This document shows, in pieces, positions 1 through 64,000 of a DNA stretch of 64,000 bases. The stretch is from Patagioenas fasciata (lineage: Eukaryota > Chordata > Aves > Columbiformes > Columbidae), in contig NW_027288588.1 of the NCBI RefSeq assembly GCF_037038585.1, forward strand, positions 744,001-808,000, written 5' to 3'. Position numbers and translations under genes: made by a program. The notes beneath the pieces are model-generated. The model had not been told where the DNA came from. It was given only the letters and a program-made list of their open reading frames with translations, and did not search any database. The stretch's first letter is position 1; the number at the start of each line of letters is the position of its first letter.

Positions 1-3000
1 CAGCCTCAAATCTGGGGTCTCTAAGCACAATTATCTCTGAGCCCTTTCCAGCCCCTTAAATAAATGAGGGGCTGGGAGTCACTCCTCTTCTTGGGGCACC
101 AGGGACCCCAGGATTAGGGAACTCTGGGAGGTGGGAGGACAGCTGGGGCAATGTGGACAGCTGGTGACTGGGATCCTCAGTCACTGGTGGCGCTGCCAAT
201 GGGGAGCACTGGTGAATCCTGGGCTCTGGGAGAGGAGGGCTGGGCTTGGGGGAAGTGCTGGGGTGGTGTCAGTGCCCAGCTCCAGCCCACCCCATTTCCC
301 TTGCACCGCCAGCCCCCAACTGGTCCAGTCTGCAGCCACAGCTGAGAACAGAGCAGAGGGAACATCCCCTGCCCTGGCTCTCACCTGTCCCTGTCCGGGG
401 TCACTGTGCCCTCCCAGACAACCTGGGTCCCGCCCTGTAGAGCTGATCCCACATGGTGGGTCCCAGTGTCCCTGTCCCCAACAAGGCTCTGGCTCCAGCC
501 CTGTCCCTTCCTGGGACTTGGCCACAGCTCACCAAAGGCCCTTGTCCCCACCGAGTGTCCCTTCAATGCCCCCATCCTCGGCCCAGGCCAGCGCTGTCCC
601 TGAGCAGGACGTGGCCATCCAGAGGGACGTGATGAAGCGGGCGCTTGTTCCCAGGCAGCCGCTCGGAGCTCATTGCAGGACGGAGCCCCCCTGGCACGAG
701 GAGGGATGTTTGCTCCCACAGCGGCTCTGATAAGCTCTGTTTGCCCAGGGCCCATGGCACAAGAAGCCCGTTCACCAAGATCGGTGCCTCACAGAGTGAC
801 CGATCAGGGGATCCAGGGCAGTTAAAGCAGCCTGGAAGCCTGGGCTCCCCCAGCCCTGGCAGCGGGCAGAGCCCACAGAGAAGGGCAGTGCTGGGGCAGC
901 GGGGAGGAGCAGGTCCTGGGGCACCCGCACGCCTGGGGCTCCCTGGCTGCCCTGGGCACAGGCTGGAGCCCAGAGGCCGGGGGGTCCCAGGGGAGCAGCT
1001 GGACAGCCGGGGTGCCGCTCTGCTTTGGGACAGCCTGGGGAGTCCTGCCGGAGTGGGGCTCAGAGCAGCTGGGGGATGGAGCTGTGTCCCCAGGGGCACG
1101 GCCTCCCCTGCCCTCTCCCCCGCCCGCCTTGCAGCTCTCCCTGGCTTTTTGCGGGGCGCGGGGTTCCCTTCACTGCACCCCTGGCCCAAACATCCCCATC
1201 CTGGGGGCCCTGGTCAGCATCCTCTGGGCACCGTGGGGCAGTGTGACAGTGGGGGAATCAATGGGTTTATAACTCCAGTCTCAGTGGCTGCTGCCCGGGC
1301 GACCTGGATGTTGAGCGGTTTCCAGCACCAGTCTGTGCTCACTGACTGGAGCAGAAGAGGGATCTCAGATTCCCAAGACCCGATTTCTGTCCCTGCAGAG
1401 CTGGCAGCCCTTCAGGGACATACCTGTGTTTGCTTTGATATTCTTCAGTGGCTGACTCTGGGCTGTGTGAGCATCTCCATGATGTACTTTTACAACCATG
1501 TTCTCCGTACAGACAGCAACACCTTGCCACAGTTCAGCAGCCTCTTGGAAAGTAAATGTGGAAAAGCAAGATGTGCAGTTCCAGCCACCTGGATGATAAA
1601 GGAAGATCAATACTAACATGACCATCTGGACGGTCAAAGACATAATACTAACATAATAACATAGAAAGGGCCTTGGACAGAGTACTTTGAAGTACGTTTC
1701 TCATAACTGTAAAAAGTTATAGCCCAGACTCGTGAGAATGGGATCTCGGGCCAGATAACCGCCCCCAAGCGCATGGGATTTGTGATGTCCTTGGGCCTGG
1801 TCTGTGAACGAGTGGGAACGTAACTGAAATAAACATCACATGAGTTTAGTGTGTTTTTAATAACAATTACTGGAAAAACATCTTATGTACCATCTTAGTC
1901 CAGGCCCATATCTGTCCCCCAAGGAACGTATTTTGGTGTTGGGGCAGGGGAGGAGCACAGACAGGCAGCCTGGACCCCTGGGTCCTCTGCCCTGCTCGGG
2001 GAGGGGAGGTCGTTCCCTGTATGATGGGCTCAGCACTCCTGGGCTCACAGGAGATGTCACCCCCTCCAGAAGCCATCTGCTGTTCACAAGGCCACCAGTG
2101 CAGCAAGTCAACATTCATTTGATGCAACCAGTCTGTTAGAGCCAGTAATCCTGTGTAAAATCGATGCAAAATTACCACTGTGCTTAACTACAATGTGCCA
2201 TGGAACAACCAGGCACTGACAAATCTCTCTGTTTTCCCTGGGAAATCACATTTGTGGCACTTTCACCCCCAAATCTCAGCAGCAGCGTCTGTTAACACCG
2301 GTTAACAGCTTTGGCTACCCAGAGCTGCCTTCAGCTCACGTGAAAACGTCTCCTCACGCTCAGTGTGAGCCCAAGAACGACGCCTCCCCAATGCCCAAAC
2401 TGAGGAACCTCAAGCAGTGCCCCCTTCTCCAAGGGCTGCGTTACAATCTGTGACAGAAAGGGGCTTCCACAGCCTGGAAAAGCTCCACAAGGAACTGGAG
2501 ATTCCTGGGTCTCAGAGTAATTCTAGAGCTCAAGTGGTGACAGCCATCAGCTCCAGCTCAGACAATACATGCCAACGCCCATCACTGACCCAGGAAGCAG
2601 CTCTTCCTGTCCTGCCCAACGCCTTCAAACCCAACACACTTTGTCCCTCCAACAGGAGGCAGCTGATTGATTTCTAACACCACTCTTCTCTGTCTACTTC
2701 GAGATGAACCAGACATACGTTATACAAGCAACCAAGTCCCCGCCTGGAAGCAGCGGAGCCTTTTGCCTTCTCCTTCCCACCCCACTTTGCAGGAGAAGGA
2801 AAACAAACGGCAGAAGAGACGCTGAGAAATTCAACCACCAAATGGAGAGGGAACCTTTGAGAGCGGGAAAACTTATCCGTACAATGGAGAGAGCTACGCT
2901 GAATGAATAACACTGAAAATGAACCCTTCTTGCAGGGTAAAGTGCACAGCAATTCAAGACCTGCTGAACAGACCCCTGCCATTCTCAGCAATAAACAACC

Positions 3001-3319
3001 CCCAAGGCTCAACCAGCCAGCCAGGGTCACTGCTCTAAATCCAAGCGCAGCTGCACCGACCTGAGCCAACACGGACACAGCCGCCTCCCTTGGCCCACAC
3101 GAAGCTGCACAGGCCACGCGCTGCTCCAACAGGAACGTGCTGGGGACACCCGGGTTTCTCATGGCGGCCTCTGCGCTGTCACCTGCACAAAGCACCAAGA
3201 GACCGGCAGCTGTGGGCTCAGCTCCGGGGGTTCCCGGGACCGGGGTCTCCAAGGGCCCGTTCGCACACGGATCCTTGTGCGCGCGCCCCGACCGCGGGCG
3301 CCTCTCCCGCCCCCATCCC
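1..3319. other. No gene recognised (GC-rich non-coding)
   Basis: GC-rich sequence with overlapping open frames on both strands, none with a recognisable domain or paired splice signals. A + strand AATAAA lies at 1828-1833 in an AT-richer patch (1620-1880), so the end of an unseen upstream gene is possible. No repeat family was recognised here. Confidence 0.5.
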
Positions 3320-3556
3320 GACCCGCCGCTCGCTCCCCCGGACCCGCCGCTCGCCCCCCCGGACCCGCCGCTCGCCCCCCCGGACCCGCCGCTCTCTCCC
3401 CCGGACCCGCCGCTCGCCCCCCCGGACCCGCCGCTCTCTCCCCCGGACCCGCCGCTCGCCCCCCCGGACCCGCCGCTCTCTCCCCCGGACCCGCCGCTCT
3501 CTCCCCCGGACCCGCCGCTCTCTCCCCCGGACCCGCCGCTCGCCCCCCCGGACCCA
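3320..3556. repeat. 21-bp minisatellite, 11 copies
   Basis: Eleven contiguous 21-bp units of the form GACCCGCCGCTCGCCCCCCCG span 3320-3550, followed by a 6-base partial unit. The only variation is TC against CC in the middle of the unit. The complementary strand is G-rich, with runs of five or more G per unit, so quadruplex folding is possible. Because 21 is a multiple of three the array is open in every frame and produces spurious Pro-rich or Arg/Gly-rich peptides. Confidence 0.95.
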
Positions 3557-3660
3557 CTCAGCAGCCTCCGCTCGCCCCAGCCCTGTAGCCGGAAATTGCG
3601 TCACCGGGAGGGGCGAGCCGAGCGGCGCTGCCGGCAGGACCCCGCCAGAGCTGTCCGATT
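3557..3660. promoter_or_regulatory. CpG-rich promoter-like patch
   Basis: Directly after the 21-bp array is a CpG-rich stretch with an ETS-type CCGGAA at 3589-3594 and a CRE-like TGCGTCA at 3597-3603, a combination common in CpG-island promoters. No exon could be tied to it, so this is a weak inference. Confidence 0.25.
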
Positions 3661-4419
3661 ATTCGCCTGACCCGCCAAATTTTTATACGAAATGTGAATG
3701 AGTTGAACAGTTATTAAAATAACAAAGTCTCTGGCAGCCGTGCCGTCATGGTGGCTCAGTGCAGTGGAAAACCCCCTGAACTGCAGGTCAGCCTCAGCTC
3801 TCAGATGAGCTCCTCCCCGCCCTCCGCACCGCTGACCCCGCAGCACAAAGCGCGACCGGCGCGTCCCGCGGGCGGACTCGGTGTCCGCGCTCGTTCGTCG
3901 CCTCCTCGCTGGCTGCAGCGGGACTGAGGGGCTGTGGGTTCCAAACCTGCGGTTTGCTGCCCTTGCACAGAGGAGAAGGCTCGGCTGCTGAGAACAGGTT
4001 CCGTGTTAAACTCGGCTGAAGAGAAGTTTCTCCTCCTGGGATCTCAGAACAGCAGCAGCTCCAAGGAACTGACAGAGCATGGGCCGCGGGCATTTCTCAG
4101 TGTCTGTGCTGAGAGGTTTGATCTGGGCGTTGTTAATGCCAGAAAGAGGTGGAAAGATAAAGAGATAAAGATGACGGGTCGTGCTGCACAGAGTTACAGC
4201 ATTTTTGCAAATGAGGAACTGAAATACGTAGCTTACGCTTTTTCTATGGATAAACAACATTTAATCCAATTCCTTAACTGTATTCCTTGAACACGTGTTC
4301 GTTAGAGCACAAGCCAAACAGCGCTGGGTGCGCGGGCGATTCACTCTTTGTACTGGACATTCACATTAACAGTGCTGATAGTGGTTACATCACCAATCCC
4401 GTGTCCATTTCCATTTCAA
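3661..4419. other. No gene recognised
   Basis: Mixed-composition sequence flanking the ERV fragment that follows. Part of it may belong to that element, but no viral or host domain could be recognised. Confidence 0.35.
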
Positions 4420-4860
4420 TTCCCCTGGTCCTTGGGTTACTCCCCAGGTTCTTTCTCCCGTCCGTGGTCCTTTAACTCGAGAGCCGTGTGTCCACCCTTT
4501 CTCTGCAGTCCGAACGGCTGGTTCTGTAGTTAATAAGGCAAGAAAAGGTCCTTCCCATCGTGGGGTCAGAGTTTCCTCTTCCAGGTTTTAATTAGTACTT
4601 TATCCCCAGGTTGTATTTTATGAATCGGAAACCCTAAAGGCAGAGTCTGATTTAAAATCTCTTTCTCCCTTCATTTAGTTCCTGCGACTATAAACTTCAT
4701 ATGCAATTTCAATTAGCTGAGCAATAGTTACATCCCTCAGCTCCTCCCTTTTGTAGTTTCTTACACTAATTTCAGACCCAGATCAGTCTGTGCGCAGAAC
4801 AACACTGACTGCAACACAGCTAACCCAGAATTTCACATTCACATCACTTCCCCCTCTCAT
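4420..4860 (-). mobile_element. Class I (gammaretrovirus-like) ERV pol fragment
   Basis: On the minus strand this stretch resembles the C-terminal end of a gammaretroviral integrase: a PGDKVLIKTWK-like block followed by the region that in relatives precedes the pol stop. The fragment is an old, decayed copy with several breaks. No LTRs, primer site or env could be assigned to it. It is non-functional. Confidence 0.6.
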
Positions 4861-6532
4861 TTACTCTCATGTGTACAGATGCATCTGAACGGGGAGCGCG
4901 GTGGCACTTTAATAATGGAACCGGTTCTCATTTTGTAATTATCTCCCCGAACAAAATTCTTTTGGTACCAAATATAAACGTGCGAAGTAAAAGGCTGAGC
5001 TCAGACACGCAAACCGCACGCCAAGCTCAAATATACAAACAGATCACAATTACATTCATTGAAGACAATATCTCGATTTTAGCCTTGCGCCTTTGGGCCG
5101 CTCGCTGCTCAGCCGGGTGGAGGCACCGCTGGGGCTCCTGACAAACAGGGCAGTGCGGCTGGAGCCCCATCGGCACCCGCCCCGCTGCTCCAGCGAGCTG
5201 GGCTGAGCAAGGCTTTGATTGGTGTCCATCTGGGTGATACAACTGTTATCCCAAAACCAGGGGTCTGTACTCGGTGTGCACACGGAAGAAAAGCCACATT
5301 TAGCACACCGAGATGAGACACAGCCTGTCAAAAGCAGCACGAAAAACACACGTTCTCACTGTTTTCCCTCCACACTACACTGAATTCTAAACAATGTAGC
5401 CTTGTATTAACTTTCCAAACATTAACATAATGTGTTTTCCAGTAAAACATAGGCTGTGTTGTAAATCCAAAGCGAGTAATGCCATGGTTTGCACAGTTCT
5501 GATGTGAATATTGGTGTTTGTGCCCAGCAACACATTGTATTTCATTGTGAATGTGCCGGAATATTTCCGGTCTGACTTTGTGTTGTACAGATAATGTCAG
5601 ATTGGTTTTAGATCGTGTGGGTTCAAGGTTTGCACAGCTGAACGTGCTGCCGTGGTCTGCATCTGTCTGTCCAGAGCCGGTAACGTGTATGTTTGTACAG
5701 CTTGTGTGTGATTTCTGTTTCTTGCAATAACAATTGTTTGGAGTGTGGTTTTTGCCATTTTCACATTGTATCACTCAGCTCTTGTTTTTCAATGCTTTTT
5801 TTTTTGCCTAATGGTTTTTGGAAAAGTTCTCAAAAACCACTGAGAAACCGTTATTGTTAAACTTGGTGCTGTTTCTTTCTTGTGACTTGGGGCTTCAAAG
5901 AAATACCCAAACCAATACATTCCATACATTTGGAAGACAGTTCTGTGCAGCTAAATGATTCCTTTTCTTGTCCTTAAATACTTGGGCATTTGTGCTAGAA
6001 CTGTGTAACAGGAGTGATATTGTTGGGGCACCTCTGAGTGTAAGTTTGTCTTGGATAGATTGCCATGAATGTAGACACTGCTGCTCCACAAAGTGATGTT
6101 CTGAGTTCTGCATTTGATCTTTTCACTTCATCTGATGGAGCAGTGGAGTTTAATCATTTGTCTGCAAATGAAACTCCCTAAAAGGCAGTGTACAGGGAAC
6201 CTGCGGCAGGGAGCTCCTGATTCCCACCTGACTCCTCCAAAGGCCTCTCTTAAAAGTGAACAAAAGCCAACAAAAGCTGCGGCCCCTCCCTCCTGGGCCA
6301 CTGCGGTGGGCGCCTCCCCTGAGACCACAGGAAGGTCCAGGCTCCTTGTCCTGAGTGGTCAGGGCATCGCTGGCAGGTGGCACCTGCTCACCTGCTCACG
6401 GCCACTCTTGGGTGCCTTCATGGCCCAAAATCCCCGGGGATGCCACAGGGCCACCCACTTTTTCCTCGCAGAGGGCACCAGTGCCCAGGAGGCCTGGACA
6501 TAGAGGTGGGCAGGGAAATGGAGATAGGCTGG
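4861..6532. other. AT-richer stretch, unassigned
   Basis: Composition falls sharply in GC compared with the flanks. A 148-codon minus-strand open frame (5328-5774) and a 72-codon one (5895-6113) are present. The first has many Cys and His residues and one N-glycosylation sequon, but matches nothing I recognise and has no clear splice or promoter context. Part of this interval may be the interior of the ERV next to it. Confidence 0.35.
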
Positions 6533-7093
6533 TGTCGAGGGTTAAGATTGCGGGGTGACAATCAAACCCTGGCAGATGTGTTGTCAACCTCCTCTCCCCC
6601 CCGCTTCCCCCTTTTGCCCCTCCCTCTCCCCCCTTCCCACTCAGCACAGGTGATTGAGAGGGAAAGAAGGACAGAGAGAAGAGAGCTGGAAAAGTTAAAG
6701 ATGTTTTACTAATGCTACTGATAAGAATAGAGAAAATAACACAAATATACAAAACCCATCTTGTAAGTCTGAGCAACTGCAGAGCAGGCACCCAAAGTCC
6801 TGGATTGGACTCTGCAGCCAACCGGAGCTGGATTCAGTCTCTCACTGGCCTCAGTTCGCAGGGACGACCAGCAAGGTCCTCTCCTGATGTCGGCCATGAG
6901 CAGAAGGGAAGGAAAAAGGGAAAAGGGAAGGAAAAGGAACGAGATCCTCGTGATCTCCCGCTTTTATATGAAGTATTCACGTGAATGGAATGTTATACAC
7001 AGTTGGTCACCGGTTTCTCGTTGCCCCTCTCGCGAGATGTCCATCCGTGCTTATCAATAAGTTTGCATTCCCTTGCTGGGTTTAACCAAAACA
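6533..7093 (-). mobile_element. Solo LTR (avian ERV)
   Basis: In minus orientation the element runs from about 7093, has a TATA-like CATATAAAAG near 6963-6972, and ends in CTTAACCCTCGACA at 6533. It is about 560 bp with TG...CA-type ends, and its look is that of a common songbird LTR. No internal retroviral sequence adjoins it, so it is a solo LTR. A clear target-site duplication was not found, so the ends are approximate. Confidence 0.65.
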
Positions 7094-7190
7094 TGTGTTG
7101 GGTTCTCCAGGAAAATGCAGCTGACATGAAGGCTTTGGCTGACAGGCAAATTCACTAAAAGAGAAACTTGTTTTTAACAAAACCAGGACC

Positions 7191-10100
7191 CCAGGGCCCA
7201 AGTGACAAGGGGGGTCCCCACGGTGCCACGATGAGCCCTGGGGACAAGGGGGTACCCCGGATGTCACAATGGGCCATGGGGACTACGGGGGGTACCCAGG
7301 ATGCCACAATGAGCCCTGGGGACAAAGTGGGGTCCTGGGAAGTCACAATGGGTCCCAGTGACAAAGGGGGTGTCCATGGTGCCACAATGGGCTCTGGGGA
7401 CAAAGCGGGGTCGCCAGGATGTCACAATGGGCTCTGGGGACAATGAGGGGTCCAGGGACACCACAATGGGCCCTGGGGACAAAGGGGTTCCCCAGGATGT
7501 CACAATGGGCCCTGGGGACAGAGGGGTCCCCTGAATGTCACAATGGGCCCTGGGGACAAGGAGGGTCCTGGGATGTCAGAATGGGTCCTGGGGAAAAAGA
7601 GGGGTCCTGGGATGTCACAATGGGCTCTTGGGACAAAGGGGGTCTGCACCGTGTAACAATGGGCCCTGGGGACAAAGGGGGGTCCCCAGGATGTCACAAT
7701 GAGCCCTGGGGACAAAGGGGGTTCCCACGGTGTCACAATGGGCCCTGGGGACAAAGGGGGTCCCCAGCATGTCACAAAGGACCCTGGGGACAACGGGGTG
7801 TCCTGAAACGTCACAATGGACCCTGGGGACAAAGTGGGGTCCTGGGATGTCACAATGGGCCCTGCAGACAAGGGGGGTCACCACGGTGTCACAATGGGCC
7901 CTGGGGACAATGGGGGTCCCCATGGTGTCACAATGCGCCCTGCGGACAAAGTGGAATCCTGGAATGTCACAATGGGCCCTGGGGACAATGGGAGGTGCCT
8001 AGGGTGTCACAATGGGCCCTGAGGACAAGGGGGGGGCCCATGGTGTCACAGTGGGTCCCCAGTGACAAGCGAGTTCCCCATGTTGTCCCAATAGGCCCTG
8101 GAGACAAAGGCGGGTCCTCTGAATGTCAGAATGGGCCCTGGGGACAAAGGGGGGTCCCATCCTGTCACAATGGGCACTGGGGACAATGGGGGGTCCTGGG
8201 ATGTTACAATGGGTCCTGAGGACAAAGGGGGGTCCCCATGGTGTCACAATGGGCACTGGGGACGAGGGGGTCCCCAGGATGTCACAATGGGCCCTGGGGA
8301 CAATGGGGGTCCTTGGATGTCACAATGGGCCCTGGGGACAAAGGCTGCTCCTTAGAATGTCACAATGGGCTCTGGGGACAAAGTGGGGTCCTTGGCTGTC
8401 ACAATGGGCCCCAGTGACAAAGGGGGTCCCCATGGTGTCACAATGGCCTCTGGGGACAAAGGGGGTGCCCTGGATGTTACAATGGGCCCTGGGGACAAAG
8501 GAGGTCACCCAGAATGTCACAATGGGCCCCACTGACAAGGGGGGTCCCCACGGTGTCACAATGGGCCCTGGGGAAACGGGGAGTGCTGGGACGTCACAAT
8601 GGGTCCTGGGGACAAAGGGGGTCCCCAGGATGTCACAATGGGACCTGGGGACCAGAAGGCATCCCCACGGTGTCACAATGGGCCCTGGGGACAATGGGGG
8701 TCCCCACGGTGTCAGAACGGGCCCTGGGGACAAAGCGGAATCCTGGAATGCCACAATGGGCCCCAGTGACAAAGGCGGTCCCCATGGTGCCACAATGGGC
8801 CCTGGGGACAAAGGGGGGGGGCCATGGTGTCATAAGGGGTGCCCAGTGACAAGGGGGGTCCCCATTGTGTCATGATGGGCCCTGGGGACAAAGGGGGTCC
8901 CCAGGATGTTACAATGGGCCCTCGGGACAAGGGGCGTTCCCAGGATGTCACAATGAGCCCTGGGACAATGGCGGTTCCTAGGATGTCACAATGGGCCCTG
9001 GAGACAAAGGGTGGTCCCCAGGATGTCACAATGGGGCCTGGGGACAATGGGGGGTCCTGGGATGTCACGATGGGCCCCAGGGACAAATGGGGTCCCCATG
9101 ATGTCACAATGGGCCATGGGGACAAAGGGCGTAGCTTGAATGTCACAATGGGCCCTGGGGACAAATGGGGTCCCCATGGTGTCACAATGAGCCCTGGGGA
9201 CAAAGTGGGGTCCTGGGATGTCACAATGCGCCCTGGGGACAAAGGGGGGCCCATGGTGCCACAATGGGCCCTGGGGACAAATGGGGTCCCCAGGATGTCA
9301 CAATGAGCCCTGGGAACAAGGGGGGTCCCCATGGTGTCACAATGGGCCCTGGGGACAATGTTGGGTCCCCAGGATGTCACAATGGGGTCTTGGGACAAAG
9401 GGGGTCCCCAGGATGCCGCAATGGGCCCTGGGGACAAAGTGGGGTCCTGGGATGTCACAATGGGCCTCAGTGACAAATGGGGTCCCCATGGTGCCACAAT
9501 GGGCCCTGGGGACAATGGGGGGTCCTGGGATGTCACGATGGGCCCCAGGGACAAATGGGGTCCCCATGGTATCACAATGGGCCATAGAGACAAAGGGGGT
9601 CCCTTGAATGTCACAATGGGCCCTGCGGACAAGGGGGGTCCCCACGGTGTCACAATGGGCCCCGGGGACAATTTGGGGTCCTGGGACATCACAATGGGGC
9701 CTAGGGACAAAGGGGGTGCCCAGGATGTCACAAAGGGCCCTGAAGACAAGGGGGGGTCCTCATGATGTTACAATGGGACCTGGGGACAAAGTGGGGTCCT
9801 CACAGTGTCACAATGGGCCCTGCAGACAACGGGGGGGTCCTGGGACATCACAATGGGCCCTGGGGACAAGGGGGGGTCCCCATGGTGTCACAATAAGCCC
9901 TGGGGACAAGGGGGGGTCCCCACGGTGTCACAATGGGCCCTGGGGACAAAGGTGGCTCCCCTGCATGTCACAATGGGACCTAGGGACAAAGTGGTTCCCT
10001 AGGATGTTAAAATGGGCCCTGGGGACAAAGGGGGGTGCCCTGAATGTCACAATGGGCCCTGGGGACAAAGGGAGGTCCTGGGATGTCACAATACGCACTG

Positions 10101-11494
10101 GGGAGAAAGGGGGGGTCCCCATGGTGTCACAATGTTTCCCCAGTGACAAGTGGGGTACCCATGGTGCCACTATGGGCCATAGAGGACAAGGGGGGGTCCC
10201 CACGGTGGCACAATGGGCCCCAGTGACAAAGGGGGTTCCCATGGTGTCACAATGAGCCCTGGGGACAAAGGGGGTCCTGGGACAACACAATATGCCCTGG
10301 CGATAAGGGGGGGTCCCCAGGATGTCACAGTGGGCTCTGGGGACAAAGGGGTTCCCCACAGTGTCACAATGGGTCCCAGTGACAAAGGGGGGTCCCCTGG
10401 ATGTCACAATGGGCCCTGGGGACAAAGGGGGTCCCCACGGTGTCACAATAAGCCCTGGGGACAAGGGGGGGTCCCCAGGATGTCACAATGGGCCCTGGGG
10501 ACAATGGGGGTCTCCATGGTGCCACAATGGGCCCTGGGGACAAAGGGGGTCCCCAGAATGTCACAATGGGGCCTGGGGACAAAGGGGTTTCCCCATGGTG
10601 TCAAAATGGGTCCACAGTGACATGGGGGGTCCCCATGGTGTCAGAATGGGCCCTGGGGACAAGAGGGTCCCCAGGATGTCACAATGGGCCTCAGGGACAA
10701 TGGGGGGTCCCCAGGATGTCACAATGGGCCCTGAGGACAAGGGGGGGTCCCCATGGTGTCACAATGGGTCCCCAGTGGCAAGAGGGGTCCCCATGGTGTC
10801 ACAATGATCCCTGGGGAGAATGGGGGGTCCTGGGATGTCACAATGGGTCCCCAGTGACAAAGGGGGTCCCCACCCTGTCACAATGGGCCCTGGGGACAAA
10901 TGGGGTCCCCAGGATGTCACAATGGGCTCTGGGGACAATGGGTGGTCCTGGGATGTCACAATGGGCCCTGGGGACAAAGGGGGTCCCCACAGTGTCACAA
11001 TGGGCCTTGGGGACAAGGGGGGTCCCCAACCTGTCACAATGGGCCCTGGGGACAAAGGAGGTCACCCAGGATGTCACAATGGGCCCCAGTGACAAGGGGG
11101 GTCCCCACGGTGTCACAATTGCCCTGGGGACAACGGGCAGTCCTGGGATGTCACAATGGGCCCTGGGGACAAAGGGGTTCCTAGAATGTCACAATGGGCC
11201 CTGGGGACAAGACGGGGTCTCCACGGTGTCACAATGGGCCCTGGGGACAAAGCGGGGTCTCCAGGATGTCAGAATGAGCCCTGGTGACAAGGGGGGTCCC
11301 CACCCTGTCACAATGGGTCCTGAGGACAAGAAGGGGTCCCCATGGTGTCACAATAGGCCCTGGGGACAAAGATGGGTTCCCTGAATGTCACAATGGACCC
11401 TGGGGACAGAGGAGGTCCCCAGGATGTCACAATGGTTCCCCAGTGACAAGGGGGGTCCCCATGGTGCCAGTATGGGCCCTGGGGACAAGGGGGG
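7191..11494. repeat. 39-bp minisatellite, about 110 copies
   Basis: A continuous array of 38-41-bp units built on GTCACAATGGGCCCTGGGGA followed by CAAAGGGGGTCCCCAGGAT. Units vary mainly in the number of Gs before TCC and in the CAGGAT / CACGGT / CATGGT tail. The array is 4.3 kb long. It contains GGGCCC and GGGGNNNN...CCCC-type inverted elements and four G-runs per unit on the + strand. The open frames inside (for example 13-residue MSQWALGTKGVPR-type repeats) follow from the 39-bp period and are not evidence of a gene. Confidence 0.97.
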
Positions 11495-14142
11495 CTTGGT
11501 AGGGCAGGATTTGGGGGTGGAAAGTTTAGGGGGTAGGGCTGGGGGTGCAGGATTTGGGGGTGAAGGGGTTGTGGGGTGCAGGGTTCTGGGGTGCAGGGTT
11601 TGGGAGATCGGGACGTGGGGCTGGAGGATTTGGGGGTGCAGGGTTTGGGGCAGCAGGATCTGGGGGTGCAGAGTTGGGGGGTGCAAGATTGGGGGTAGCA
11701 GGGTTTTGGGGAGCAGGGTTTAGGGGTCAGGCTTTAGGGGGACAGGGTTTGGGGGGCAGGGCTGGGAGGGATGATTTGGGGGTGCAGGGTTTAGGGCAGC
11801 AGGATCTTGGGGTGAAGGGGTTTGGGGTGAAGGGTTGGGTAGGACAGGATTTGGGGTGCAGGATTTTAGGGTGCAACTTGTGGGGGTCAGGATTTGGGGT
11901 ACAGGGTTTGGGGGTGCAGGGTTTAGTGGTGCAGGGTTTGGGGGTGCAGGTCTTGGGGAGGCAGAATTGGGGGTGCAGGTTTTTGGAGTTCAGGGATTTG
12001 GGGGTGCAGATTTTGGGTGTTCAGGCCCTGGGGGTGCAGGATTTGGGGATGCAGGTTTGGGGGGGCAGGGCTTAGGGTTTCAGTATCTTGGGTTGAAGAG
12101 GTTTGGGGGGAAGGGTTGTGTACGGCAGGATTTGGGGGTGCAGGGCTTTGGGCTGAATGTTTGGGGGTGCAGGGTTCGCATGTTCAGGACCCGGGGGTGC
12201 AGGATTTGGGTTTGCAGGTTTGGGAATTTTGCGGTAAAGGATTTGGGGTGCAGGGTTGGGGGACGCAGGATCTGAGGGTGCAGCGTTTGGGGTGCAGAGT
12301 TAGGGGCTGCAGGATCTGGGGTGCAGGGTTTGGGGGGCACTGTTTTGGGGGGAAAGATTTGCGAGATGCAGGGTTTAAGGGTTTAGAATTGGAGGTGTCG
12401 AATTTTGGGGTGCAGGAGGTGTGGGGTTTGGGGTTGCAGGATTTGGGGGAGAATGGTTTGGGGGTGCAAGACTTGAGGGTGCAGGGTTTGGGGGTTTGGG
12501 ACATGGGGCTGGAGGATTTGGGGGTGCAGGATTTGGGGTGCAGTGTGTGGGGGTGCAAGATCTTGGGGTGTACGAGCGTTGGGTGTGGGATTTGAAGGAC
12601 AATGATTTGGGGGTGCAGGGATTGGGGGTGTAGGGTTTTGGGGTTGCTGCGTTTGGAGATTCGGGATGTGGAGGTCAAGGATTTAGGGGTACAAGGGCTG
12701 GTTGCAGGATTTGGGGTGCAGGGTTTGGTTGCAGGATTTGGGGGTGCAGGGTTTGAAGTGCAGGGCTAAAGGGGGCAGGATTTGGAGGTGCAAGATTTGG
12801 TGGTCTGGGGTACTGGGCTGCAGGGTTTTGGGGTGCGGGATTTGGGGGTGCAGGTTCCATGTCTTTAGGAACTGGGTGGGGAGGGTTTCTTGGTGCGGAC
12901 TTTTGAGTGCAAGTTTGAGGGGCCTTGATTTTGGGGTGCATGGTTTGGGGGGCAGGATTCCGGGTGTAAGGTTTTGAGGTGCAGGACTTGGGGGTGCAGG
13001 TTTCACACGTTAAGGAACTGGGGCTGCAGAGGTTGGGGGTGCAGCGTTGTGGGCTGCAGGGTTGAAGGGTGCAGGATTTAGGGGTACAGGTTTTGGGGGT
13101 GCAGGAGCTGGGGGTGCAGGCTGTAGGGATCAGAATATGGGGGTGCAGGGTTCTGGGGTGCAGGATCTGGGTGAGCAGGCTGTTGGGGTACAGAACCTTG
13201 TAGTTCAGCGTTTAGAGGCAGGATTTGGGGGTGCAGGGCTTTGGGGTGAGGGGTCTGGGGTGAGGGGTTCAGGTGTTCAGCACCTGGGGGTGCAGGACCT
13301 GAGGGTTGGAGGATTTGGGGGTGCAGGGATTTGGGGGTGCAGGGATATGGGGTGCAACTTGTGGGGTGCAGGGTTTTGGGTATAGGGTTTTGGGGTGCAG
13401 AGTTTTGGGGGGGGGATTGGGGGAGCAGGGTTTCAGGGTGCAAGGTTCAGTGGTGCAGGGTTCTGGGGGTGCAGGGTTTAGCGCCAGAATTGGGGGTGCA
13501 GGGTTTGGGATTGCAGGGTGTTGGGGGAAGGATCTGGGGGTACAAGATGTGGGGTAGCAGGGTTTTGGGGTGCAACTTGTGGGGGCAGGATTTGGGGTCC
13601 AGGAGGTTGGGGGTGCAGGGTTTGGGGTGTAGGATTTAGTGGAGCAGGGACTGGGGGTGAAGGTCTTGTGGAGGCAGAATTGGGGGTGCAGGTCTTGGGG
13701 AGGCAGAATTGGGGGTGCAGATTTTGGCTGTTCAGGACCTGGGGGTGCAGGATTTGGGGATGTAGGTTTTGGGGGGTAGATTTTGGGGTGCTGGGTTCGG
13801 CACATGGGTCTGGAGGATTTGGGGGTGCAGGGTTAAGGGGTTTAGGATTTTGGGGTGCACAGTTTAGGGTGCACGTTCTGGGCATGTATGATTTGAGAGT
13901 GCAGGGCTTTGGGGTACAGGATTTGGGGTGCAGGCTTTTGGGGTCAGGATCTGGGGGTGCAGGGTGTTGGGGAGAAGGATTTGGGGGTGGAGCATTTTGA
14001 AGTGCAGGGTTTGGAGGAGGGAGGTTTTGGGGGTGAAAGATTTGGTGGTTCAGGTTTTGGGGGTGCAGTGTTAAAAGGGTGGAGGATTAGGGGTGCAGGA
14101 TTTGGGGGTGCACTGTTTGGGGGTGCAGGGTTTAGAAGTCAG

Positions 14143-14440
14143 GTCTAAGAGTGCAGCGTTTGGGGTGCAGGGGCTTGGGGGGAAAATTAAGGTTGCAGAG
14201 TGTGGGGTGCATAGGACTGGGGCTGCAGGATTTGGGGGTTCAGTGTTTAGGGCAGCACAACCTCGGGGTGCAGGGGTTTGCAGTGAAAGGTTTGTTAGGC
14301 AGGATTTGGGGTGCAGGATTCTGGGGTGCTGGGTTTGGGGTACAGGATTTGGTGTTGCAGGGATGGGGTTGAAGGGCTTGGGTTTCCAGGCCTTTGAGGT
14401 GCAGGATTTGGAGGTGCAAGGTTTGGGAGGGAATTCTTTG
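14143..14440 (+). repeat. Higher-order duplicate inside 15-bp array, copy 1
   Basis: This segment is nearly identical to 15826-16285, starting with GAAGTCAGGTCTAAGAGTG and including the shared non-consensus stretch around CAGTGTTTAGGGCAGCACAA. It shows that the array grows by block duplication as well as single-unit slippage. Copy 2 carries an extra insert of array units, mainly at about 15925-16030. Confidence 0.85.
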
Positions 14441-15825
14441 GGGTGCAGGGTTTGGGGTTCCAGGAGGTGGGGGAAGGACCTTGGGGTGTAGGGTTTGGGG
14501 GGCAGGGTTTTGGGGGAAGGATTTAGGGGTGCAGGGTTTTGAAGTGCAGCATTTCAGGGGGGCATGATTTTGGGGGTGCACATGTGGGGGTCCAGGTTTG
14601 GGGGATGCAGAGTTTGTGAATGGAGGATTTTGGGGTGCTGGGTTTGGGGCTGCCTAATTTGGGGGTGCAGTGTTTGGGTGTTCAGGACCTGGGGTTGCTG
14701 CGTTTGGGAATGCAGGCTTTGGGGGTGCAGGGCTCAGGATTTGGGAGGGCAGGATCAGGGGGTGTAAGATTTCAGGGTTTAGGGGTGCAAAGTATGGTAG
14801 GGCTGAATTATAGGGGTGCAAAGTATGGTAGGGCTGAATTTAGGGGTGCAGGATTTGGTATTACAGGTTTTGGGGAATCATGGCTTGGGAGGAAGGATTT
14901 AGGGGTGCAGGGTTTCAAGATGCAGGATTTGGGGTGCAGTATTTGGGGTTGCAGGTTTGGGGGGTGCAAGTTGTGGGGCGGCAGGATATCGGGTACAGGG
15001 TTCTGGGCTGCAGGGTTTGGGGGTGCAGGATTTCAACGTGCAGGGTTCTGGGGTGCAGTATCTGGGGGTCCAGGGTTTGGCAGTGCATTGGCTTTGGGGG
15101 TTGAAGGATTTGGGGGTGCAGGGTTTAGGGATGCAGGATTTGGGGGTGCAGGATTCGGGGGTGCAGAGTTAGGGGGCAGGATTTTCAGTGCAGGGTTTCA
15201 GGGTACAGAACTTGGTGGTGCAGGATCTGGGGGTGCAGGTTTTCGGTGGGGAATTTGGGGGTGCAGGGTGTTGAGGAAGGATCTGAGGGTACAATATTTG
15301 GGCTTTAAGGGTTTAGGGGGGCAGGATCTGGCAGTGCAGAGTTTGGGGACAGGACCTGGGGGTGCAGCGATTGGGGTTACAGGTTCTGGGGGTGCAGGGT
15401 CGAGGGAATTATTTGAGGTGCAGGGTTATGAGAGTGCAGGATTTCTGGGTGCAGAGTTTGGGGTGCTGGGTATGGGGCAGCAGCATCTGGGGGTGTAGGT
15501 TTTGGGGGTTCATTCATTTGGGGGGAGGATCCGGGGGTGCAGGGTTTAAGGGTTCAGGATTTGGAGGTGTAGGGTTTTGGGGTAAAGGGTTCTGGGTTGA
15601 GGTTTTGGGGTGAAAGATTTGGGGATGCAGTGTTAAGGGGTGGAGGCTTAGAGGTGCAAGATTTGGGGGTGGAGAGTTTTCGTGTGTCTGATTTGGGGGT
15701 GCAGGGTCTGGGGGTGCAAGATCCTGGAATTCAGGATCTGGGGGTTCAGGATTTGGGGGTGTACAGTATGGGAGGGAAGGATCTGGGGCTTCAGGATTTG
15801 GGGGTGCACTGTTTGGGGGTGCAGG

Positions 15826-16285
15826 GTTTAGAAGTCAGGTCTAAGAGTGCAGCGTTTGGGGTGCAGGGGCTTGGGGGGAAATTTAAGGTTGCAGAGTGTG
15901 GGGTGCACAGGACTGGGGCACAGGATTTGGGGGTGCGGGGTTTCAGGGTTCAGGATTTGGAGGTGTGGAGTTTTGGGGTGCAGGGGTTGGGAGTGCAGGG
16001 TGGTGGGGGTGAGAGATTTGGGTGCAGGATTTGGGGGTGCAGAGTCTTGGGAGTCAAGGATCCGGGTCTGCAGGATTTGGGGGTTCAGTGTTTAGGGCAG
16101 CACAATCTTGGGGTGCAGGGGTTTGCAGTGAAAGGTTTGGTAGGCAGGATTTGGGGTGCTGGGTTTGGGGTGCTGGGTTTGGGGTACAGGATTTGGTGTT
16201 GCAGGGATGGGGTTGAAGGGCTTGGGTTTCCAGGCCTTTGAGGTGCAGGATTTGGAGGTGCAAGGTTTGGGAGGGAATTCTTTGG
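15826..16285 (+). repeat. Higher-order duplicate inside 15-bp array, copy 2
   Basis: Partner of 14143-14440. Both ends match closely, while the middle differs by an inserted group of array units, so the two blocks diverged after duplication. Confidence 0.85.
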
Positions 16286-16642
16286 GGTGCAGGGTTTGGG
16301 GGCAGGTTTAGGGGTGGAGGGTATAGGACGGAAAGATTTGGGAATGCAGGGTTTGGGGTGCAGGTTTCGGGGTTCAGGAAGGTAGGGAGGGCAGGATTAG
16401 GGGGTGCAAGGTTTCAGTTGTAGGGTTTAGGGGTGCAGAGTTTGGTAGGGCCGAATTTGGGGGTGCAGGATTTGGGGTGCAGGGTTTGGGAAGACAGGAT
16501 CGGGGTGGGGGATTTGGGGGTGCAGGATTGAGGGGCAGGGTTTTGGTGCAGGGCTTGGGGTCAGGATCTGGGGTGCAGGTTTGGGAAGAGTATTTTGGGG
16601 TGCAGGATTTTGGGTGCCGTGTTTGCGGGGCAGGTTTGGGGT

Positions 16643-17599
16643 GATCACTGCTGATCCGCACACACTCGCTCTCTCTGGTATTCACCTCCACTCCTGCTCC
16701 TCCACCTCCCCACTGTTCTCTCCATCTCCTCTCTTCTCATTCCCACCACACTCTGCACACAGACCCGACCACTGAGAATGTTCCAGAACACGCTGATCCA
16801 AACCCCGCTGGGACCTCCAGGCTCCATGGCAGTGTGAAAATTGAGTGTGCCACAGAATCCCTTTGGGTGTCAAACACCTTGAAGGTGCTGGAGTCCAAGC
16901 ACAACCCCCCGCCACTGCCCACGGCCCTCAGGAGCTCCTGTGGAAACCCCTCCAGGGATGGCGGCTCCAGCCCTGCCCTGGGCAGCCCGTTCAGTGCCCG
17001 ACAGCCCTCGCTGGGAGGAACAGCTCCCAGGCTCCAGCCAGAAGCTCACCCGGTACCGCTGGGGCCGTCTCCTCTCCTCCTGCCGCTCGTTCCCGGGCAG
17101 AGTCCCCGAAGCCCGCTCTCCGGGCGCTCTGCGGGCGGCTCCTGGCCCGGCCGCCCCCCGCACTCCCGCTCTGGCTCCGCCCCAAGGCTCAGGCGGGAAC
17201 GGCCGCTGCGGCCCGGCCGGCCAATCGCAGCTCGCCGCCTCAGCCCCGCGCGCCGCCGGCCGGTGGCCCCGCCCCCTCATCCCCCATCCCCTCAGGAGGG
17301 GCCGCACCCGCTGGTGCTGAGCGCGGAGCTGCTGGCGCCACTCGGAGAGGCTCCAGGGGACACCCCCAAAGGCAATGGAGCCCTGCCCTGTTGGGCAGAG
17401 GGGGAGGACCTGAGACAGCCCCTGCCCTGTCGCTGTCGGGCACCGCTAGGGGACCGAAAAGATGACGAGGGTTGGAGGCGAGTTCCAGTTCGGCGCCACG
17501 GGCATCCTGGGAAAAATAGGCAGGCTGACCCAGAAAGGTACAGCGACCGAGAAGAGCTTAGCTGAGAGAAAATCACTGAAAGAGACCCGGTCTGGTTTG
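16643..17599. promoter_or_regulatory. CpG-rich island, no gene assigned
   Basis: The interval about 17040-17350 is dense in CpG and holds a CCAAT box (near 17220) and GC boxes (CCCCGCCCC near 17266-17274), which looks like a promoter island. No exon with a recognisable product or good splice site could be linked to it. Confidence 0.3.
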
Positions 17600-18070
17600 T
17601 GACAAAACCAGGACACCCCCAAATTGTGTACTTTGCCCAAAAAATGGGCCCCAAAAATGCTTTTTCCCCATAAAAATGGGTTCCCCGCAAAACTGAGTGT
17701 TTTCCCCCCAAAATGGACCTCAAGTATTGGAAGTATTGGTTTTTTCCCAAAACAATGGGTCTTGTTCCCTCCAGAATGGGTACTACCCCACGAAAAATGG
17801 GACTGAAAATGGGTGTTTCATTCCAAAAATGTGTCCAAAAAATGGTGTTTGCCCACAAAGTGTGGGCCCAAAAGTTGTTTTTCCCCCCCCAAAAAAATGA
17901 GTGCACCCAAAACTGTGTGCACCCTCCGAAAATGGGTCCAAAGATGGGTGTTTCTCCCCAAATATGGCCCTAAAATTGGGGTTTTCCCCAAAATATGCAC
18001 TTGTTTCTAATAAAAAAATGTGTTTCCCCCAAAAAAATGGATCAAAAAATGAGTGTTTCCCCCAAAAAGG
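17600..18070. repeat. Degenerate CCCCAAAAATGGG repeat array
   Basis: Loose tandem repeat of about 20-25 bp built from TTTTCCCCC, CAAAAATGGG and short spacers. Copies are strongly diverged, so this is an old array. Non-coding. Confidence 0.8.
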
Positions 18071-18312
18071 TTATAAATTTTTTTGCAAGATTTGCCAAGT
18101 TTGGGCAAAATTACAGATTTTCTTGTCAAGATTTGTAGATTTTGGCGCAAAATTGCAAGGTTTTGGGGCAAGATTTGCAATTGGGGGGGAAATTAGTATT
18201 TTGAGGCAAGATTTGCGCATTTTTTGGTTAAATTACAAATTTATTTGCAAGAGTTTGGAAGTTTTGCAATTTCTTTTTGGCAAAACTGCTCAGTTTGGGG
18301 GCGTTATTGTGC
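18071..18312. repeat. Degenerate TTTGCAAGATTTG repeat array
   Basis: Immediately follows the previous array with a different unit of about 28 bp: TTTGGGGCAAGATTTGCAA and variants, about eight degenerate copies. It stops where the CR1 fragment begins. Confidence 0.75.
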
Positions 18313-18318
18313 AAGATG

Positions 18319-18575
18319 ATGAGAGAGGTTCTCCTGCCCCCCTGCTCTGCCCTGGGGAGACCACCCCTGGAATGTTGTGTCCAGTTCTCCCTCAGCTCCA
18401 GAAGGACAGGGAACTGCTGCAGAGAGCCCAGCGCAGCCACCAAGATGCTGGAGGGAGTGGAGCATCTCCCGTGTGAGGAAAGGCTGAGGGAGCTGGGGCT
18501 CTGGAGCTGGAGGAGACTGAGGGGGGACTCATTCCTGGGGATCAATATGGAAAGGGGGGTGTCCCGGAGGCACCC
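18319..18575 (+). mobile_element. CR1 LINE fragment (+)
   Basis: Matches the 3' part of CR1 ORF2 and beyond: CTGCAGAGAG-type text, CAAGATGCTGGAGGGAGTGG, GTGTGAGGAAAGGCTGAGGG and GGAGCTGGAGGAGACTGAGG are typical. It is cut short on the right, where ERV-derived sequence begins. The same CR1/ERV junction recurs inverted at about 34,745-34,790. Confidence 0.9.
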
Positions 18576-19604
18576 CAGGTTCGTTTAAGGGACAACAGGG
18601 TCCAAAACAACTTTTGTTAAACCAGCGAGAAACAGGGTTTTAGCATCCAAAAGTGACTCGAATACAGGTTCGGATACCAGTTGAGGAAAATGATGAAGGG
18701 GCAGCAACCAATACGACAGGCGGTGCACAGAGTGCATGCACGTGGCTTCACCAAAACAGTGCCGGAGCCGTCCCTGAGTCCGGGAGGAGTCCGCACTTGC
18801 CTGAACACGGTGTGGGGTTATTTTGAAGAGATACACGTACTGTAGTGAGTACGGAAAGTGCACAATCGCGATTCTGCGAGGGTAAATTTACAATACACTC
18901 GCAATCCTGCGAGGGTTAATACACGTGCAGATGTGCACAGAAAATTACACGTGCTTGTGCGGAAGCAGGGGAGGAAAATACACCCGCGATTGTGCGAGGA
19001 AATAATTGATACACGTGCTTGTGTTAAGTACGGAAAGAACGCGTGCAAACGTGCACGGTGTTACAGACGATCACGATAAACAGCACGCACCCGTCGGAAT
19101 AAATTGCTTAGAATTTATTGCAGCAAGCGGGCAAAAGAGCGCTGGGCGGCCGGGGAGCCTGCGCTGCACCACGGCGCCTTTCCAGGAGCGGCCAGCTTGG
19201 TTACATGTGGTAAAGGATTACGTATTCATGGTTATTCCAGGAACGCCTATACACATCCATAACTTTTCCTCAACAAGGCCGTTCTTATTAAAATGAGTTC
19301 CAAGGAATTATATCTATAGTCTTCAGCTCTGGCTCTTTCCTGTTGCGCCTGCGCAGTGTCTGCGGGTGGTCACGGGCGGGGGTCTTTTGGATGAAGGCTG
19401 CGGTCCGTTTCTTTGTGCATTTCTTATCTTTGGCCTAGCACGCTGGGTTTGGCCAGGGCTCCAAGGCCTTGAGCTGGTTTTCCTCCCGCTTTGTGCTGAA
19501 GACCCCGTTATCCCGTTCACACAAGGATGCAACTGGGCCCTTCTCTCTGTCAGTCTCTTCCTGAATGTTCTGCAGGGTACGCTAAATTAGGCTTTTACAC
19601 ATAT
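18576..19604 (-). mobile_element. ERV remnant: LTR, primer site and leader (class III-like)
   Basis: In minus orientation: LTR from about 19,604 to 18,682, with a polyadenylation signal at 19,129-19,124 and an end in CA; then a primer-binding site starting TGGTATCCGAACC at 18,679, resembling the tRNA-Leu type used by ERV-L-like elements; then a leader of about 100 bp that stops at the CR1 junction. The rest of the provirus is missing and the copy is broken. The presumed U5 holds a row of short hairpins (18,860-19,060). The 5' LTR limit is approximate. Confidence 0.6.
18860..19060. repeat. Row of short hairpins within ERV LTR
   Basis: Perfect short inverted repeats recur every 25-60 bp: CTCGCA/TGCGAG with a 4-base loop at 18898-18913, GTGCA/TGCAC with a 4-base loop at 18925-18938 and again at 19043-19056, plus weaker TCGC/GCGA and CGC/GCG examples between them. 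Confidence 0.7.
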
Positions 19605-19974
19605 CTGTGGAACAAGTTTTTTACAAAGACTACATACAGGCTGCATTGTTTAATGGCAGCATATACTAATATCACACGCTCAGGTTTCACAGCCACTGAT
19701 AACATATCCATTTAGACCGGTTTGATTAACAAATATATCGTTAAGTCTATTACAGTCCCTAACCCCAGGAAAAATACATCCATGTGTTTAGAGAGAAATT
19801 ATCTTACGGATATACGCTTGCCTGAATCTGGCAAGGAATTCTTCAAGAAAATCCACAGCTCCACAAGGCAGAAAGGCCGGGGCACTGCCTGTGCGGCCCC
19901 AGGGATGGGTCCCCAGCTTGGTGACCTGCAAACCACGTTTTTGTGCAGACGGGGAGGAATGGGGACTGAATCAT
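19605..19974. other. Between two LTRs, no gene seen
   Basis: AT-richer sequence that could be interior ERV material belonging to a flanking LTR. No domain was recognised. Confidence 0.35.
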
Positions 19975-20404
19975 TGTTAGGGAGGACGAGACAGGAGGGT
20001 GCTGGGGACCCGGAGGGTTCTGAGGAAAGGATTGTCAGCGTTGTGCGATGAGGAACGATTCACACAGACGCAGACGGGGCGCACAGGCACAGAGTTCTTG
20101 TTGGCAGCAAGAGCAGAGCCGGGCAGAGCTGAGCTCTCTTTTATTAACGGTTCTCCATTTATAGATTTACAGGGATGAGCTTGGGCTAAGAGGTTAGACA
20201 AATGACTTTGTTCAATAATTGCTATTCTAAACACACCACACTCCTATTGTGACTGGTTTCAGTCACGTTCCCATGCGTATCTTGTGGGCGGCGTTCCGAC
20301 CCACTCATTCACACGCCCAGGCCCAACATTCACACATCACACACACGGGGGTGGTTTTCTGACCGGAGATATCGTTCTCACTGGTCTGGGCCATCACGTC
20401 TTAC
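19975..20404 (-). mobile_element. Solo LTR (ERVK-like, avian)
   Basis: Minus orientation: starts TGTAAGACG near 20404, has a TATA-like CTATAAATGG near 20,164-20,155, an AATAAAAGAGAGCTCAGCTC polyadenylation region near 20,144, a GC-rich R/U5, and ends CCCTAACA at 19975. This arrangement is typical of avian beta-type (ERV2/ERVK) LTRs. No interior sequence was recognised beside it. Exact ends are inferred because no target-site duplication was found. Confidence 0.6.
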
Positions 20405-21284
20405 ACCCATAGAAAACACTTCCGTGTAATCTGTCCAAGGCCCTTTAGCTGGAACCGCACACCCTGCCATTCCCGCAAGAGTTATCGACCCTGAGCCCTT
20501 CGACGGCCCGTGGGACCAGGCGGGCGGCCTGGAGCCGGGCGACCTGTGGCACGGAGCGTTAATGAGCCCTAGGGCACCGCGAGTGCTGCTGCATGGACCA
20601 GGCCTCTCTCCTGGGAACACCAAGGGAGCAGCGGCCACCCATCACCACCCTGTTTGGTTCGGCAGCCTGAACCCCCTCCCCGAGTTTGGCAACGGCACCC
20701 CCCTCAGCACCTTCAGCAAATCAGAGCAGTCCTCTCCATGGCACTGGGAACCGTGAGCAGCGGGAGCTGCAGCGGGACCCGTGTGGGAGCAGGTCCGGTG
20801 CTGCCGGGGCCGGTGGGAGAGGGGTGCAGCCGGCTCCAAAGCCGGTGTGAGCAGCCATCGCCTGCCCAAGCTGCGCCAGGCAGGGCAGCCGCGCTCCCCG
20901 CTGCAGACACGTTGGGTGAGAGGGGCAGGAAGAAGCGGGGAAGGGTGGAAGGAAGCCCATCGGCGCTTGCAGCCCGGTGTCCCCATGTGGGGACATGGCA
21001 GGGGTGGCCTGGGGAAACCCCTCCCGCTCAGGAGACAGTGGGGTGGGGGCAGCTCCCGGAAGCCCCTGCCCACTGCAGAGCCCCTGGCAGGGCCTGGGGG
21101 GAGGGTGTGTGCAGCCCCTCTGTGACACGGTCCGGGGTCACAGTGGGACAGCCAGACGTCACAGTGGTGACAGCCCCCCTGTCCCTGTCGTGACCAGCGT
21201 CTGCCCCACTCACCCGGTGAGGCCGAGTGGACTCCAAGTGCTGAGAGCTGCTCTCGCACCGCTCTGCTCTGGAGTAGCTGCTCT
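20405..21284. other. GC-rich upstream region, no gene seen
   Basis: Lies between the LTR and the purine repeat upstream of the CCDC81-like gene. It may contain that gene's promoter or untranslated first exon, but no specific signal could be fixed. Confidence 0.35.
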
Positions 21285-21462
21285 GCAGTGAGGAGGAGAA
21301 GGCGGAGAGAGGGAGCAGGACAGCACCAAGGAGGTGAAGGGTGGAGAAGGAGAAGGAGGAGGAGGAGGAGAGAAAAAGGAGGAGGAGGAGGAGGAGGAGA
21401 AGGAGAAGAAGGATCAGGAGAAGAAGGAGGAGGAGAAGGACGAGGACAAGGAGAAGCAGTAA
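21285..21462 (+). repeat. Purine-rich (GGA/GAA)n tract
   Basis: Almost pure purine on the + strand, mostly GGA and GAA triplets, ending about 55 bp before the start codon of the CCDC81-like gene. It may lie in its promoter or 5' untranslated region. Such tracts can form H-DNA triplexes. Confidence 0.9.
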
Positions 21463-21518
21463 AGCCATTGTCCAGCCACTCTCTGCAGTTGTTGACTTGA
21501 AGCAGGAGTGGAACTAAG

Positions 21519-24500
21519 ATGGCAAGACAGCTCTTCTTGCAGCCTCACCTGAGCCCAACTATTGAGAAGCTGGAGCGTTATGGTAAGGCCTTCAGGCCCA
21601 ATTTCACATGTGTGTCTGGGTCAAGGACATCTCTGAAATCAGGCATGGAAACCCGAGGACTGTGGGGGGTGGTTGCTCAGGAGTGGTGACTGCAAGGAGG
21701 GACCTGCGTGACCATCCCAAAGGGCTGAGGGGCTGATGTGGCAGCCAGGGCTCCTGGTTCCCTCCCTGACGTGGCCCCTGCCTTCCTGGGGCAGCCCAGG
21801 CAGAAGCCCCTGACCCCAAGGGGCTGCCCTTGCCTGGCGCTGGGCATTGCCCACGCTGAGCTCACGTCTGAATGGAAGAGCTGAAGGTGCTCGTGGGCCA
21901 CGTGGGCTCTGTGTGTTCAGAGATGTGACCCGGCAAAACCGGCCCCTGCTGGGGAGACACCAGGGCCTGCCCTGAGCCTCCGAGAGCCGCGTGGAGCGCA
22001 GCCCCGTGCCCCCGCGGGCAGGGCAGAGCACTGCCGGCTTCCCGTGGGAGTGGGTCACACCCTGGAGAGCTGCACCCGCAAGGAAAGGAGCCCCTTGGAG
22101 GCAGCATGAGGTGTCCCTTGGTTCTTGCCGGGCTGGAGAGAGACCACCTGAAATGCCTGAGTGAAAGATGCATCGCTCCTTGGACAGGAGTGGGCCGAAT
22201 GGTCTTGAGCTTGCTGCCTCAGAGCATGACGGGTCTTTCCCTTGTTCTTCCAGAGTTCGCTAAGATTTGGGCCAGCACATCGTATCACCTCAGCCTGCAG
22301 CTGGCTCTCCACCAGGTGGGCCTCACCTCCTTCTCCCCTCACACCCTGATGAACGCTGATCAAGTCCTGACAGCCCTTTGCCATCGGGTGCAGCTGTTCT
22401 TCCCCTGCGTTGAAAGCAGGAGCAACGCCCCAGCACAACACTGCAATGCACACAGTGACATGGACACCTTCTCTGTCCATTCAGATGTACAAGAAGGTCC
22501 CCCCGTCAGAGTTGCATGTGAAAACCTGGAAGCCCGGGACACATCTGGATTTATTCCAAGCGTGGGAACCCCCTGCCTTCTATCTGATTGAGCCAGAGGG
22601 TGTTTGTCAGCTTTCCCTCACCTATTTGGTTCTTCGTAGCTGAAGGGCGGTGCGAGGGAAAAGCGCAGCCCCTGTTTGTGTTCTCCCAAGGAGCCCATCT
22701 TGCTCCTTTGTACCTCAGGCCAGGGCAGGGCACTAAGCACCATCAGCCTCCTCTGACAAGTCACCCGTCTGCCCCTCCAAGGCTTCTTCCCATCCGCCAT
22801 CTCCTCTGTTCCAGGCTGTCCGCGTTCCCGGAATCGGGACTTTTGCGGTTGTCACGCAGCGAGTAGCCCTCAGCGAGCAGGATCTGGTGATCGTGGAGAG
22901 ACCCGTGTTCCAACCTGAAAAGGCTGTTGCGCAGGACCGTGAGCTCCGCTGTGCTTGCACAGACTTTCCTGGTGAGCAGCGTGAAAGCGGCGCTGGCCTT
23001 GAGCAGGGTGGGAGGGGTGCTGTGCTCTCCAGAGGTGACTGAGGGGAGCACCAACCACCCACCGCGGCCCTGCCAAGAGCTCCACTCGACAAAGCCGGCC
23101 GGCTGTGGAAGGACCCTGCCCAGCTGTTTGTTTTAAAGAATCGCCAGAGGACAATGCAGCTAAGAGCGCACTCTCTTTGTCCTGCTTCAACAACAGGGTC
23201 CCTCACAGCTTCCTTGGGGTGGTGTCTTCTGGTTCCATGATGCTTCAACTCTTGCTCCCCCTTTCCGCTGCTCTAGACCTCGTCCAGGCAAATGCCGGGG
23301 CTCTTCCAGCTCCCTCAGCCTCCTTGCACGGGGGAAAAGCAGGGGAAACCCAGGGGGGAAAGACGGTTCCTTCCAAAAGCCACTGGCGGGACACCTGCGC
23401 CTTCTGGTCACTGCTGCCTTTGGGGCAGCTGTTGTGGGACCCCGGGGAGCACCAGGAGCTTGGGGCTGTGTTTGGGGTGCGTTTCTCTCTAAAGACAAAG
23501 ACAGCACCGAGTGTGGGCTGGCACCCTCCAGCTGCCCTGGGACCTGGCGCCTATCTCCCCACTTTGTCCCGCAGTCACTCTTCTTCCCACCAAGTGCCTA
23601 AGACTCTTTGTTTCCCTTTCTGTATCAGAGAAGCCACCGCTGTCTGCTCCGCACCTCACTGCCCACTGTAAGAGGAAGGGACAAGCCGAGCGTCTCCTCA
23701 GAGGCGCTGGCCCAGCCAGACAGCCCAGCACCAAAGTGTTGCCCGAGGGCCCGGAGGCTGCAGACCTTTGATTGTAGCCTGCCCAGCAGGTCTGCAAGCT
23801 CATGTGTTCCTCTTCTCTCGTCTTTCAGGCCACCAAGATTTCGAGCAGCTGCCGTATGCTCAGATAGCCTCAGAGAACGCTGTCTCTGAGGGCACCGTGC
23901 AGCTCTACATGGAAAGGACCACGCACCTTTTCCATGCCTGCGTAGAGAACGGGCAGAACGTTGCCATCATCTGGAGGGACGTGGGCATGCTGATTGTCCA
24001 GGGAAAAGACGTGAAAATGAGATTTTACTTAGACTTTCTGGAAAGGCTGAATGGCGCTGGCAAGATGCTGCAAGCTCTTCTCGAGGTAGGATTTTCACTT
24101 TCCCAGCGCCACTCCTGCTGCTTCTGAAATGCTTTCTGGGGGCTGCTTTCCCCTGGCCGGCCATGCCTCGTTCAGCCCCTGGGCTCCTGGAGCTCTAGAG
24201 CACAGCAGGCTCTCTGCAGAGCACCTCCCTGGCGTGCAATGGCCGGGCTTTGCAAGAGCCGCCCCCAGAGGAGCTGCCCTTTGCGAGAAAAGGCCGGCGT
24301 TGATGGCGGGGAGCGCTGCGTGCCCCACTCTGGGGGCCGGGAGCAGAGGCACAGGCAGGGCAAGGCTTGCTGAGCCCAGAGCCCTTGGGCGGCTCTGGCT
24401 CTTTGCTGGCGCTGGGCTGAGGCGGAGCGAGCAGCCGGCCCTTCCCAGTGTCCGCTCCTCCCGTCATCCGCCTCTGTCCTCGTTGCAGATGCCGGAGATG

Positions 24501-27500
24501 AGGGACTCGGTCATCTCACGCCATGACACCGCTGCTTCCCAGACCTCTTCTGGACGTGTTGTCGTCCTGCCATGGTACGTTTGACTTCACTTGAGGAACG
24601 GGGGACAGTGGCACGGCTTCTGCATCTGTCCTGCTGTGGAGCTAGAGACGCATTTAGGCAACATTTCCCGCTACGTTTCTCCTGCTCCTTTTCTTTCCTC
24701 TCTGGGAGAGACTGCTCTTAGGTCCGGAAACGTTAATCTGCAAGGCTCTACGAGGAACTCGGAGGGCAAGATCAGAATTCAAAGGCATCTTAGAAAACCA
24801 GAGCACTAGATAATACTCTGCTCTCCATGTGCGCGATGAGCAGAGTCATTTCCCCAGCAGCAGCAAGGGGGTTTTGTGGGAGGACGGCCATTCTCAGGGA
24901 AGGATGGAGAAACGCGGGCACAGGCTGACGGGGCCTCTCCCGGCACTGGAGCTTCTGCTGCGTCCCTCCGGGTTGGGCTGCGGTGGGAAACAAAGTGATG
25001 TCCTTTCTTCAGCCTGCTGCCTTCTTCCTCTGCCAGGTACCAACTTGAGACCGTGCCCAAAGTGCCAGCGCTGATAGACCTGAACGGATGTGTGAAGGGA
25101 AAAGGTGACGGCCTGTGGTGTGAACCTGCCCCAGCAGCAAATCTGTGTGCGCGGGACCAAGGCAGAAACCCCAGAGCCGGGTTCCCTTGAGATAAATGAT
25201 TCCCCTCCCCAGAATGACTCCTGGACGGCACCAGTATCTGCCATGGAAGCCCCCGTTTCAGCACACGGATGAGAGAAAGCCATGCAAACAGTCTTCCCCA
25301 GGGAATAACGGTGCACTGTGGGCATGGGGCGTTGGATGAAAAAACAGTGTCAGAAAAGGCCTAAGACCTCCCAGGAAACATGGCTTTCCCCCAAAGGGAT
25401 GAAAAGGACCACCTTCCCCAGTGTCACCACAGCCCTGAGCAGACCTGCACGTCACTCTCCTTGGAACTGGCACACGAGTGGCACCCGGTTCCCAGAACAA
25501 CACCGAGATGCTGTTCTGAAGAACCGTCTCCTTTCCCGTTTCTAGAGGATGCTGCCGGGAAGCGCCTCCTCCGTCGAGCCAGGCTTCCTCCACATCGGTT
25601 ACCTGCCCTGACTGTGACGCCGGAGCAGGGTCAGAAAGCCGAGGGGAGTGAGCCTCGCGCCAGGTGAGACACTCGCACAAACGGGTGAGCGTGGCCCCCT
25701 GCTCCGGTCTCTGTGGGAGCGAGACGTTTCTCCCGGAAACACCCCACGTGCGCTTTGCCCACGTCCCACTGACTCACGGTTTCTTGCTCATGGCAGTGTC
25801 TGCAGCTTCTTGGCAGACTCTGCTGGCACCACCATTTCTTTCTTCCCTTCCGATGTGCAGATGTCTTGAGTAGCCAAGTGCAAAGGCTCGTTCCAGGAGC
25901 AGAAGGTCATTTTGGCTTTCCCTTCAGGTTGAAATGAGCCTGGCCTTTCTGTTTGCTGAGAACAGAGTTCTGCAGTTAGTTACTGCAGAGGATTGCCCTG
26001 AGCAACCAGGAGCCTCTTCTGCGCTGACGCCTGTCTTACAGAGAGCTCAGTGGCAGGATGGCTTTTCCGTGGGGTCGTGTCCTCCTCCCTTTGACACTGT
26101 GTCCCCAGCGCCCACCCTGCCCGTACAGGGCGTAGCGCTATCTCCGGGCACAGGACCCTGTTCCTCTGGGTGCTCCAGCAAGAGAGGGCCGAGACCTGGG
26201 CATCCCGGGTTGCAGGGGGGGTGTTGGGCACATCTGAGGCTGAGAGCTTGGGGTCTTCTCTGTGCCTGGGGACTTGATCACAAGGATGTGAGCAGAGCCC
26301 GTTCTGCTGCAGAAGCAGGTGCGCCACCTGGAAGCACAGGATGCAGAACCAGCTCCTCCTGCGCTCCTGCCAACACGCCCTGTTGTGTCTTTGCAGGCAG
26401 CTACCGGTCATCCAGAGGAGCTGCTTGAAGGAAAAGGAGGAGAAAGGAAAGCTACCGCCTCTGGTTGCCCCCAGAGAAGTGGACTTCATAGCCAGAGCCA
26501 TTGAGAGGAGAGAAAAGGTACCCGACACCAGATGCTGCAGGAGCACATCCTACTGGACTGTAGAGCAGCGTTGCTCCACACATGCCAGTGCTCACAAGAT
26601 TCTTCACTGGGTGTTCACGGGACCACTGACCGGTTGCTTTGGTGTTTGCTTGGAGAGAGGCGGGTCACTGTCAGTTGAGAATATACTTGTCACTTCCAGC
26701 AGCCTGGAAACACCCCCAGAGCCCTCACGTGGGGCTGTTTCTGTCGGCCGGGTGACTGCAGGGCTTGTCTGGGCTCGCCAGCTGCCGGCTGGTTTGTAGC
26801 CCGGTGGTGGCCGATCTCCCTGGTCATCCCAGACGGGCTCCTCGGTGGAGCCTGCGGGAACCTGGGAGCAAACCAGCGTGGACAGCGAGGCAGAAGAGAA
26901 GGGAGGGAAGGGAGGGAAACAGCTCAGCCGTGGCAGGACAGACTAATGCTGCCTGCTATTGCATTTCATTCGGCCTCCAGAATAAACGGCAGAAGAAGAA
27001 AGAGGAGAAGCTTCCACAGTATATCCAGAAATTCCTGGAAGCAGAGGAAAAGAAGGAAAAAGAGGCGGCGGTAGGGGAAAAAAGTAAACGGCCGTCAGCC
27101 GGAGCAATGACGGCAAAGGCCGAGGCAGAAAAGGAGACACCCGGTGTGGAAGGAGAGGCAGAAAACCCAGAGGAGATGCAGAGGAGCCAGGTACTTGGGA
27201 TTCCTGCAGAAGAAGAGCACTTTCTCCCGCGGGGCGGCTGAGACCGCAAAGCACCTCTGGCACCCAAGCCATCACAGCAGCGTTGCTGCAGCAGAGCCGG
27301 GCGGGTGATGCTGCCCTTCCTGAGCAAGAAGGGGGACACAGAGTTGCAGTGAAACCCTGGTGACACTCAGAGGTCACCCCAGGGCCTCCTAAGCTCCTTC
27401 TCCCGGTTCTCCCTGTCCCCTGTGGTCCATCCAGAAGTGTTCTGGGGTCTGCGTGCTGGGAAGCAGCACCCTCCGGGTGCGGGGCTGTTGTGTGAGAGTC

Positions 27501-29511
27501 TCCTCCTGCGCAGGAATCCAGCTCCCCCGAGTGCTCCTCAGACAGCTCCTCGAGCAGCGTGGAGTCAGACGAGTCCAGCTGTGACCTGCTGGAGATCAGG
27601 ACCATTATGGAGGACTGGGAAGAGGCCGGAGAAGAGCCCCCCACAGTCCCTGAGGACAACAGCGTCCCCCCGAAGCGGTACGAGTGTGCCCGCTCCAGCC
27701 GAGCCCTGGGGCCGTGGGGGGAGAGCCAGAGGTGGTGGGTACAGGGAGCCAACCCCCGAGCCACGGGGCTGCACAGGGCGCCCGGGGATTTCTGCAGCCA
27801 CGGGAACGGGCTGGGTTAGACCCCACGGCAGGGGCCAGAGCAGGGGCTTGAAACCCCTCCTGCCTCCAGGGGGCTGTGGGGCAGAACGGGGCCGCATAGC
27901 TGTGGGGCTGAGTGTGGGAAGAGGCAGGACGGTCCCAGCTGCAGAGTCAGGGAGACTTTGTCCTTGCTGTTGCAGGAGCCTTTCCCCACGGACAGACCGG
28001 GCCCTGCGGGAGGTGGTGACCTGCATCCTGGGGCAGGTGGCCCGCAAGAGGAGAGGGGAGAGGGATGAGCAGCTGGATCTGCAGGACAAGCTCCAGTGGT
28101 AAATCTCTCCGGACACGGGCAGCGCTTCCTCTCCCGCAGTCCCTTCCTCCTGCTCCCCGCAGCCCCGCGGGAGAGAGCCGCTTCTCCTGGCACCGGCCTC
28201 TCGGCAGAGCCGCTCCTGCGGCCGCGGCTGGCGCCCAGCTGGGAGCCCGGCTGGAGCGCGCTCCTGTGCTCACACCACCTCCTCCCGCTGTGTGTCTGCA
28301 GCGAGCTGGCCGTGCTGCGCTGGGAACGGTCGGGGAAAGAGGCAGGCAGCAGCCAACACCTGCGGGAAGCTGCACCCCAGGCTGCACCCCCTGCCAAGGC
28401 GGGGGAGAGGAGGGCAGGACCGGTACGTCCCCAAGGTTGATGTGGTGGCGTTTGTAATGGCGACGGCGCAACGGTGCGGCCAGGCTGGTCTGGGACAGCA
28501 AGCAGCCGGGTTGCTTTCAGCCCCGCGCTCCCTTGGCTCAGGGGTCGTTGCAGAAAGGCTCTGCAGTCGGGACCGTGAGCAAAGCAGGGCTGATGGAGAG
28601 GCTGAAAAGAAGGGGCAGGAGGGAGGGGGGGCGCTGAAATCCCCCCAGCCCCTGCCAGGGACACCAACACTGCCTGCTGCTGCATTGCCGTGGTCCTGCA
28701 GGCGCAGCCCCGCGCGTGCACGGAGGAGGAAACACGCAAGCTCTGGGAGTCCTTGTGCAGCAAGATAGAGCAGAAGCGCAGCAGTGGCACCGCCAAAGGC
28801 CTGGAAAAAAGAGCCAGAGCAATGGGAGGCCCAGGTACCGCAGGCCGTGAAAAACAACTGGGGAAAGAGCATTCCCAGTTGAGTGTTTGCCTTTTGGAGT
28901 GCTCGCCTCTGAAAAAGGGGGTGTGGGCCAGCTTCAGGCCAGAGCTGGGCAAAGAGGGTGTTTTCCTGACAGCCCTGGGGGCACGGAGAGCAGCAGGGTG
29001 GGACTGCACCCCAGGGACCTGGACCTGCTCTCTCCAGACAGCAGCAGATCCCACCACAGGTGTCCTGACCAGACTTGTTGCTCTGCACCTCTGTGCATAC
29101 AAGACTGCAGAGCTTTGTACTCAACTCCGCAGCTCTGGAGAGCGGATCTGCTCCACGTCGGCCAGTGCCAGGAGACCGTCTCAGGCGCTGAGGCTCGCGA
29201 GAGAGACGCCCAGCAAGAGCCTTCTCCGGCGTGACGAGCGCCAGTGCCGGCCAGGCTGCTGGCACCAGCTCTTGCCCCCATCAGTAAAGCCCCCCCTGCA
29301 AACCGCTGGGTCTCACGCTGTGGGTGTTTCCTTGGTGGCTGTGAGGCTGCGCTGGGCAGTGGGTGAGCGCTGGGGGGGCAGGGAAAGGCCTGCAGGGAGA
29401 GGGCTGGAGCTCCGGCCCTGCTCCAAGGGCAGCCCTCCCCAAGGCTCTGCTGGACCCGCTCGGCTGCGGCCCCGCTCTTGGTGCCCCTGCACCTTGTGGC
29501 CCTGGCACTGA
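21519..29511 (+). CDS. CCDC81-like: CCDC81-like protein with two HU domains (multi-exon)
   Basis: Thirteen GT-AG exons join in one open frame of about 561 codons: 21519-21582, 22254-22315, 22815-22971, 23829-24085, 24489-24574, 25037-25104, 25546-25663, 26397-26517, 26981-27190, 27514-27677, 27976-28098, 28302-28422 and 28702-28834. After 28834 the frame stays open to a stop at 29509-29511, either read through or with 28835-29110 spliced out; this end is uncertain. The protein starts MARQLFLQPHLSPTIEKLE. Exons 2-3 form HU domain 1 (FAKIWASTS, VRVPGIGTFAV, VIVERPVFQPEK); exon 4 forms HU domain 2 (VAIIWRDVGMLIV, VKMRFYLDFLERL). Exon 9 is a Lys/Glu-rich likely coiled coil; exon 10 is acidic and Ser-rich. 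Human CCDC81 has two HU domains, is linked to centrosome and cilium, and is about 650 residues; birds carry many diverged paralogues. Function here is inferred from family only. No break was seen, so it is probably expressed. Confidence 0.85.
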
Positions 29512-29537
29512 GCCTGCTGCAGCTGCACATCCCGGAC

Positions 29538-29574
29538 AGGATCGGGAGGAGGAGGAGGAGGAGGAGGAGGAGGA
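29538..29574 (+). repeat. (GGA)n microsatellite
   Basis: About ten GGA triplets directly beside the start of the following LTR. Confidence 0.9.
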
Positions 29575-30090
29575 TGTGAAAAATGCAGTTGTGATTTGTG
29601 CTAATGTCAGCAATCAGGACACAGAACCACGGGCACAGTTCCATGCGGTGCTTTATTCCAGCGCTGGGAAACCAGGGGTTCGCACCCAAAGCTTCCAACA
29701 GCTGATTCAGACCATACCTTATTATACAAGTCGGTCACATACATATTCATTACACCCCTGACAACCATTAGAATATTCCACACCTGTAATAACACAAACT
29801 TCCTATCTAAAAGATGCTACAATTATCAGTTATTTTCTACGGTACCAACTTTAAAAGAATATATCGTAAATCTATGTCCACCTTAAGAATAAGGCTCGGT
29901 TACAGTTACCTGCCTTGTAAGAATATACCATAAATCTATGTCAGCTTTAAGAACAGAGTTTGGTTACTGATTACAAGAGTTCTATGGCTACAGGGCTGGT
30001 TGCCATCCTAATATTAATCCAACTGTAAGAGATCCAGCGATATTCAGGGAAGACCCATCCTGTCCTGTTCCATGGAACAAAACCTCTTGT
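29575..30090 (-). mobile_element. Solo LTR (avian ERV)
   Basis: In minus orientation it has an AT-rich U3 with internal near-repeats (the CATAGATTTA..ATATATTC motif occurs twice), a TATA-like TATAATAAGG near 29,730, a polyadenylation signal GGAATAAAGC near 29,655, and ends ...TTTTTCACA at 29575. Length is about 515 bp. No interior sequence adjoins. The far end is approximate and the family (class II or III) is undecided. Confidence 0.6.
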
Positions 30091-30402
30091 CAGGTTGATT
30101 CCTCCCAGCCGCAGGCCCTGCCGGCCGCCCTCACGCATCCCGGGGGCGCCGGGGGCTCCCGCCCCGCGTTGCCCCGCACGCAGCGCTCCCGCAAGGCCCC
30201 GCACACCGAGGGAGCGGGGGGAGGAGGCGGCTGCGGGGGGATTCGAACTCGGCACCCGGAGCACAGGGGGGGCGGGGGGAGAGAAGAGGGACGGAGCCCG
30301 CTCGGCTCCGGGGAGGCCGCGTGGTGCAGAGGCGGAGGGGGCGGGGCCAATGAGAGGGGGGCGGGGTGATGGGAGGGGGCGTGGCCACGCAGCGGGATCG
30401 CC
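30091..30402. promoter_or_regulatory. GC island, no gene assigned
   Basis: High-CpG stretch with GGGGCGGGGCCAATGAG (GC box plus CCAAT near 30,337-30,352), promoter-like on the + strand. What follows is a minisatellite, so no transcript could be proposed. Confidence 0.3.
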
Positions 30403-30785
30403 CGGACGCCTGGGTCCTCTCTCCCGAACTCCTGGGTCCCTTGGGGCACTCCTGGGTCCCCCCCCAACTACTGGGTCCTTAGGGGTACCCCTGGGTCCCC
30501 TTTCCCGAACTCCTGGGTCCCCTCTCCAGGACTCCTGGGTCCCTTTCCCAAATTCCTGGGTCCCTCCCCAACTCCTGGGTCCCTCCTGAACTAAATCCCC
30601 ACCTGAACTCCTGGGTCCTCTCTCCCGAACTCCTGGGTCCCTTTCCCGAACTCCTGGGTCCCTCCTGACCTGAATCCCCGCCTGAACTCCTGGGTCCCTT
30701 TCCCGGACTCCTGGGTCCTCTCTCCCAAACTCCTGGGTCCGCATTCCTGAAAACCTGGGTCCCTCCTGAACTGAATCCCCGCCAC
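30403..30785. repeat. About 22-bp minisatellite (CTCCTGGGTCCC)n
   Basis: About 17 units of roughly 17-25 bp around a fixed core ACTCCTGGGTCC followed by a variable pyrimidine-rich tail (CTCTCCCGA, CTTTCCCGA). Some units are replaced by a CCTGAACTGAATCCCCGC variant that itself recurs. Confidence 0.92.
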
Positions 30786-30799
30786 TGGAGTGCAGCCAT

Positions 30800-30910
30800 C
30801 AGACTCACAGAACAGTTTGGGTTGGAAGGGACCTTCACAGTTCATGCAGTCCAACCTCTGCCATGAGCAGGGACATCTTCACCCAGATCAGGTTGCAGTT
30901 GGTAGAAATG
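30800..30910 (-). mobile_element. CR1 3' end fragment (-)
   Basis: CACAGAACAGTTTGGGTTGG followed by AAGGGACCTTCA is the complement of the conserved CR1 3' terminus (AAGGTCCCTTCCAACCCAAA). Short, 5'-truncated copy. Confidence 0.88.
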
Positions 30911-31114
30911 ATGACCTTTCAGAGCGTGCTGGTGGTACTTTGTCCCTTGTGCCCTGCCCTGATGTGCAGAGGAGACAGAAGGGACACTGGGAAGCTTTGG
31001 GGAAGACCCCCCGTATGCTGAGGTGTTGCGTCTCCTTCCTCTTCAGCCTCTAAAAGGTATGTGGTAAAGAGCAGAGCTGGAACCGGGGGTTCCCATCATT
31101 TGGGATAAACCCTA

Positions 31115-31225
31115 AAAACTCATTAATCATTTTGGTTGGAAAAGACCCTCAAGATCATGGAACCCAACCATAACCCACCCCTGGCACTGACCCATATCCC
31201 TGAGACCCTTGTCTAAGGCTTGACA
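31115..31225 (-). mobile_element. CR1 3' end fragment (-)
   Basis: TCATTTTGGTTGGAAAAGAC, then CCTCAAGATCATGGAACCCA, is the CR1 3' terminus in reverse. More diverged than the copy at 30.8 kb. Confidence 0.85.
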
Positions 31226-32026
31226 GGAGCTCCAGCGCAGTTGTCTGCAGCCGGTGCCGGCGAGAAACCTAAAATAGGACATGGGAGAATTTGCATGGGA
31301 GCGTTCACCACGCGGAAATATCTCTGCCTTGGGAGGGCTGAGATTGAGTGGGTTGGAGGTTCTTTTTGTTTTCAAGGATGTGATCAAAATCACATGAAAT
31401 GACACACAACGAAGGGTAGGCACAGGCTGGGACTGACACCGGAGCCTCAGCACCGCGTTTTATCCTTCATGGAGAAAGGGAACCAGGCTAAATCAGCCAG
31501 TTGGAGGCCAAAACAAGGGGCTCCTTTGGCTGTTCTGGGACGGGAGATGCAGGCAGGGCCACCAGTGTGGGGTCTGTCCTGGAGCTGCAAGGGTGGGATG
31601 CGGGACGAGGCAGCCAGAGCTGCATCCACACAAGGAGGCACAAACATCTGCCATTTCCATGTTGGTTTTAGGAGGGTTAATATATGTGATGGTGATTTTT
31701 GACCCACACATCGCCTGGGTTGGCATCACCAGCCACAGGTTGGGTTTTAGCATCGTTCTAAAATGCTGGAGGGAGCAGGGTGGGACTGAGGCAGCACTGG
31801 TGACAGAGGGACAGAGCCCCTGGGGTCCATGTCTGTCTTGTGCCAGACAACCCAGAGTTGGACTCGGTTCTCTGGGGAGCCCCAGGAGAGCAGAGCAGAG
31901 GGGGAGCATCCCCTCCCTCCACCTGCTGGTGATGTGGCCCAGGAGACACTTGGCTTTCTGGGTGCGAGTGCACATTGCCATCTTATGTCCCTTTTGTCAC
32001 CCACCAGCCCTTCTCCACAGGGTTGC
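31226..32026. other. No gene recognised
   Basis: Unique-looking sequence with no domain, splice pair or repeat family that I can name. Confidence 0.4.
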
Positions 32027-32080
32027 TATCCATCCATCCATCCATCCATCCATCCATCCATCCATCCATCCATCCATCCT
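32027..32080. repeat. (TCCA)n microsatellite
   Basis: About 13 perfect CATC/TCCA tetranucleotide units, abutting the CR1 piece to its right. Confidence 0.97.
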
Positions 32081-32245
32081 CCCCCAGTCTGTGCTGGTAC
32101 TGGGTATTGCCCTGACCCAGGTGCAGGACCTTGCACTTGGCCTGGTTGAATTTCATGAGGTTCACATGGACCCCCCAGCCTGTCCAGGTCCCTCTGGATG
32201 CCACCCCTTCCCTCCAGCGCATCGACGACACCACTCAGCTTGGTG
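32081..32245 (-). mobile_element. CR1 ORF2 C-terminal region fragment (-)
   Basis: The text GACCTTGCACTTGGCCTGGT, AATTTCATGAGGTTCACATG and CCAGGTCCCTCTGGATG is the reverse complement of a widely conserved CR1 segment. Confidence 0.88.
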
Positions 32246-34009
32246 GAAAAGCAGAACTGAAGTGTCTTGGGTGATGCAGAGGCCAGGGAAATGTGCCTGG
32301 CTTTAGCTCTCTGCCAAGAACACCTGGGGAAACCCTTTGAAATGCTTCAGCCACTTTAGCAGAGAAAAATAACACCCCCACACAGCTGCCAGGCTTTCAC
32401 TGCTCACGCAGGGACAAAGGACAGCGCGGGGACAGCACAGCGCTCACTCTGGAGCTCGCCGGCTCTGACACCCGTGCCTGTTTGGGAGAAATCTCAATGG
32501 GAAAGATTTTGTGCTCTGGGATTCAGGTCATCTGAAGAACACCAGCAAGGAGAACGACTGCCAAAACCTGCACAACGATGTGACCAGCTCCAGCTCCCCT
32601 GGGGAAGGAGGCGGCTGGTGCTTGTCCCAGCCCAGCCACGCCATGGGCGACCCAGAGCGGATGACAGCAAAGCCTCTTTCCAGGCTCTATTCGCTGTGAG
32701 ACCGTGGGGCAGGGTCCCATCCAGGGGGAACACGGGGAGCACATCCTGCCCGAGGTCGCAGGCCGCTCTGCTGCACGGGGAGCAGAGGAAGGGACAGAGG
32801 GGTCTGGGTGGCCCCAGAGGAGCTTGGAGCAGAGCAGGGGGCACAGAAACCCAGGGAGGGTCTTGGAGACGGGTTCAGAGAGGATCCAAGTGTATATGGG
32901 GAGGGGGAAAGGGATGGGATGGTGCAGGGGGTGTCACACAGGGTGGGAGTGAGCATGCAGGGACCAGAGCCAAGCTGAAGGTGCTCGGTGGGGATAGAGG
33001 TGATTGAGCAGGGGACAGGAGCAAAGTCCTGCGGAGGGCAACGGAGCTGGAGGGGATTTGGAGGGGTAAAGAGGAATCGGGGAGACCCAGGAAAGAATCT
33101 GGGGCATGGGGGGTGTGAGGGGGAAGCACAGGAGCTGTGATATTTGGGATCAGAGGAACTGGAGAGAGGATGCAGAGGGGAAGAGGGATGGGGAGAACCT
33201 AGAGTGCACAGAGAGGGGGGCAGAATGGGTGCCCCCAGGGTGGGGGGAAGGCTGGTTTGCCAGTCATCACCCCCCAAATGAGCTGGGGCTGCAGGTGGTC
33301 CCAGCACCCCCACCCTGGGCAGCAAAGGGGGACCATGGCAACAGCAGCAGGTCCCACTGCACATCCAGCATCCATCAGGGGGAAATAAAACACCTAAGTG
33401 GGGGCAGATAACGCAGGAAACCCCCAAAGTGGGCACAGGGAACAGAGCTGAGCACAACACATCCCAGCACTGGGGCTGCTGGGCTTAAATTGGTGTCCAG
33501 GAGCATGGGGGTGCAGGTGAGGATGCTCAGGGTGATGAAGGCATCAGAGTGGGGATGCCTGTGGGAGGGGGTGGTGGGGGCTCTGAGGTGCTTGGGTATG
33601 TGTGTGTGTCCCCAGCCCTGCAGGGGACAGGGGGACAAGCACAGCCCTGTGACACACATGTAGTGGCTGCTGCTGGGTGTCATGGTGTGGGGACCCAGGA
33701 TCACCCCAACACGCTGCCCTGGGCTGGGGCCAGGTGGGTGCTCCCCCAAACTGTCAGCACCCACTCCTGGGTACCCCCCACTGGCTGCAACCCCCTGGGC
33801 AGGCACAGCGGTGCTGGGCTGTACTGGGACCTGCTGGTTCACAGCAGGATTTGGGGGGGGCCCAGGAAGAGTAGTCGGGCACCTCACCCTGTGCTGAGCT
33901 GGATCCATCCACCAGCACCACGTGGAGGACATTGGGGTGCAGGGGGGTAGGGAGGGGGTGTGCAGGGTGAAGGGGCAGTATAGTGGGGTACAGGACAGGA
34001 CAGTGGGTG
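32246..34009. other. No gene recognised
   Basis: GC-rich sequence with irregular G-rich tracts on the + strand. Several open frames on both strands, none with a recognisable motif. Confidence 0.4.
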
Positions 34010-34747
34010 TGGCAGGGTGCAAACCCCCCTCTCTCCCCCTCCCTCCTTCATCATGGAAGGAGTAGACACATCTCCCTCTCTCTCTGCTACAGCTTCTTTT
34101 GTTTGGCCCCAGAGCCCCTGGCCAGGGCCGTTAGGAGAAGGGAGCGCCGAGGTGCCAGGGAGCCGCTGGGCGCCCGCAGCCAGTGTGGGGGATGTTTGGA
34201 GGCTTCAGGGGCACCCACAGCCAGAGTGGGGGTGCAGAGAAGCTTCTGGAATGCCCACAGTCAGATGTGATCAGCCAATAAAAAATGGGACTCTCGTCAA
34301 GACTCCGCCCATTTGTCGCGGGTCTCTCGCAGCACGAGCGAGATGCTGCCGCCGAGAGCCCCCCCGGGATGGAGACTCCGCTGCCTTGCCGCCGCGGGTG
34401 TGAGTGAAACTGCCCATCGCAGGATTGCGAGTGTATTATAAATTTACCCTCGCAGAATCGCGAGTGTGCACTTTCCGTACTCACTACAGTACGTGTATCT
34501 CTTCAAAATAACCCCACACCGTGTTCAGGCAAGTGCGGACTCCTCCCGGACTCAGGGATGGCTCCGGCACTGTTTTGGTGAAGCCACGTGCATGCACTCT
34601 GTGCACCGCCTGTCGTATTGGTTGCTGCCCCTTCATAATTTTCCTCAACTGGTATCCGAACCTGTATTCAAGTCACTTTTGGATGCTAAAACCCTGTTTC
34701 TCACCAGTTTAACAGAAGTTGTTTTGGACCCTGTTGTCCCTTAAACG
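34010..34747 (+). mobile_element. ERV remnant: LTR, primer site and leader (class III-like)
   Basis: Plus-orientation counterpart of the element at 18,576-19,604. It has a polyadenylation signal (CCAATAAAAAATG near 34,275), a presumed U5, an LTR end in CA at 34,647, a primer-binding site TGGTATCCGAACC from 34,650 resembling the tRNA-Leu type, and a leader of about 80 bp. It then abuts a CR1 piece at the same junction as the other copy. The rest of the provirus is absent. About 320 bp of the shared part is roughly 97 percent identical to the other copy by eye. The upstream LTR limit is approximate. Confidence 0.55.
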
Positions 34748-35235
34748 AACCTGGGGTGCCTCTGGGACACCCCCCTTTCCATATTGATCCCCAGGAATGA
34801 GTCCCCCCTCAGTCTCCTCTTCTCCAGCTCCAGAGCCCCAGCTCCCTCAGCCTTTCCTCACATGGGAGATGCTCCACTCCCTTCAGCATCTTGGTGGCTG
34901 CGCTGGACTCTCTGCAGCAGTTCCCTGTCCTTCTGGAACTGAGGGGCCACAACTGGACACAATATTCCAGGTGTGGTCTCCCCAGAGCAGAGAAGAGGGG
35001 CAGGAGAACCTCTCTGACCCACTGAGCACCCCCTTCTAACCCACCCCAGGTACCATTGGCTTCCTGGCCACAAGGGCCCAGTGCTGGCTCATGGTCACCC
35101 TGCTGTCCCCAGGACCCCCAGGTCCCTTTCCCCTTCGCTGCTCTCCAACAGGTCCTTCCCCAGCTTAGACTGGAACCTGGGCTTGTTCCTGCCCAGCTGC
35201 AAGCGTCTACCAGTGCTGCCCAGCGCTGATGAAAT
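34748..35235 (-). mobile_element. CR1 LINE fragment (-)
   Basis: Reverse complement of the CR1 3' region: CTCAGCCTTTCCTCACATGG, GATGCTCCACTCCCTTCAGC and, further right, the segment with CCAGGTCCCTTTCCC. The left ~270 bp pair with 18,319-18,575; the right part extends further than that copy. Confidence 0.9.
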
Positions 35236-35239
35236 AAAG

Positions 35240-35760
35240 AATGCCGCCGAACAGCGGCATTGCCTCTGCTGTTCACTCCACCTCTTCGCTGCCAGAGAGT
35301 TCCCGCTTTCTCCAGAGCGCAAGAGACGAGGCCGAGAGAGCCCGGGAAGAGCCGGAGCCACCCCCGCCTCCCCGAGCCGGCCACGCCAGCAATTCAGCCG
35401 CCCGAGCGCTCTCCCCGCCACGCCCCAAGCGGCTCCCGCTGCCCGCGCAGGGGAACCGGGGCTCCTCGGCCCGGGACTCACCGGCCGTGCCGAACGCCCG
35501 CCCGCTCCGGACGCCGCTCAGCGCCGCGCTCGGCAGGGGCACCGCCATGCTGCGCGCCGCCCGCACTGGAAGGGCCCCGTTCCCATAGCGACGGGGGCCG
35601 CGCCGCGCGGAGTCCGGCCTGGAAGGCCCCGCAGCCGTAGCAACGGGTCTGTCTACCGCAGCGCCGGGCTGGGAATGCCCCCCTGCCCTAGCAACGGGGC
35701 TGTTTAGCGCGGAGCCTGCCTAGAAACGTCCCCGCAGCCCCGCGGGACGGGCTCTGCCCT
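35240..35760 (-). promoter_or_regulatory. CpG island with three tandem RFX-like half-sites
   Basis: Dense CpG promoter island. Three similar blocks about 51-52 bp apart each end in a GTTGCTA-type site on the minus strand (+ strand CATAGCGACGGG at 35584, CGTAGCAACGGG at 35636, CCTAGCAACGGG at 35687). GTTGCYA is the half-site bound by RFX factors. The blocks look like a tandem triplication (GGAAGGCCCCG...). They lie just upstream of the possible first exon at 35,482-35,548. Confidence 0.5.
35482..35548 (-). CDS. Possible first coding exon, mitochondrial presequence-like
   Basis: Minus-strand ATG at 35548-35546 opens 22 codons (MAVPLPSAALSGVRSGRAF, then GTA) and ends in phase 1 at a strong donor G|GTGAGTCC. 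The peptide is rich in Ala, Ser and Arg with no acidic residue, as mitochondrial targeting signals are. It sits inside a CpG island with promoter-like sites. Downstream exons on the minus strand were not found; the intron would run into the ERV/CR1 remnants at 35.2-34.0 kb. It could be the start of a gene continuing beyond, or a relic left by rearrangement. Product unknown. Confidence 0.35.
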
Positions 35761-37019
35761 CCCCGGGAACCCCTCCCCATCGCCGGCCTTGCTGCTCCGA
35801 CCGGGCAGAGCCCGCGGAAGGCACCGGAGAGGCCCCGCTGTCACCCCGGGGTACCCGGACGGGAGGTGAAGCCCAGCACAAGAGCCAGGGGTTTTTCAGA
35901 AATCGGCCCGAAAAGGAAAAGCTGCAGTTGCCTGTGGGCTGTGGAACATCCTGGGGGTGCTGGGGAACCGCAGGGCAGAGTCACAGAGCCACAGAATCCC
36001 AGCCTGGTGGGGCTGAAGGGGCCTCTGCAGACCCCCAGTCCAACCCCTGCTCACGGGGGGGTCACAGAGCAGATCACACAGGGAAATGCGCGGGGAGGAA
36101 AACACAGCCTGGACCCTTCACTTGGCATCGTTGTGTTCTGGAACATGGCCTTTAAAAACCAGAAGAACATCCCAGAGCAACCTCCAGACCTAAGGACCTG
36201 GGGCAACTGATTTCTGCCCTCAAATTCTGGCTTCGTCCTTCCAGGTCAAACTGGCAGTTTCTCCAACCACCGCGTGTGGTTTTCGGCTCCAGAGAAGGAC
36301 GAGGATTTCCTTCCCAGCTCCATCAGCAAAGCAGTGCCACACGCGGATTCGTGTGCACAAAACTGCCACAGGAACGTTCTTGTCCCCAGGTTCCCTGTAT
36401 CAGAGTCTCAGGCGTTTGCATTTTAAAGAGATACTTGAATTATAAGACAAAATACAACTTAAAAGGTACAGCAAAGAAAAGTCTAGACTGGGGGCCTCTC
36501 AGGGGGAGGGAACACAAGGCGAAAGAGACTTGGGCTTTTAAACCCAAAGCGGCCAGAGGAGGAGCAGGTCCCGCAGCAGCAGCAGGAGCAGCTGGAGCAG
36601 CAGCAGCAGCGTCTGCATCAGGGAGGTGTCTCCTCACCCTCCCCACTGGGCCTGGGGCCACAGTGCCCAAGCCCTGAAGCTTTTCTGACAGCTTCTCTCT
36701 CTCCCTTTCTCCCAGAGACCGCGTAGCAGCGGCTGAGCACGGCTCACCAGAGGAGACGGCGTGAACAGCCCCGCCAGGAGCTGCCCAACCAGCCTGTGAC
36801 ACCGCTGACCGCAGCCCAGGACCTCGGTGCCCCGACCGAGGGTCTCTCCAGCACCCTGGGTGAGGCTTCCACGAGCTGCGGGTGGGAAGGGACTCGCCAG
36901 GGGAAACTGCGCTTGTACCAGTGTCTCCAGAGGCTTGGGATGCTCCTGGGGGCTGGTTTAGTGTTCCTGTATGTAAACCTCAGGTGTGAATTGGCCTCCG
37001 CGTCCTCTGCAGGGGCTCA
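35761..37019. other. Mostly unassigned, with a short CR1 end and a CAG-rich tract
   Basis: Contains a CR1 3' terminus in reverse at about 35,975-36,080 (CACAGAATCCCAGCCTGGTG) and a short imperfect CAG/GCAGCAG tract at about 36,570-36,612. No gene recognised. Confidence 0.5.
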
Positions 37020-37179
37020 GCGGAGCTCTCTGAGCCAGGGCAGTGCCTTGCTCGTCTCCCTGAGATCCCCAGGCAGAGCCCTCAGCCCTGCTGCGTGTGC
37101 AGAGGAGCTGCTCCTGGGCAGAGCTGTCTCTCTGCAGCGCTGCCGCTTGCCAGGAGCTCCCTCTGTCCCAAGAGCCCAG

Positions 37180-37870
37180 CCCAGCTCAGTAGCACAGGAG
37201 CAGCCCAAGGTGCATTAATGACCCCTCTGGTGGGTTTGGTGCTGAGTCCATGGACCTCAAACCCTGAGGGGAAGCTGATGAAACCTCTCAAGAAGTCAGA
37301 TTCAAACTCCAAAGTTTCTTGCAATGTTAATGAGTCCCACTGAGGGACACTACTGAGGAACTGACCCCAGGGTCCGGTTAGAGAAGAAAACGGGATGCAG
37401 TGACAAGAGGTCAGGAAAAGCAAGGTGAAGTTCTCTTAGATGCTGAGTAAACCTGAATGTGTTTCATTAACCAAAGGGCCAAGCCCTGACCCCCAGCCCT
37501 GGGAAGGCAGACCCTGTTCCTCCCACATTGCTCAGGGCCCTTCCTGGACAGTGTGATGTGGGGCTGTGCAAGGCCAAGGGCAGGACTATGGTCCCACAGC
37601 TCCCAGGTTCCTGGCTGGGGACAAGGAGGCCATGAGGCCCCTGTGCTGGAAGGACAAGGTGTCTCGTCACAGGCATCAGAGGTGCAGACGACAGCCATAG
37701 CCAAGGGGAGAAGGAGCTCATGTCTGTTGGGGCTTTCAGCCTCTTTACATCCCGTGATCATCTCCACCACAGCCTGTCCTGTGCTGTGGCATCCCCTGCA
37801 CCTCTTTCCCTGCAGGCTGCAGACATCCCCCCTGCTGCCCCACCTTGCTCTTGTCTGAGCATCTTCCTCC
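37180..37870 (+). repeat. Unnamed interspersed repeat, member 1
   Basis: A unit of about 0.5-0.7 kb recurs at 37,180-37,870, 43,930-44,620, 47,000-47,480 and 52,490-53,170, all in the same direction. Shared landmarks: GGTTTGGTGCTGAGTCC, CCTGACCCCCAG, TCTCCACCACAG and TTTCCCTGCAGGCTGCAGAC. Members 1 and 4 belong to the recent A/B duplication; members 2 and 3 are older. I do not recognise the family. Confidence 0.7.
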
Positions 37871-39499
37871 CTTTGCTGAGATCTCTGCATCCTCCCCAGC
37901 TGTTCCTTGAAGCACAAAGCCTTGGGCTGATGCAGACTCCCTCTGCTGAGCTGCTCCACCACAGCACTGCCCTTCCAGTCACATTCCTTTCTGCTCATGT
38001 CCAGCGTGGACCTCCCCAGATGCACTTTGGGCCATTATTTCTTTCTCATGCTGTTTCCCAGTATGCAGAAAACCTCCACCACCTCTGAAACCACCCTTCA
38101 AGCACTCTCAGGCTTCTCCTGCACTGCTGCAGCCTCCCCAGTGCTGTTGGGCTGAAGCAGCCCAGGTCCCTCAGCATCCCACACCATGTGCACAAGGTCC
38201 TGAACCTGCCTTGGCAGAGCCCTGCACTCTCCAGTTCCCCCCTGCTTCTCCAAACTGGGAAGCCGCACACTGGCACACCCCCGTGTGTGTGGGGTCACAC
38301 CAGTGCTGAACCGAATGGGATGAGAACTCCAGGTGTCTGGGTCCCCACGCTCCTCCTCATGCAGCCCCGTGTGCAGCTGCCTTGTTCATGGTGAGCGTGC
38401 ACCACGGGCTGGTGTGGGGACCTTGGAGTGCCCAGGCCCTTCTCCTCAGGGTCACTGCTCAGCGTGTCAGGTCCTGCTCTGTCCTGATGGATGGGGTTAT
38501 TGTCCCACCCTGATACAGCACTGGTCACGTCTCTTTGTACAACTTCAGAGCTTTCTGCTGGCCGAATACCAGATATTCACAAGGTCTGGACTCTCCCTGG
38601 ACTGAAGCTCCATTTGCTCAGCTGTTAATGTTTTCATGCAGATGGTTTATCCTGATAAGGGTTTCTCTCCTAAGATAACAGGATAAGGAGCTACAGGACA
38701 CTACAAATACCATCTCCTGGAGAAACCGTGGGGTCTTGGGGGTCCGTTACTAACAATGTCAGAGGTCTGGACTCACAGGGGTAGATTCCCCTCTTGTGAG
38801 AGAACAGCAGGAATGCATGAAATTCAGCCTGGGAACAGAAAATGTCAGCTGAAGGTTGAGGAGTCATCAGGAAAAGGCAGAACAACATGGGCAGTGTTGT
38901 GATGACTGGACATCAGCTACTGACTCACTGATGAGGAAGAGAAAATATATGAGGCCTCCTTCACGACAAATGAAAGAAGCCTCATGTTTTAAGGGCGGTG
39001 TCCTTGTATCAGACGTGAGATATCCAATATTTGCAAGGTACCAGCCATCCAGGAGGGGTTGGAGCTCATTGACAACATCTTCCTGACACAGGTGACTGAG
39101 GAGTCAGTGAGGTGAGGTGCCCTGTGGGACTTCACACTTAAAACCACAAAGAGTTGGTCAGGATGGAACAGTCAGGGATGGGAAAGTGGAGCTGAGGCTC
39201 CTGGGAGATGATCACAAGGCCAAGAGCAGGATTTCAGGAGAGCAAGCTTTGGCCTGCTGAGGGACCTGCTTGGGTCCTATGGGATATGACCTTGGTGTCT
39301 GCAGTGCTTTTCTCTCACATTTCCTCCCTCCTCTCTCCCACCTGCTGTTGTGCTGTGTTTTTTACCCTTTCTCAAATACAATATCCCAGAGGTGCTGCCA
39401 GCATCACTGAGTGGCTCAGATTTGGCAAGGAGTGGGTCCATTTTGGAGCCAGCTGAAATCAGCTGACACTGCTTCATTTCCAATAAAATAACAGACAGG

Positions 39500-39640
39500 G
39501 TGAATGTGGAACTGCTGGTGAACTTCATAAGAGTAGAATCAGACAGGGCTGAGGTTCTTCATGGCTTCTTTGCATCTATCTTCGTCAGCAAGGTCTCCTG
39601 GGACTTTGTTCCTGAAGGCAGGAGTCTGGAGAACACCCAG
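39500..39640 (+). mobile_element. CR1 ORF2 fragment (+)
   Basis: AGGTTCTTCATGGCTTCTTT GC...AGCAAGGTCTCC matches the CR1 ORF2 linker between endonuclease and reverse transcriptase (EVLxxFFASIFxSK). Repeated in the other duplicate at 55,590-55,740. Confidence 0.6.
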
Positions 39641-41426
39641 CAGTGGATGGGCTCAAGTCAGGGGTGACCTGAGCAAACTCAGACACCATTATAGAACAGG
39701 AGATGGGTCATTTGACCAGCTCCCTGAACACAAGTATCACTGTGCTGTGGCACCTGAGATTCCCAGGAACACCCACCTCTTGGCCCAGAGTTGTGTGATT
39801 CCTCTTGAGGTGTCCTGGCCTGTCTCCTCCGTCAAGTGATGCTTTAGGCACCCACTTCTCTGACACATTCAGTTGTTATCAGGAGATTCTCTAGATCCAT
39901 ATTTATTGGAGATTGTTGATACCAGCTGTTCTGGAAATGAGGGTTTTGGGAGGGGGACGGAAATATTAGAGATTTGACTTTATTACTCTTTATTATGGAA
40001 ATGCTCATTGCTTGGCTACAATTCTGAAATCTCTGAAATCATCCACACCAGACTTCAAGTCTTTAGTAAAGTGCTGCACAGAGCCTTGTCTTGTAAAGGC
40101 ATTTTGGATGTTACTGAGCCCTCTGCTGCCGCGATCCTGAACTGCAGGTACTGAAAGAATGAACAAACCTGTCATGAACTGAAGGACGGAAACAAACCCC
40201 AAGTTTCTGAGGGTGTTTGGGATCCCACAAAGGGCCATTGCTGACACAAGCAGTCCCTGTCCCTGGAGACAATGGTCAGAGGTGGTAAAGGCAATGTGGA
40301 GGTGGTTCTGGTGCCCCGTGAGCTGTTGATGTTTGTTCATCATCAGAATGGCCAAACCCTGACCCCAGGGCCAGACAAAGGAGACCCTTTCAGTCAAATG
40401 TTTCTCAGGCTCTGCCTGTGGTCACTGTGAGTGTTTTGTGTTTTGGGGTGGGCTTTATGTCAAGTGTTGTTGCTTTAATTGCAAGGGTCTGGTTTTCTGT
40501 GGAGCTGCAAATGCCTGTGAGTTCCTCACAACTCATTCAACTTCTTTCATACACCTGGCAATGGTCACCAATCACCTCAATGTCCCAGTCCCACAACTGC
40601 TTGAATCCTCTGTTTGGATCTATACCCATCACTCCAGGAGGTTCATTCATCCACCAGGCTCATGGATGATTCCTGAGGACCATCCAAGTCTGGGCAGTGT
40701 AAGAGAGGAGCAGAGCAGGGTCAGCTCATGGGCCATGACTGAGCACAGCCACCCCAGCAGCAGCCATTCCCCATCTCCCAGGCACAGCCATGCCCACAGG
40801 ATGGAAATGTCACTGCCATACATGAGTAGCCCAAGAGAGGCCTTTCTTCCTTCCATATTCCCAGGAAAATCTTCCTCCTGTTCCTCCTCCACCTGCAGAC
40901 ATCAACTGCTTTCCATTTCTGGGCTCAGACATGGATGGAAGTGTTCACTGAAGCCATCGGCCATCTCATTGCTTCTCCCTGACATGCCCTGACCCTCTCC
41001 CACACCTACACATGGCCAATCACAGCTGCTCAGGGCCTCCCGCTCTTCAGAAGAGGCCTTGAGCTTCTTGGTTCTTCCTGGTGCTTGTTATAAACTTCCT
41101 CGCTCTCTCCAGAGTTCATGGTGAGCTTTCTTCTCCATAACAGCCCCTTTATGACCATGTCTTACTGAATGGTTGTCTTTGTATGATCATTTGTGCAGAA
41201 AGGGCAGTTACAGGACAGCACCCAATGTGTCAAAACTGATGCCGAGTGAAATACCGTCAAGACCTGATGAGTTATCCCTGTATCTGTGTCTCTCCTGGAA
41301 GGAGTCTGTCCCAAGAAGGGGATCCAGCTCCTGCCACTCTCTGCAGAGGCACATGAGCAGTGTCCGTGCACCTGGGGACAAAAAGGGTGACTTTTCCTAG
41401 ACCACCCTTTTCCAAACTAAATGATT

Positions 41427-41765
41427 CTATGATGTTATGATTCCATTATTTGATTTGAAACCATTACAATTCCCACTACCTGCAGCTTTCTTCAAGGGTG
41501 GTTGTTGTGTGGCACAACTGTCCTGGCTCTCCAGGCAGGTTGGGCACTGGTTTGGTGCCTGCATTGGGAGTTTTTCCCTTCCTGGGGTAAAAGGCTGTTG
41601 AGGAGAGACAGTTGTAGAGATTTGGGTCACAGTGGTTTGAAGCAATCCTGTCAAACTCTGAGCAGGCTGAGCTTTGGAGCCAAGGGGCAACAGAGTTGGT
41701 CTCAAAGATATTTTTTGAATGGTGTTACTATCACTGATAACAGTAACAGAGAATTCCTTATTCAT
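41427..41765 (-). other. 112-codon open frame in a copy-A-specific segment, unrecognised
   Basis: The predicted peptide is Ser/Thr/Gln/Pro-rich with four Cys residues and no motif I can name. It lies in about 0.7 kb absent from duplicate B, next to a CR1-like tail (ATGATTCTATGATGTTATGA near 41,420), so it may be part of an inserted element rather than a host gene. Confidence 0.25.
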
Positions 41766-42245
41766 CGTTATGCTAATGAACTAAAGCTCTTTAATGTCCT
41801 TCCCAACAGTCATTCGCAATTCTCAGAACAGATGCTACATCTCAGTAGTTATCTTCTTCTATGAAGTTCTTAAAACAGTGCTTTCTCTCACTTCTACCTT
41901 TTTTAGCATTGAAAGAATACAACTCTTGGACAGAATTGCTCCCATATCATCCCTATTCCATACATTTTCTCCCTTCTTTTTCTGCTGTGAGGGGCAGGTG
42001 ACATAGGGGAGTTCCTTCCTTTTTAGGCAAAGAAAGCCAAGGAACAGATCCCAGGTCAGTGCAAAGTCACCAAGGAAGCCAGAATCTTTATGTGGTGTGC
42101 ACTGACACACACTGTCACCTGCATTTCCTGTCTCTGAAGACCCAACCGTGCAGCAGAGTCTGGAGTTCTGAGCTCCCTTCATCTGCCCTGTGTGACACGC
42201 GTAAAATGGAACTACCCCAGTCAAGAAGTTGGTTTTGATTCTTTC

Positions 42246-43929
42246 CAAGATGGTGCAGAGTGGCCTCAATGTGACACCGTCCTGCTGTCTCAGCTCCTGG
42301 GATGCTGCCCCTGCTGTCCCATGGACTGGAAAGGATTGTGTTAGTTACAGTGACCCTGACTTGATCCCCATCCACTGCTGGTTGTTCTCCACATTCCTGT
42401 CTCAAGTCACAGAGGATTGGGAGGCAGTAATTTCTCAGAAGAAAGATTCTTCCTTTGAGAGTGTTGGTAGGAAATGTATTTTGCTGAGTAACTGGACACA
42501 ATTATGTATTTTCCTATATATTTACCAACACATATATATACTTCTTTTTCCTTATGATCACATAGAAAGACAGATAACACAGATCTCTGGAGATCACTGT
42601 CAACATGGCCATCTAAACAGAGAACAGTTCATTTAAAGTTTTTCTCCTTCTTTCCTCCATCAGACAAGAGTGGCCAACAGCTTCCAGCAGGACTCACTCT
42701 GTGCCAAGAGTAAAAAGTGGCACTGACAGGCCATGGCTGTGGATTGTTTGATGCCTTCGACTCTGTGCAAGACACAAAGATTATCTTTCTTAATGCTGGA
42801 GGCTTTGGTAGGAGAGAAATCTAGAGAACATTAAAAAAAAAAAAAAAGAGAGAAAAACAAACAAATGGAAGATGTAGAGTGAAGGGAATGTCTTCTTGGA
42901 ACATGAAGTATGAAACGTTGTTGGTGTTTTAATTCTCCTTTCTTTGTTTTGAATACTTTAAATACCAGTGTTTTCAAAAGAGAGAAAACAGAGACTTCAG
43001 GATGTGCATGAAGAACAAGAGGAGAAGTTCTGATCTTCAACAACATTTCCCTTCTCAGCACTCTCTGTTATCTGTGCATCTGATCTCCCTCATCCTCCAG
43101 GTATTTCCTCCTGCCCTGACTAAACTGACCATGTTTGAAGTCCCATTTCCAGCAGCTGATCTGCACACAAGCACTTGCGATTGCTCTCTGGGTTTCCCTT
43201 CTTACTGTTTGATCACTCAGACACTTCTCAACAACCCAGTTGCTGCTTTCACCTTCAAGGAGTTAAAAGCTTCCTTGTCTTTCAGTAGTCTGTCTAATTC
43301 TGTCCTTAGACAAATCTTTTATTGTGTTTATTTTTAAATTTCCTTTCTCTCTACAACATTACTTGCATGGTTATGCCTTGGAGACGGTGAACCTCAGTGG
43401 TGGCAGTTTGTCCTTGGCGTACAGTTGAGGAGTGTGTTTTCTTTTAATCATGACTCTCATCAGTTGTATTTTGTTTGTTCAAAGGTAAAGCAAAGCCCCT
43501 GTTTGCTGTGTGCAGCCAGGTCTCCAAGGAGAGCAGGTGGGAGCTGGTGCAAAGGAGCCGGCACATCCAGCTGCAGACTGCAGTGGAGAAGTCTGGTGTA
43601 AGGAAAAGGGATGCAAGGCCCAGGGGGCCATGAGAGAAACGATGGGGCTGGGGAGGTGAGGAGCAAGGTTGTGCACATGGTGTGAGACCTCATGGGACAG
43701 CTTCTCCAGCCAGTCCAGACCTGCTTAGGAGAGACCCTGGATCAACATCAGATAATGCTGCAATCAGCTCTTCTCCAAACTGAACAGTAATGAAATACAC
43801 TCTTTACAATAGAAAGACATTTTTGTCAGAAGCTTTTGAAATCTTTCTCCAGAATTACACCAAGAAAACTCTCTAATTAACTAGACAAGATTGGAAGACA
43901 ATTACAAGAAGAGACATGGCTTGTTAGAG
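42246..43929. other. No gene recognised
   Basis: AT-richer sequence with one A-run (about 42,832-42,847), which may be the tail of an old retroposed copy. No domain or repeat family assigned. Confidence 0.4.
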
Positions 43930-44620
43930 CTTTCTTCAGTGTAATGAGCCCCATGGTGCATTTGGTGCTGAGTCCTTGAACATTACTCAGGTGCTGAGAG
44001 GAGATTGCACAAACCTTTCCAGAAGTCAAAACCAGAAGAAAAAAGTACTAAGTACCTTGAAGTATTAATGAGTTCCACTGAGGGCAAGTACCAGCAGAGC
44101 CTCCCCAGGGACTCGTTAGAGCAGAGAATTGGAGGCCATGGTGGCAGATAAACAAAGGGAAATGTGCAGGCAGCTGAGGTGCTGAGAAACCCTGGTTTTG
44201 TTGGGTGAAGCAGAGAGGCCAAGGCCTGACCCCCAGCCCCTGGGAAGGCAGATCCTGTCCCTCACACATTGCTCAGGGCTCTTCCTGGGCCAGGGGGATG
44301 TGGGCTGTGTGATGCTGAGTGAAGGACAATGGTGTGACAGCTCCCAGCCTTACTGGGGGTGTGCAAGGAGGCCATGAGGTGCCCCAGTGCCTCAGGACAA
44401 CATGTCTCCTCACAGGCCTTGGTGACAGAGGTGTTGGCCATAGCCAAAGGGGACAAAGACTTGGGTTCTCTTGGTGACATCCAGCCTTGCCAGTGCCCTT
44501 TGCCATCTCCACCACAGGTTGTCCTACACTGTCCCACAGCTGCTTCTGTTTCCCTGCAGGCTGTAGACACCCATCTCGCTTCCTCCCCTTGCTCTCACCC
44601 TGGTATTTCCATACGTTGAC
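43930..44620 (+). repeat. Unnamed interspersed repeat, member 2
   Basis: Diverged relative of 37,180-37,870 with the same order of landmarks (GGTGCTGAGTCC, CTGACCCCCAGCCC, CATCTCCACCACAGG, CCCTGCAGGCTG). Confidence 0.7.
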
Positions 44621-44889
44621 TGATGTGTCTGCACTCTCATGCTCTGTTCCTGGAAACACAAGGACATGGGCTGATCTCATGCTCCTTCTGGATGATTTCT
44701 CGTGCCACAGTACTACCCTTTGAGTCACATTTCTTCCTCCTTATGTCCATTCTCCATGTTCCAAGCTGTGCTGTGTGGCAGTGTTTCTCTGCTGTAGAAA
44801 GGAGGACCATGAAAGCTACTGACCTGTCTACCTCTTACCTGTGCCTGGGAAGATCATGGCACAGATCCTCCTAGAAGCTGTGCTAAGGC

Positions 44890-46100
44890 ACAAAGAATGG
44901 TGACTCAACCATTTCCTTGGGCAGCCTGTTCCACTGCTTCACAACCCTTTCCATGAAGAAATGCTTCCTAATATCAATTCTGAACCTTCTCTGGCAGAAG
45001 CTGAGGCTATTTCCTCTCATCCTGTCACTTGCTACACAGGAGAAAAACAACACCCTCCATACTACAACCTCTTTTCAGATAGTTATAGAGATCAGAAATG
45101 CCTCCCCTCAGTCTCCTTTTCTTCAAGCTATAACAACCCCGGGTACTTAAGCTGCTCCTCAGCAGACTTGTGCTCCAGACCCTCAACAGCCTTGTCCCTC
45201 TCCCCTGCACTCACTCCAGCACCTCAAGGTCTTTCCTGTAGCAACGAGCCCAAAACTGAACCGAGGATTCGAGTTGTGGCCGCACCATCGTCGAGTACAA
45301 GGGGATGATTACTGCCATGGTTCTGCTTACTACACTATTCTTGATGTAAGCCAGGAGGCCAATGGCCTTTTTGGCCACCTGGGTACACGCTGGTTCATGT
45401 TCAGTCATTTTCGATCAACACCCCCAGGTCTTTTTCCACCAGGCAGTTTTCGAGCCACTCTCCTCCAAGCCTGTAGTGTTACAGGGAGTTGTTATGACCC
45501 CAGTCCAGGAACTGGCACATGGCCGTGTTAAACCTCAGACAAATGGCCTCAGCCTAATGAACCAGCAGCTCCAGATCCCTCTGTAGAGCCTTCCTACCCT
45601 TCAGCAGATCAACACTCCCACCCAACTTGGTGTCATCTGCGAACTTACTGAGGGTGTACTCGATTCCCTCATACAGATTATTCATAAAGAGATAAAAGAG
45701 AACTGGTCCAAGTACTGAACCCTTGGGAACACCACTCCAGACCAACCGCCAACTGGATTTGGCTCCGTTCACCAGAACCCTTTGGGCCCGGCCCTCCATC
45801 CAGTTCTTTACTCATCGCAGATACACCATCCAGGCCATGAGCTGCAGCTTCTCCAGGAGATGCTGTGGGATACGGTGTCAAAGGCTTTACTGCAGTCTAA
45901 GGACACAACACCCACAGCCTGGGTGGCGCATTCACTCCCCACGACAGACTTTCCCTCATCTGCTCAGCAGGTCACCTTGTCATAGAAGGAGATCAGGGTG
46001 GTCAAGCAGGACCTGCCTTTCACAAAGCCAAGCTGATTGGGCCTGATTGCTCGTCTGGTATGGGTGACCTCACAGTCCTTTCCCAGCCATGTTCCTGCTG
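44890..46100 (-). mobile_element. CR1 LINE, 3' half of ORF2 (-)
   Basis: On the minus strand 46,060-45,554 gives CR1 reverse transcriptase text: [33 protein letters not shown] and the catalytic-box relative FADDTKLGG. 45,408-45,211 gives the C-terminal segment (VPLYS-like, then YKKDLEVLE-like), followed by the 3' untranslated region. About 1.2 kb of a 5'-truncated copy with several frameshifts; inactive. Confidence 0.93.
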
Positions 46101-46436
46101 TTGGCCTGTCCCCTGCAGAGGCAGAAGTGACCTCACCGTCCCCTCCACAGCCATTGGCTTCTACTGGACTATGAGTTCCTGAGACACAAGTGACCACATG
46201 GCATCGTACCCAGCCATCACCCTCCTTGTGCTCCAGTGTGTGAGCAGGTAGACTTTAGCTGCTTTCATCAAATTTAGCCAATAGATTTCCTATCAAGGGT
46301 TTGAGTGGAGAAACGTTCCTCAGAGGAGCTGCTGTATTTACTCTGGGACATTTTACATCTTTGCTTCTGACTCTTATTATTTTTCTCTTCTTCCTTTGTC
46401 TGTTCTGACTTGAAAGAGCTCTCCAAGGAAAAGATT

Positions 46437-46975
46437 CATGGAATCCTACAATAGCACAGATTGGAAGAGACCCCTGAACACCATCTCTGTCCCACCGACC
46501 TTTATGGCACCCCAAGGAATAGCTGACAGCATTTGTGCTCCCTTGGGTTCATCTCACCACATGCACACAGTGGACATGCACATGATGTGTATGGTTACAA
46601 CTCATCTGTACAATGAAAACATGGACTTTTGTCCTAGTATTTCATAGAGTCATAGTATGTCCTGAGCTGGAAGGATCCACAAGGATCATGGAGTCCAACT
46701 CCTGTCACTGCACAGGACACCCCACAGTTTACACCGTGTGTCTGAGGAAGTTGTCCAGTCTCTTCTTGAACACTGTCAGGTTGGGGCCGTGACACCTCCC
46801 TGGGAGCCTGTTCAGTGTCCATCACCTCTGGGTGAAGAACCTTTTCTTCATGTCCAACCGGAACCTCCCCTGGCTCATCTTCTGCCATTCCCTTGGGTTC
46901 TGTCATTGGCCACTAGAGATAGGAGTTTGGTGCCTCCCCTTCTTCCTCCCCTTGTGAGGAAGCTGTAGCCACCAT
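46437..46975 (-). mobile_element. CR1 3' end fragments (-)
   Basis: Two reverse-orientation CR1 3' ends: a short one at 46,437-46,500 (GAATCCTACAATAGCACAGA) and a longer one from about 46,643 to 46,930 beginning TCATAGAGTCATAGTATGTC and running through TCTTGAACACTGTCAGG. Confidence 0.88.
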
Positions 46976-46999
46976 GAGGTCTCCTTTGAGTCTTTTCTT

Positions 47000-47480
47000 C
47001 AGCTCTGATGCTGAGAAACCCCTGGTTTTCTTTCTGAAGCAGAAAGGAGAAGCCATGACCTTCAGGCAATGGGAAGGGGGATTCTGCCCCTCACACACGG
47101 CTCAGGGCTCTTCCTGGGACCATGGGATGTGGGTGTGCAAGGCCCAGGGAAGGACAACACTTGGACAACAACTTCCAGCTTCCCCATGGGGCTGCAAGCA
47201 GCCACCGAGGCCCCAGAGCCATGAGGACAACATGGCTTCTCCTGGGCCTCAGTGGCAGAGACAACTGCCACGGCCAAGGGGACAGAGACCTGGGTTCTGT
47301 GGGTCCCTTCCAGCCTTGCCAGCGCCCTTTGCCATCTCCACCACAGGCTGTTCTACACGGTCCTACCCCTGCCCCTCTTTCCCTGCAGGCTGCAGACACC
47401 CATCTCGCTTCCCCACCTGCTCTCACCCCAGCATTTCTGCACCTTCACTGCTGTGTCTGCACCCTCACTGGCTGCTCTTT
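47000..47480 (+). repeat. Unnamed interspersed repeat, member 3
   Basis: Third diverged copy of the 37,180-37,870 unit, directly after the CR1 fragment. Confidence 0.7.
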
Positions 47481-48114
47481 GGAACACAAACCATGGGCTG
47501 ATCCAGCTCCCTCTGGGTGACCTCTTGCACCACAGCACTGCCCTTCCACTGACATTTCTTCCTCCCGATATCCAGTCCTCAGCTTCCAAGTTGCACATGT
47601 CCCTGCTGCTGTCCCCTCATGTTCTCAGGTGGGATGGACGTGACAACCCATCTGCAAGGCCTCTTCCTGGGTAGGGCCTGTGAGCACTTAGGCAGAGGTT
47701 CTTTCCCAGCCATGTCCCTGCTGCCTGGCTGTCACCTCCAGAGACAGAACTGACCTCACTGCCCCTTCACAGCCACAGGATTCTGACTGGATTATGAGTG
47801 TCTGAGACACAACTGACCACAAAATACCACACTCGTCCATTCCCTGCCTTATGGCTCAGGACCTGACCAAGACTGAAGCGTATTCTACACAGTCCTACAC
47901 CTACTCCTCTTTCTCACAGGCTGCAGACACCCATCTCGCTTCCTCACCTTGTTCAAATTTGTCGAATATATTTCCTACTAACACTGTGAGTGAAAAGCAC
48001 TCTTCACTGGAACTCCTGTACTTCCGGTAACATCTTCTGTATCTCTTCTTCTCCCCTTTCTTATTTTTTTTCTATATTTCCACCTATTCTCTCTCCTGAA
48101 ACCTCTCCAAGGCA

Positions 48115-48720
48115 AAAAATCTTTCAAATCACAGAATAACTCAGGTTTGCAGAGAGCCCTTGTCTCACTCATCTTGTCTCACTCTCCTGAACAGGGCAGG
48201 TGAACCACGTCAGGTTGCTCAAGGCCTCCACCCAGGTTTGCATCATCCTCAAAGGCACTGAAAGTTCACTCTGTTACATCTTGGAAGAGGAGAATAAAGA
48301 TGTTCAACAGTGTTGCCCAAGTGCTGGTCACTGAGAGATGACACCAGTAACTGGTTGCACGGAGGACTTTGTAACACTGGTGATATTTGGGCTTGATGAT
48401 TCAGCCAACTTCCCACCCAGCATCCACTTCTTGAGCCCCATCAGCACCACTCTGGTCAGAAGGAGACCATGGCTTAGCCTTGCAAACGCCCTGTGCACAA
48501 CATGCCTTTCTTTCCCTATCCTTTTGGGTTCAGCAGTCCCTTCCTTGTCCTTCACATTCCTGGAAACAGCTGCAGGAGGACATGTCCCATCCCCTTCCCA
48601 GGGAGGGAGGTAGGGTGGCCCGCCTGTTATTCTCCCAGTTTCTATTCCTGCTCTTCTTGAAGACGGGTTTGAGGTCTGCGTTTTCTAAGGACCCAAGAAG
48701 AACCATTCTGGTTTCTATGG
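48115..48720 (-). mobile_element. CR1 fragments (-)
   Basis: 48,115-48,280 is a reversed CR1 3' segment (AATCACAGAATAACTCAGGT). 48,290-48,720 is reversed ORF2 reverse-transcriptase coding sequence and pairs with the plus-strand copy at 63,190-63,640 across the inverted duplication. Confidence 0.85.
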
Positions 48721-49751
48721 CACTTTTGACATAAATATCAGGGTACTGTCAGGTGTCCACATCTGAGCTGGCCTCATGGACTCCTTATGCACCCAGGGAT
48801 GCTCAGAGACAGAGTCTGTCCCTTTTACAGACAGAGGCAGGAGTCACAGTGTCCCTCTGGCCTCCTGTTGCCACTCTTAAAGGATGGGAAGCATCTCATC
48901 CCTTTAGCATGTCACACTTCTCTGTACTTATCTGAGATGTCCCACGTCATGAGGAATGGATACAGGGACCTGAGTTAAAGGAACAACAACCCAGTGCTGC
49001 ATTCAGGCAGTTTCCCATAGGATGTTTCTGCCAACATGAAGTCACCTCAAGACCTCATCTGTGCTACAGACCTTCAAAGAATGGAAAGGAATAGTTGATG
49101 GTGTTTGTGCTCACTCACATTCATGTCACCTCATGTACATGATGTGCATGCTCACATCTCATCTGTACAAAGTAAACATGGACTGATGAACTATTCATTG
49201 AGTGTCCATCCATGGAGGGAAGAACAACCTCTGTGGGTGAGAGCACAGGGCTGGAAATGGTGGTTGTGAGGGGCCAGTCCATGATGATTGACTTGAAGCT
49301 CCTTATGAAGGGGTGTCCAGTGCACAGGGGCACAGCCCAGCCCCTGCTCTGCTGGTCCTGCAGGTCTCTGGCAGGAGGCCTGGCTGTGAGAGGACGCTGC
49401 TGTGTGCCAGCCTTGCACATACACACTGTTCAGCTGTACTACGGTGCTTCATCTGTGGGTCACTTTCTAGGACATATCCTTGAGAGAAGGTTTGGAAGAA
49501 GACCTAAACATTCAGGCCCTGCCCTGAGGAGATCACCTTTCTATCTGGAAAGGCTGTTGTGAGGTCAGCTCTGTCACAGCAGTGCCCATTGCCTGTCCCT
49601 GCCTGCGCTCACGGCACTGACACACAGCAGGACGGGGACCAAGCTGCCAGAGCACTCAGGCTTTGCACCAACACAAGGAATGAGAAGGAGAGTGTGGGAC
49701 TGGAACCATAACAGCTCTGGAAGAACAAGTACCAATATTGGTGAAGGACCC

Positions 49752-49757
49752 TTTATT
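49752..49757 (-). terminator. Polyadenylation signal of the minus-strand OR gene
   Basis: AATAAA on the minus strand, about 190 bp after the OR stop codon, the first such hexamer downstream in a plausible position. Confidence 0.4.
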
Positions 49758-49948
49758 TTGCTTAAACACAGATAACACGATTCCACATTGACACAGCCAC
49801 TCACTGAGAAGTGAAAAGCAGGCAGTGAATTACAAAGGGAATAAAAATATTATCATTAAAAAAAAAATCACAACTAGAGACAAAAAATACTACACAAGAT
49901 GAACCTGCAATGAGAATGTCTTCTTATGTGGAAGAACACAGAGACAGT

Positions 49949-50881
49949 TTATAGGTTCAGAAGAAATCCAGTCATCAGTTTCCACAGGGCATCCTTGAGC
50001 TCCCGGTTCCTCATGCTGTAGATGAGGGGGTTCACTGCTGGAGGCACCACCGAGTACAGAACAGACACCACCAGATCCAGGGATGGCGAGGAGATCGATG
50101 GGGGCTTCAGGTAGGCAAACATGGCAGTGCTGACAAACAGGGAGACCACGGCCAGGTGAGGGAGGCAGGTGGAAAAGGCTTTGTGCCGTCCCTGTTCAGA
50201 GGGGATCCTCAGCACGGCCCTGAAGATCTGCACATAGGACACCACGATGAACACAAAACAGCTGAAAGTTAAACAGACACTGACTACTAGAAGCCAAACT
50301 TCCCTAAGATAGGAGTGTGAGCAGGAGAGCTTGAGGATCTGGGGGATTTCACAGAAGAACTGGCCCAGGGCATTGCCCTTGCACAGTGGCAGTGAAAATG
50401 TATTGGCCGTGTGCAGCAGAGCACTGAGAAACCCAGTGGCCCAGGCAGCTGCTGCCGTGTGGACACAAGCTCTGCTGCCCAGGAGGGTCCCGTAGTGCAG
50501 GGGTTTGCAGATGGCAACGTAGCGGTCGTAGGACATGATGGTGAGAAGATAAATCTCCGCTGAAGCTAAAAAGACAAACAGAAAGAGTTGTGCAGCACAC
50601 CCTGCATAGGAAATGACCCTGGTATCCCACAGAGAGTTGGCCATGGACTTGGGGACAGTGGTGGAGATGGAGCCGAGGTCAAGGAGGGCGAGGTTGAGCA
50701 GGAAGAAGTACATGGGGGTGTGGAGGTGCTGGTCCCAGGCTATGGTGGTGATGATGAGGCCGTTGCCCAGGAGGGCAGCCAGGTAGATGCCCAGGAAGAG
50801 CCAGAAGTGCAAGAGCTGCAGCTCCCGTGTGTCTGCGAACGCCAGGAGGAGGAACTGGGTGATGGAGCTGCTGTTGGACAT
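49949..50881 (-). CDS. OR14-like: Olfactory receptor, OR14-like (intact)
   Basis: Single-exon GPCR of 310 residues starting MSNSSSITQF at 50881. Seven hydrophobic segments fit the family. Motifs: N-terminal sequon NSS (3-5), LHTPMYFFL (53-61), MSYDRYVAIC (116-125) at the end of TM3, KAFSTCLPHL (234-243) in TM6, PPAVNPLIYSMRN (280-292) in TM7; Cys95 and Cys177 can form the usual disulfide. Role: odorant binding in the cilia of olfactory neurons, coupling to Golf and cAMP. An upstream in-frame extension to 51,016 is rejected because a splice acceptor (CCTTGCACAG) lies between it and the chosen ATG. Sequence type is that of the OR14 / gamma-c receptors hugely expanded in birds. The ligand is unknown. 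Confidence 0.94.
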   Translation of the reverse strand: MSNSSSITQFLLLAFADTRELQLLHFWLFLGIYLAALLGNGLIITTIAWDQHLHTPMYFFLLNLALLDLGSISTTVPKSMANSLWDTRVISYAGCAAQLFLFVFLASAEIYLLTIMSYDRYVAICKPLHYGTLLGSRACVHTAAAAWATGFLSALLHTANTFSLPLCKGNALGQFFCEIPQILKLSCSHSYLREVWLLVVSVCLTFSCFVFIVVSYVQIFRAVLRIPSEQGRHKAFSTCLPHLAVVSLFVSTAMFAYLKPPSISSPSLDLVVSVLYSVVPPAVNPLIYSMRNRELKDALWKLMTGFLLNL

Positions 50882-52251
50882 TTGCTGCCTGTGGGCGTGA
50901 GGACCTGTGCAAGGAGGAAAAGACTGTGACAAGTTAGGGGAGACTTCTCTGAAGAAAATAAATGGGCTGTTTCTCATGGAAAACCCCCTCCACAATGGAG
51001 GGATATTTCTGCTCATTCTCTCTTTCTACCAAGTGAGAAAAACAGTTCATCACAGTTTAAAATGCAGTTGGGCATGCAGTTTCCATGAACACAGCTCTGG
51101 GGCAAAACCGCCTGAGTTGGTGTCAGAACAAAAACTGACCCACACTCCCACCCCAACCCCAGAGAGCAAGAGCATCAGGGACACCTGTAGAAACAGGGAA
51201 GGACACTGCAGTGCTACCAGAAAATAAAGCAAGGACAGAAAGGCAGATGAGCATGCTGTGGAACCTTCTCCTTACCTGGCTGTGCTGCTGCCACTCACAT
51301 AATGACACTATAGAGCAAGTACTTTTAGCACCTTTTTTGTGTACCACGTTCCAGGAACCCTTCACCTGGAGGTCCAGCTGCTGAGGTGGAGACTCGTGAC
51401 CTGGACCCCATGGCTTTGGGGCAGAGGCTCTGCTGGGGAGGAGAGGAGACCAGGGGTTGCACTGGGAAATGTGTCTGCACTCGAGAGGATGTGACAGAAG
51501 TTCCTAAATCCCATCCCCAGCATTTCTGGTAGCAGTTAACTCTTCCTGCCCGTGTCTGTGCTGCCTGCAGCTGTGTCTCTGTCCCTGGGTCTGCTCCCTG
51601 TCAGTGCCACAGAGCCCGTCTCACGTGCTGTGTGCTCAGCTCTGTCCTGCTCACACCTCCTGGCACTGCCCAGGGGCAGCTCTGTGTGTGCAGGGGCTCA
51701 GGAGCAGCTCAGACAAGTCCTAACGAGAACTGGGGTCTCAGTGTCCTCTCCAAAGCAGAGAAATAAATCCCCACCTCCCACAGCACACCCGACCAACCAA
51801 GAGTGGAAAACTGAAAGCACAGACTCCTTCCCTTGCAGCTGTTGCTGTCTTGATGTCCTTGTTCAGAAGGACCCTCTGCAATGTCTGTGCGGTTGATCTG
51901 GAGCTCTGAGCAGCCTTGACCCGCACAGCACCCTTCAACCCCACAAGCTCCCTGCCTGCCCTGTCGGAGGTCGCTCCTTCCACCCACAGCTGCTGCCATG
52001 GGATCTCCCGGGCAGGCTGAGCGCTGACCCTGGCAGGTGGCAGAGTCCCTGCCCCGGCACAGCCCTGGGGTGCAGGGACCCTGCTCTGCAGGACAGCCCT
52101 GGGCACCCCTGGGTGCACAACTTGCTTCTCAGATTTTTTAAGTTGCTGAAAAAGATCCCCGTCCTTACAGATGCCACGAGCTGTGCCTGTGCCAGTTTTA
52201 GGAGATGCCTCCAGGAGCTACAGCTGCATTGCCCTGCACCCAGAGACTTAC

Positions 52252-52300
52252 CATGGCAAGGGCTGCAAAGGTTTCTCCTCCAGTGAGCTCTCAGTCATCC
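52252..52300 (-). promoter_or_regulatory. Non-coding 5' exon and donor of the minus-strand OR gene
   Basis: Minus-strand CTTGCCATG|GTAAGTCTC gives a consensus donor at 52,251-52,250. The matching acceptor is at 50,906-50,905, with the coding exon starting at 50,904, so the intron is about 1.35 kb. The same exon end is conserved upstream of the second OR locus. The exon's 5' limit was not determined. Confidence 0.6.
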
Positions 52301-52489
52301 TCCCAGTCCTGACCACCTTTAATCTCTCTCTGCCTTGCTCGTCTCCCTGAGATCCCCAGGCAGAGCCCTCAGCCCTGCTGCGTGTGCAGAGGAGCTGCTC
52401 CTGGGCAGAGCTGTCTCTCTGCAGCGCTGCCGCTTGCCAGGAGCTCCCTCTGTCCCAGGAGCCCAGCCCAGCTCAGTAGCACAGGAGAA

Positions 52490-53170
52490 GCCCAAGACAC
52501 TTTAACGACCCTTCTGGTGGGTTTGGTGCTGATTCCATGAACCTCAGACCCTGAGGGGAAGCTGATGAAACCTCTCAAGAAGTCAGATTCAAACTCCAAA
52601 GTTTCTTGCAATGTTAATGAGTCCCACTGAGGGACACTACTGAGGAACTGACCCCAGGGTCTGGTTAGAGAAGAAAACGGGATGCAGTGACAAGAGGTCA
52701 GGAAAAGCAAGGTGAAGTTCTCTTAAATGCTGAGTAAACCTGAATGTGTTTCATTAGTCAAAGGGACAAGCCCTGACCCCCAGTCCTGGGAAGGCAGATC
52801 CTGTCCATCAATGTTGCCCAGTTCCCTTCCTGGACAGTGTGATGTGGGGCTGTGCAAGGCCAAGGGCAGGACTATGGTCCCACACCTCCCAGGTTCCTGG
52901 CTGGGGACAAGGAGGCCATGAGGCCCCTGTGCTGGAAGGACAAGGTCTCTCCTCACAGGCATCAGAGGTGCAGACAACAGCCATAGCCAAGGGGAGAAGG
53001 AGCTCATGTCTGGTGGGGCTTTCAGCCCCTTTACATCCCTTGATCATCTCCACCACAGCCTGTCCTGTGCTGTGGCATCCCCTGCACCTCTTTCCCTGCA
53101 GGCTGCAGACATCCCCCCTGCTGCCCCACCTTGCTCTTGTCTGAGCATCTTCCTCCATTTGCTGAGATCT
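52490..53170 (+). repeat. Unnamed interspersed repeat, member 4
   Basis: Nearly identical to member 1 at 37,180-37,870, as expected from the A/B duplication. Confidence 0.8.
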
Positions 53171-54744
53171 CTGCATCCTCCCCAGCTGTTCATTGAAGCA
53201 CAAAGCCTTGGGCTGATGCAGACTCCCTCTGCTGACCTGCTCCACCACAGCACTGCCCTTCCAGTCACCTTCCTTTCTGCTCATCTCCAGCCTGGACCTC
53301 TCCAGCTGCACTTTGTGCCATTATTTCTTTCCCATGCTGTTTCCCACTATGCAGAAAACCTCCACCACCTCTGAAACCACCCTTCAAGCACTCTCTGGCT
53401 ACTCCTGCACTGCTGCAGCCTCCCCAGCGCTGCTGGGCCAAAGCAGCACAGGTTCCTCAGCATCCCACACCATGTGCACAAGGTGCTGAACCTGCCTTGG
53501 CAGAGCCCTGCACTCTCCAGTTCCCCTCTGCTTCTCCAAACTGGGAAGCCGCACACTGGCACACCCCCGTGTGTGTGGGGTCACACCAGTGCTGAACCGA
53601 ATGGGATGAGAACTCCAGGTGTCTGGGTCCCCACGCTCCTCCTCATGCAGCCCCGTGTGCAGCTGCCTTGTTCATGGAGAGCGTGCACCACGGGCTGGTG
53701 TGGGGACCTTGGAGTGCCCAGGCCCTTCTCCTCAGGGTCACTGCTCAGCGTGTCAGGTCCTGCTCTGTCCTGATGGATGGGGTTATTGTCCCACCCTGAT
53801 ACAGCACTGGTCACGTCTCTTTGTACAACTTCAGAGCTTTCTGCTGGTCGAATACCAGATATTCACAAGGTCTGGACTCTCCCTGGACTGAAGGTCCATT
53901 TGCTCAGCTGTTAATGTTTTCATGCAGATGGTTTATCCTGATAAGGGTTTCTCTCCCAAGATAACAGGATAAGGAGCTACAGGACACTACAAATACCATC
54001 TCCTGGAGAAACCGTGGGGTCTTGGGGGTATGCTACTCATACTGTCAGAGGTCTGGACTCACAGGGGTAGATTTCCCTCTTGTGAGAGAACAGCAGGAAT
54101 GCATGAAATTCAGCCTGGGAACAGAAAATGTCAGCTGAAGGTTGAGGAGTCATCAGGAAAAGGCATAACAACATGGGCAGTGTTGTGGTGACTGGACATC
54201 AGCTACTGACTCACTGATGAGGAAGATAAATTATATGAGGCCTCCTTCAAGACAAATGAAAGAAGCATCATGTTGTCGGGGCGGTGTCCTCGTGACAGAC
54301 CTGAGATATCCCAATATCTGCAAGGTACCAGCCATCCAGGAGGGGTTGGAGCTCATTGACAACATCTTCCTGACACGGGGGACTGAGGAGTCAGTGAGGT
54401 GAGGTGCCCTGTGGGACTTCACACTTAAAACCACAAAGAGTTGGTCAGGATGGAACAGTCAGGGATGGGAAAGTGGAGCTGAGGCTCCTGGGAGATGATC
54501 ACAAGGCCAAGAGCAGGATTTCAGGAGAGCAAGCTTTGGCCTGCTGAGGGACCTGCTTGGGTCCTATGGGATATGACCTTGGTGTCTGCAGTGCTTTTCT
54601 CTCACATTTCCTCCCTCCTCTCTCCCACCTGCTGTTGTGCAGCGTTTTTTACCCTTTCTCAACTACAATATCCCAGAGGTGCTGCCGGCATCACTGAGTG
54701 GCTCAGATTTGGCAGAGAGTGCGTCCATCTTGGAGCAGCTGAAA

Positions 54745-55545
54745 TCGGCTCTGTCTGACGTTGGTCAAACTCCTGTTGTCTTCTCAGAGAAGTGACAACT
54801 GTAGCACAGCCACACTCACCCCCAGTTCCAAGACTTAGTCATGTAAACCAGCACAGGGTGACAGCACATTGGGTTTTGTAAACTACTGAATCATGGAAAA
54901 GATCTTCTGTCAGCAACCTTTTGAAGTCTTCAGTCAATGAGCAGGTTCCTATAGGGAACTGTAATTCCCCTGACATGACCTGGCCAGGCAAAGCTGCAAG
55001 TCCAAAGGATCTACGGCCAACTGCTTAACACAGCTATCTGATGGGCCAACAAGGGTGATGCTCACCTGGATCTGGAACAGGGACACAAGGAAGAGCTGGT
55101 GCGGGATGTGAACATCAGTGTCCACCTTGGCTGTTGTGACCAGGAAACAGTGGGGTCCCAGGCAGCAGAGGGGAGGGAGGAAGGCCAGCAGCAGAGCACA
55201 GGCTGGTGGGCTCCAGAGGAGAAGACTTTGACATAACTGGGTGTCTGATACAGGTGGGCAGCAGTTCATAAGGGTGAAGGAGCTCAGAAAATCTGAGAAG
55301 CCTTACAGGACAGCCTGCTCCAAGCACAAGAATGATCTCTCCACGTACCCATGAAAAGAAGCATTTATTTCGTGAGGCTGCTCCTCTGAACTGATGGAGC
55401 TCCAGGGCACAAAGGCAGCACACAGGAGGTGGAAGCAGGGGAAGCTGTAAAGGAGGAATTTAGAAACCTTGTCCATGGATGTGGGGATGATGCCAAAGCT
55501 GCCCTGGACTTGATACCTGCAGGAGAGTCTGAGGGCACAAGATGA
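54745..55545. other. Segment present in copy B only
   Basis: About 0.8 kb missing from copy A, where the flanks join directly. GCTGA occurs at both edges in B and once at the join in A, which suggests deletion in A between short repeats. No gene recognised in it. Confidence 0.6.
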
Positions 55546-55589
55546 GCTGACACGGCTTCATTTCCAGTAAAAGAACAGACAGGGTGAAT

Positions 55590-55740
55590 GTGGAACTGCT
55601 GCTGAACTTCGTAAGAGTAGAATCAGACAGGACGGAGGTTCTTCATGGCTTCTTTGCCTCCATCTTCACCAGCAAGGTCTCCTGGGACTTTGTTCCTGAA
55701 GACAGGAGTCTGGAGAACACCCAGCAGTGGATGAGTCTCA
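55590..55740 (+). mobile_element. CR1 ORF2 fragment (+), duplicate
   Basis: Counterpart of 39,500-39,640, reading GGCTTCTTTGCCTCCATCTT then CACCAGCAAGGTCTCC, closer to the CR1 consensus than copy A. Confidence 0.6.
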
Positions 55741-57719
55741 AGTCAGGGATGACCTGAGCAAACTCAGACACCATTACAGAACAGGAGATGGGTCACTTGA
55801 CCAGCTCCCTGAACACAAGTATCACTGTGCTGTGGCACCTGAGATTCCCAGGAACACCCACCTCTTGGCCCAGAGTTGTGTGATTCCTCTTGAGGTGTCC
55901 TGGCCTGTCTCGTCCATCAAGTGATGCTTTAGGCACCCACTTCTCTGACACATTCAGTTGTTATCAGGAGATTCTCTAGATCAATATTCATTGGAGATTG
56001 TTGATACCAGCTGTTCTGGAAATGAGGGTTTTGGGAGGGGGACGGAAATATTAGAGATTTGGCTTTATTACTCTTTATTATGGAAATGCTCACTGTTTGG
56101 CGACAATTCTGAAATCTCTGAAATCATCCACAAAGGACTTGAAGCCTTTAGGAAAGTGCTGCAGAGAGCATTGTCTTGTAAGGGTATTTTGGATGTTACT
56201 GAGCCCTCTGCTGCCATGATCCTGAATTGCAACTACTGAAAGAATGAACAAACCTGTCATGAACTGAAGGGCAGAAACAAACCCCAAGTTTCTGAGGGTG
56301 TTTGGATCCCCATGAAGGGCCATTACTGACACAAGCAGTCCCTGTCCCTGGAGGCTGCTCAAGGAAAAACAATGGAGACAATGGTCAGAGGTGGTAAAGG
56401 CAATGTTGAGGTGGCTCTGGTGCCACGTCAGCCCTTGACGTTTGTTCATCACCAGAATGGCCAAGCCCTGACCCCAGGACCTGACAAAGGAGACCCTTTC
56501 AGTCAAATGTTTCTCAGGCTCTGCCTGTGGTCACTGTGAGTGTTTTGTGTTTTGAGGGTGGGTTTGGTGCCAAGTGCTGTTGCTTTAACCACAAGGTTCT
56601 GGTTTTCTGAGGACTTGGCAATGCCTGTGAGGTCCCCCAAACCCATTCAACTTCTTTCACAGACCTGACAATGGTCACCAATCACCTGAGCTGTCCCAGT
56701 CCCAAACTTGCTTGAATCCTCTATTTGGATCCATACCCATCACTCCAGGAGGTCCATGCATCCACCAGGTTCATGGATGATTCCTTAGGTCCATCCAAGT
56801 GTGGGCAGTGTAAGAGAGGAGCAGAGCAGGATCAGCTCATGGGCCATGACTGAGCACAGCCACCACAGCAGCAGCCATTCCCCATCTCCCGGGCACAGTC
56901 AAGCCCACAGCATGCAAATGGCACTGCCATATATCATTAATCCAAAAAAGCCTGCCTTCTTTCCAAAATCAACAACAATCTTTCTACCATTCCCCTTCAA
57001 CCCCCAGATATCAGCCGCATTCCACTTGTGGCTCAGACACGGTTGTAAGGATTTGCTGAAGTCATCAGCCATCACCCTTTTCTACCCCACATCTCCTGAC
57101 CCTCTCCCACACCACACATGGCCGGTCACTGCTGCTCAGGGCCTCGCACTCTACAGAAGAGGCCTTGAGCTTCTTGGCTCTTCCTGGTGCTTGTTATAAT
57201 CTTCCTCACTCCCTCCAGATCTCACAGTGAGATTTCTTGTTCATGACAGGGCCTTTGTAACCAGCTCTTATGAAATGGTTGTCCTTCTGTGATCATCTGT
57301 GCAGAAGAAGTAATCACAGAAAAGCACCAAATATGTCAAATCTGCTGCTGAGTGAAATGCAATAAAACCTTGTTGAGCCAGCCCCATAGCTGTGTCTTTC
57401 CAGCAAGGAGTTTCTCCTGAGAAAGGGATCCAACCTCTGCCACTCTCTGCAGAGGCACATGAGCAGCGTCCATGCACCTGGGGACACAAAGAGTGACTTT
57501 TGCAAGATCACCCTCTATCTGGACCATTTAGAAATGTACCTGTGGATGGGGTATGAAGCCTTATAGTACAGCAGAGACTGGAGTTCTGAGCTCCCTTCAA
57601 CTCCCTGTGTGACAGTCTGTAAAATTAATTAACCCAGTGAAAAATTTGGTTTTGATTCTCTTCACAGCCTGAAGCACCACGTGGCTCAGGAGACAATCCA
57701 GGATACCCAACCAGAACTC

Positions 57720-58530
57720 ACATGCTCTGAACTTAAAGTTCAGGTGTTCCCGGGAATCTCAGCAGACGTGTCACACTGATATCTGGGTTCAAGGAGCTGG
57801 TCAAGAGCCTCGTCTGCATTTCTGTAACGATGGCTTTGCTGCCTGGCTGATGCGCAGACTCTGTAGATGGATGCTGACACCTCTTGAACAACCTGCTCTG
57901 AAAGGATGAACAAGGCGGTGTTTTCTTTCTGGAAGGTTATTAGGACAGCAAACAAGAGGAAGCTGGGTTGGAGGAAGTGTAAAAGGATACAACGGTTGTG
58001 ATCAGGGCTGTTTACGGTTACTTGTAAAGCAGCCTTGCGCCTCATGCGAATTATTTCTGTGATCAGAAGGAACCTGAGGGCTTTCTCCAAATCAGAAACA
58101 TGAAGGGGAAGGAAGGACAGCGTCATTCAGTCTCTAAGGCACCTCAAGATGTGTCTTGACCAACCTCCTCCTCCAAGCAGGGTCAGACCAGATTAGTGAG
58201 GGGTCTATACAAACACATCGTGGTAACTTTCTGATGTAGAGTGGATGCGCACTCCTGGGAAACAGCTTCCAGTGCTTGACTGTCCTCAGGAATGGAAAGT
58301 TTTTCCCTTTATCTACTGTCCTTCTAAGCCAAACCATCCAGATTGCCTTTTACCCATCTACTTGCACACCGACACAGACCATAATATCCTAACTTGAGCA
58401 CAAGCATATTGTGGGGGGTGATGATGAATGCCTTGCTGACTTCCAGGTAACAGACCATCACTGCTCTGCCCACGTCCACAACCCTGTCCTTTCCTCACAG
58501 AAGTCATGGCCAAAGACTGATGAATGTCTC
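57720..58530 (-). mobile_element. CR1-derived sequence (-), diverged
   Basis: 58,130-58,530 reads in reverse like the CR1 reverse-transcriptase region (GCTGACTTCCAGGTAACAGA corresponds to the YLDFSKAFD-type segment). 57,720-58,130 resembles, in reverse, the material at 39,690-39,780. Strongly decayed. Confidence 0.5.
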
Positions 58531-59039
58531 TCTAGACCTAGGATATAAAACCAGAATACAATGCCTTAACTCATTCAACTGAAGATATTCCTCCTCTAGC
58601 TTTGAGGAATTAGATACTTTGCTGTAAGATTCCTGGTGTCCTCTCTAATGATGGGACAAGAAAATATGATTCTCAGAGTGATTTATCTTTTAAAACTAAA
58701 TATACAGTGCTGGCAAGAAGTGTCTGTTCAGAGGAGAGAGAATCAACATCACTGATTACTTCAGCTTCGAAGTTGTGCCCCTGGAGCCCCAGGGACACGT
58801 GGAGCGAGCCCAGAGGGGACAGAGAAAGGGACATGATGGGCTGCTCCTATGCTGCTGGGCTGGGCTGGGCTCCTGGGACAGAGGGAGCTCCTGGCAAGCG
58901 GCAGCACTGCAGAGAGACAGCTCTGCCCAGGAGCAGCTCCTCTGCACACGCAGCAGGGCTGAGGGCTCTGCCTGGGGATCTCAGGGAGACGAGCAAGGCA
59001 GAGAGAGATTAAAGGTGGTCAGGACTGGGAGGATGACTG

Positions 59040-59079
59040 AGAGCTCACTGGAGGAGAAACCTTTGCAGCCCTTGCCATG
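59040..59079 (+). promoter_or_regulatory. Non-coding 5' exon end and donor of the plus-strand OR locus
   Basis: CTTGCCATG|GTAAGTCTCTG at 59,071-59,090, same as at the other locus. The acceptor TTTTTTAG lies at 60,740-60,741, giving an intron of about 1.66 kb. A near match to the Olf/EBF site (GCCCCAGGGA, 58,786-58,795) lies about 280 bp upstream but is not known to be used. Confidence 0.55.
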
Positions 59080-60770
59080 GTAAGTCTCTGGGTGCAGGGC
59101 AATGCAGCTGTAGCTCCTGGAGGCATCTCCTAAAACTGGCCCAGGCACAGCTGGTGGGATCTGTAAGGAGGGGGCTCTTGTCAGGCAATGTTGAACAGCT
59201 GTGAAGCTGGGTGAGCACCCAGGGGTGCCCAGGGCTGTCCTGCAGAGCAGGGTCCCTGCACCCCAGGGCTGTGCCGGGGCAGGGACTCTGCCACCTGCCA
59301 GGGTCAGCGCTCAGCCTGCCCAGGGAGATCCCCTTGCACTGCAGGGAGAAGCTCTGAATGAAAGGAACAACCCCAGCATTGCAGGGTCCTTCTGCCGTAC
59401 AGAGGGTACTGCCTGGGTCAGAGCTGCTCAGAGCTCCACATCACTGCAGAACATTCCCAGGGGACTTTTAAAAAAGTGCAGCAGGGCAGTGATTACCTGA
59501 ATGGGAAGGATCCTGGTAATTTAGTCATTTACTCTGGGTTGATGGGGTGGGCACTAGGGCATAGAAACTAATTTCTTGGTTCAGAATGAGGCCCTGAAAT
59601 TTCAGATCCATTTCTCTTAGAGGTGAATAAACCTGGGAGTATCAGAACTAAACACACCCTGGCTTATAGACAGCATCAGGACGACTTTTCGAGGGTCATC
59701 AAGGCTGGTCTGTTGTTTCCATCAGAGCTGCCCACACAGAGCTGCCCGGCTGCTGGGAGGGGTCTGCGGGGTGGAGCTGAGCACACAGCAGGTGGGATGG
59801 GGTCTGTGACACTGACAGGAGGAGACCTGGGGACACAGACACAGCTGCCGGCAGGGAGAGCTCCAGGCAGCAGAGCAGGGGGTGCTCAGCAGCTCTTTTG
59901 ATCCTTCTCTGCAGATGAAGCTGGGTGTTGTCTGCTGGGCAATGATCCGATGGTCACTTGAGCACATCCGATCTTCAGGAGCCCTGACTCTGCTCTGCTG
60001 AGCCTTTCCTTGGGGTCCGCACTCTCCTCTCAGAGTCCTTTGCTTCTCTCAGTGAGGGGTCGTGTCCTGCTCTCTCCATCACATCTCCACCTCTGGGCTG
60101 GGGCAGGGAAGAGTTTGCAGATCTGCCCTTTCAAACAGTGCTTGCCCACTTCTATATGACTCCAGTTGTTTTGGTTTTTCAGAGAGTTATTTGTGTGTGA
60201 ATTCATCTTCAAAGCAGCACCAGCAAAATCTCTCAAGAGATGGGTAAAAAAACTGAAAGACACTGCTACTCTCCTGACTCTGTTCTAAGCCATAGGAAGC
60301 TGAGCCCTATCACCTGTCCTAGCACACGACTCTCCTCATTTTAGTCATGAAAATGAAGACTTTCTCTCTTCCCATATGTGATGGTGGAAAATAAAAACCA
60401 CAGACAATATTATTATAAAGACATGCTAAGGCTCCCTTCTGCAGCCCACGTTCTTAGAGACATGAGTGCAGATACTGAACTTTTCCACCAATGGTGGTTT
60501 ACACCTGACACTGCCTGTGAATGCTGGATCTGTCACAAACCAGCTCCCGTGTCCCCGCCGGAGCAGAACAAAGCTGGCTGCTTGGCAGCACATGGGCAGA
60601 GGTCCTGCTGCTCACAGCACACTCAACCAGCACAAACCAGAAGATAGAAATGCATTTCAAATGGAGTGATTACTATGAAAAGATGTAGTGGACTTTTCAG
60701 AAGAGTCTTCCTGCATTTTAATTTGTCATTTCGTTTTTTAGAGCAGTACCTCCATGTCAGGAAGGAGCAA

Positions 60771-61740
60771 ATGTCCAACAGCAGCTCCATCACCCAGTTC
60801 CTCCTCCTGGCGTTCACAGACACATGGAAGCTGCAGCTCTTGCACTTCTGGCTCTTCCTGGGCATTTACCTGGCTGCCCTCCTGGGCAACGGCCTCATCA
60901 TCACCACCATAGCCTGTGACCAGCACCTCCACACCTCCATGTACTTCTTCCTGCTCAACCTTGCCCTCCTGGACCTGGGCTGCATCTCTACTATTCTCCC
61001 CAAGTCCTTGGCCAACTCCCTCTGGGACACCAGGACCATCTCCTACCCAGGATGTGCTGTGCAGCTCTTTTCATTTGCCCTCTTGATCACAGCAGAGTAT
61101 TCGCTCCTCACCATCATGTCCTACGACCGCTACATTGCCATCTGCAAACCCCTGCACTACAGGACCCTCCTGGGCAGCAGAGCTTGTGTCCACATGGCAG
61201 CAGCTGCCTGGGCCACTGGGTTTCTCAGTGCTCTGCTGCACACGGCCAATACATTTTCACTGCCACTGTGCAAGGGCAATGCCCTGGGCGAGTTCTTCTG
61301 TGAAATCCCCCAGATCCTCAAGCTCTCCTGCTCACACTCCTACCTCAGGGAACTTGGGCTTATGGTGGTCAGTGCCTGCTTAGTTTTTATGTGTTTTGTG
61401 TTCATTGTGTTCATTGTGTTCATATGTGCAGATCTTGAGGGCCGTGCTGAGGATCCCCTCTGAGCAGGGACGGCACAAAGCCTTTTCCACCTGCCTCCCT
61501 CACCTGGTTGTGGTCTCCCTGTTTTTCAGCACTGCCATGTTTGCCCACCTGAAACCCCCCTCCATCTCATCCCCATCCCTGGTCCTGGCTGTGTCCTTTC
61601 TGTACTCGGTGGTGCCTCCAGCAGTGAACCCCCTCATCTATAGCATGAGGAACCAGGAGCTCAAGGATGCTCTGAGCAAACTAATGGCTAGATGCTTGTC
61701 AAAAGCAATAATTTGCCCCTCTTCTGCACATCACTTGTGA
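60771..61740 (+). pseudogene. OR14-like: Olfactory receptor, OR14-like, frameshifted
   Basis: Starts MSNSSSITQFLLLAFTDTW and follows the intact gene closely through TM5 (MSYDRYIAICKPLHY is kept). In TM5, at 61,401-61,422, a 9-base TTCATTGTG unit is repeated and two bases are lost relative to the intact gene, a net gain of 7. The original frame then ends at 61,463, without TM6 and TM7. The rest of the receptor (KAFSTCLPHL, PPAVNPLIYSMRN) continues in another frame to 61,740. Apart from this one change it looks undamaged, so loss is recent. It may be polymorphic, or the change could be an assembly error. A polyadenylation signal follows at 61,859-61,864. Confidence 0.92.
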
Positions 61741-63189
61741 TATAACTTATGAAAGGTCTGGCTGCTCTTTCGTATGCTTCGAGAGTTGTTGACGTTTTGG
61801 ATTTGGAGGGAGACTTGTTTGGTTTTGCTTCTTTTTGGCTGTGATAATATCACCCACAAATAAATGTCATTTTTAAGCCCACTTCTAATTCTCTGTCTAT
61901 CTTTACACCTTGATTCATAGACAGTGTAAATAAGATGGCATGGTTTCTGTGTATTTGAACAAAATAAAGAACCCTGCAGCGAATTGCTTGTCCGATATCC
62001 TTCCTCTGAGAACTTTGTGAAGCTGAAAGCAAAGTGCTTGTGAGCAGAGTCGGAGGGAAGAATTCCCAGCACAGCAGCTCTGCCAGGGAGCACCAGCGCT
62101 TGTTCTTCCAGAGCTGTTCTGGTTCCACTCCCCCACTCTCCTTCTCATCCCTTGTGTTGGTGCAAGGCCTGAGTGCTCTGGCAGCTTGGTCCCCGTCCTG
62201 CTGTGTGTCAGTGCTGTGAGCGCAGGCAGGGACAGGCAATGGGCACTGCTGTGACAGAGCTGGCCTCACAACAGCCTTTCCAGAATCAAAGGTGATCTCC
62301 TCAGGGTAGGACCTGAAGGTTCAGGTCTTCTTCCAAACCTTCTCTCAAAGAACACACACAAGAAAGCAGCCTGCAGGTTAAAACATCATTGTACAGCTGA
62401 ACAGTGTGTGTGTGCAGGGCTGGTACAGCAGTGTCCTCTCACAGCCAGGCCTCCTGCCAGAGACCTGCAGGACCAGCAGAGCAGGGGCTGGGCTGTGCCC
62501 CTGTGCACTGGACACCCCACAAAAGCTGTCCCAGGGCATCGTCATGGACTGGCCCCTCACAACTTCTATTTCCAGCCCTGGGCTATCACACCAGATTGGA
62601 GAATTTGTTCCTGAATGAGTAGGTTAGAAATCCATGTTTGCATTGTGCAGATGAGATGTGAGCATGCACATCATGTATGAGAGGTGAGATGAACCTAGGT
62701 GAGCAGAAGCAACATCAGCCATTCTTGGGGGTTCCATGAATGCTTTTGAGACAGACAGAGTCTTGAGGTCACTTCACAGTGGGAGTAACATCCTATGGGA
62801 AACCACCTGAATGCAACATTGCATATGCATCCTTGAACTGTGATCCCCAGGTCCATTCCTCATGCTATGGGACATCTCAGATGAGTGCAGAGCAGGGTCA
62901 CACACCACAGGGCTGAGGTGCCTCCTGTCCTTTGGGAGTGGCAACAGGAGGCCAGAGGGACACTGTGACTCCTGCCTCTGTGAGTAAAAGGGACAAACTC
63001 TGAACATCCCTAGGTGCATAAGGAGTCCATGGGACTGCCTCAGATGTGGACATCTGACATTTCTGTTTGTGACTCCAGAACAAACCCCACTGGCCCAGGC
63101 AGATCAACCTCATGTACTCCTGTCTGCTACATCATCCTTACCCGTGAGTCTGGATTGTGGTCCCAAATGCGCCAGAGCAAGCAGAGAGG

Positions 63190-63640
63190 TTCTGAGGTCC
63201 TTGGCAAAGCCAGTTGTCAAACCTGTCTTCAAGAAGGGCAGGAATGAGAATTGTGAGAACTACAGGCTGGTCAGCCTGTGTCCTTCCATGGAAAGAGGAT
63301 GGGACAAGTCTTCCTGCAGCCATGTCCAGACACTTGGAAAACAAGGAAGGGATTAGTGAACCCAAATGGGCATGGAAAGAAAGGCATGTTGTGCACATGG
63401 AAATTCACAAGGTGTCAGACATGGTTTCCCATGATGTCCTTATAATCTGACTGATGCTATCTGCACTAAAGAGGTAGATGCTGGGTAGGAAGTTGGCTGG
63501 ATGATGAAACCCAAATGTCACCAGTGGCACAAAGTGCCCCATAGAGCCAGTTAGCAGTGGAATCCCTCAGGGACCAGCATTTGGGCCAACACTGTTGAAT
63601 GTCTTTACTTTCCCCCTGTATGATGTGACAGAGTGAACCT
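63190..63640 (+). mobile_element. CR1 ORF2 reverse-transcriptase fragment (+)
   Basis: Plus strand reads PVVKPVFKKGRNENCENYR and LVSLCPS, then the segment before KAFDTVSH (here VSDMVSHDVLI), typical of CR1 reverse transcriptase. Degraded, no intact frame. Part of arm 2. Confidence 0.9.
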
Positions 63641-63860
63641 TCAGCTCCTTCGGAACTGATGATGGAACACAGTGTAGTTTCAGCTCCTTTGAGGATGGTG
63701 CAAAGCTGGGCAGAGGACTTGAACAACCTCACCTGGTTCACCCTCCCCTGAGCAGGACAGTGAGACAAGATGATGTTCACACCTGAACTACTCTGTGATT
63801 CAAGGAATCTTTCCCTTGGAAAGGTTTTGGGAGAAGGAATAGGTGGAAAAACAAGAAAAT

Positions 63861-63936
63861 TAAAATAAAATAAAATAAAATAAAATAAAATAAAATAAAA
63901 TAAAATAAAATAAAATAAAATAAAATAAAATAAAAT
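63861..63936. repeat. (AAAAT)n microsatellite
   Basis: About fifteen near-perfect TAAAA units, 76 bp long. Confidence 0.98.
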
Positions 63937-64000
63937 AATAGGCAGCATAGGAGACATAAAAGCTGTCAAATAAACAGAGCATTTCCTGAGAAGAATGTTT

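Follow-up and report, generated by a model that had tools for sequence, protein, structure and literature searches.

A forward-strand gene in a 64,000-nucleotide stretch of Patagioenas fasciata DNA (hereafter the window, to which all coordinates refer unless a contig is named) is, judging from its sequence, a real and probably functional addition to the CCDC81-like family already known from birds. The gene is the common core of a mosaic segmental duplication of at least 14 kb, which follows the pattern of a core duplicon. The reading that we favor, at a probability of roughly 0.55, is that the product is an avian CCDC81-like protein of axonemal descent with a microtubule-scaffold role, and that its copies are homogenized by gene conversion.

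Thirteen exons between 21519 and 28834 join into one open frame with matching phases and GT-AG borders throughout: exon 1 (21519–21582), which carries the start codon and has a homologous start in the related proteins P0006 and P0007, exon 2 (22254–22315), exon 3 (22815–22971), exon 4 (23829–24085), which holds the entire second HU domain, exon 5 (24489–24574), exon 6 (25037–25104), exon 7 (25546–25663), exon 8 (26397–26517), exon 9 (26981–27190), exon 10 (27514–27677), exon 11 (27976–28098), exon 12 (28302–28422), and exon 13 (28702–28834). The first-pass annotation had proposed this joining, and the splice borders, intron phases, and an alignment with a Columba livia protein confirm it. A candidate fourteenth exon with a stop codon (29133–29191), also with GT-AG borders, would yield a 580-residue protein of uncertain C-terminus. 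The gene end first placed at 29511 stands if exon 13 continues unspliced past 28834, and falls if 28834 is spliced to 29133, in which case the gene ends at 29191. In 20 of 21 copies the read-through frame (28702–29511) stays open throughout (L047 has a length change and an early stop; in L034 the frame is three bases longer), and its tail residues, compared by eye, resemble those of Patagioenas P0006 and Aquila P0009. Either C-terminal end is possible. A search of Rfam returned a single snoRNA and nothing else.

The predicted protein carries HU domain 1 (PF14908, HU-CCDC81_euk_1; residues 13–82, 21555–22934 over exons 1–3) at 36.6 bits and, directly after it, HU domain 2 (PF18289, HU-CCDC81_euk_2; residues 100–171, 23843–24058) at 72.3 bits, both above the curated Pfam cut-off of 26.1 bits that applies to each family. 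These scores bear out the two HU signatures and the CCDC81/HU family assignment that had been read from the sequence alone. When the joined exons were searched against proteins, 7994 candidates were scored and 36 of them qualified as homologues at E ≤ 0.001; 35 of the 36 are avian, the best being a Columba livia protein with 83% identity across 97% of the query length, and identity to pigeon relatives reaches 83–87%. The agreement of exon joining, homologue alignment, and HU scores is far beyond chance. Some of the bird CCDC81-like proteins are named caldesmon-, titin-, or neurofilament-like.

In a midpoint-rooted tree, built without a mammalian outgroup, the window protein and eight of 20 fetched copies form one clade (support 100/99), which adjoins Patagioenas (91/80) and then other columbids (100/100). 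This placement and the avian homologues agree with the earlier assignment to the bird-expanded branch, whose members (Columba, Patagioenas, raptors, ibis, ducks, hummingbird) have the same domain order. That the nine placed copies of this genome form a clade of their own would reflect either a lineage-own burst or homogenization.

The C-terminal half had been described as unlike that of human CCDC81, which is correct for the tail and not for the whole of the region. A block at residues 431–480 (27661–28311; end of exon 10, exon 11, and start of exon 12), with the pattern KRSLSP at residue 435, is related to a segment of mammalian CCDC81. The pattern occurs in 22 of 35 bird proteins; identity to hummingbird P0015 is 78% in the block and 65% in HU domain 2, and identity to emu P0034 is 68% in the block. 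The C-terminal coiled coil of canonical CCDC81, with its C..C.R tail, is absent from the window protein by alignment. Among the CCDC81 proteins listed, of which the named ones are mammalian, 115 of 120 carry the C..C.R motif, and all 35 bird proteins examined lack it. Because the coiled coil and tail are missing, we file the gene as CCDC81-like rather than CCDC81; for the same reason, any contacts made through the tail are not kept. When the last 81 residues of loris CCDC81 were searched against the genome, without a positive control, one match appeared on C29 (E 3.99), which tblastn did not bear out as a CCDC81 tail.

We determined the size of the family by a six-frame PF18289 search of the window’s own assembly (1.45 Gb, 359 contigs; 122 candidates scored). 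At least 112 HU2 exons lie above the cut-off, all without stops, in line with the large expansion posited at first reading; that of the window gene is at C127:767843–768058. By our count from the search table, tandem arrays account for 52 (21 at the end of C23, 22 on C24, and 9 on C25), with 36 of 49 spacings at 35–41 kb and the rest larger; 12 form a dense array on C33; about 43 are of the window gene’s type and are dispersed over 17 contigs; and the remaining 5 are on C17, at C36:5281963, at C37:4136036, and on C48 (two). Grouping of the 43 with the window gene rests on three findings: the segment upstream of it is present at 97–100% identity in 40, L034 and L049 each match the window across the gene, and C23:1850852 carries the 16700–18300 segment at 94%. 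CHD1-like matches were seen on C47, C48, C16, and C23.

Eleven of the 12 C33 copies were examined as 3.2-kb pieces: four pairs compared are 98.6–99.2% alike, and each copy is 34–35% identical to the window protein over residues 42–103, so that by these identities the array is a different subfamily. Confinement of the family to a sex chromosome was rejected, with window-type copies on 17 contigs. The C36 copies recur at an exact offset of 1,711,263 bases, and two pairs of copies are identical (L036 with L037; L041 on C31 with L042 on C32); a few copies may therefore be assembly duplicates.

The core of the duplication, which is recent, runs from 16700 to 30770 on the forward strand. Its part from 20740 to 30770 is present in most of 20 copies (L041 and L042 stop at 29604), and further flanks, extending to about 37000 on the right, are common to fewer. 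We searched pieces of the window against the genome and scored 40 candidates for each, a number at which copies may be missed, and judged co-linearity with gene copies by hand from offsets to the HU2 positions, the window included. All 40 scored places were co-linear with a gene copy for 16700–18300, and likewise for 18950–20700. Further right the count fell to 31 of 40 for 30800–32800 (four of these displaced by about 4.7 kb), 23 of 40 for 34500–37000 (two of them partial), 4 of 40 for 44000–46000, and 2 of 40 for 60000–62000; far to the left, at 4500–6500, it was 6 of 40, with offsets within about 3 kb of the window’s. Away from the gene, right-flank sequence turns up at 94–97% identity (16 places for 34500–37000, 9 for 30800–32800) and once at 99% (34500–37000, at C49:1379592), and olfactory receptor genes lie further right.

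Three accounts of the unit were considered and rejected. A transposable element carrying the gene does not fit, since the shared ends vary among copies and the flanks fall away gradually. An inverted pair of 0.6-kb repeats flanks the gene (18322–18915 and 34414–35015) and cannot mark the end of the unit, because the segment outside it, 16700–18300, adjoins a gene copy in 40 of 40 places. The break at 29604 in L041 and L042 is no unit edge either; its pattern is that expected of an insertion, since homology in the four C31/C32 copies picks up again about 4.7 kb farther from the gene.

Full examination covered 20 of the 42 other dispersed copies, at 10 kb each, and the window itself. All 20 match the window over gene, introns, and flanks, 19 at 98–99% and L034 at 96–97%. 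All 21 retain a 14-exon coding sequence of 1743 nt with every splice site and without an early stop, and the means over all pairs are 1.1% for intron divergence, 0.0070 for dN, and 0.0121 for dS. With the two exact duplicates dropped (19 copies) and expectations derived from intron rates, there are 47 amino-acid variants against 82.4 expected (Poisson P 1.6e-5), 28 silent variants against 34.9, no stops against 3.5, and no exonic indels against 6.8 (P 0.0012); in these copies the nonsynonymous/synonymous ratio stands at about 0.71 of neutral, which falls short of significance (P 0.16). When the outlier L034 is left out as well (18 copies), there are 40 amino-acid variants against 70.4 expected (P 5.8e-5), with P 0.022 for indels, P 0.064 for stops, and a ratio of 0.67 (P 0.13). 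The evidence that selection keeps the protein is moderate and not uniform across tests. The first-pass suggestion that this unbroken copy may be functional gains from the intact frames and from these signs of purifying selection.

The copies also appear to exchange sequence. Among 18 copies (L034 and the two exact duplicates dropped), 2326 of 4753 pairs of informative non-CpG sites fail the four-gamete test (0.49), against mean incompatible fractions of 0.08 and 0.15, and a maximum of 0.20, in simulations without recombination on the inferred tree (20 runs each, CpG sites included). Compatibility is higher between sites within 100 bp of each other than after permutation (P 0.0004). The Hudson-Kaplan Rm of 50 did not discriminate, as means of 28.6 and 44.1 and a maximum of 56 arose in simulations without recombination. 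These results point to gene conversion among copies that lie on separate contigs, with the caveat that chimeric assembly of near-identical copies could yield the signal instead.

CCDC81 forms part of the doublet microtubules in cilia and sperm tails. A structural model was computed for the pigeon relative P0001, which is 83% identical to the window protein (mean pLDDT 65, with the HU domains confident). It contains two tandem HU-fold domains and disordered linkers with charged helices; the tandem-HU fold of axonemal CCDC81 is present, and the closest folds are those of doublet-microtubule proteins. A profile match to 8snb at 3e-100 was set aside as evidence because the profile includes mammalian CCDC81. 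The same HU1–HU2 fold is found in CCDC81 of mammals, of sea urchin sperm doublet microtubules (8snb_1K), and of Tetrahymena (CCDC81B/IJ34); loris CCDC81 is 34% (HU1) and 25% (HU2) identical to the window protein, and the window gene differs from CCDC81 in being multicopy. The modeled shape favors a cytoskeletal role over recognition of foreign molecules, and a shared fold alone is no proof of shared function. On the reading that we favor, the product would descend from the axonemal/basal-body protein CCDC81 and still act by protein–protein contacts: the tandem HU pair may dock on a microtubule-associated partner, the C-terminal helices may extend the scaffold, and the site of action might be the sperm flagellum, cilium, or centrosome. 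Copy number would set dosage, and gene conversion would keep the copies alike. Expression evidence is indirect and comes from the genes of other birds: studies report a chicken CCDC81-like gene that differs between lines in embryonic RNA-seq and a goose CCDC81-like gene in hypothalamus (P 0.088 in the source table).

Burroughs et al. 2017 are said to have described the bird CCDC81 expansion and suggested a role in non-self recognition, and the first-pass annotation had repeated that suggestion. In such a role, foreign nucleic acid or proteins would be the ligands of the expanded HU proteins, with diversity supplied by copy number. A large lineage-specific expansion and separate lineage clades in the tree suit this proposal, as does an array signal for chicken CCDC81, 1.73-fold in spleen lymphocytes after immunization (PMC3620231), which fits an immune role slightly better than a cytoskeletal one. 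The copies, however, differ by about 1% and show signs of exchange between contigs, and their variable residues are not in excess in the HU domains (9 of 154 HU sites are variable and 36 of 426 other sites, P 0.38; 5.7 and 6.0 per 100 sites in the two HU domains against 9–10 in long linkers, not significant at P 0.22), evidence that covers recent copies of the window type. The net charges of the HU domains, 0 and −4 from sequence alone, and the axonemal character of the best predicted folds also speak against it. We therefore consider the suggestion unlikely and less well supported than the cytoskeletal reading. The same charges bear on whether the protein is a DNA-binding, HU-like architectural factor with avian chromatin, or the duplicated segment, as its target; the domain fold is that of bacterial HU and IHF, whereas the window domains are neutral or acidic and the structural score of the P0001 model to HU and IHF is weaker than to axonemal proteins. 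We regard such a role as very improbable.

A further possibility is that the gene is a passenger on a duplication-prone segment beside olfactory-receptor DNA, with frames open only since the burst is young. An intron divergence of only about 1.1%, flanks made of mosaic repeats with olfactory receptors, and a dN/dS ratio not significantly below 1 are what such a history would leave. It accounts poorly for the missing exonic indels and stops, for the deficit of amino-acid variants, and for two segments just left of the gene that were never seen without it in their 40 scored places each. Nor does it explain why the KRSLSP block and HU2 are conserved to hummingbird, and the block to emu, or why all of the at least 112 HU2 exons are open, diverged subfamilies included. 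We hold it to be doubtful, if a little less so than non-self recognition.

Genes such as NPIP and GOLGA are the core duplicons of primate genomes. Like them, the window locus has one gene-bearing core with flanks common to ever fewer copies; here the host is a bird, the copies lie on 17 contigs, and the core is a CCDC81-like gene. In one article brought up by a limited literature search on birds, the term core duplicon occurs solely among the references. A bolder and quite tentative extension is that this is an avian core duplicon with a stripped-down axonemal core gene, in which the copies on 17 contigs would make up a single recombining pool next to a giant tandem array of related genes. Male-germline selection (sperm-tail or centrosome dosage, or drive) would drive this pool, and the multicopy family would have replaced canonical CCDC81, in keeping with the loris-tail search that gave no confirmed match.

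What is new here is the copy count, the intact frames in 21 of 21 copies, the core-duplicon setting, and the apparent exchange between contigs. Structures of CCDC81 from axonemes and of its relatives, with PDB release dates of 2023–2025, postdate the interpretation of the bird expansion as a defense repertoire. The core-duplicon and gene-conversion behavior and the axonemal fold are the most promising aspects of the locus, which may give birds a counterpart to the primate core duplicons and allow the spread, the intactness, and the gene conversion of a multicopy gene to be measured directly. The locus suggests that the multicopy bird proteins are cytoskeletal rather than defensive, with selection acting through dosage or in the germline.

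Relatives of the CCDC81-like gene form a giant tandem array in the genome assembly from which the window derives, with 52 exons encoding the second CCDC81 HU domain (PF18289) spread over three contigs (C23 at 13.5-14.5 Mb, C24 and C25). All 52 matches retain an open frame, and 36 of the 49 intervals between them measure 35-41 kb. The array runs to the end of C23 and to the starts of C24 and C25. On another contig, C36, copies of the gene recur exactly 1,711,263 bases apart, with identical sequences in the one pair checked; this repeat represents either a false duplication introduced during assembly or a 1.7-Mb duplication of very recent origin.

Within the window, two large minisatellites (7207-16641, with units of 39 bp and about 15 bp, the second strongly skewed towards G over C) lie immediately left of the core of the recent segmental duplication that carries the gene. 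Two direct duplications pair 37044-39464 with 52331-54750 (96% identity) and 39458-41408 with 55542-57514 (87% identity). The same mosaic of recent duplications that holds the CCDC81-like gene also contains two olfactory receptor frames matching PF13853: a 358-aa frame on the minus strand (49952-51025) that covers nearly the entire profile, and a plus-strand frame (60648-61460) that covers its first two thirds only. A SNORD45-like snoRNA on the minus strand (2506-2590) scores above the Rfam gathering score.

In exon 13 of the gene (28702-28834), by-eye reading of the pigeon and raptor sequences suggests that their frames may differ by a frameshift compensated downstream. A search of the whole assembly with an 81-residue query from the C-terminus of mammalian CCDC81, run without a positive control, returned no credible match at E<=10, and canonical CCDC81 may have been lost from Patagioenas fasciata or may have diverged too far.
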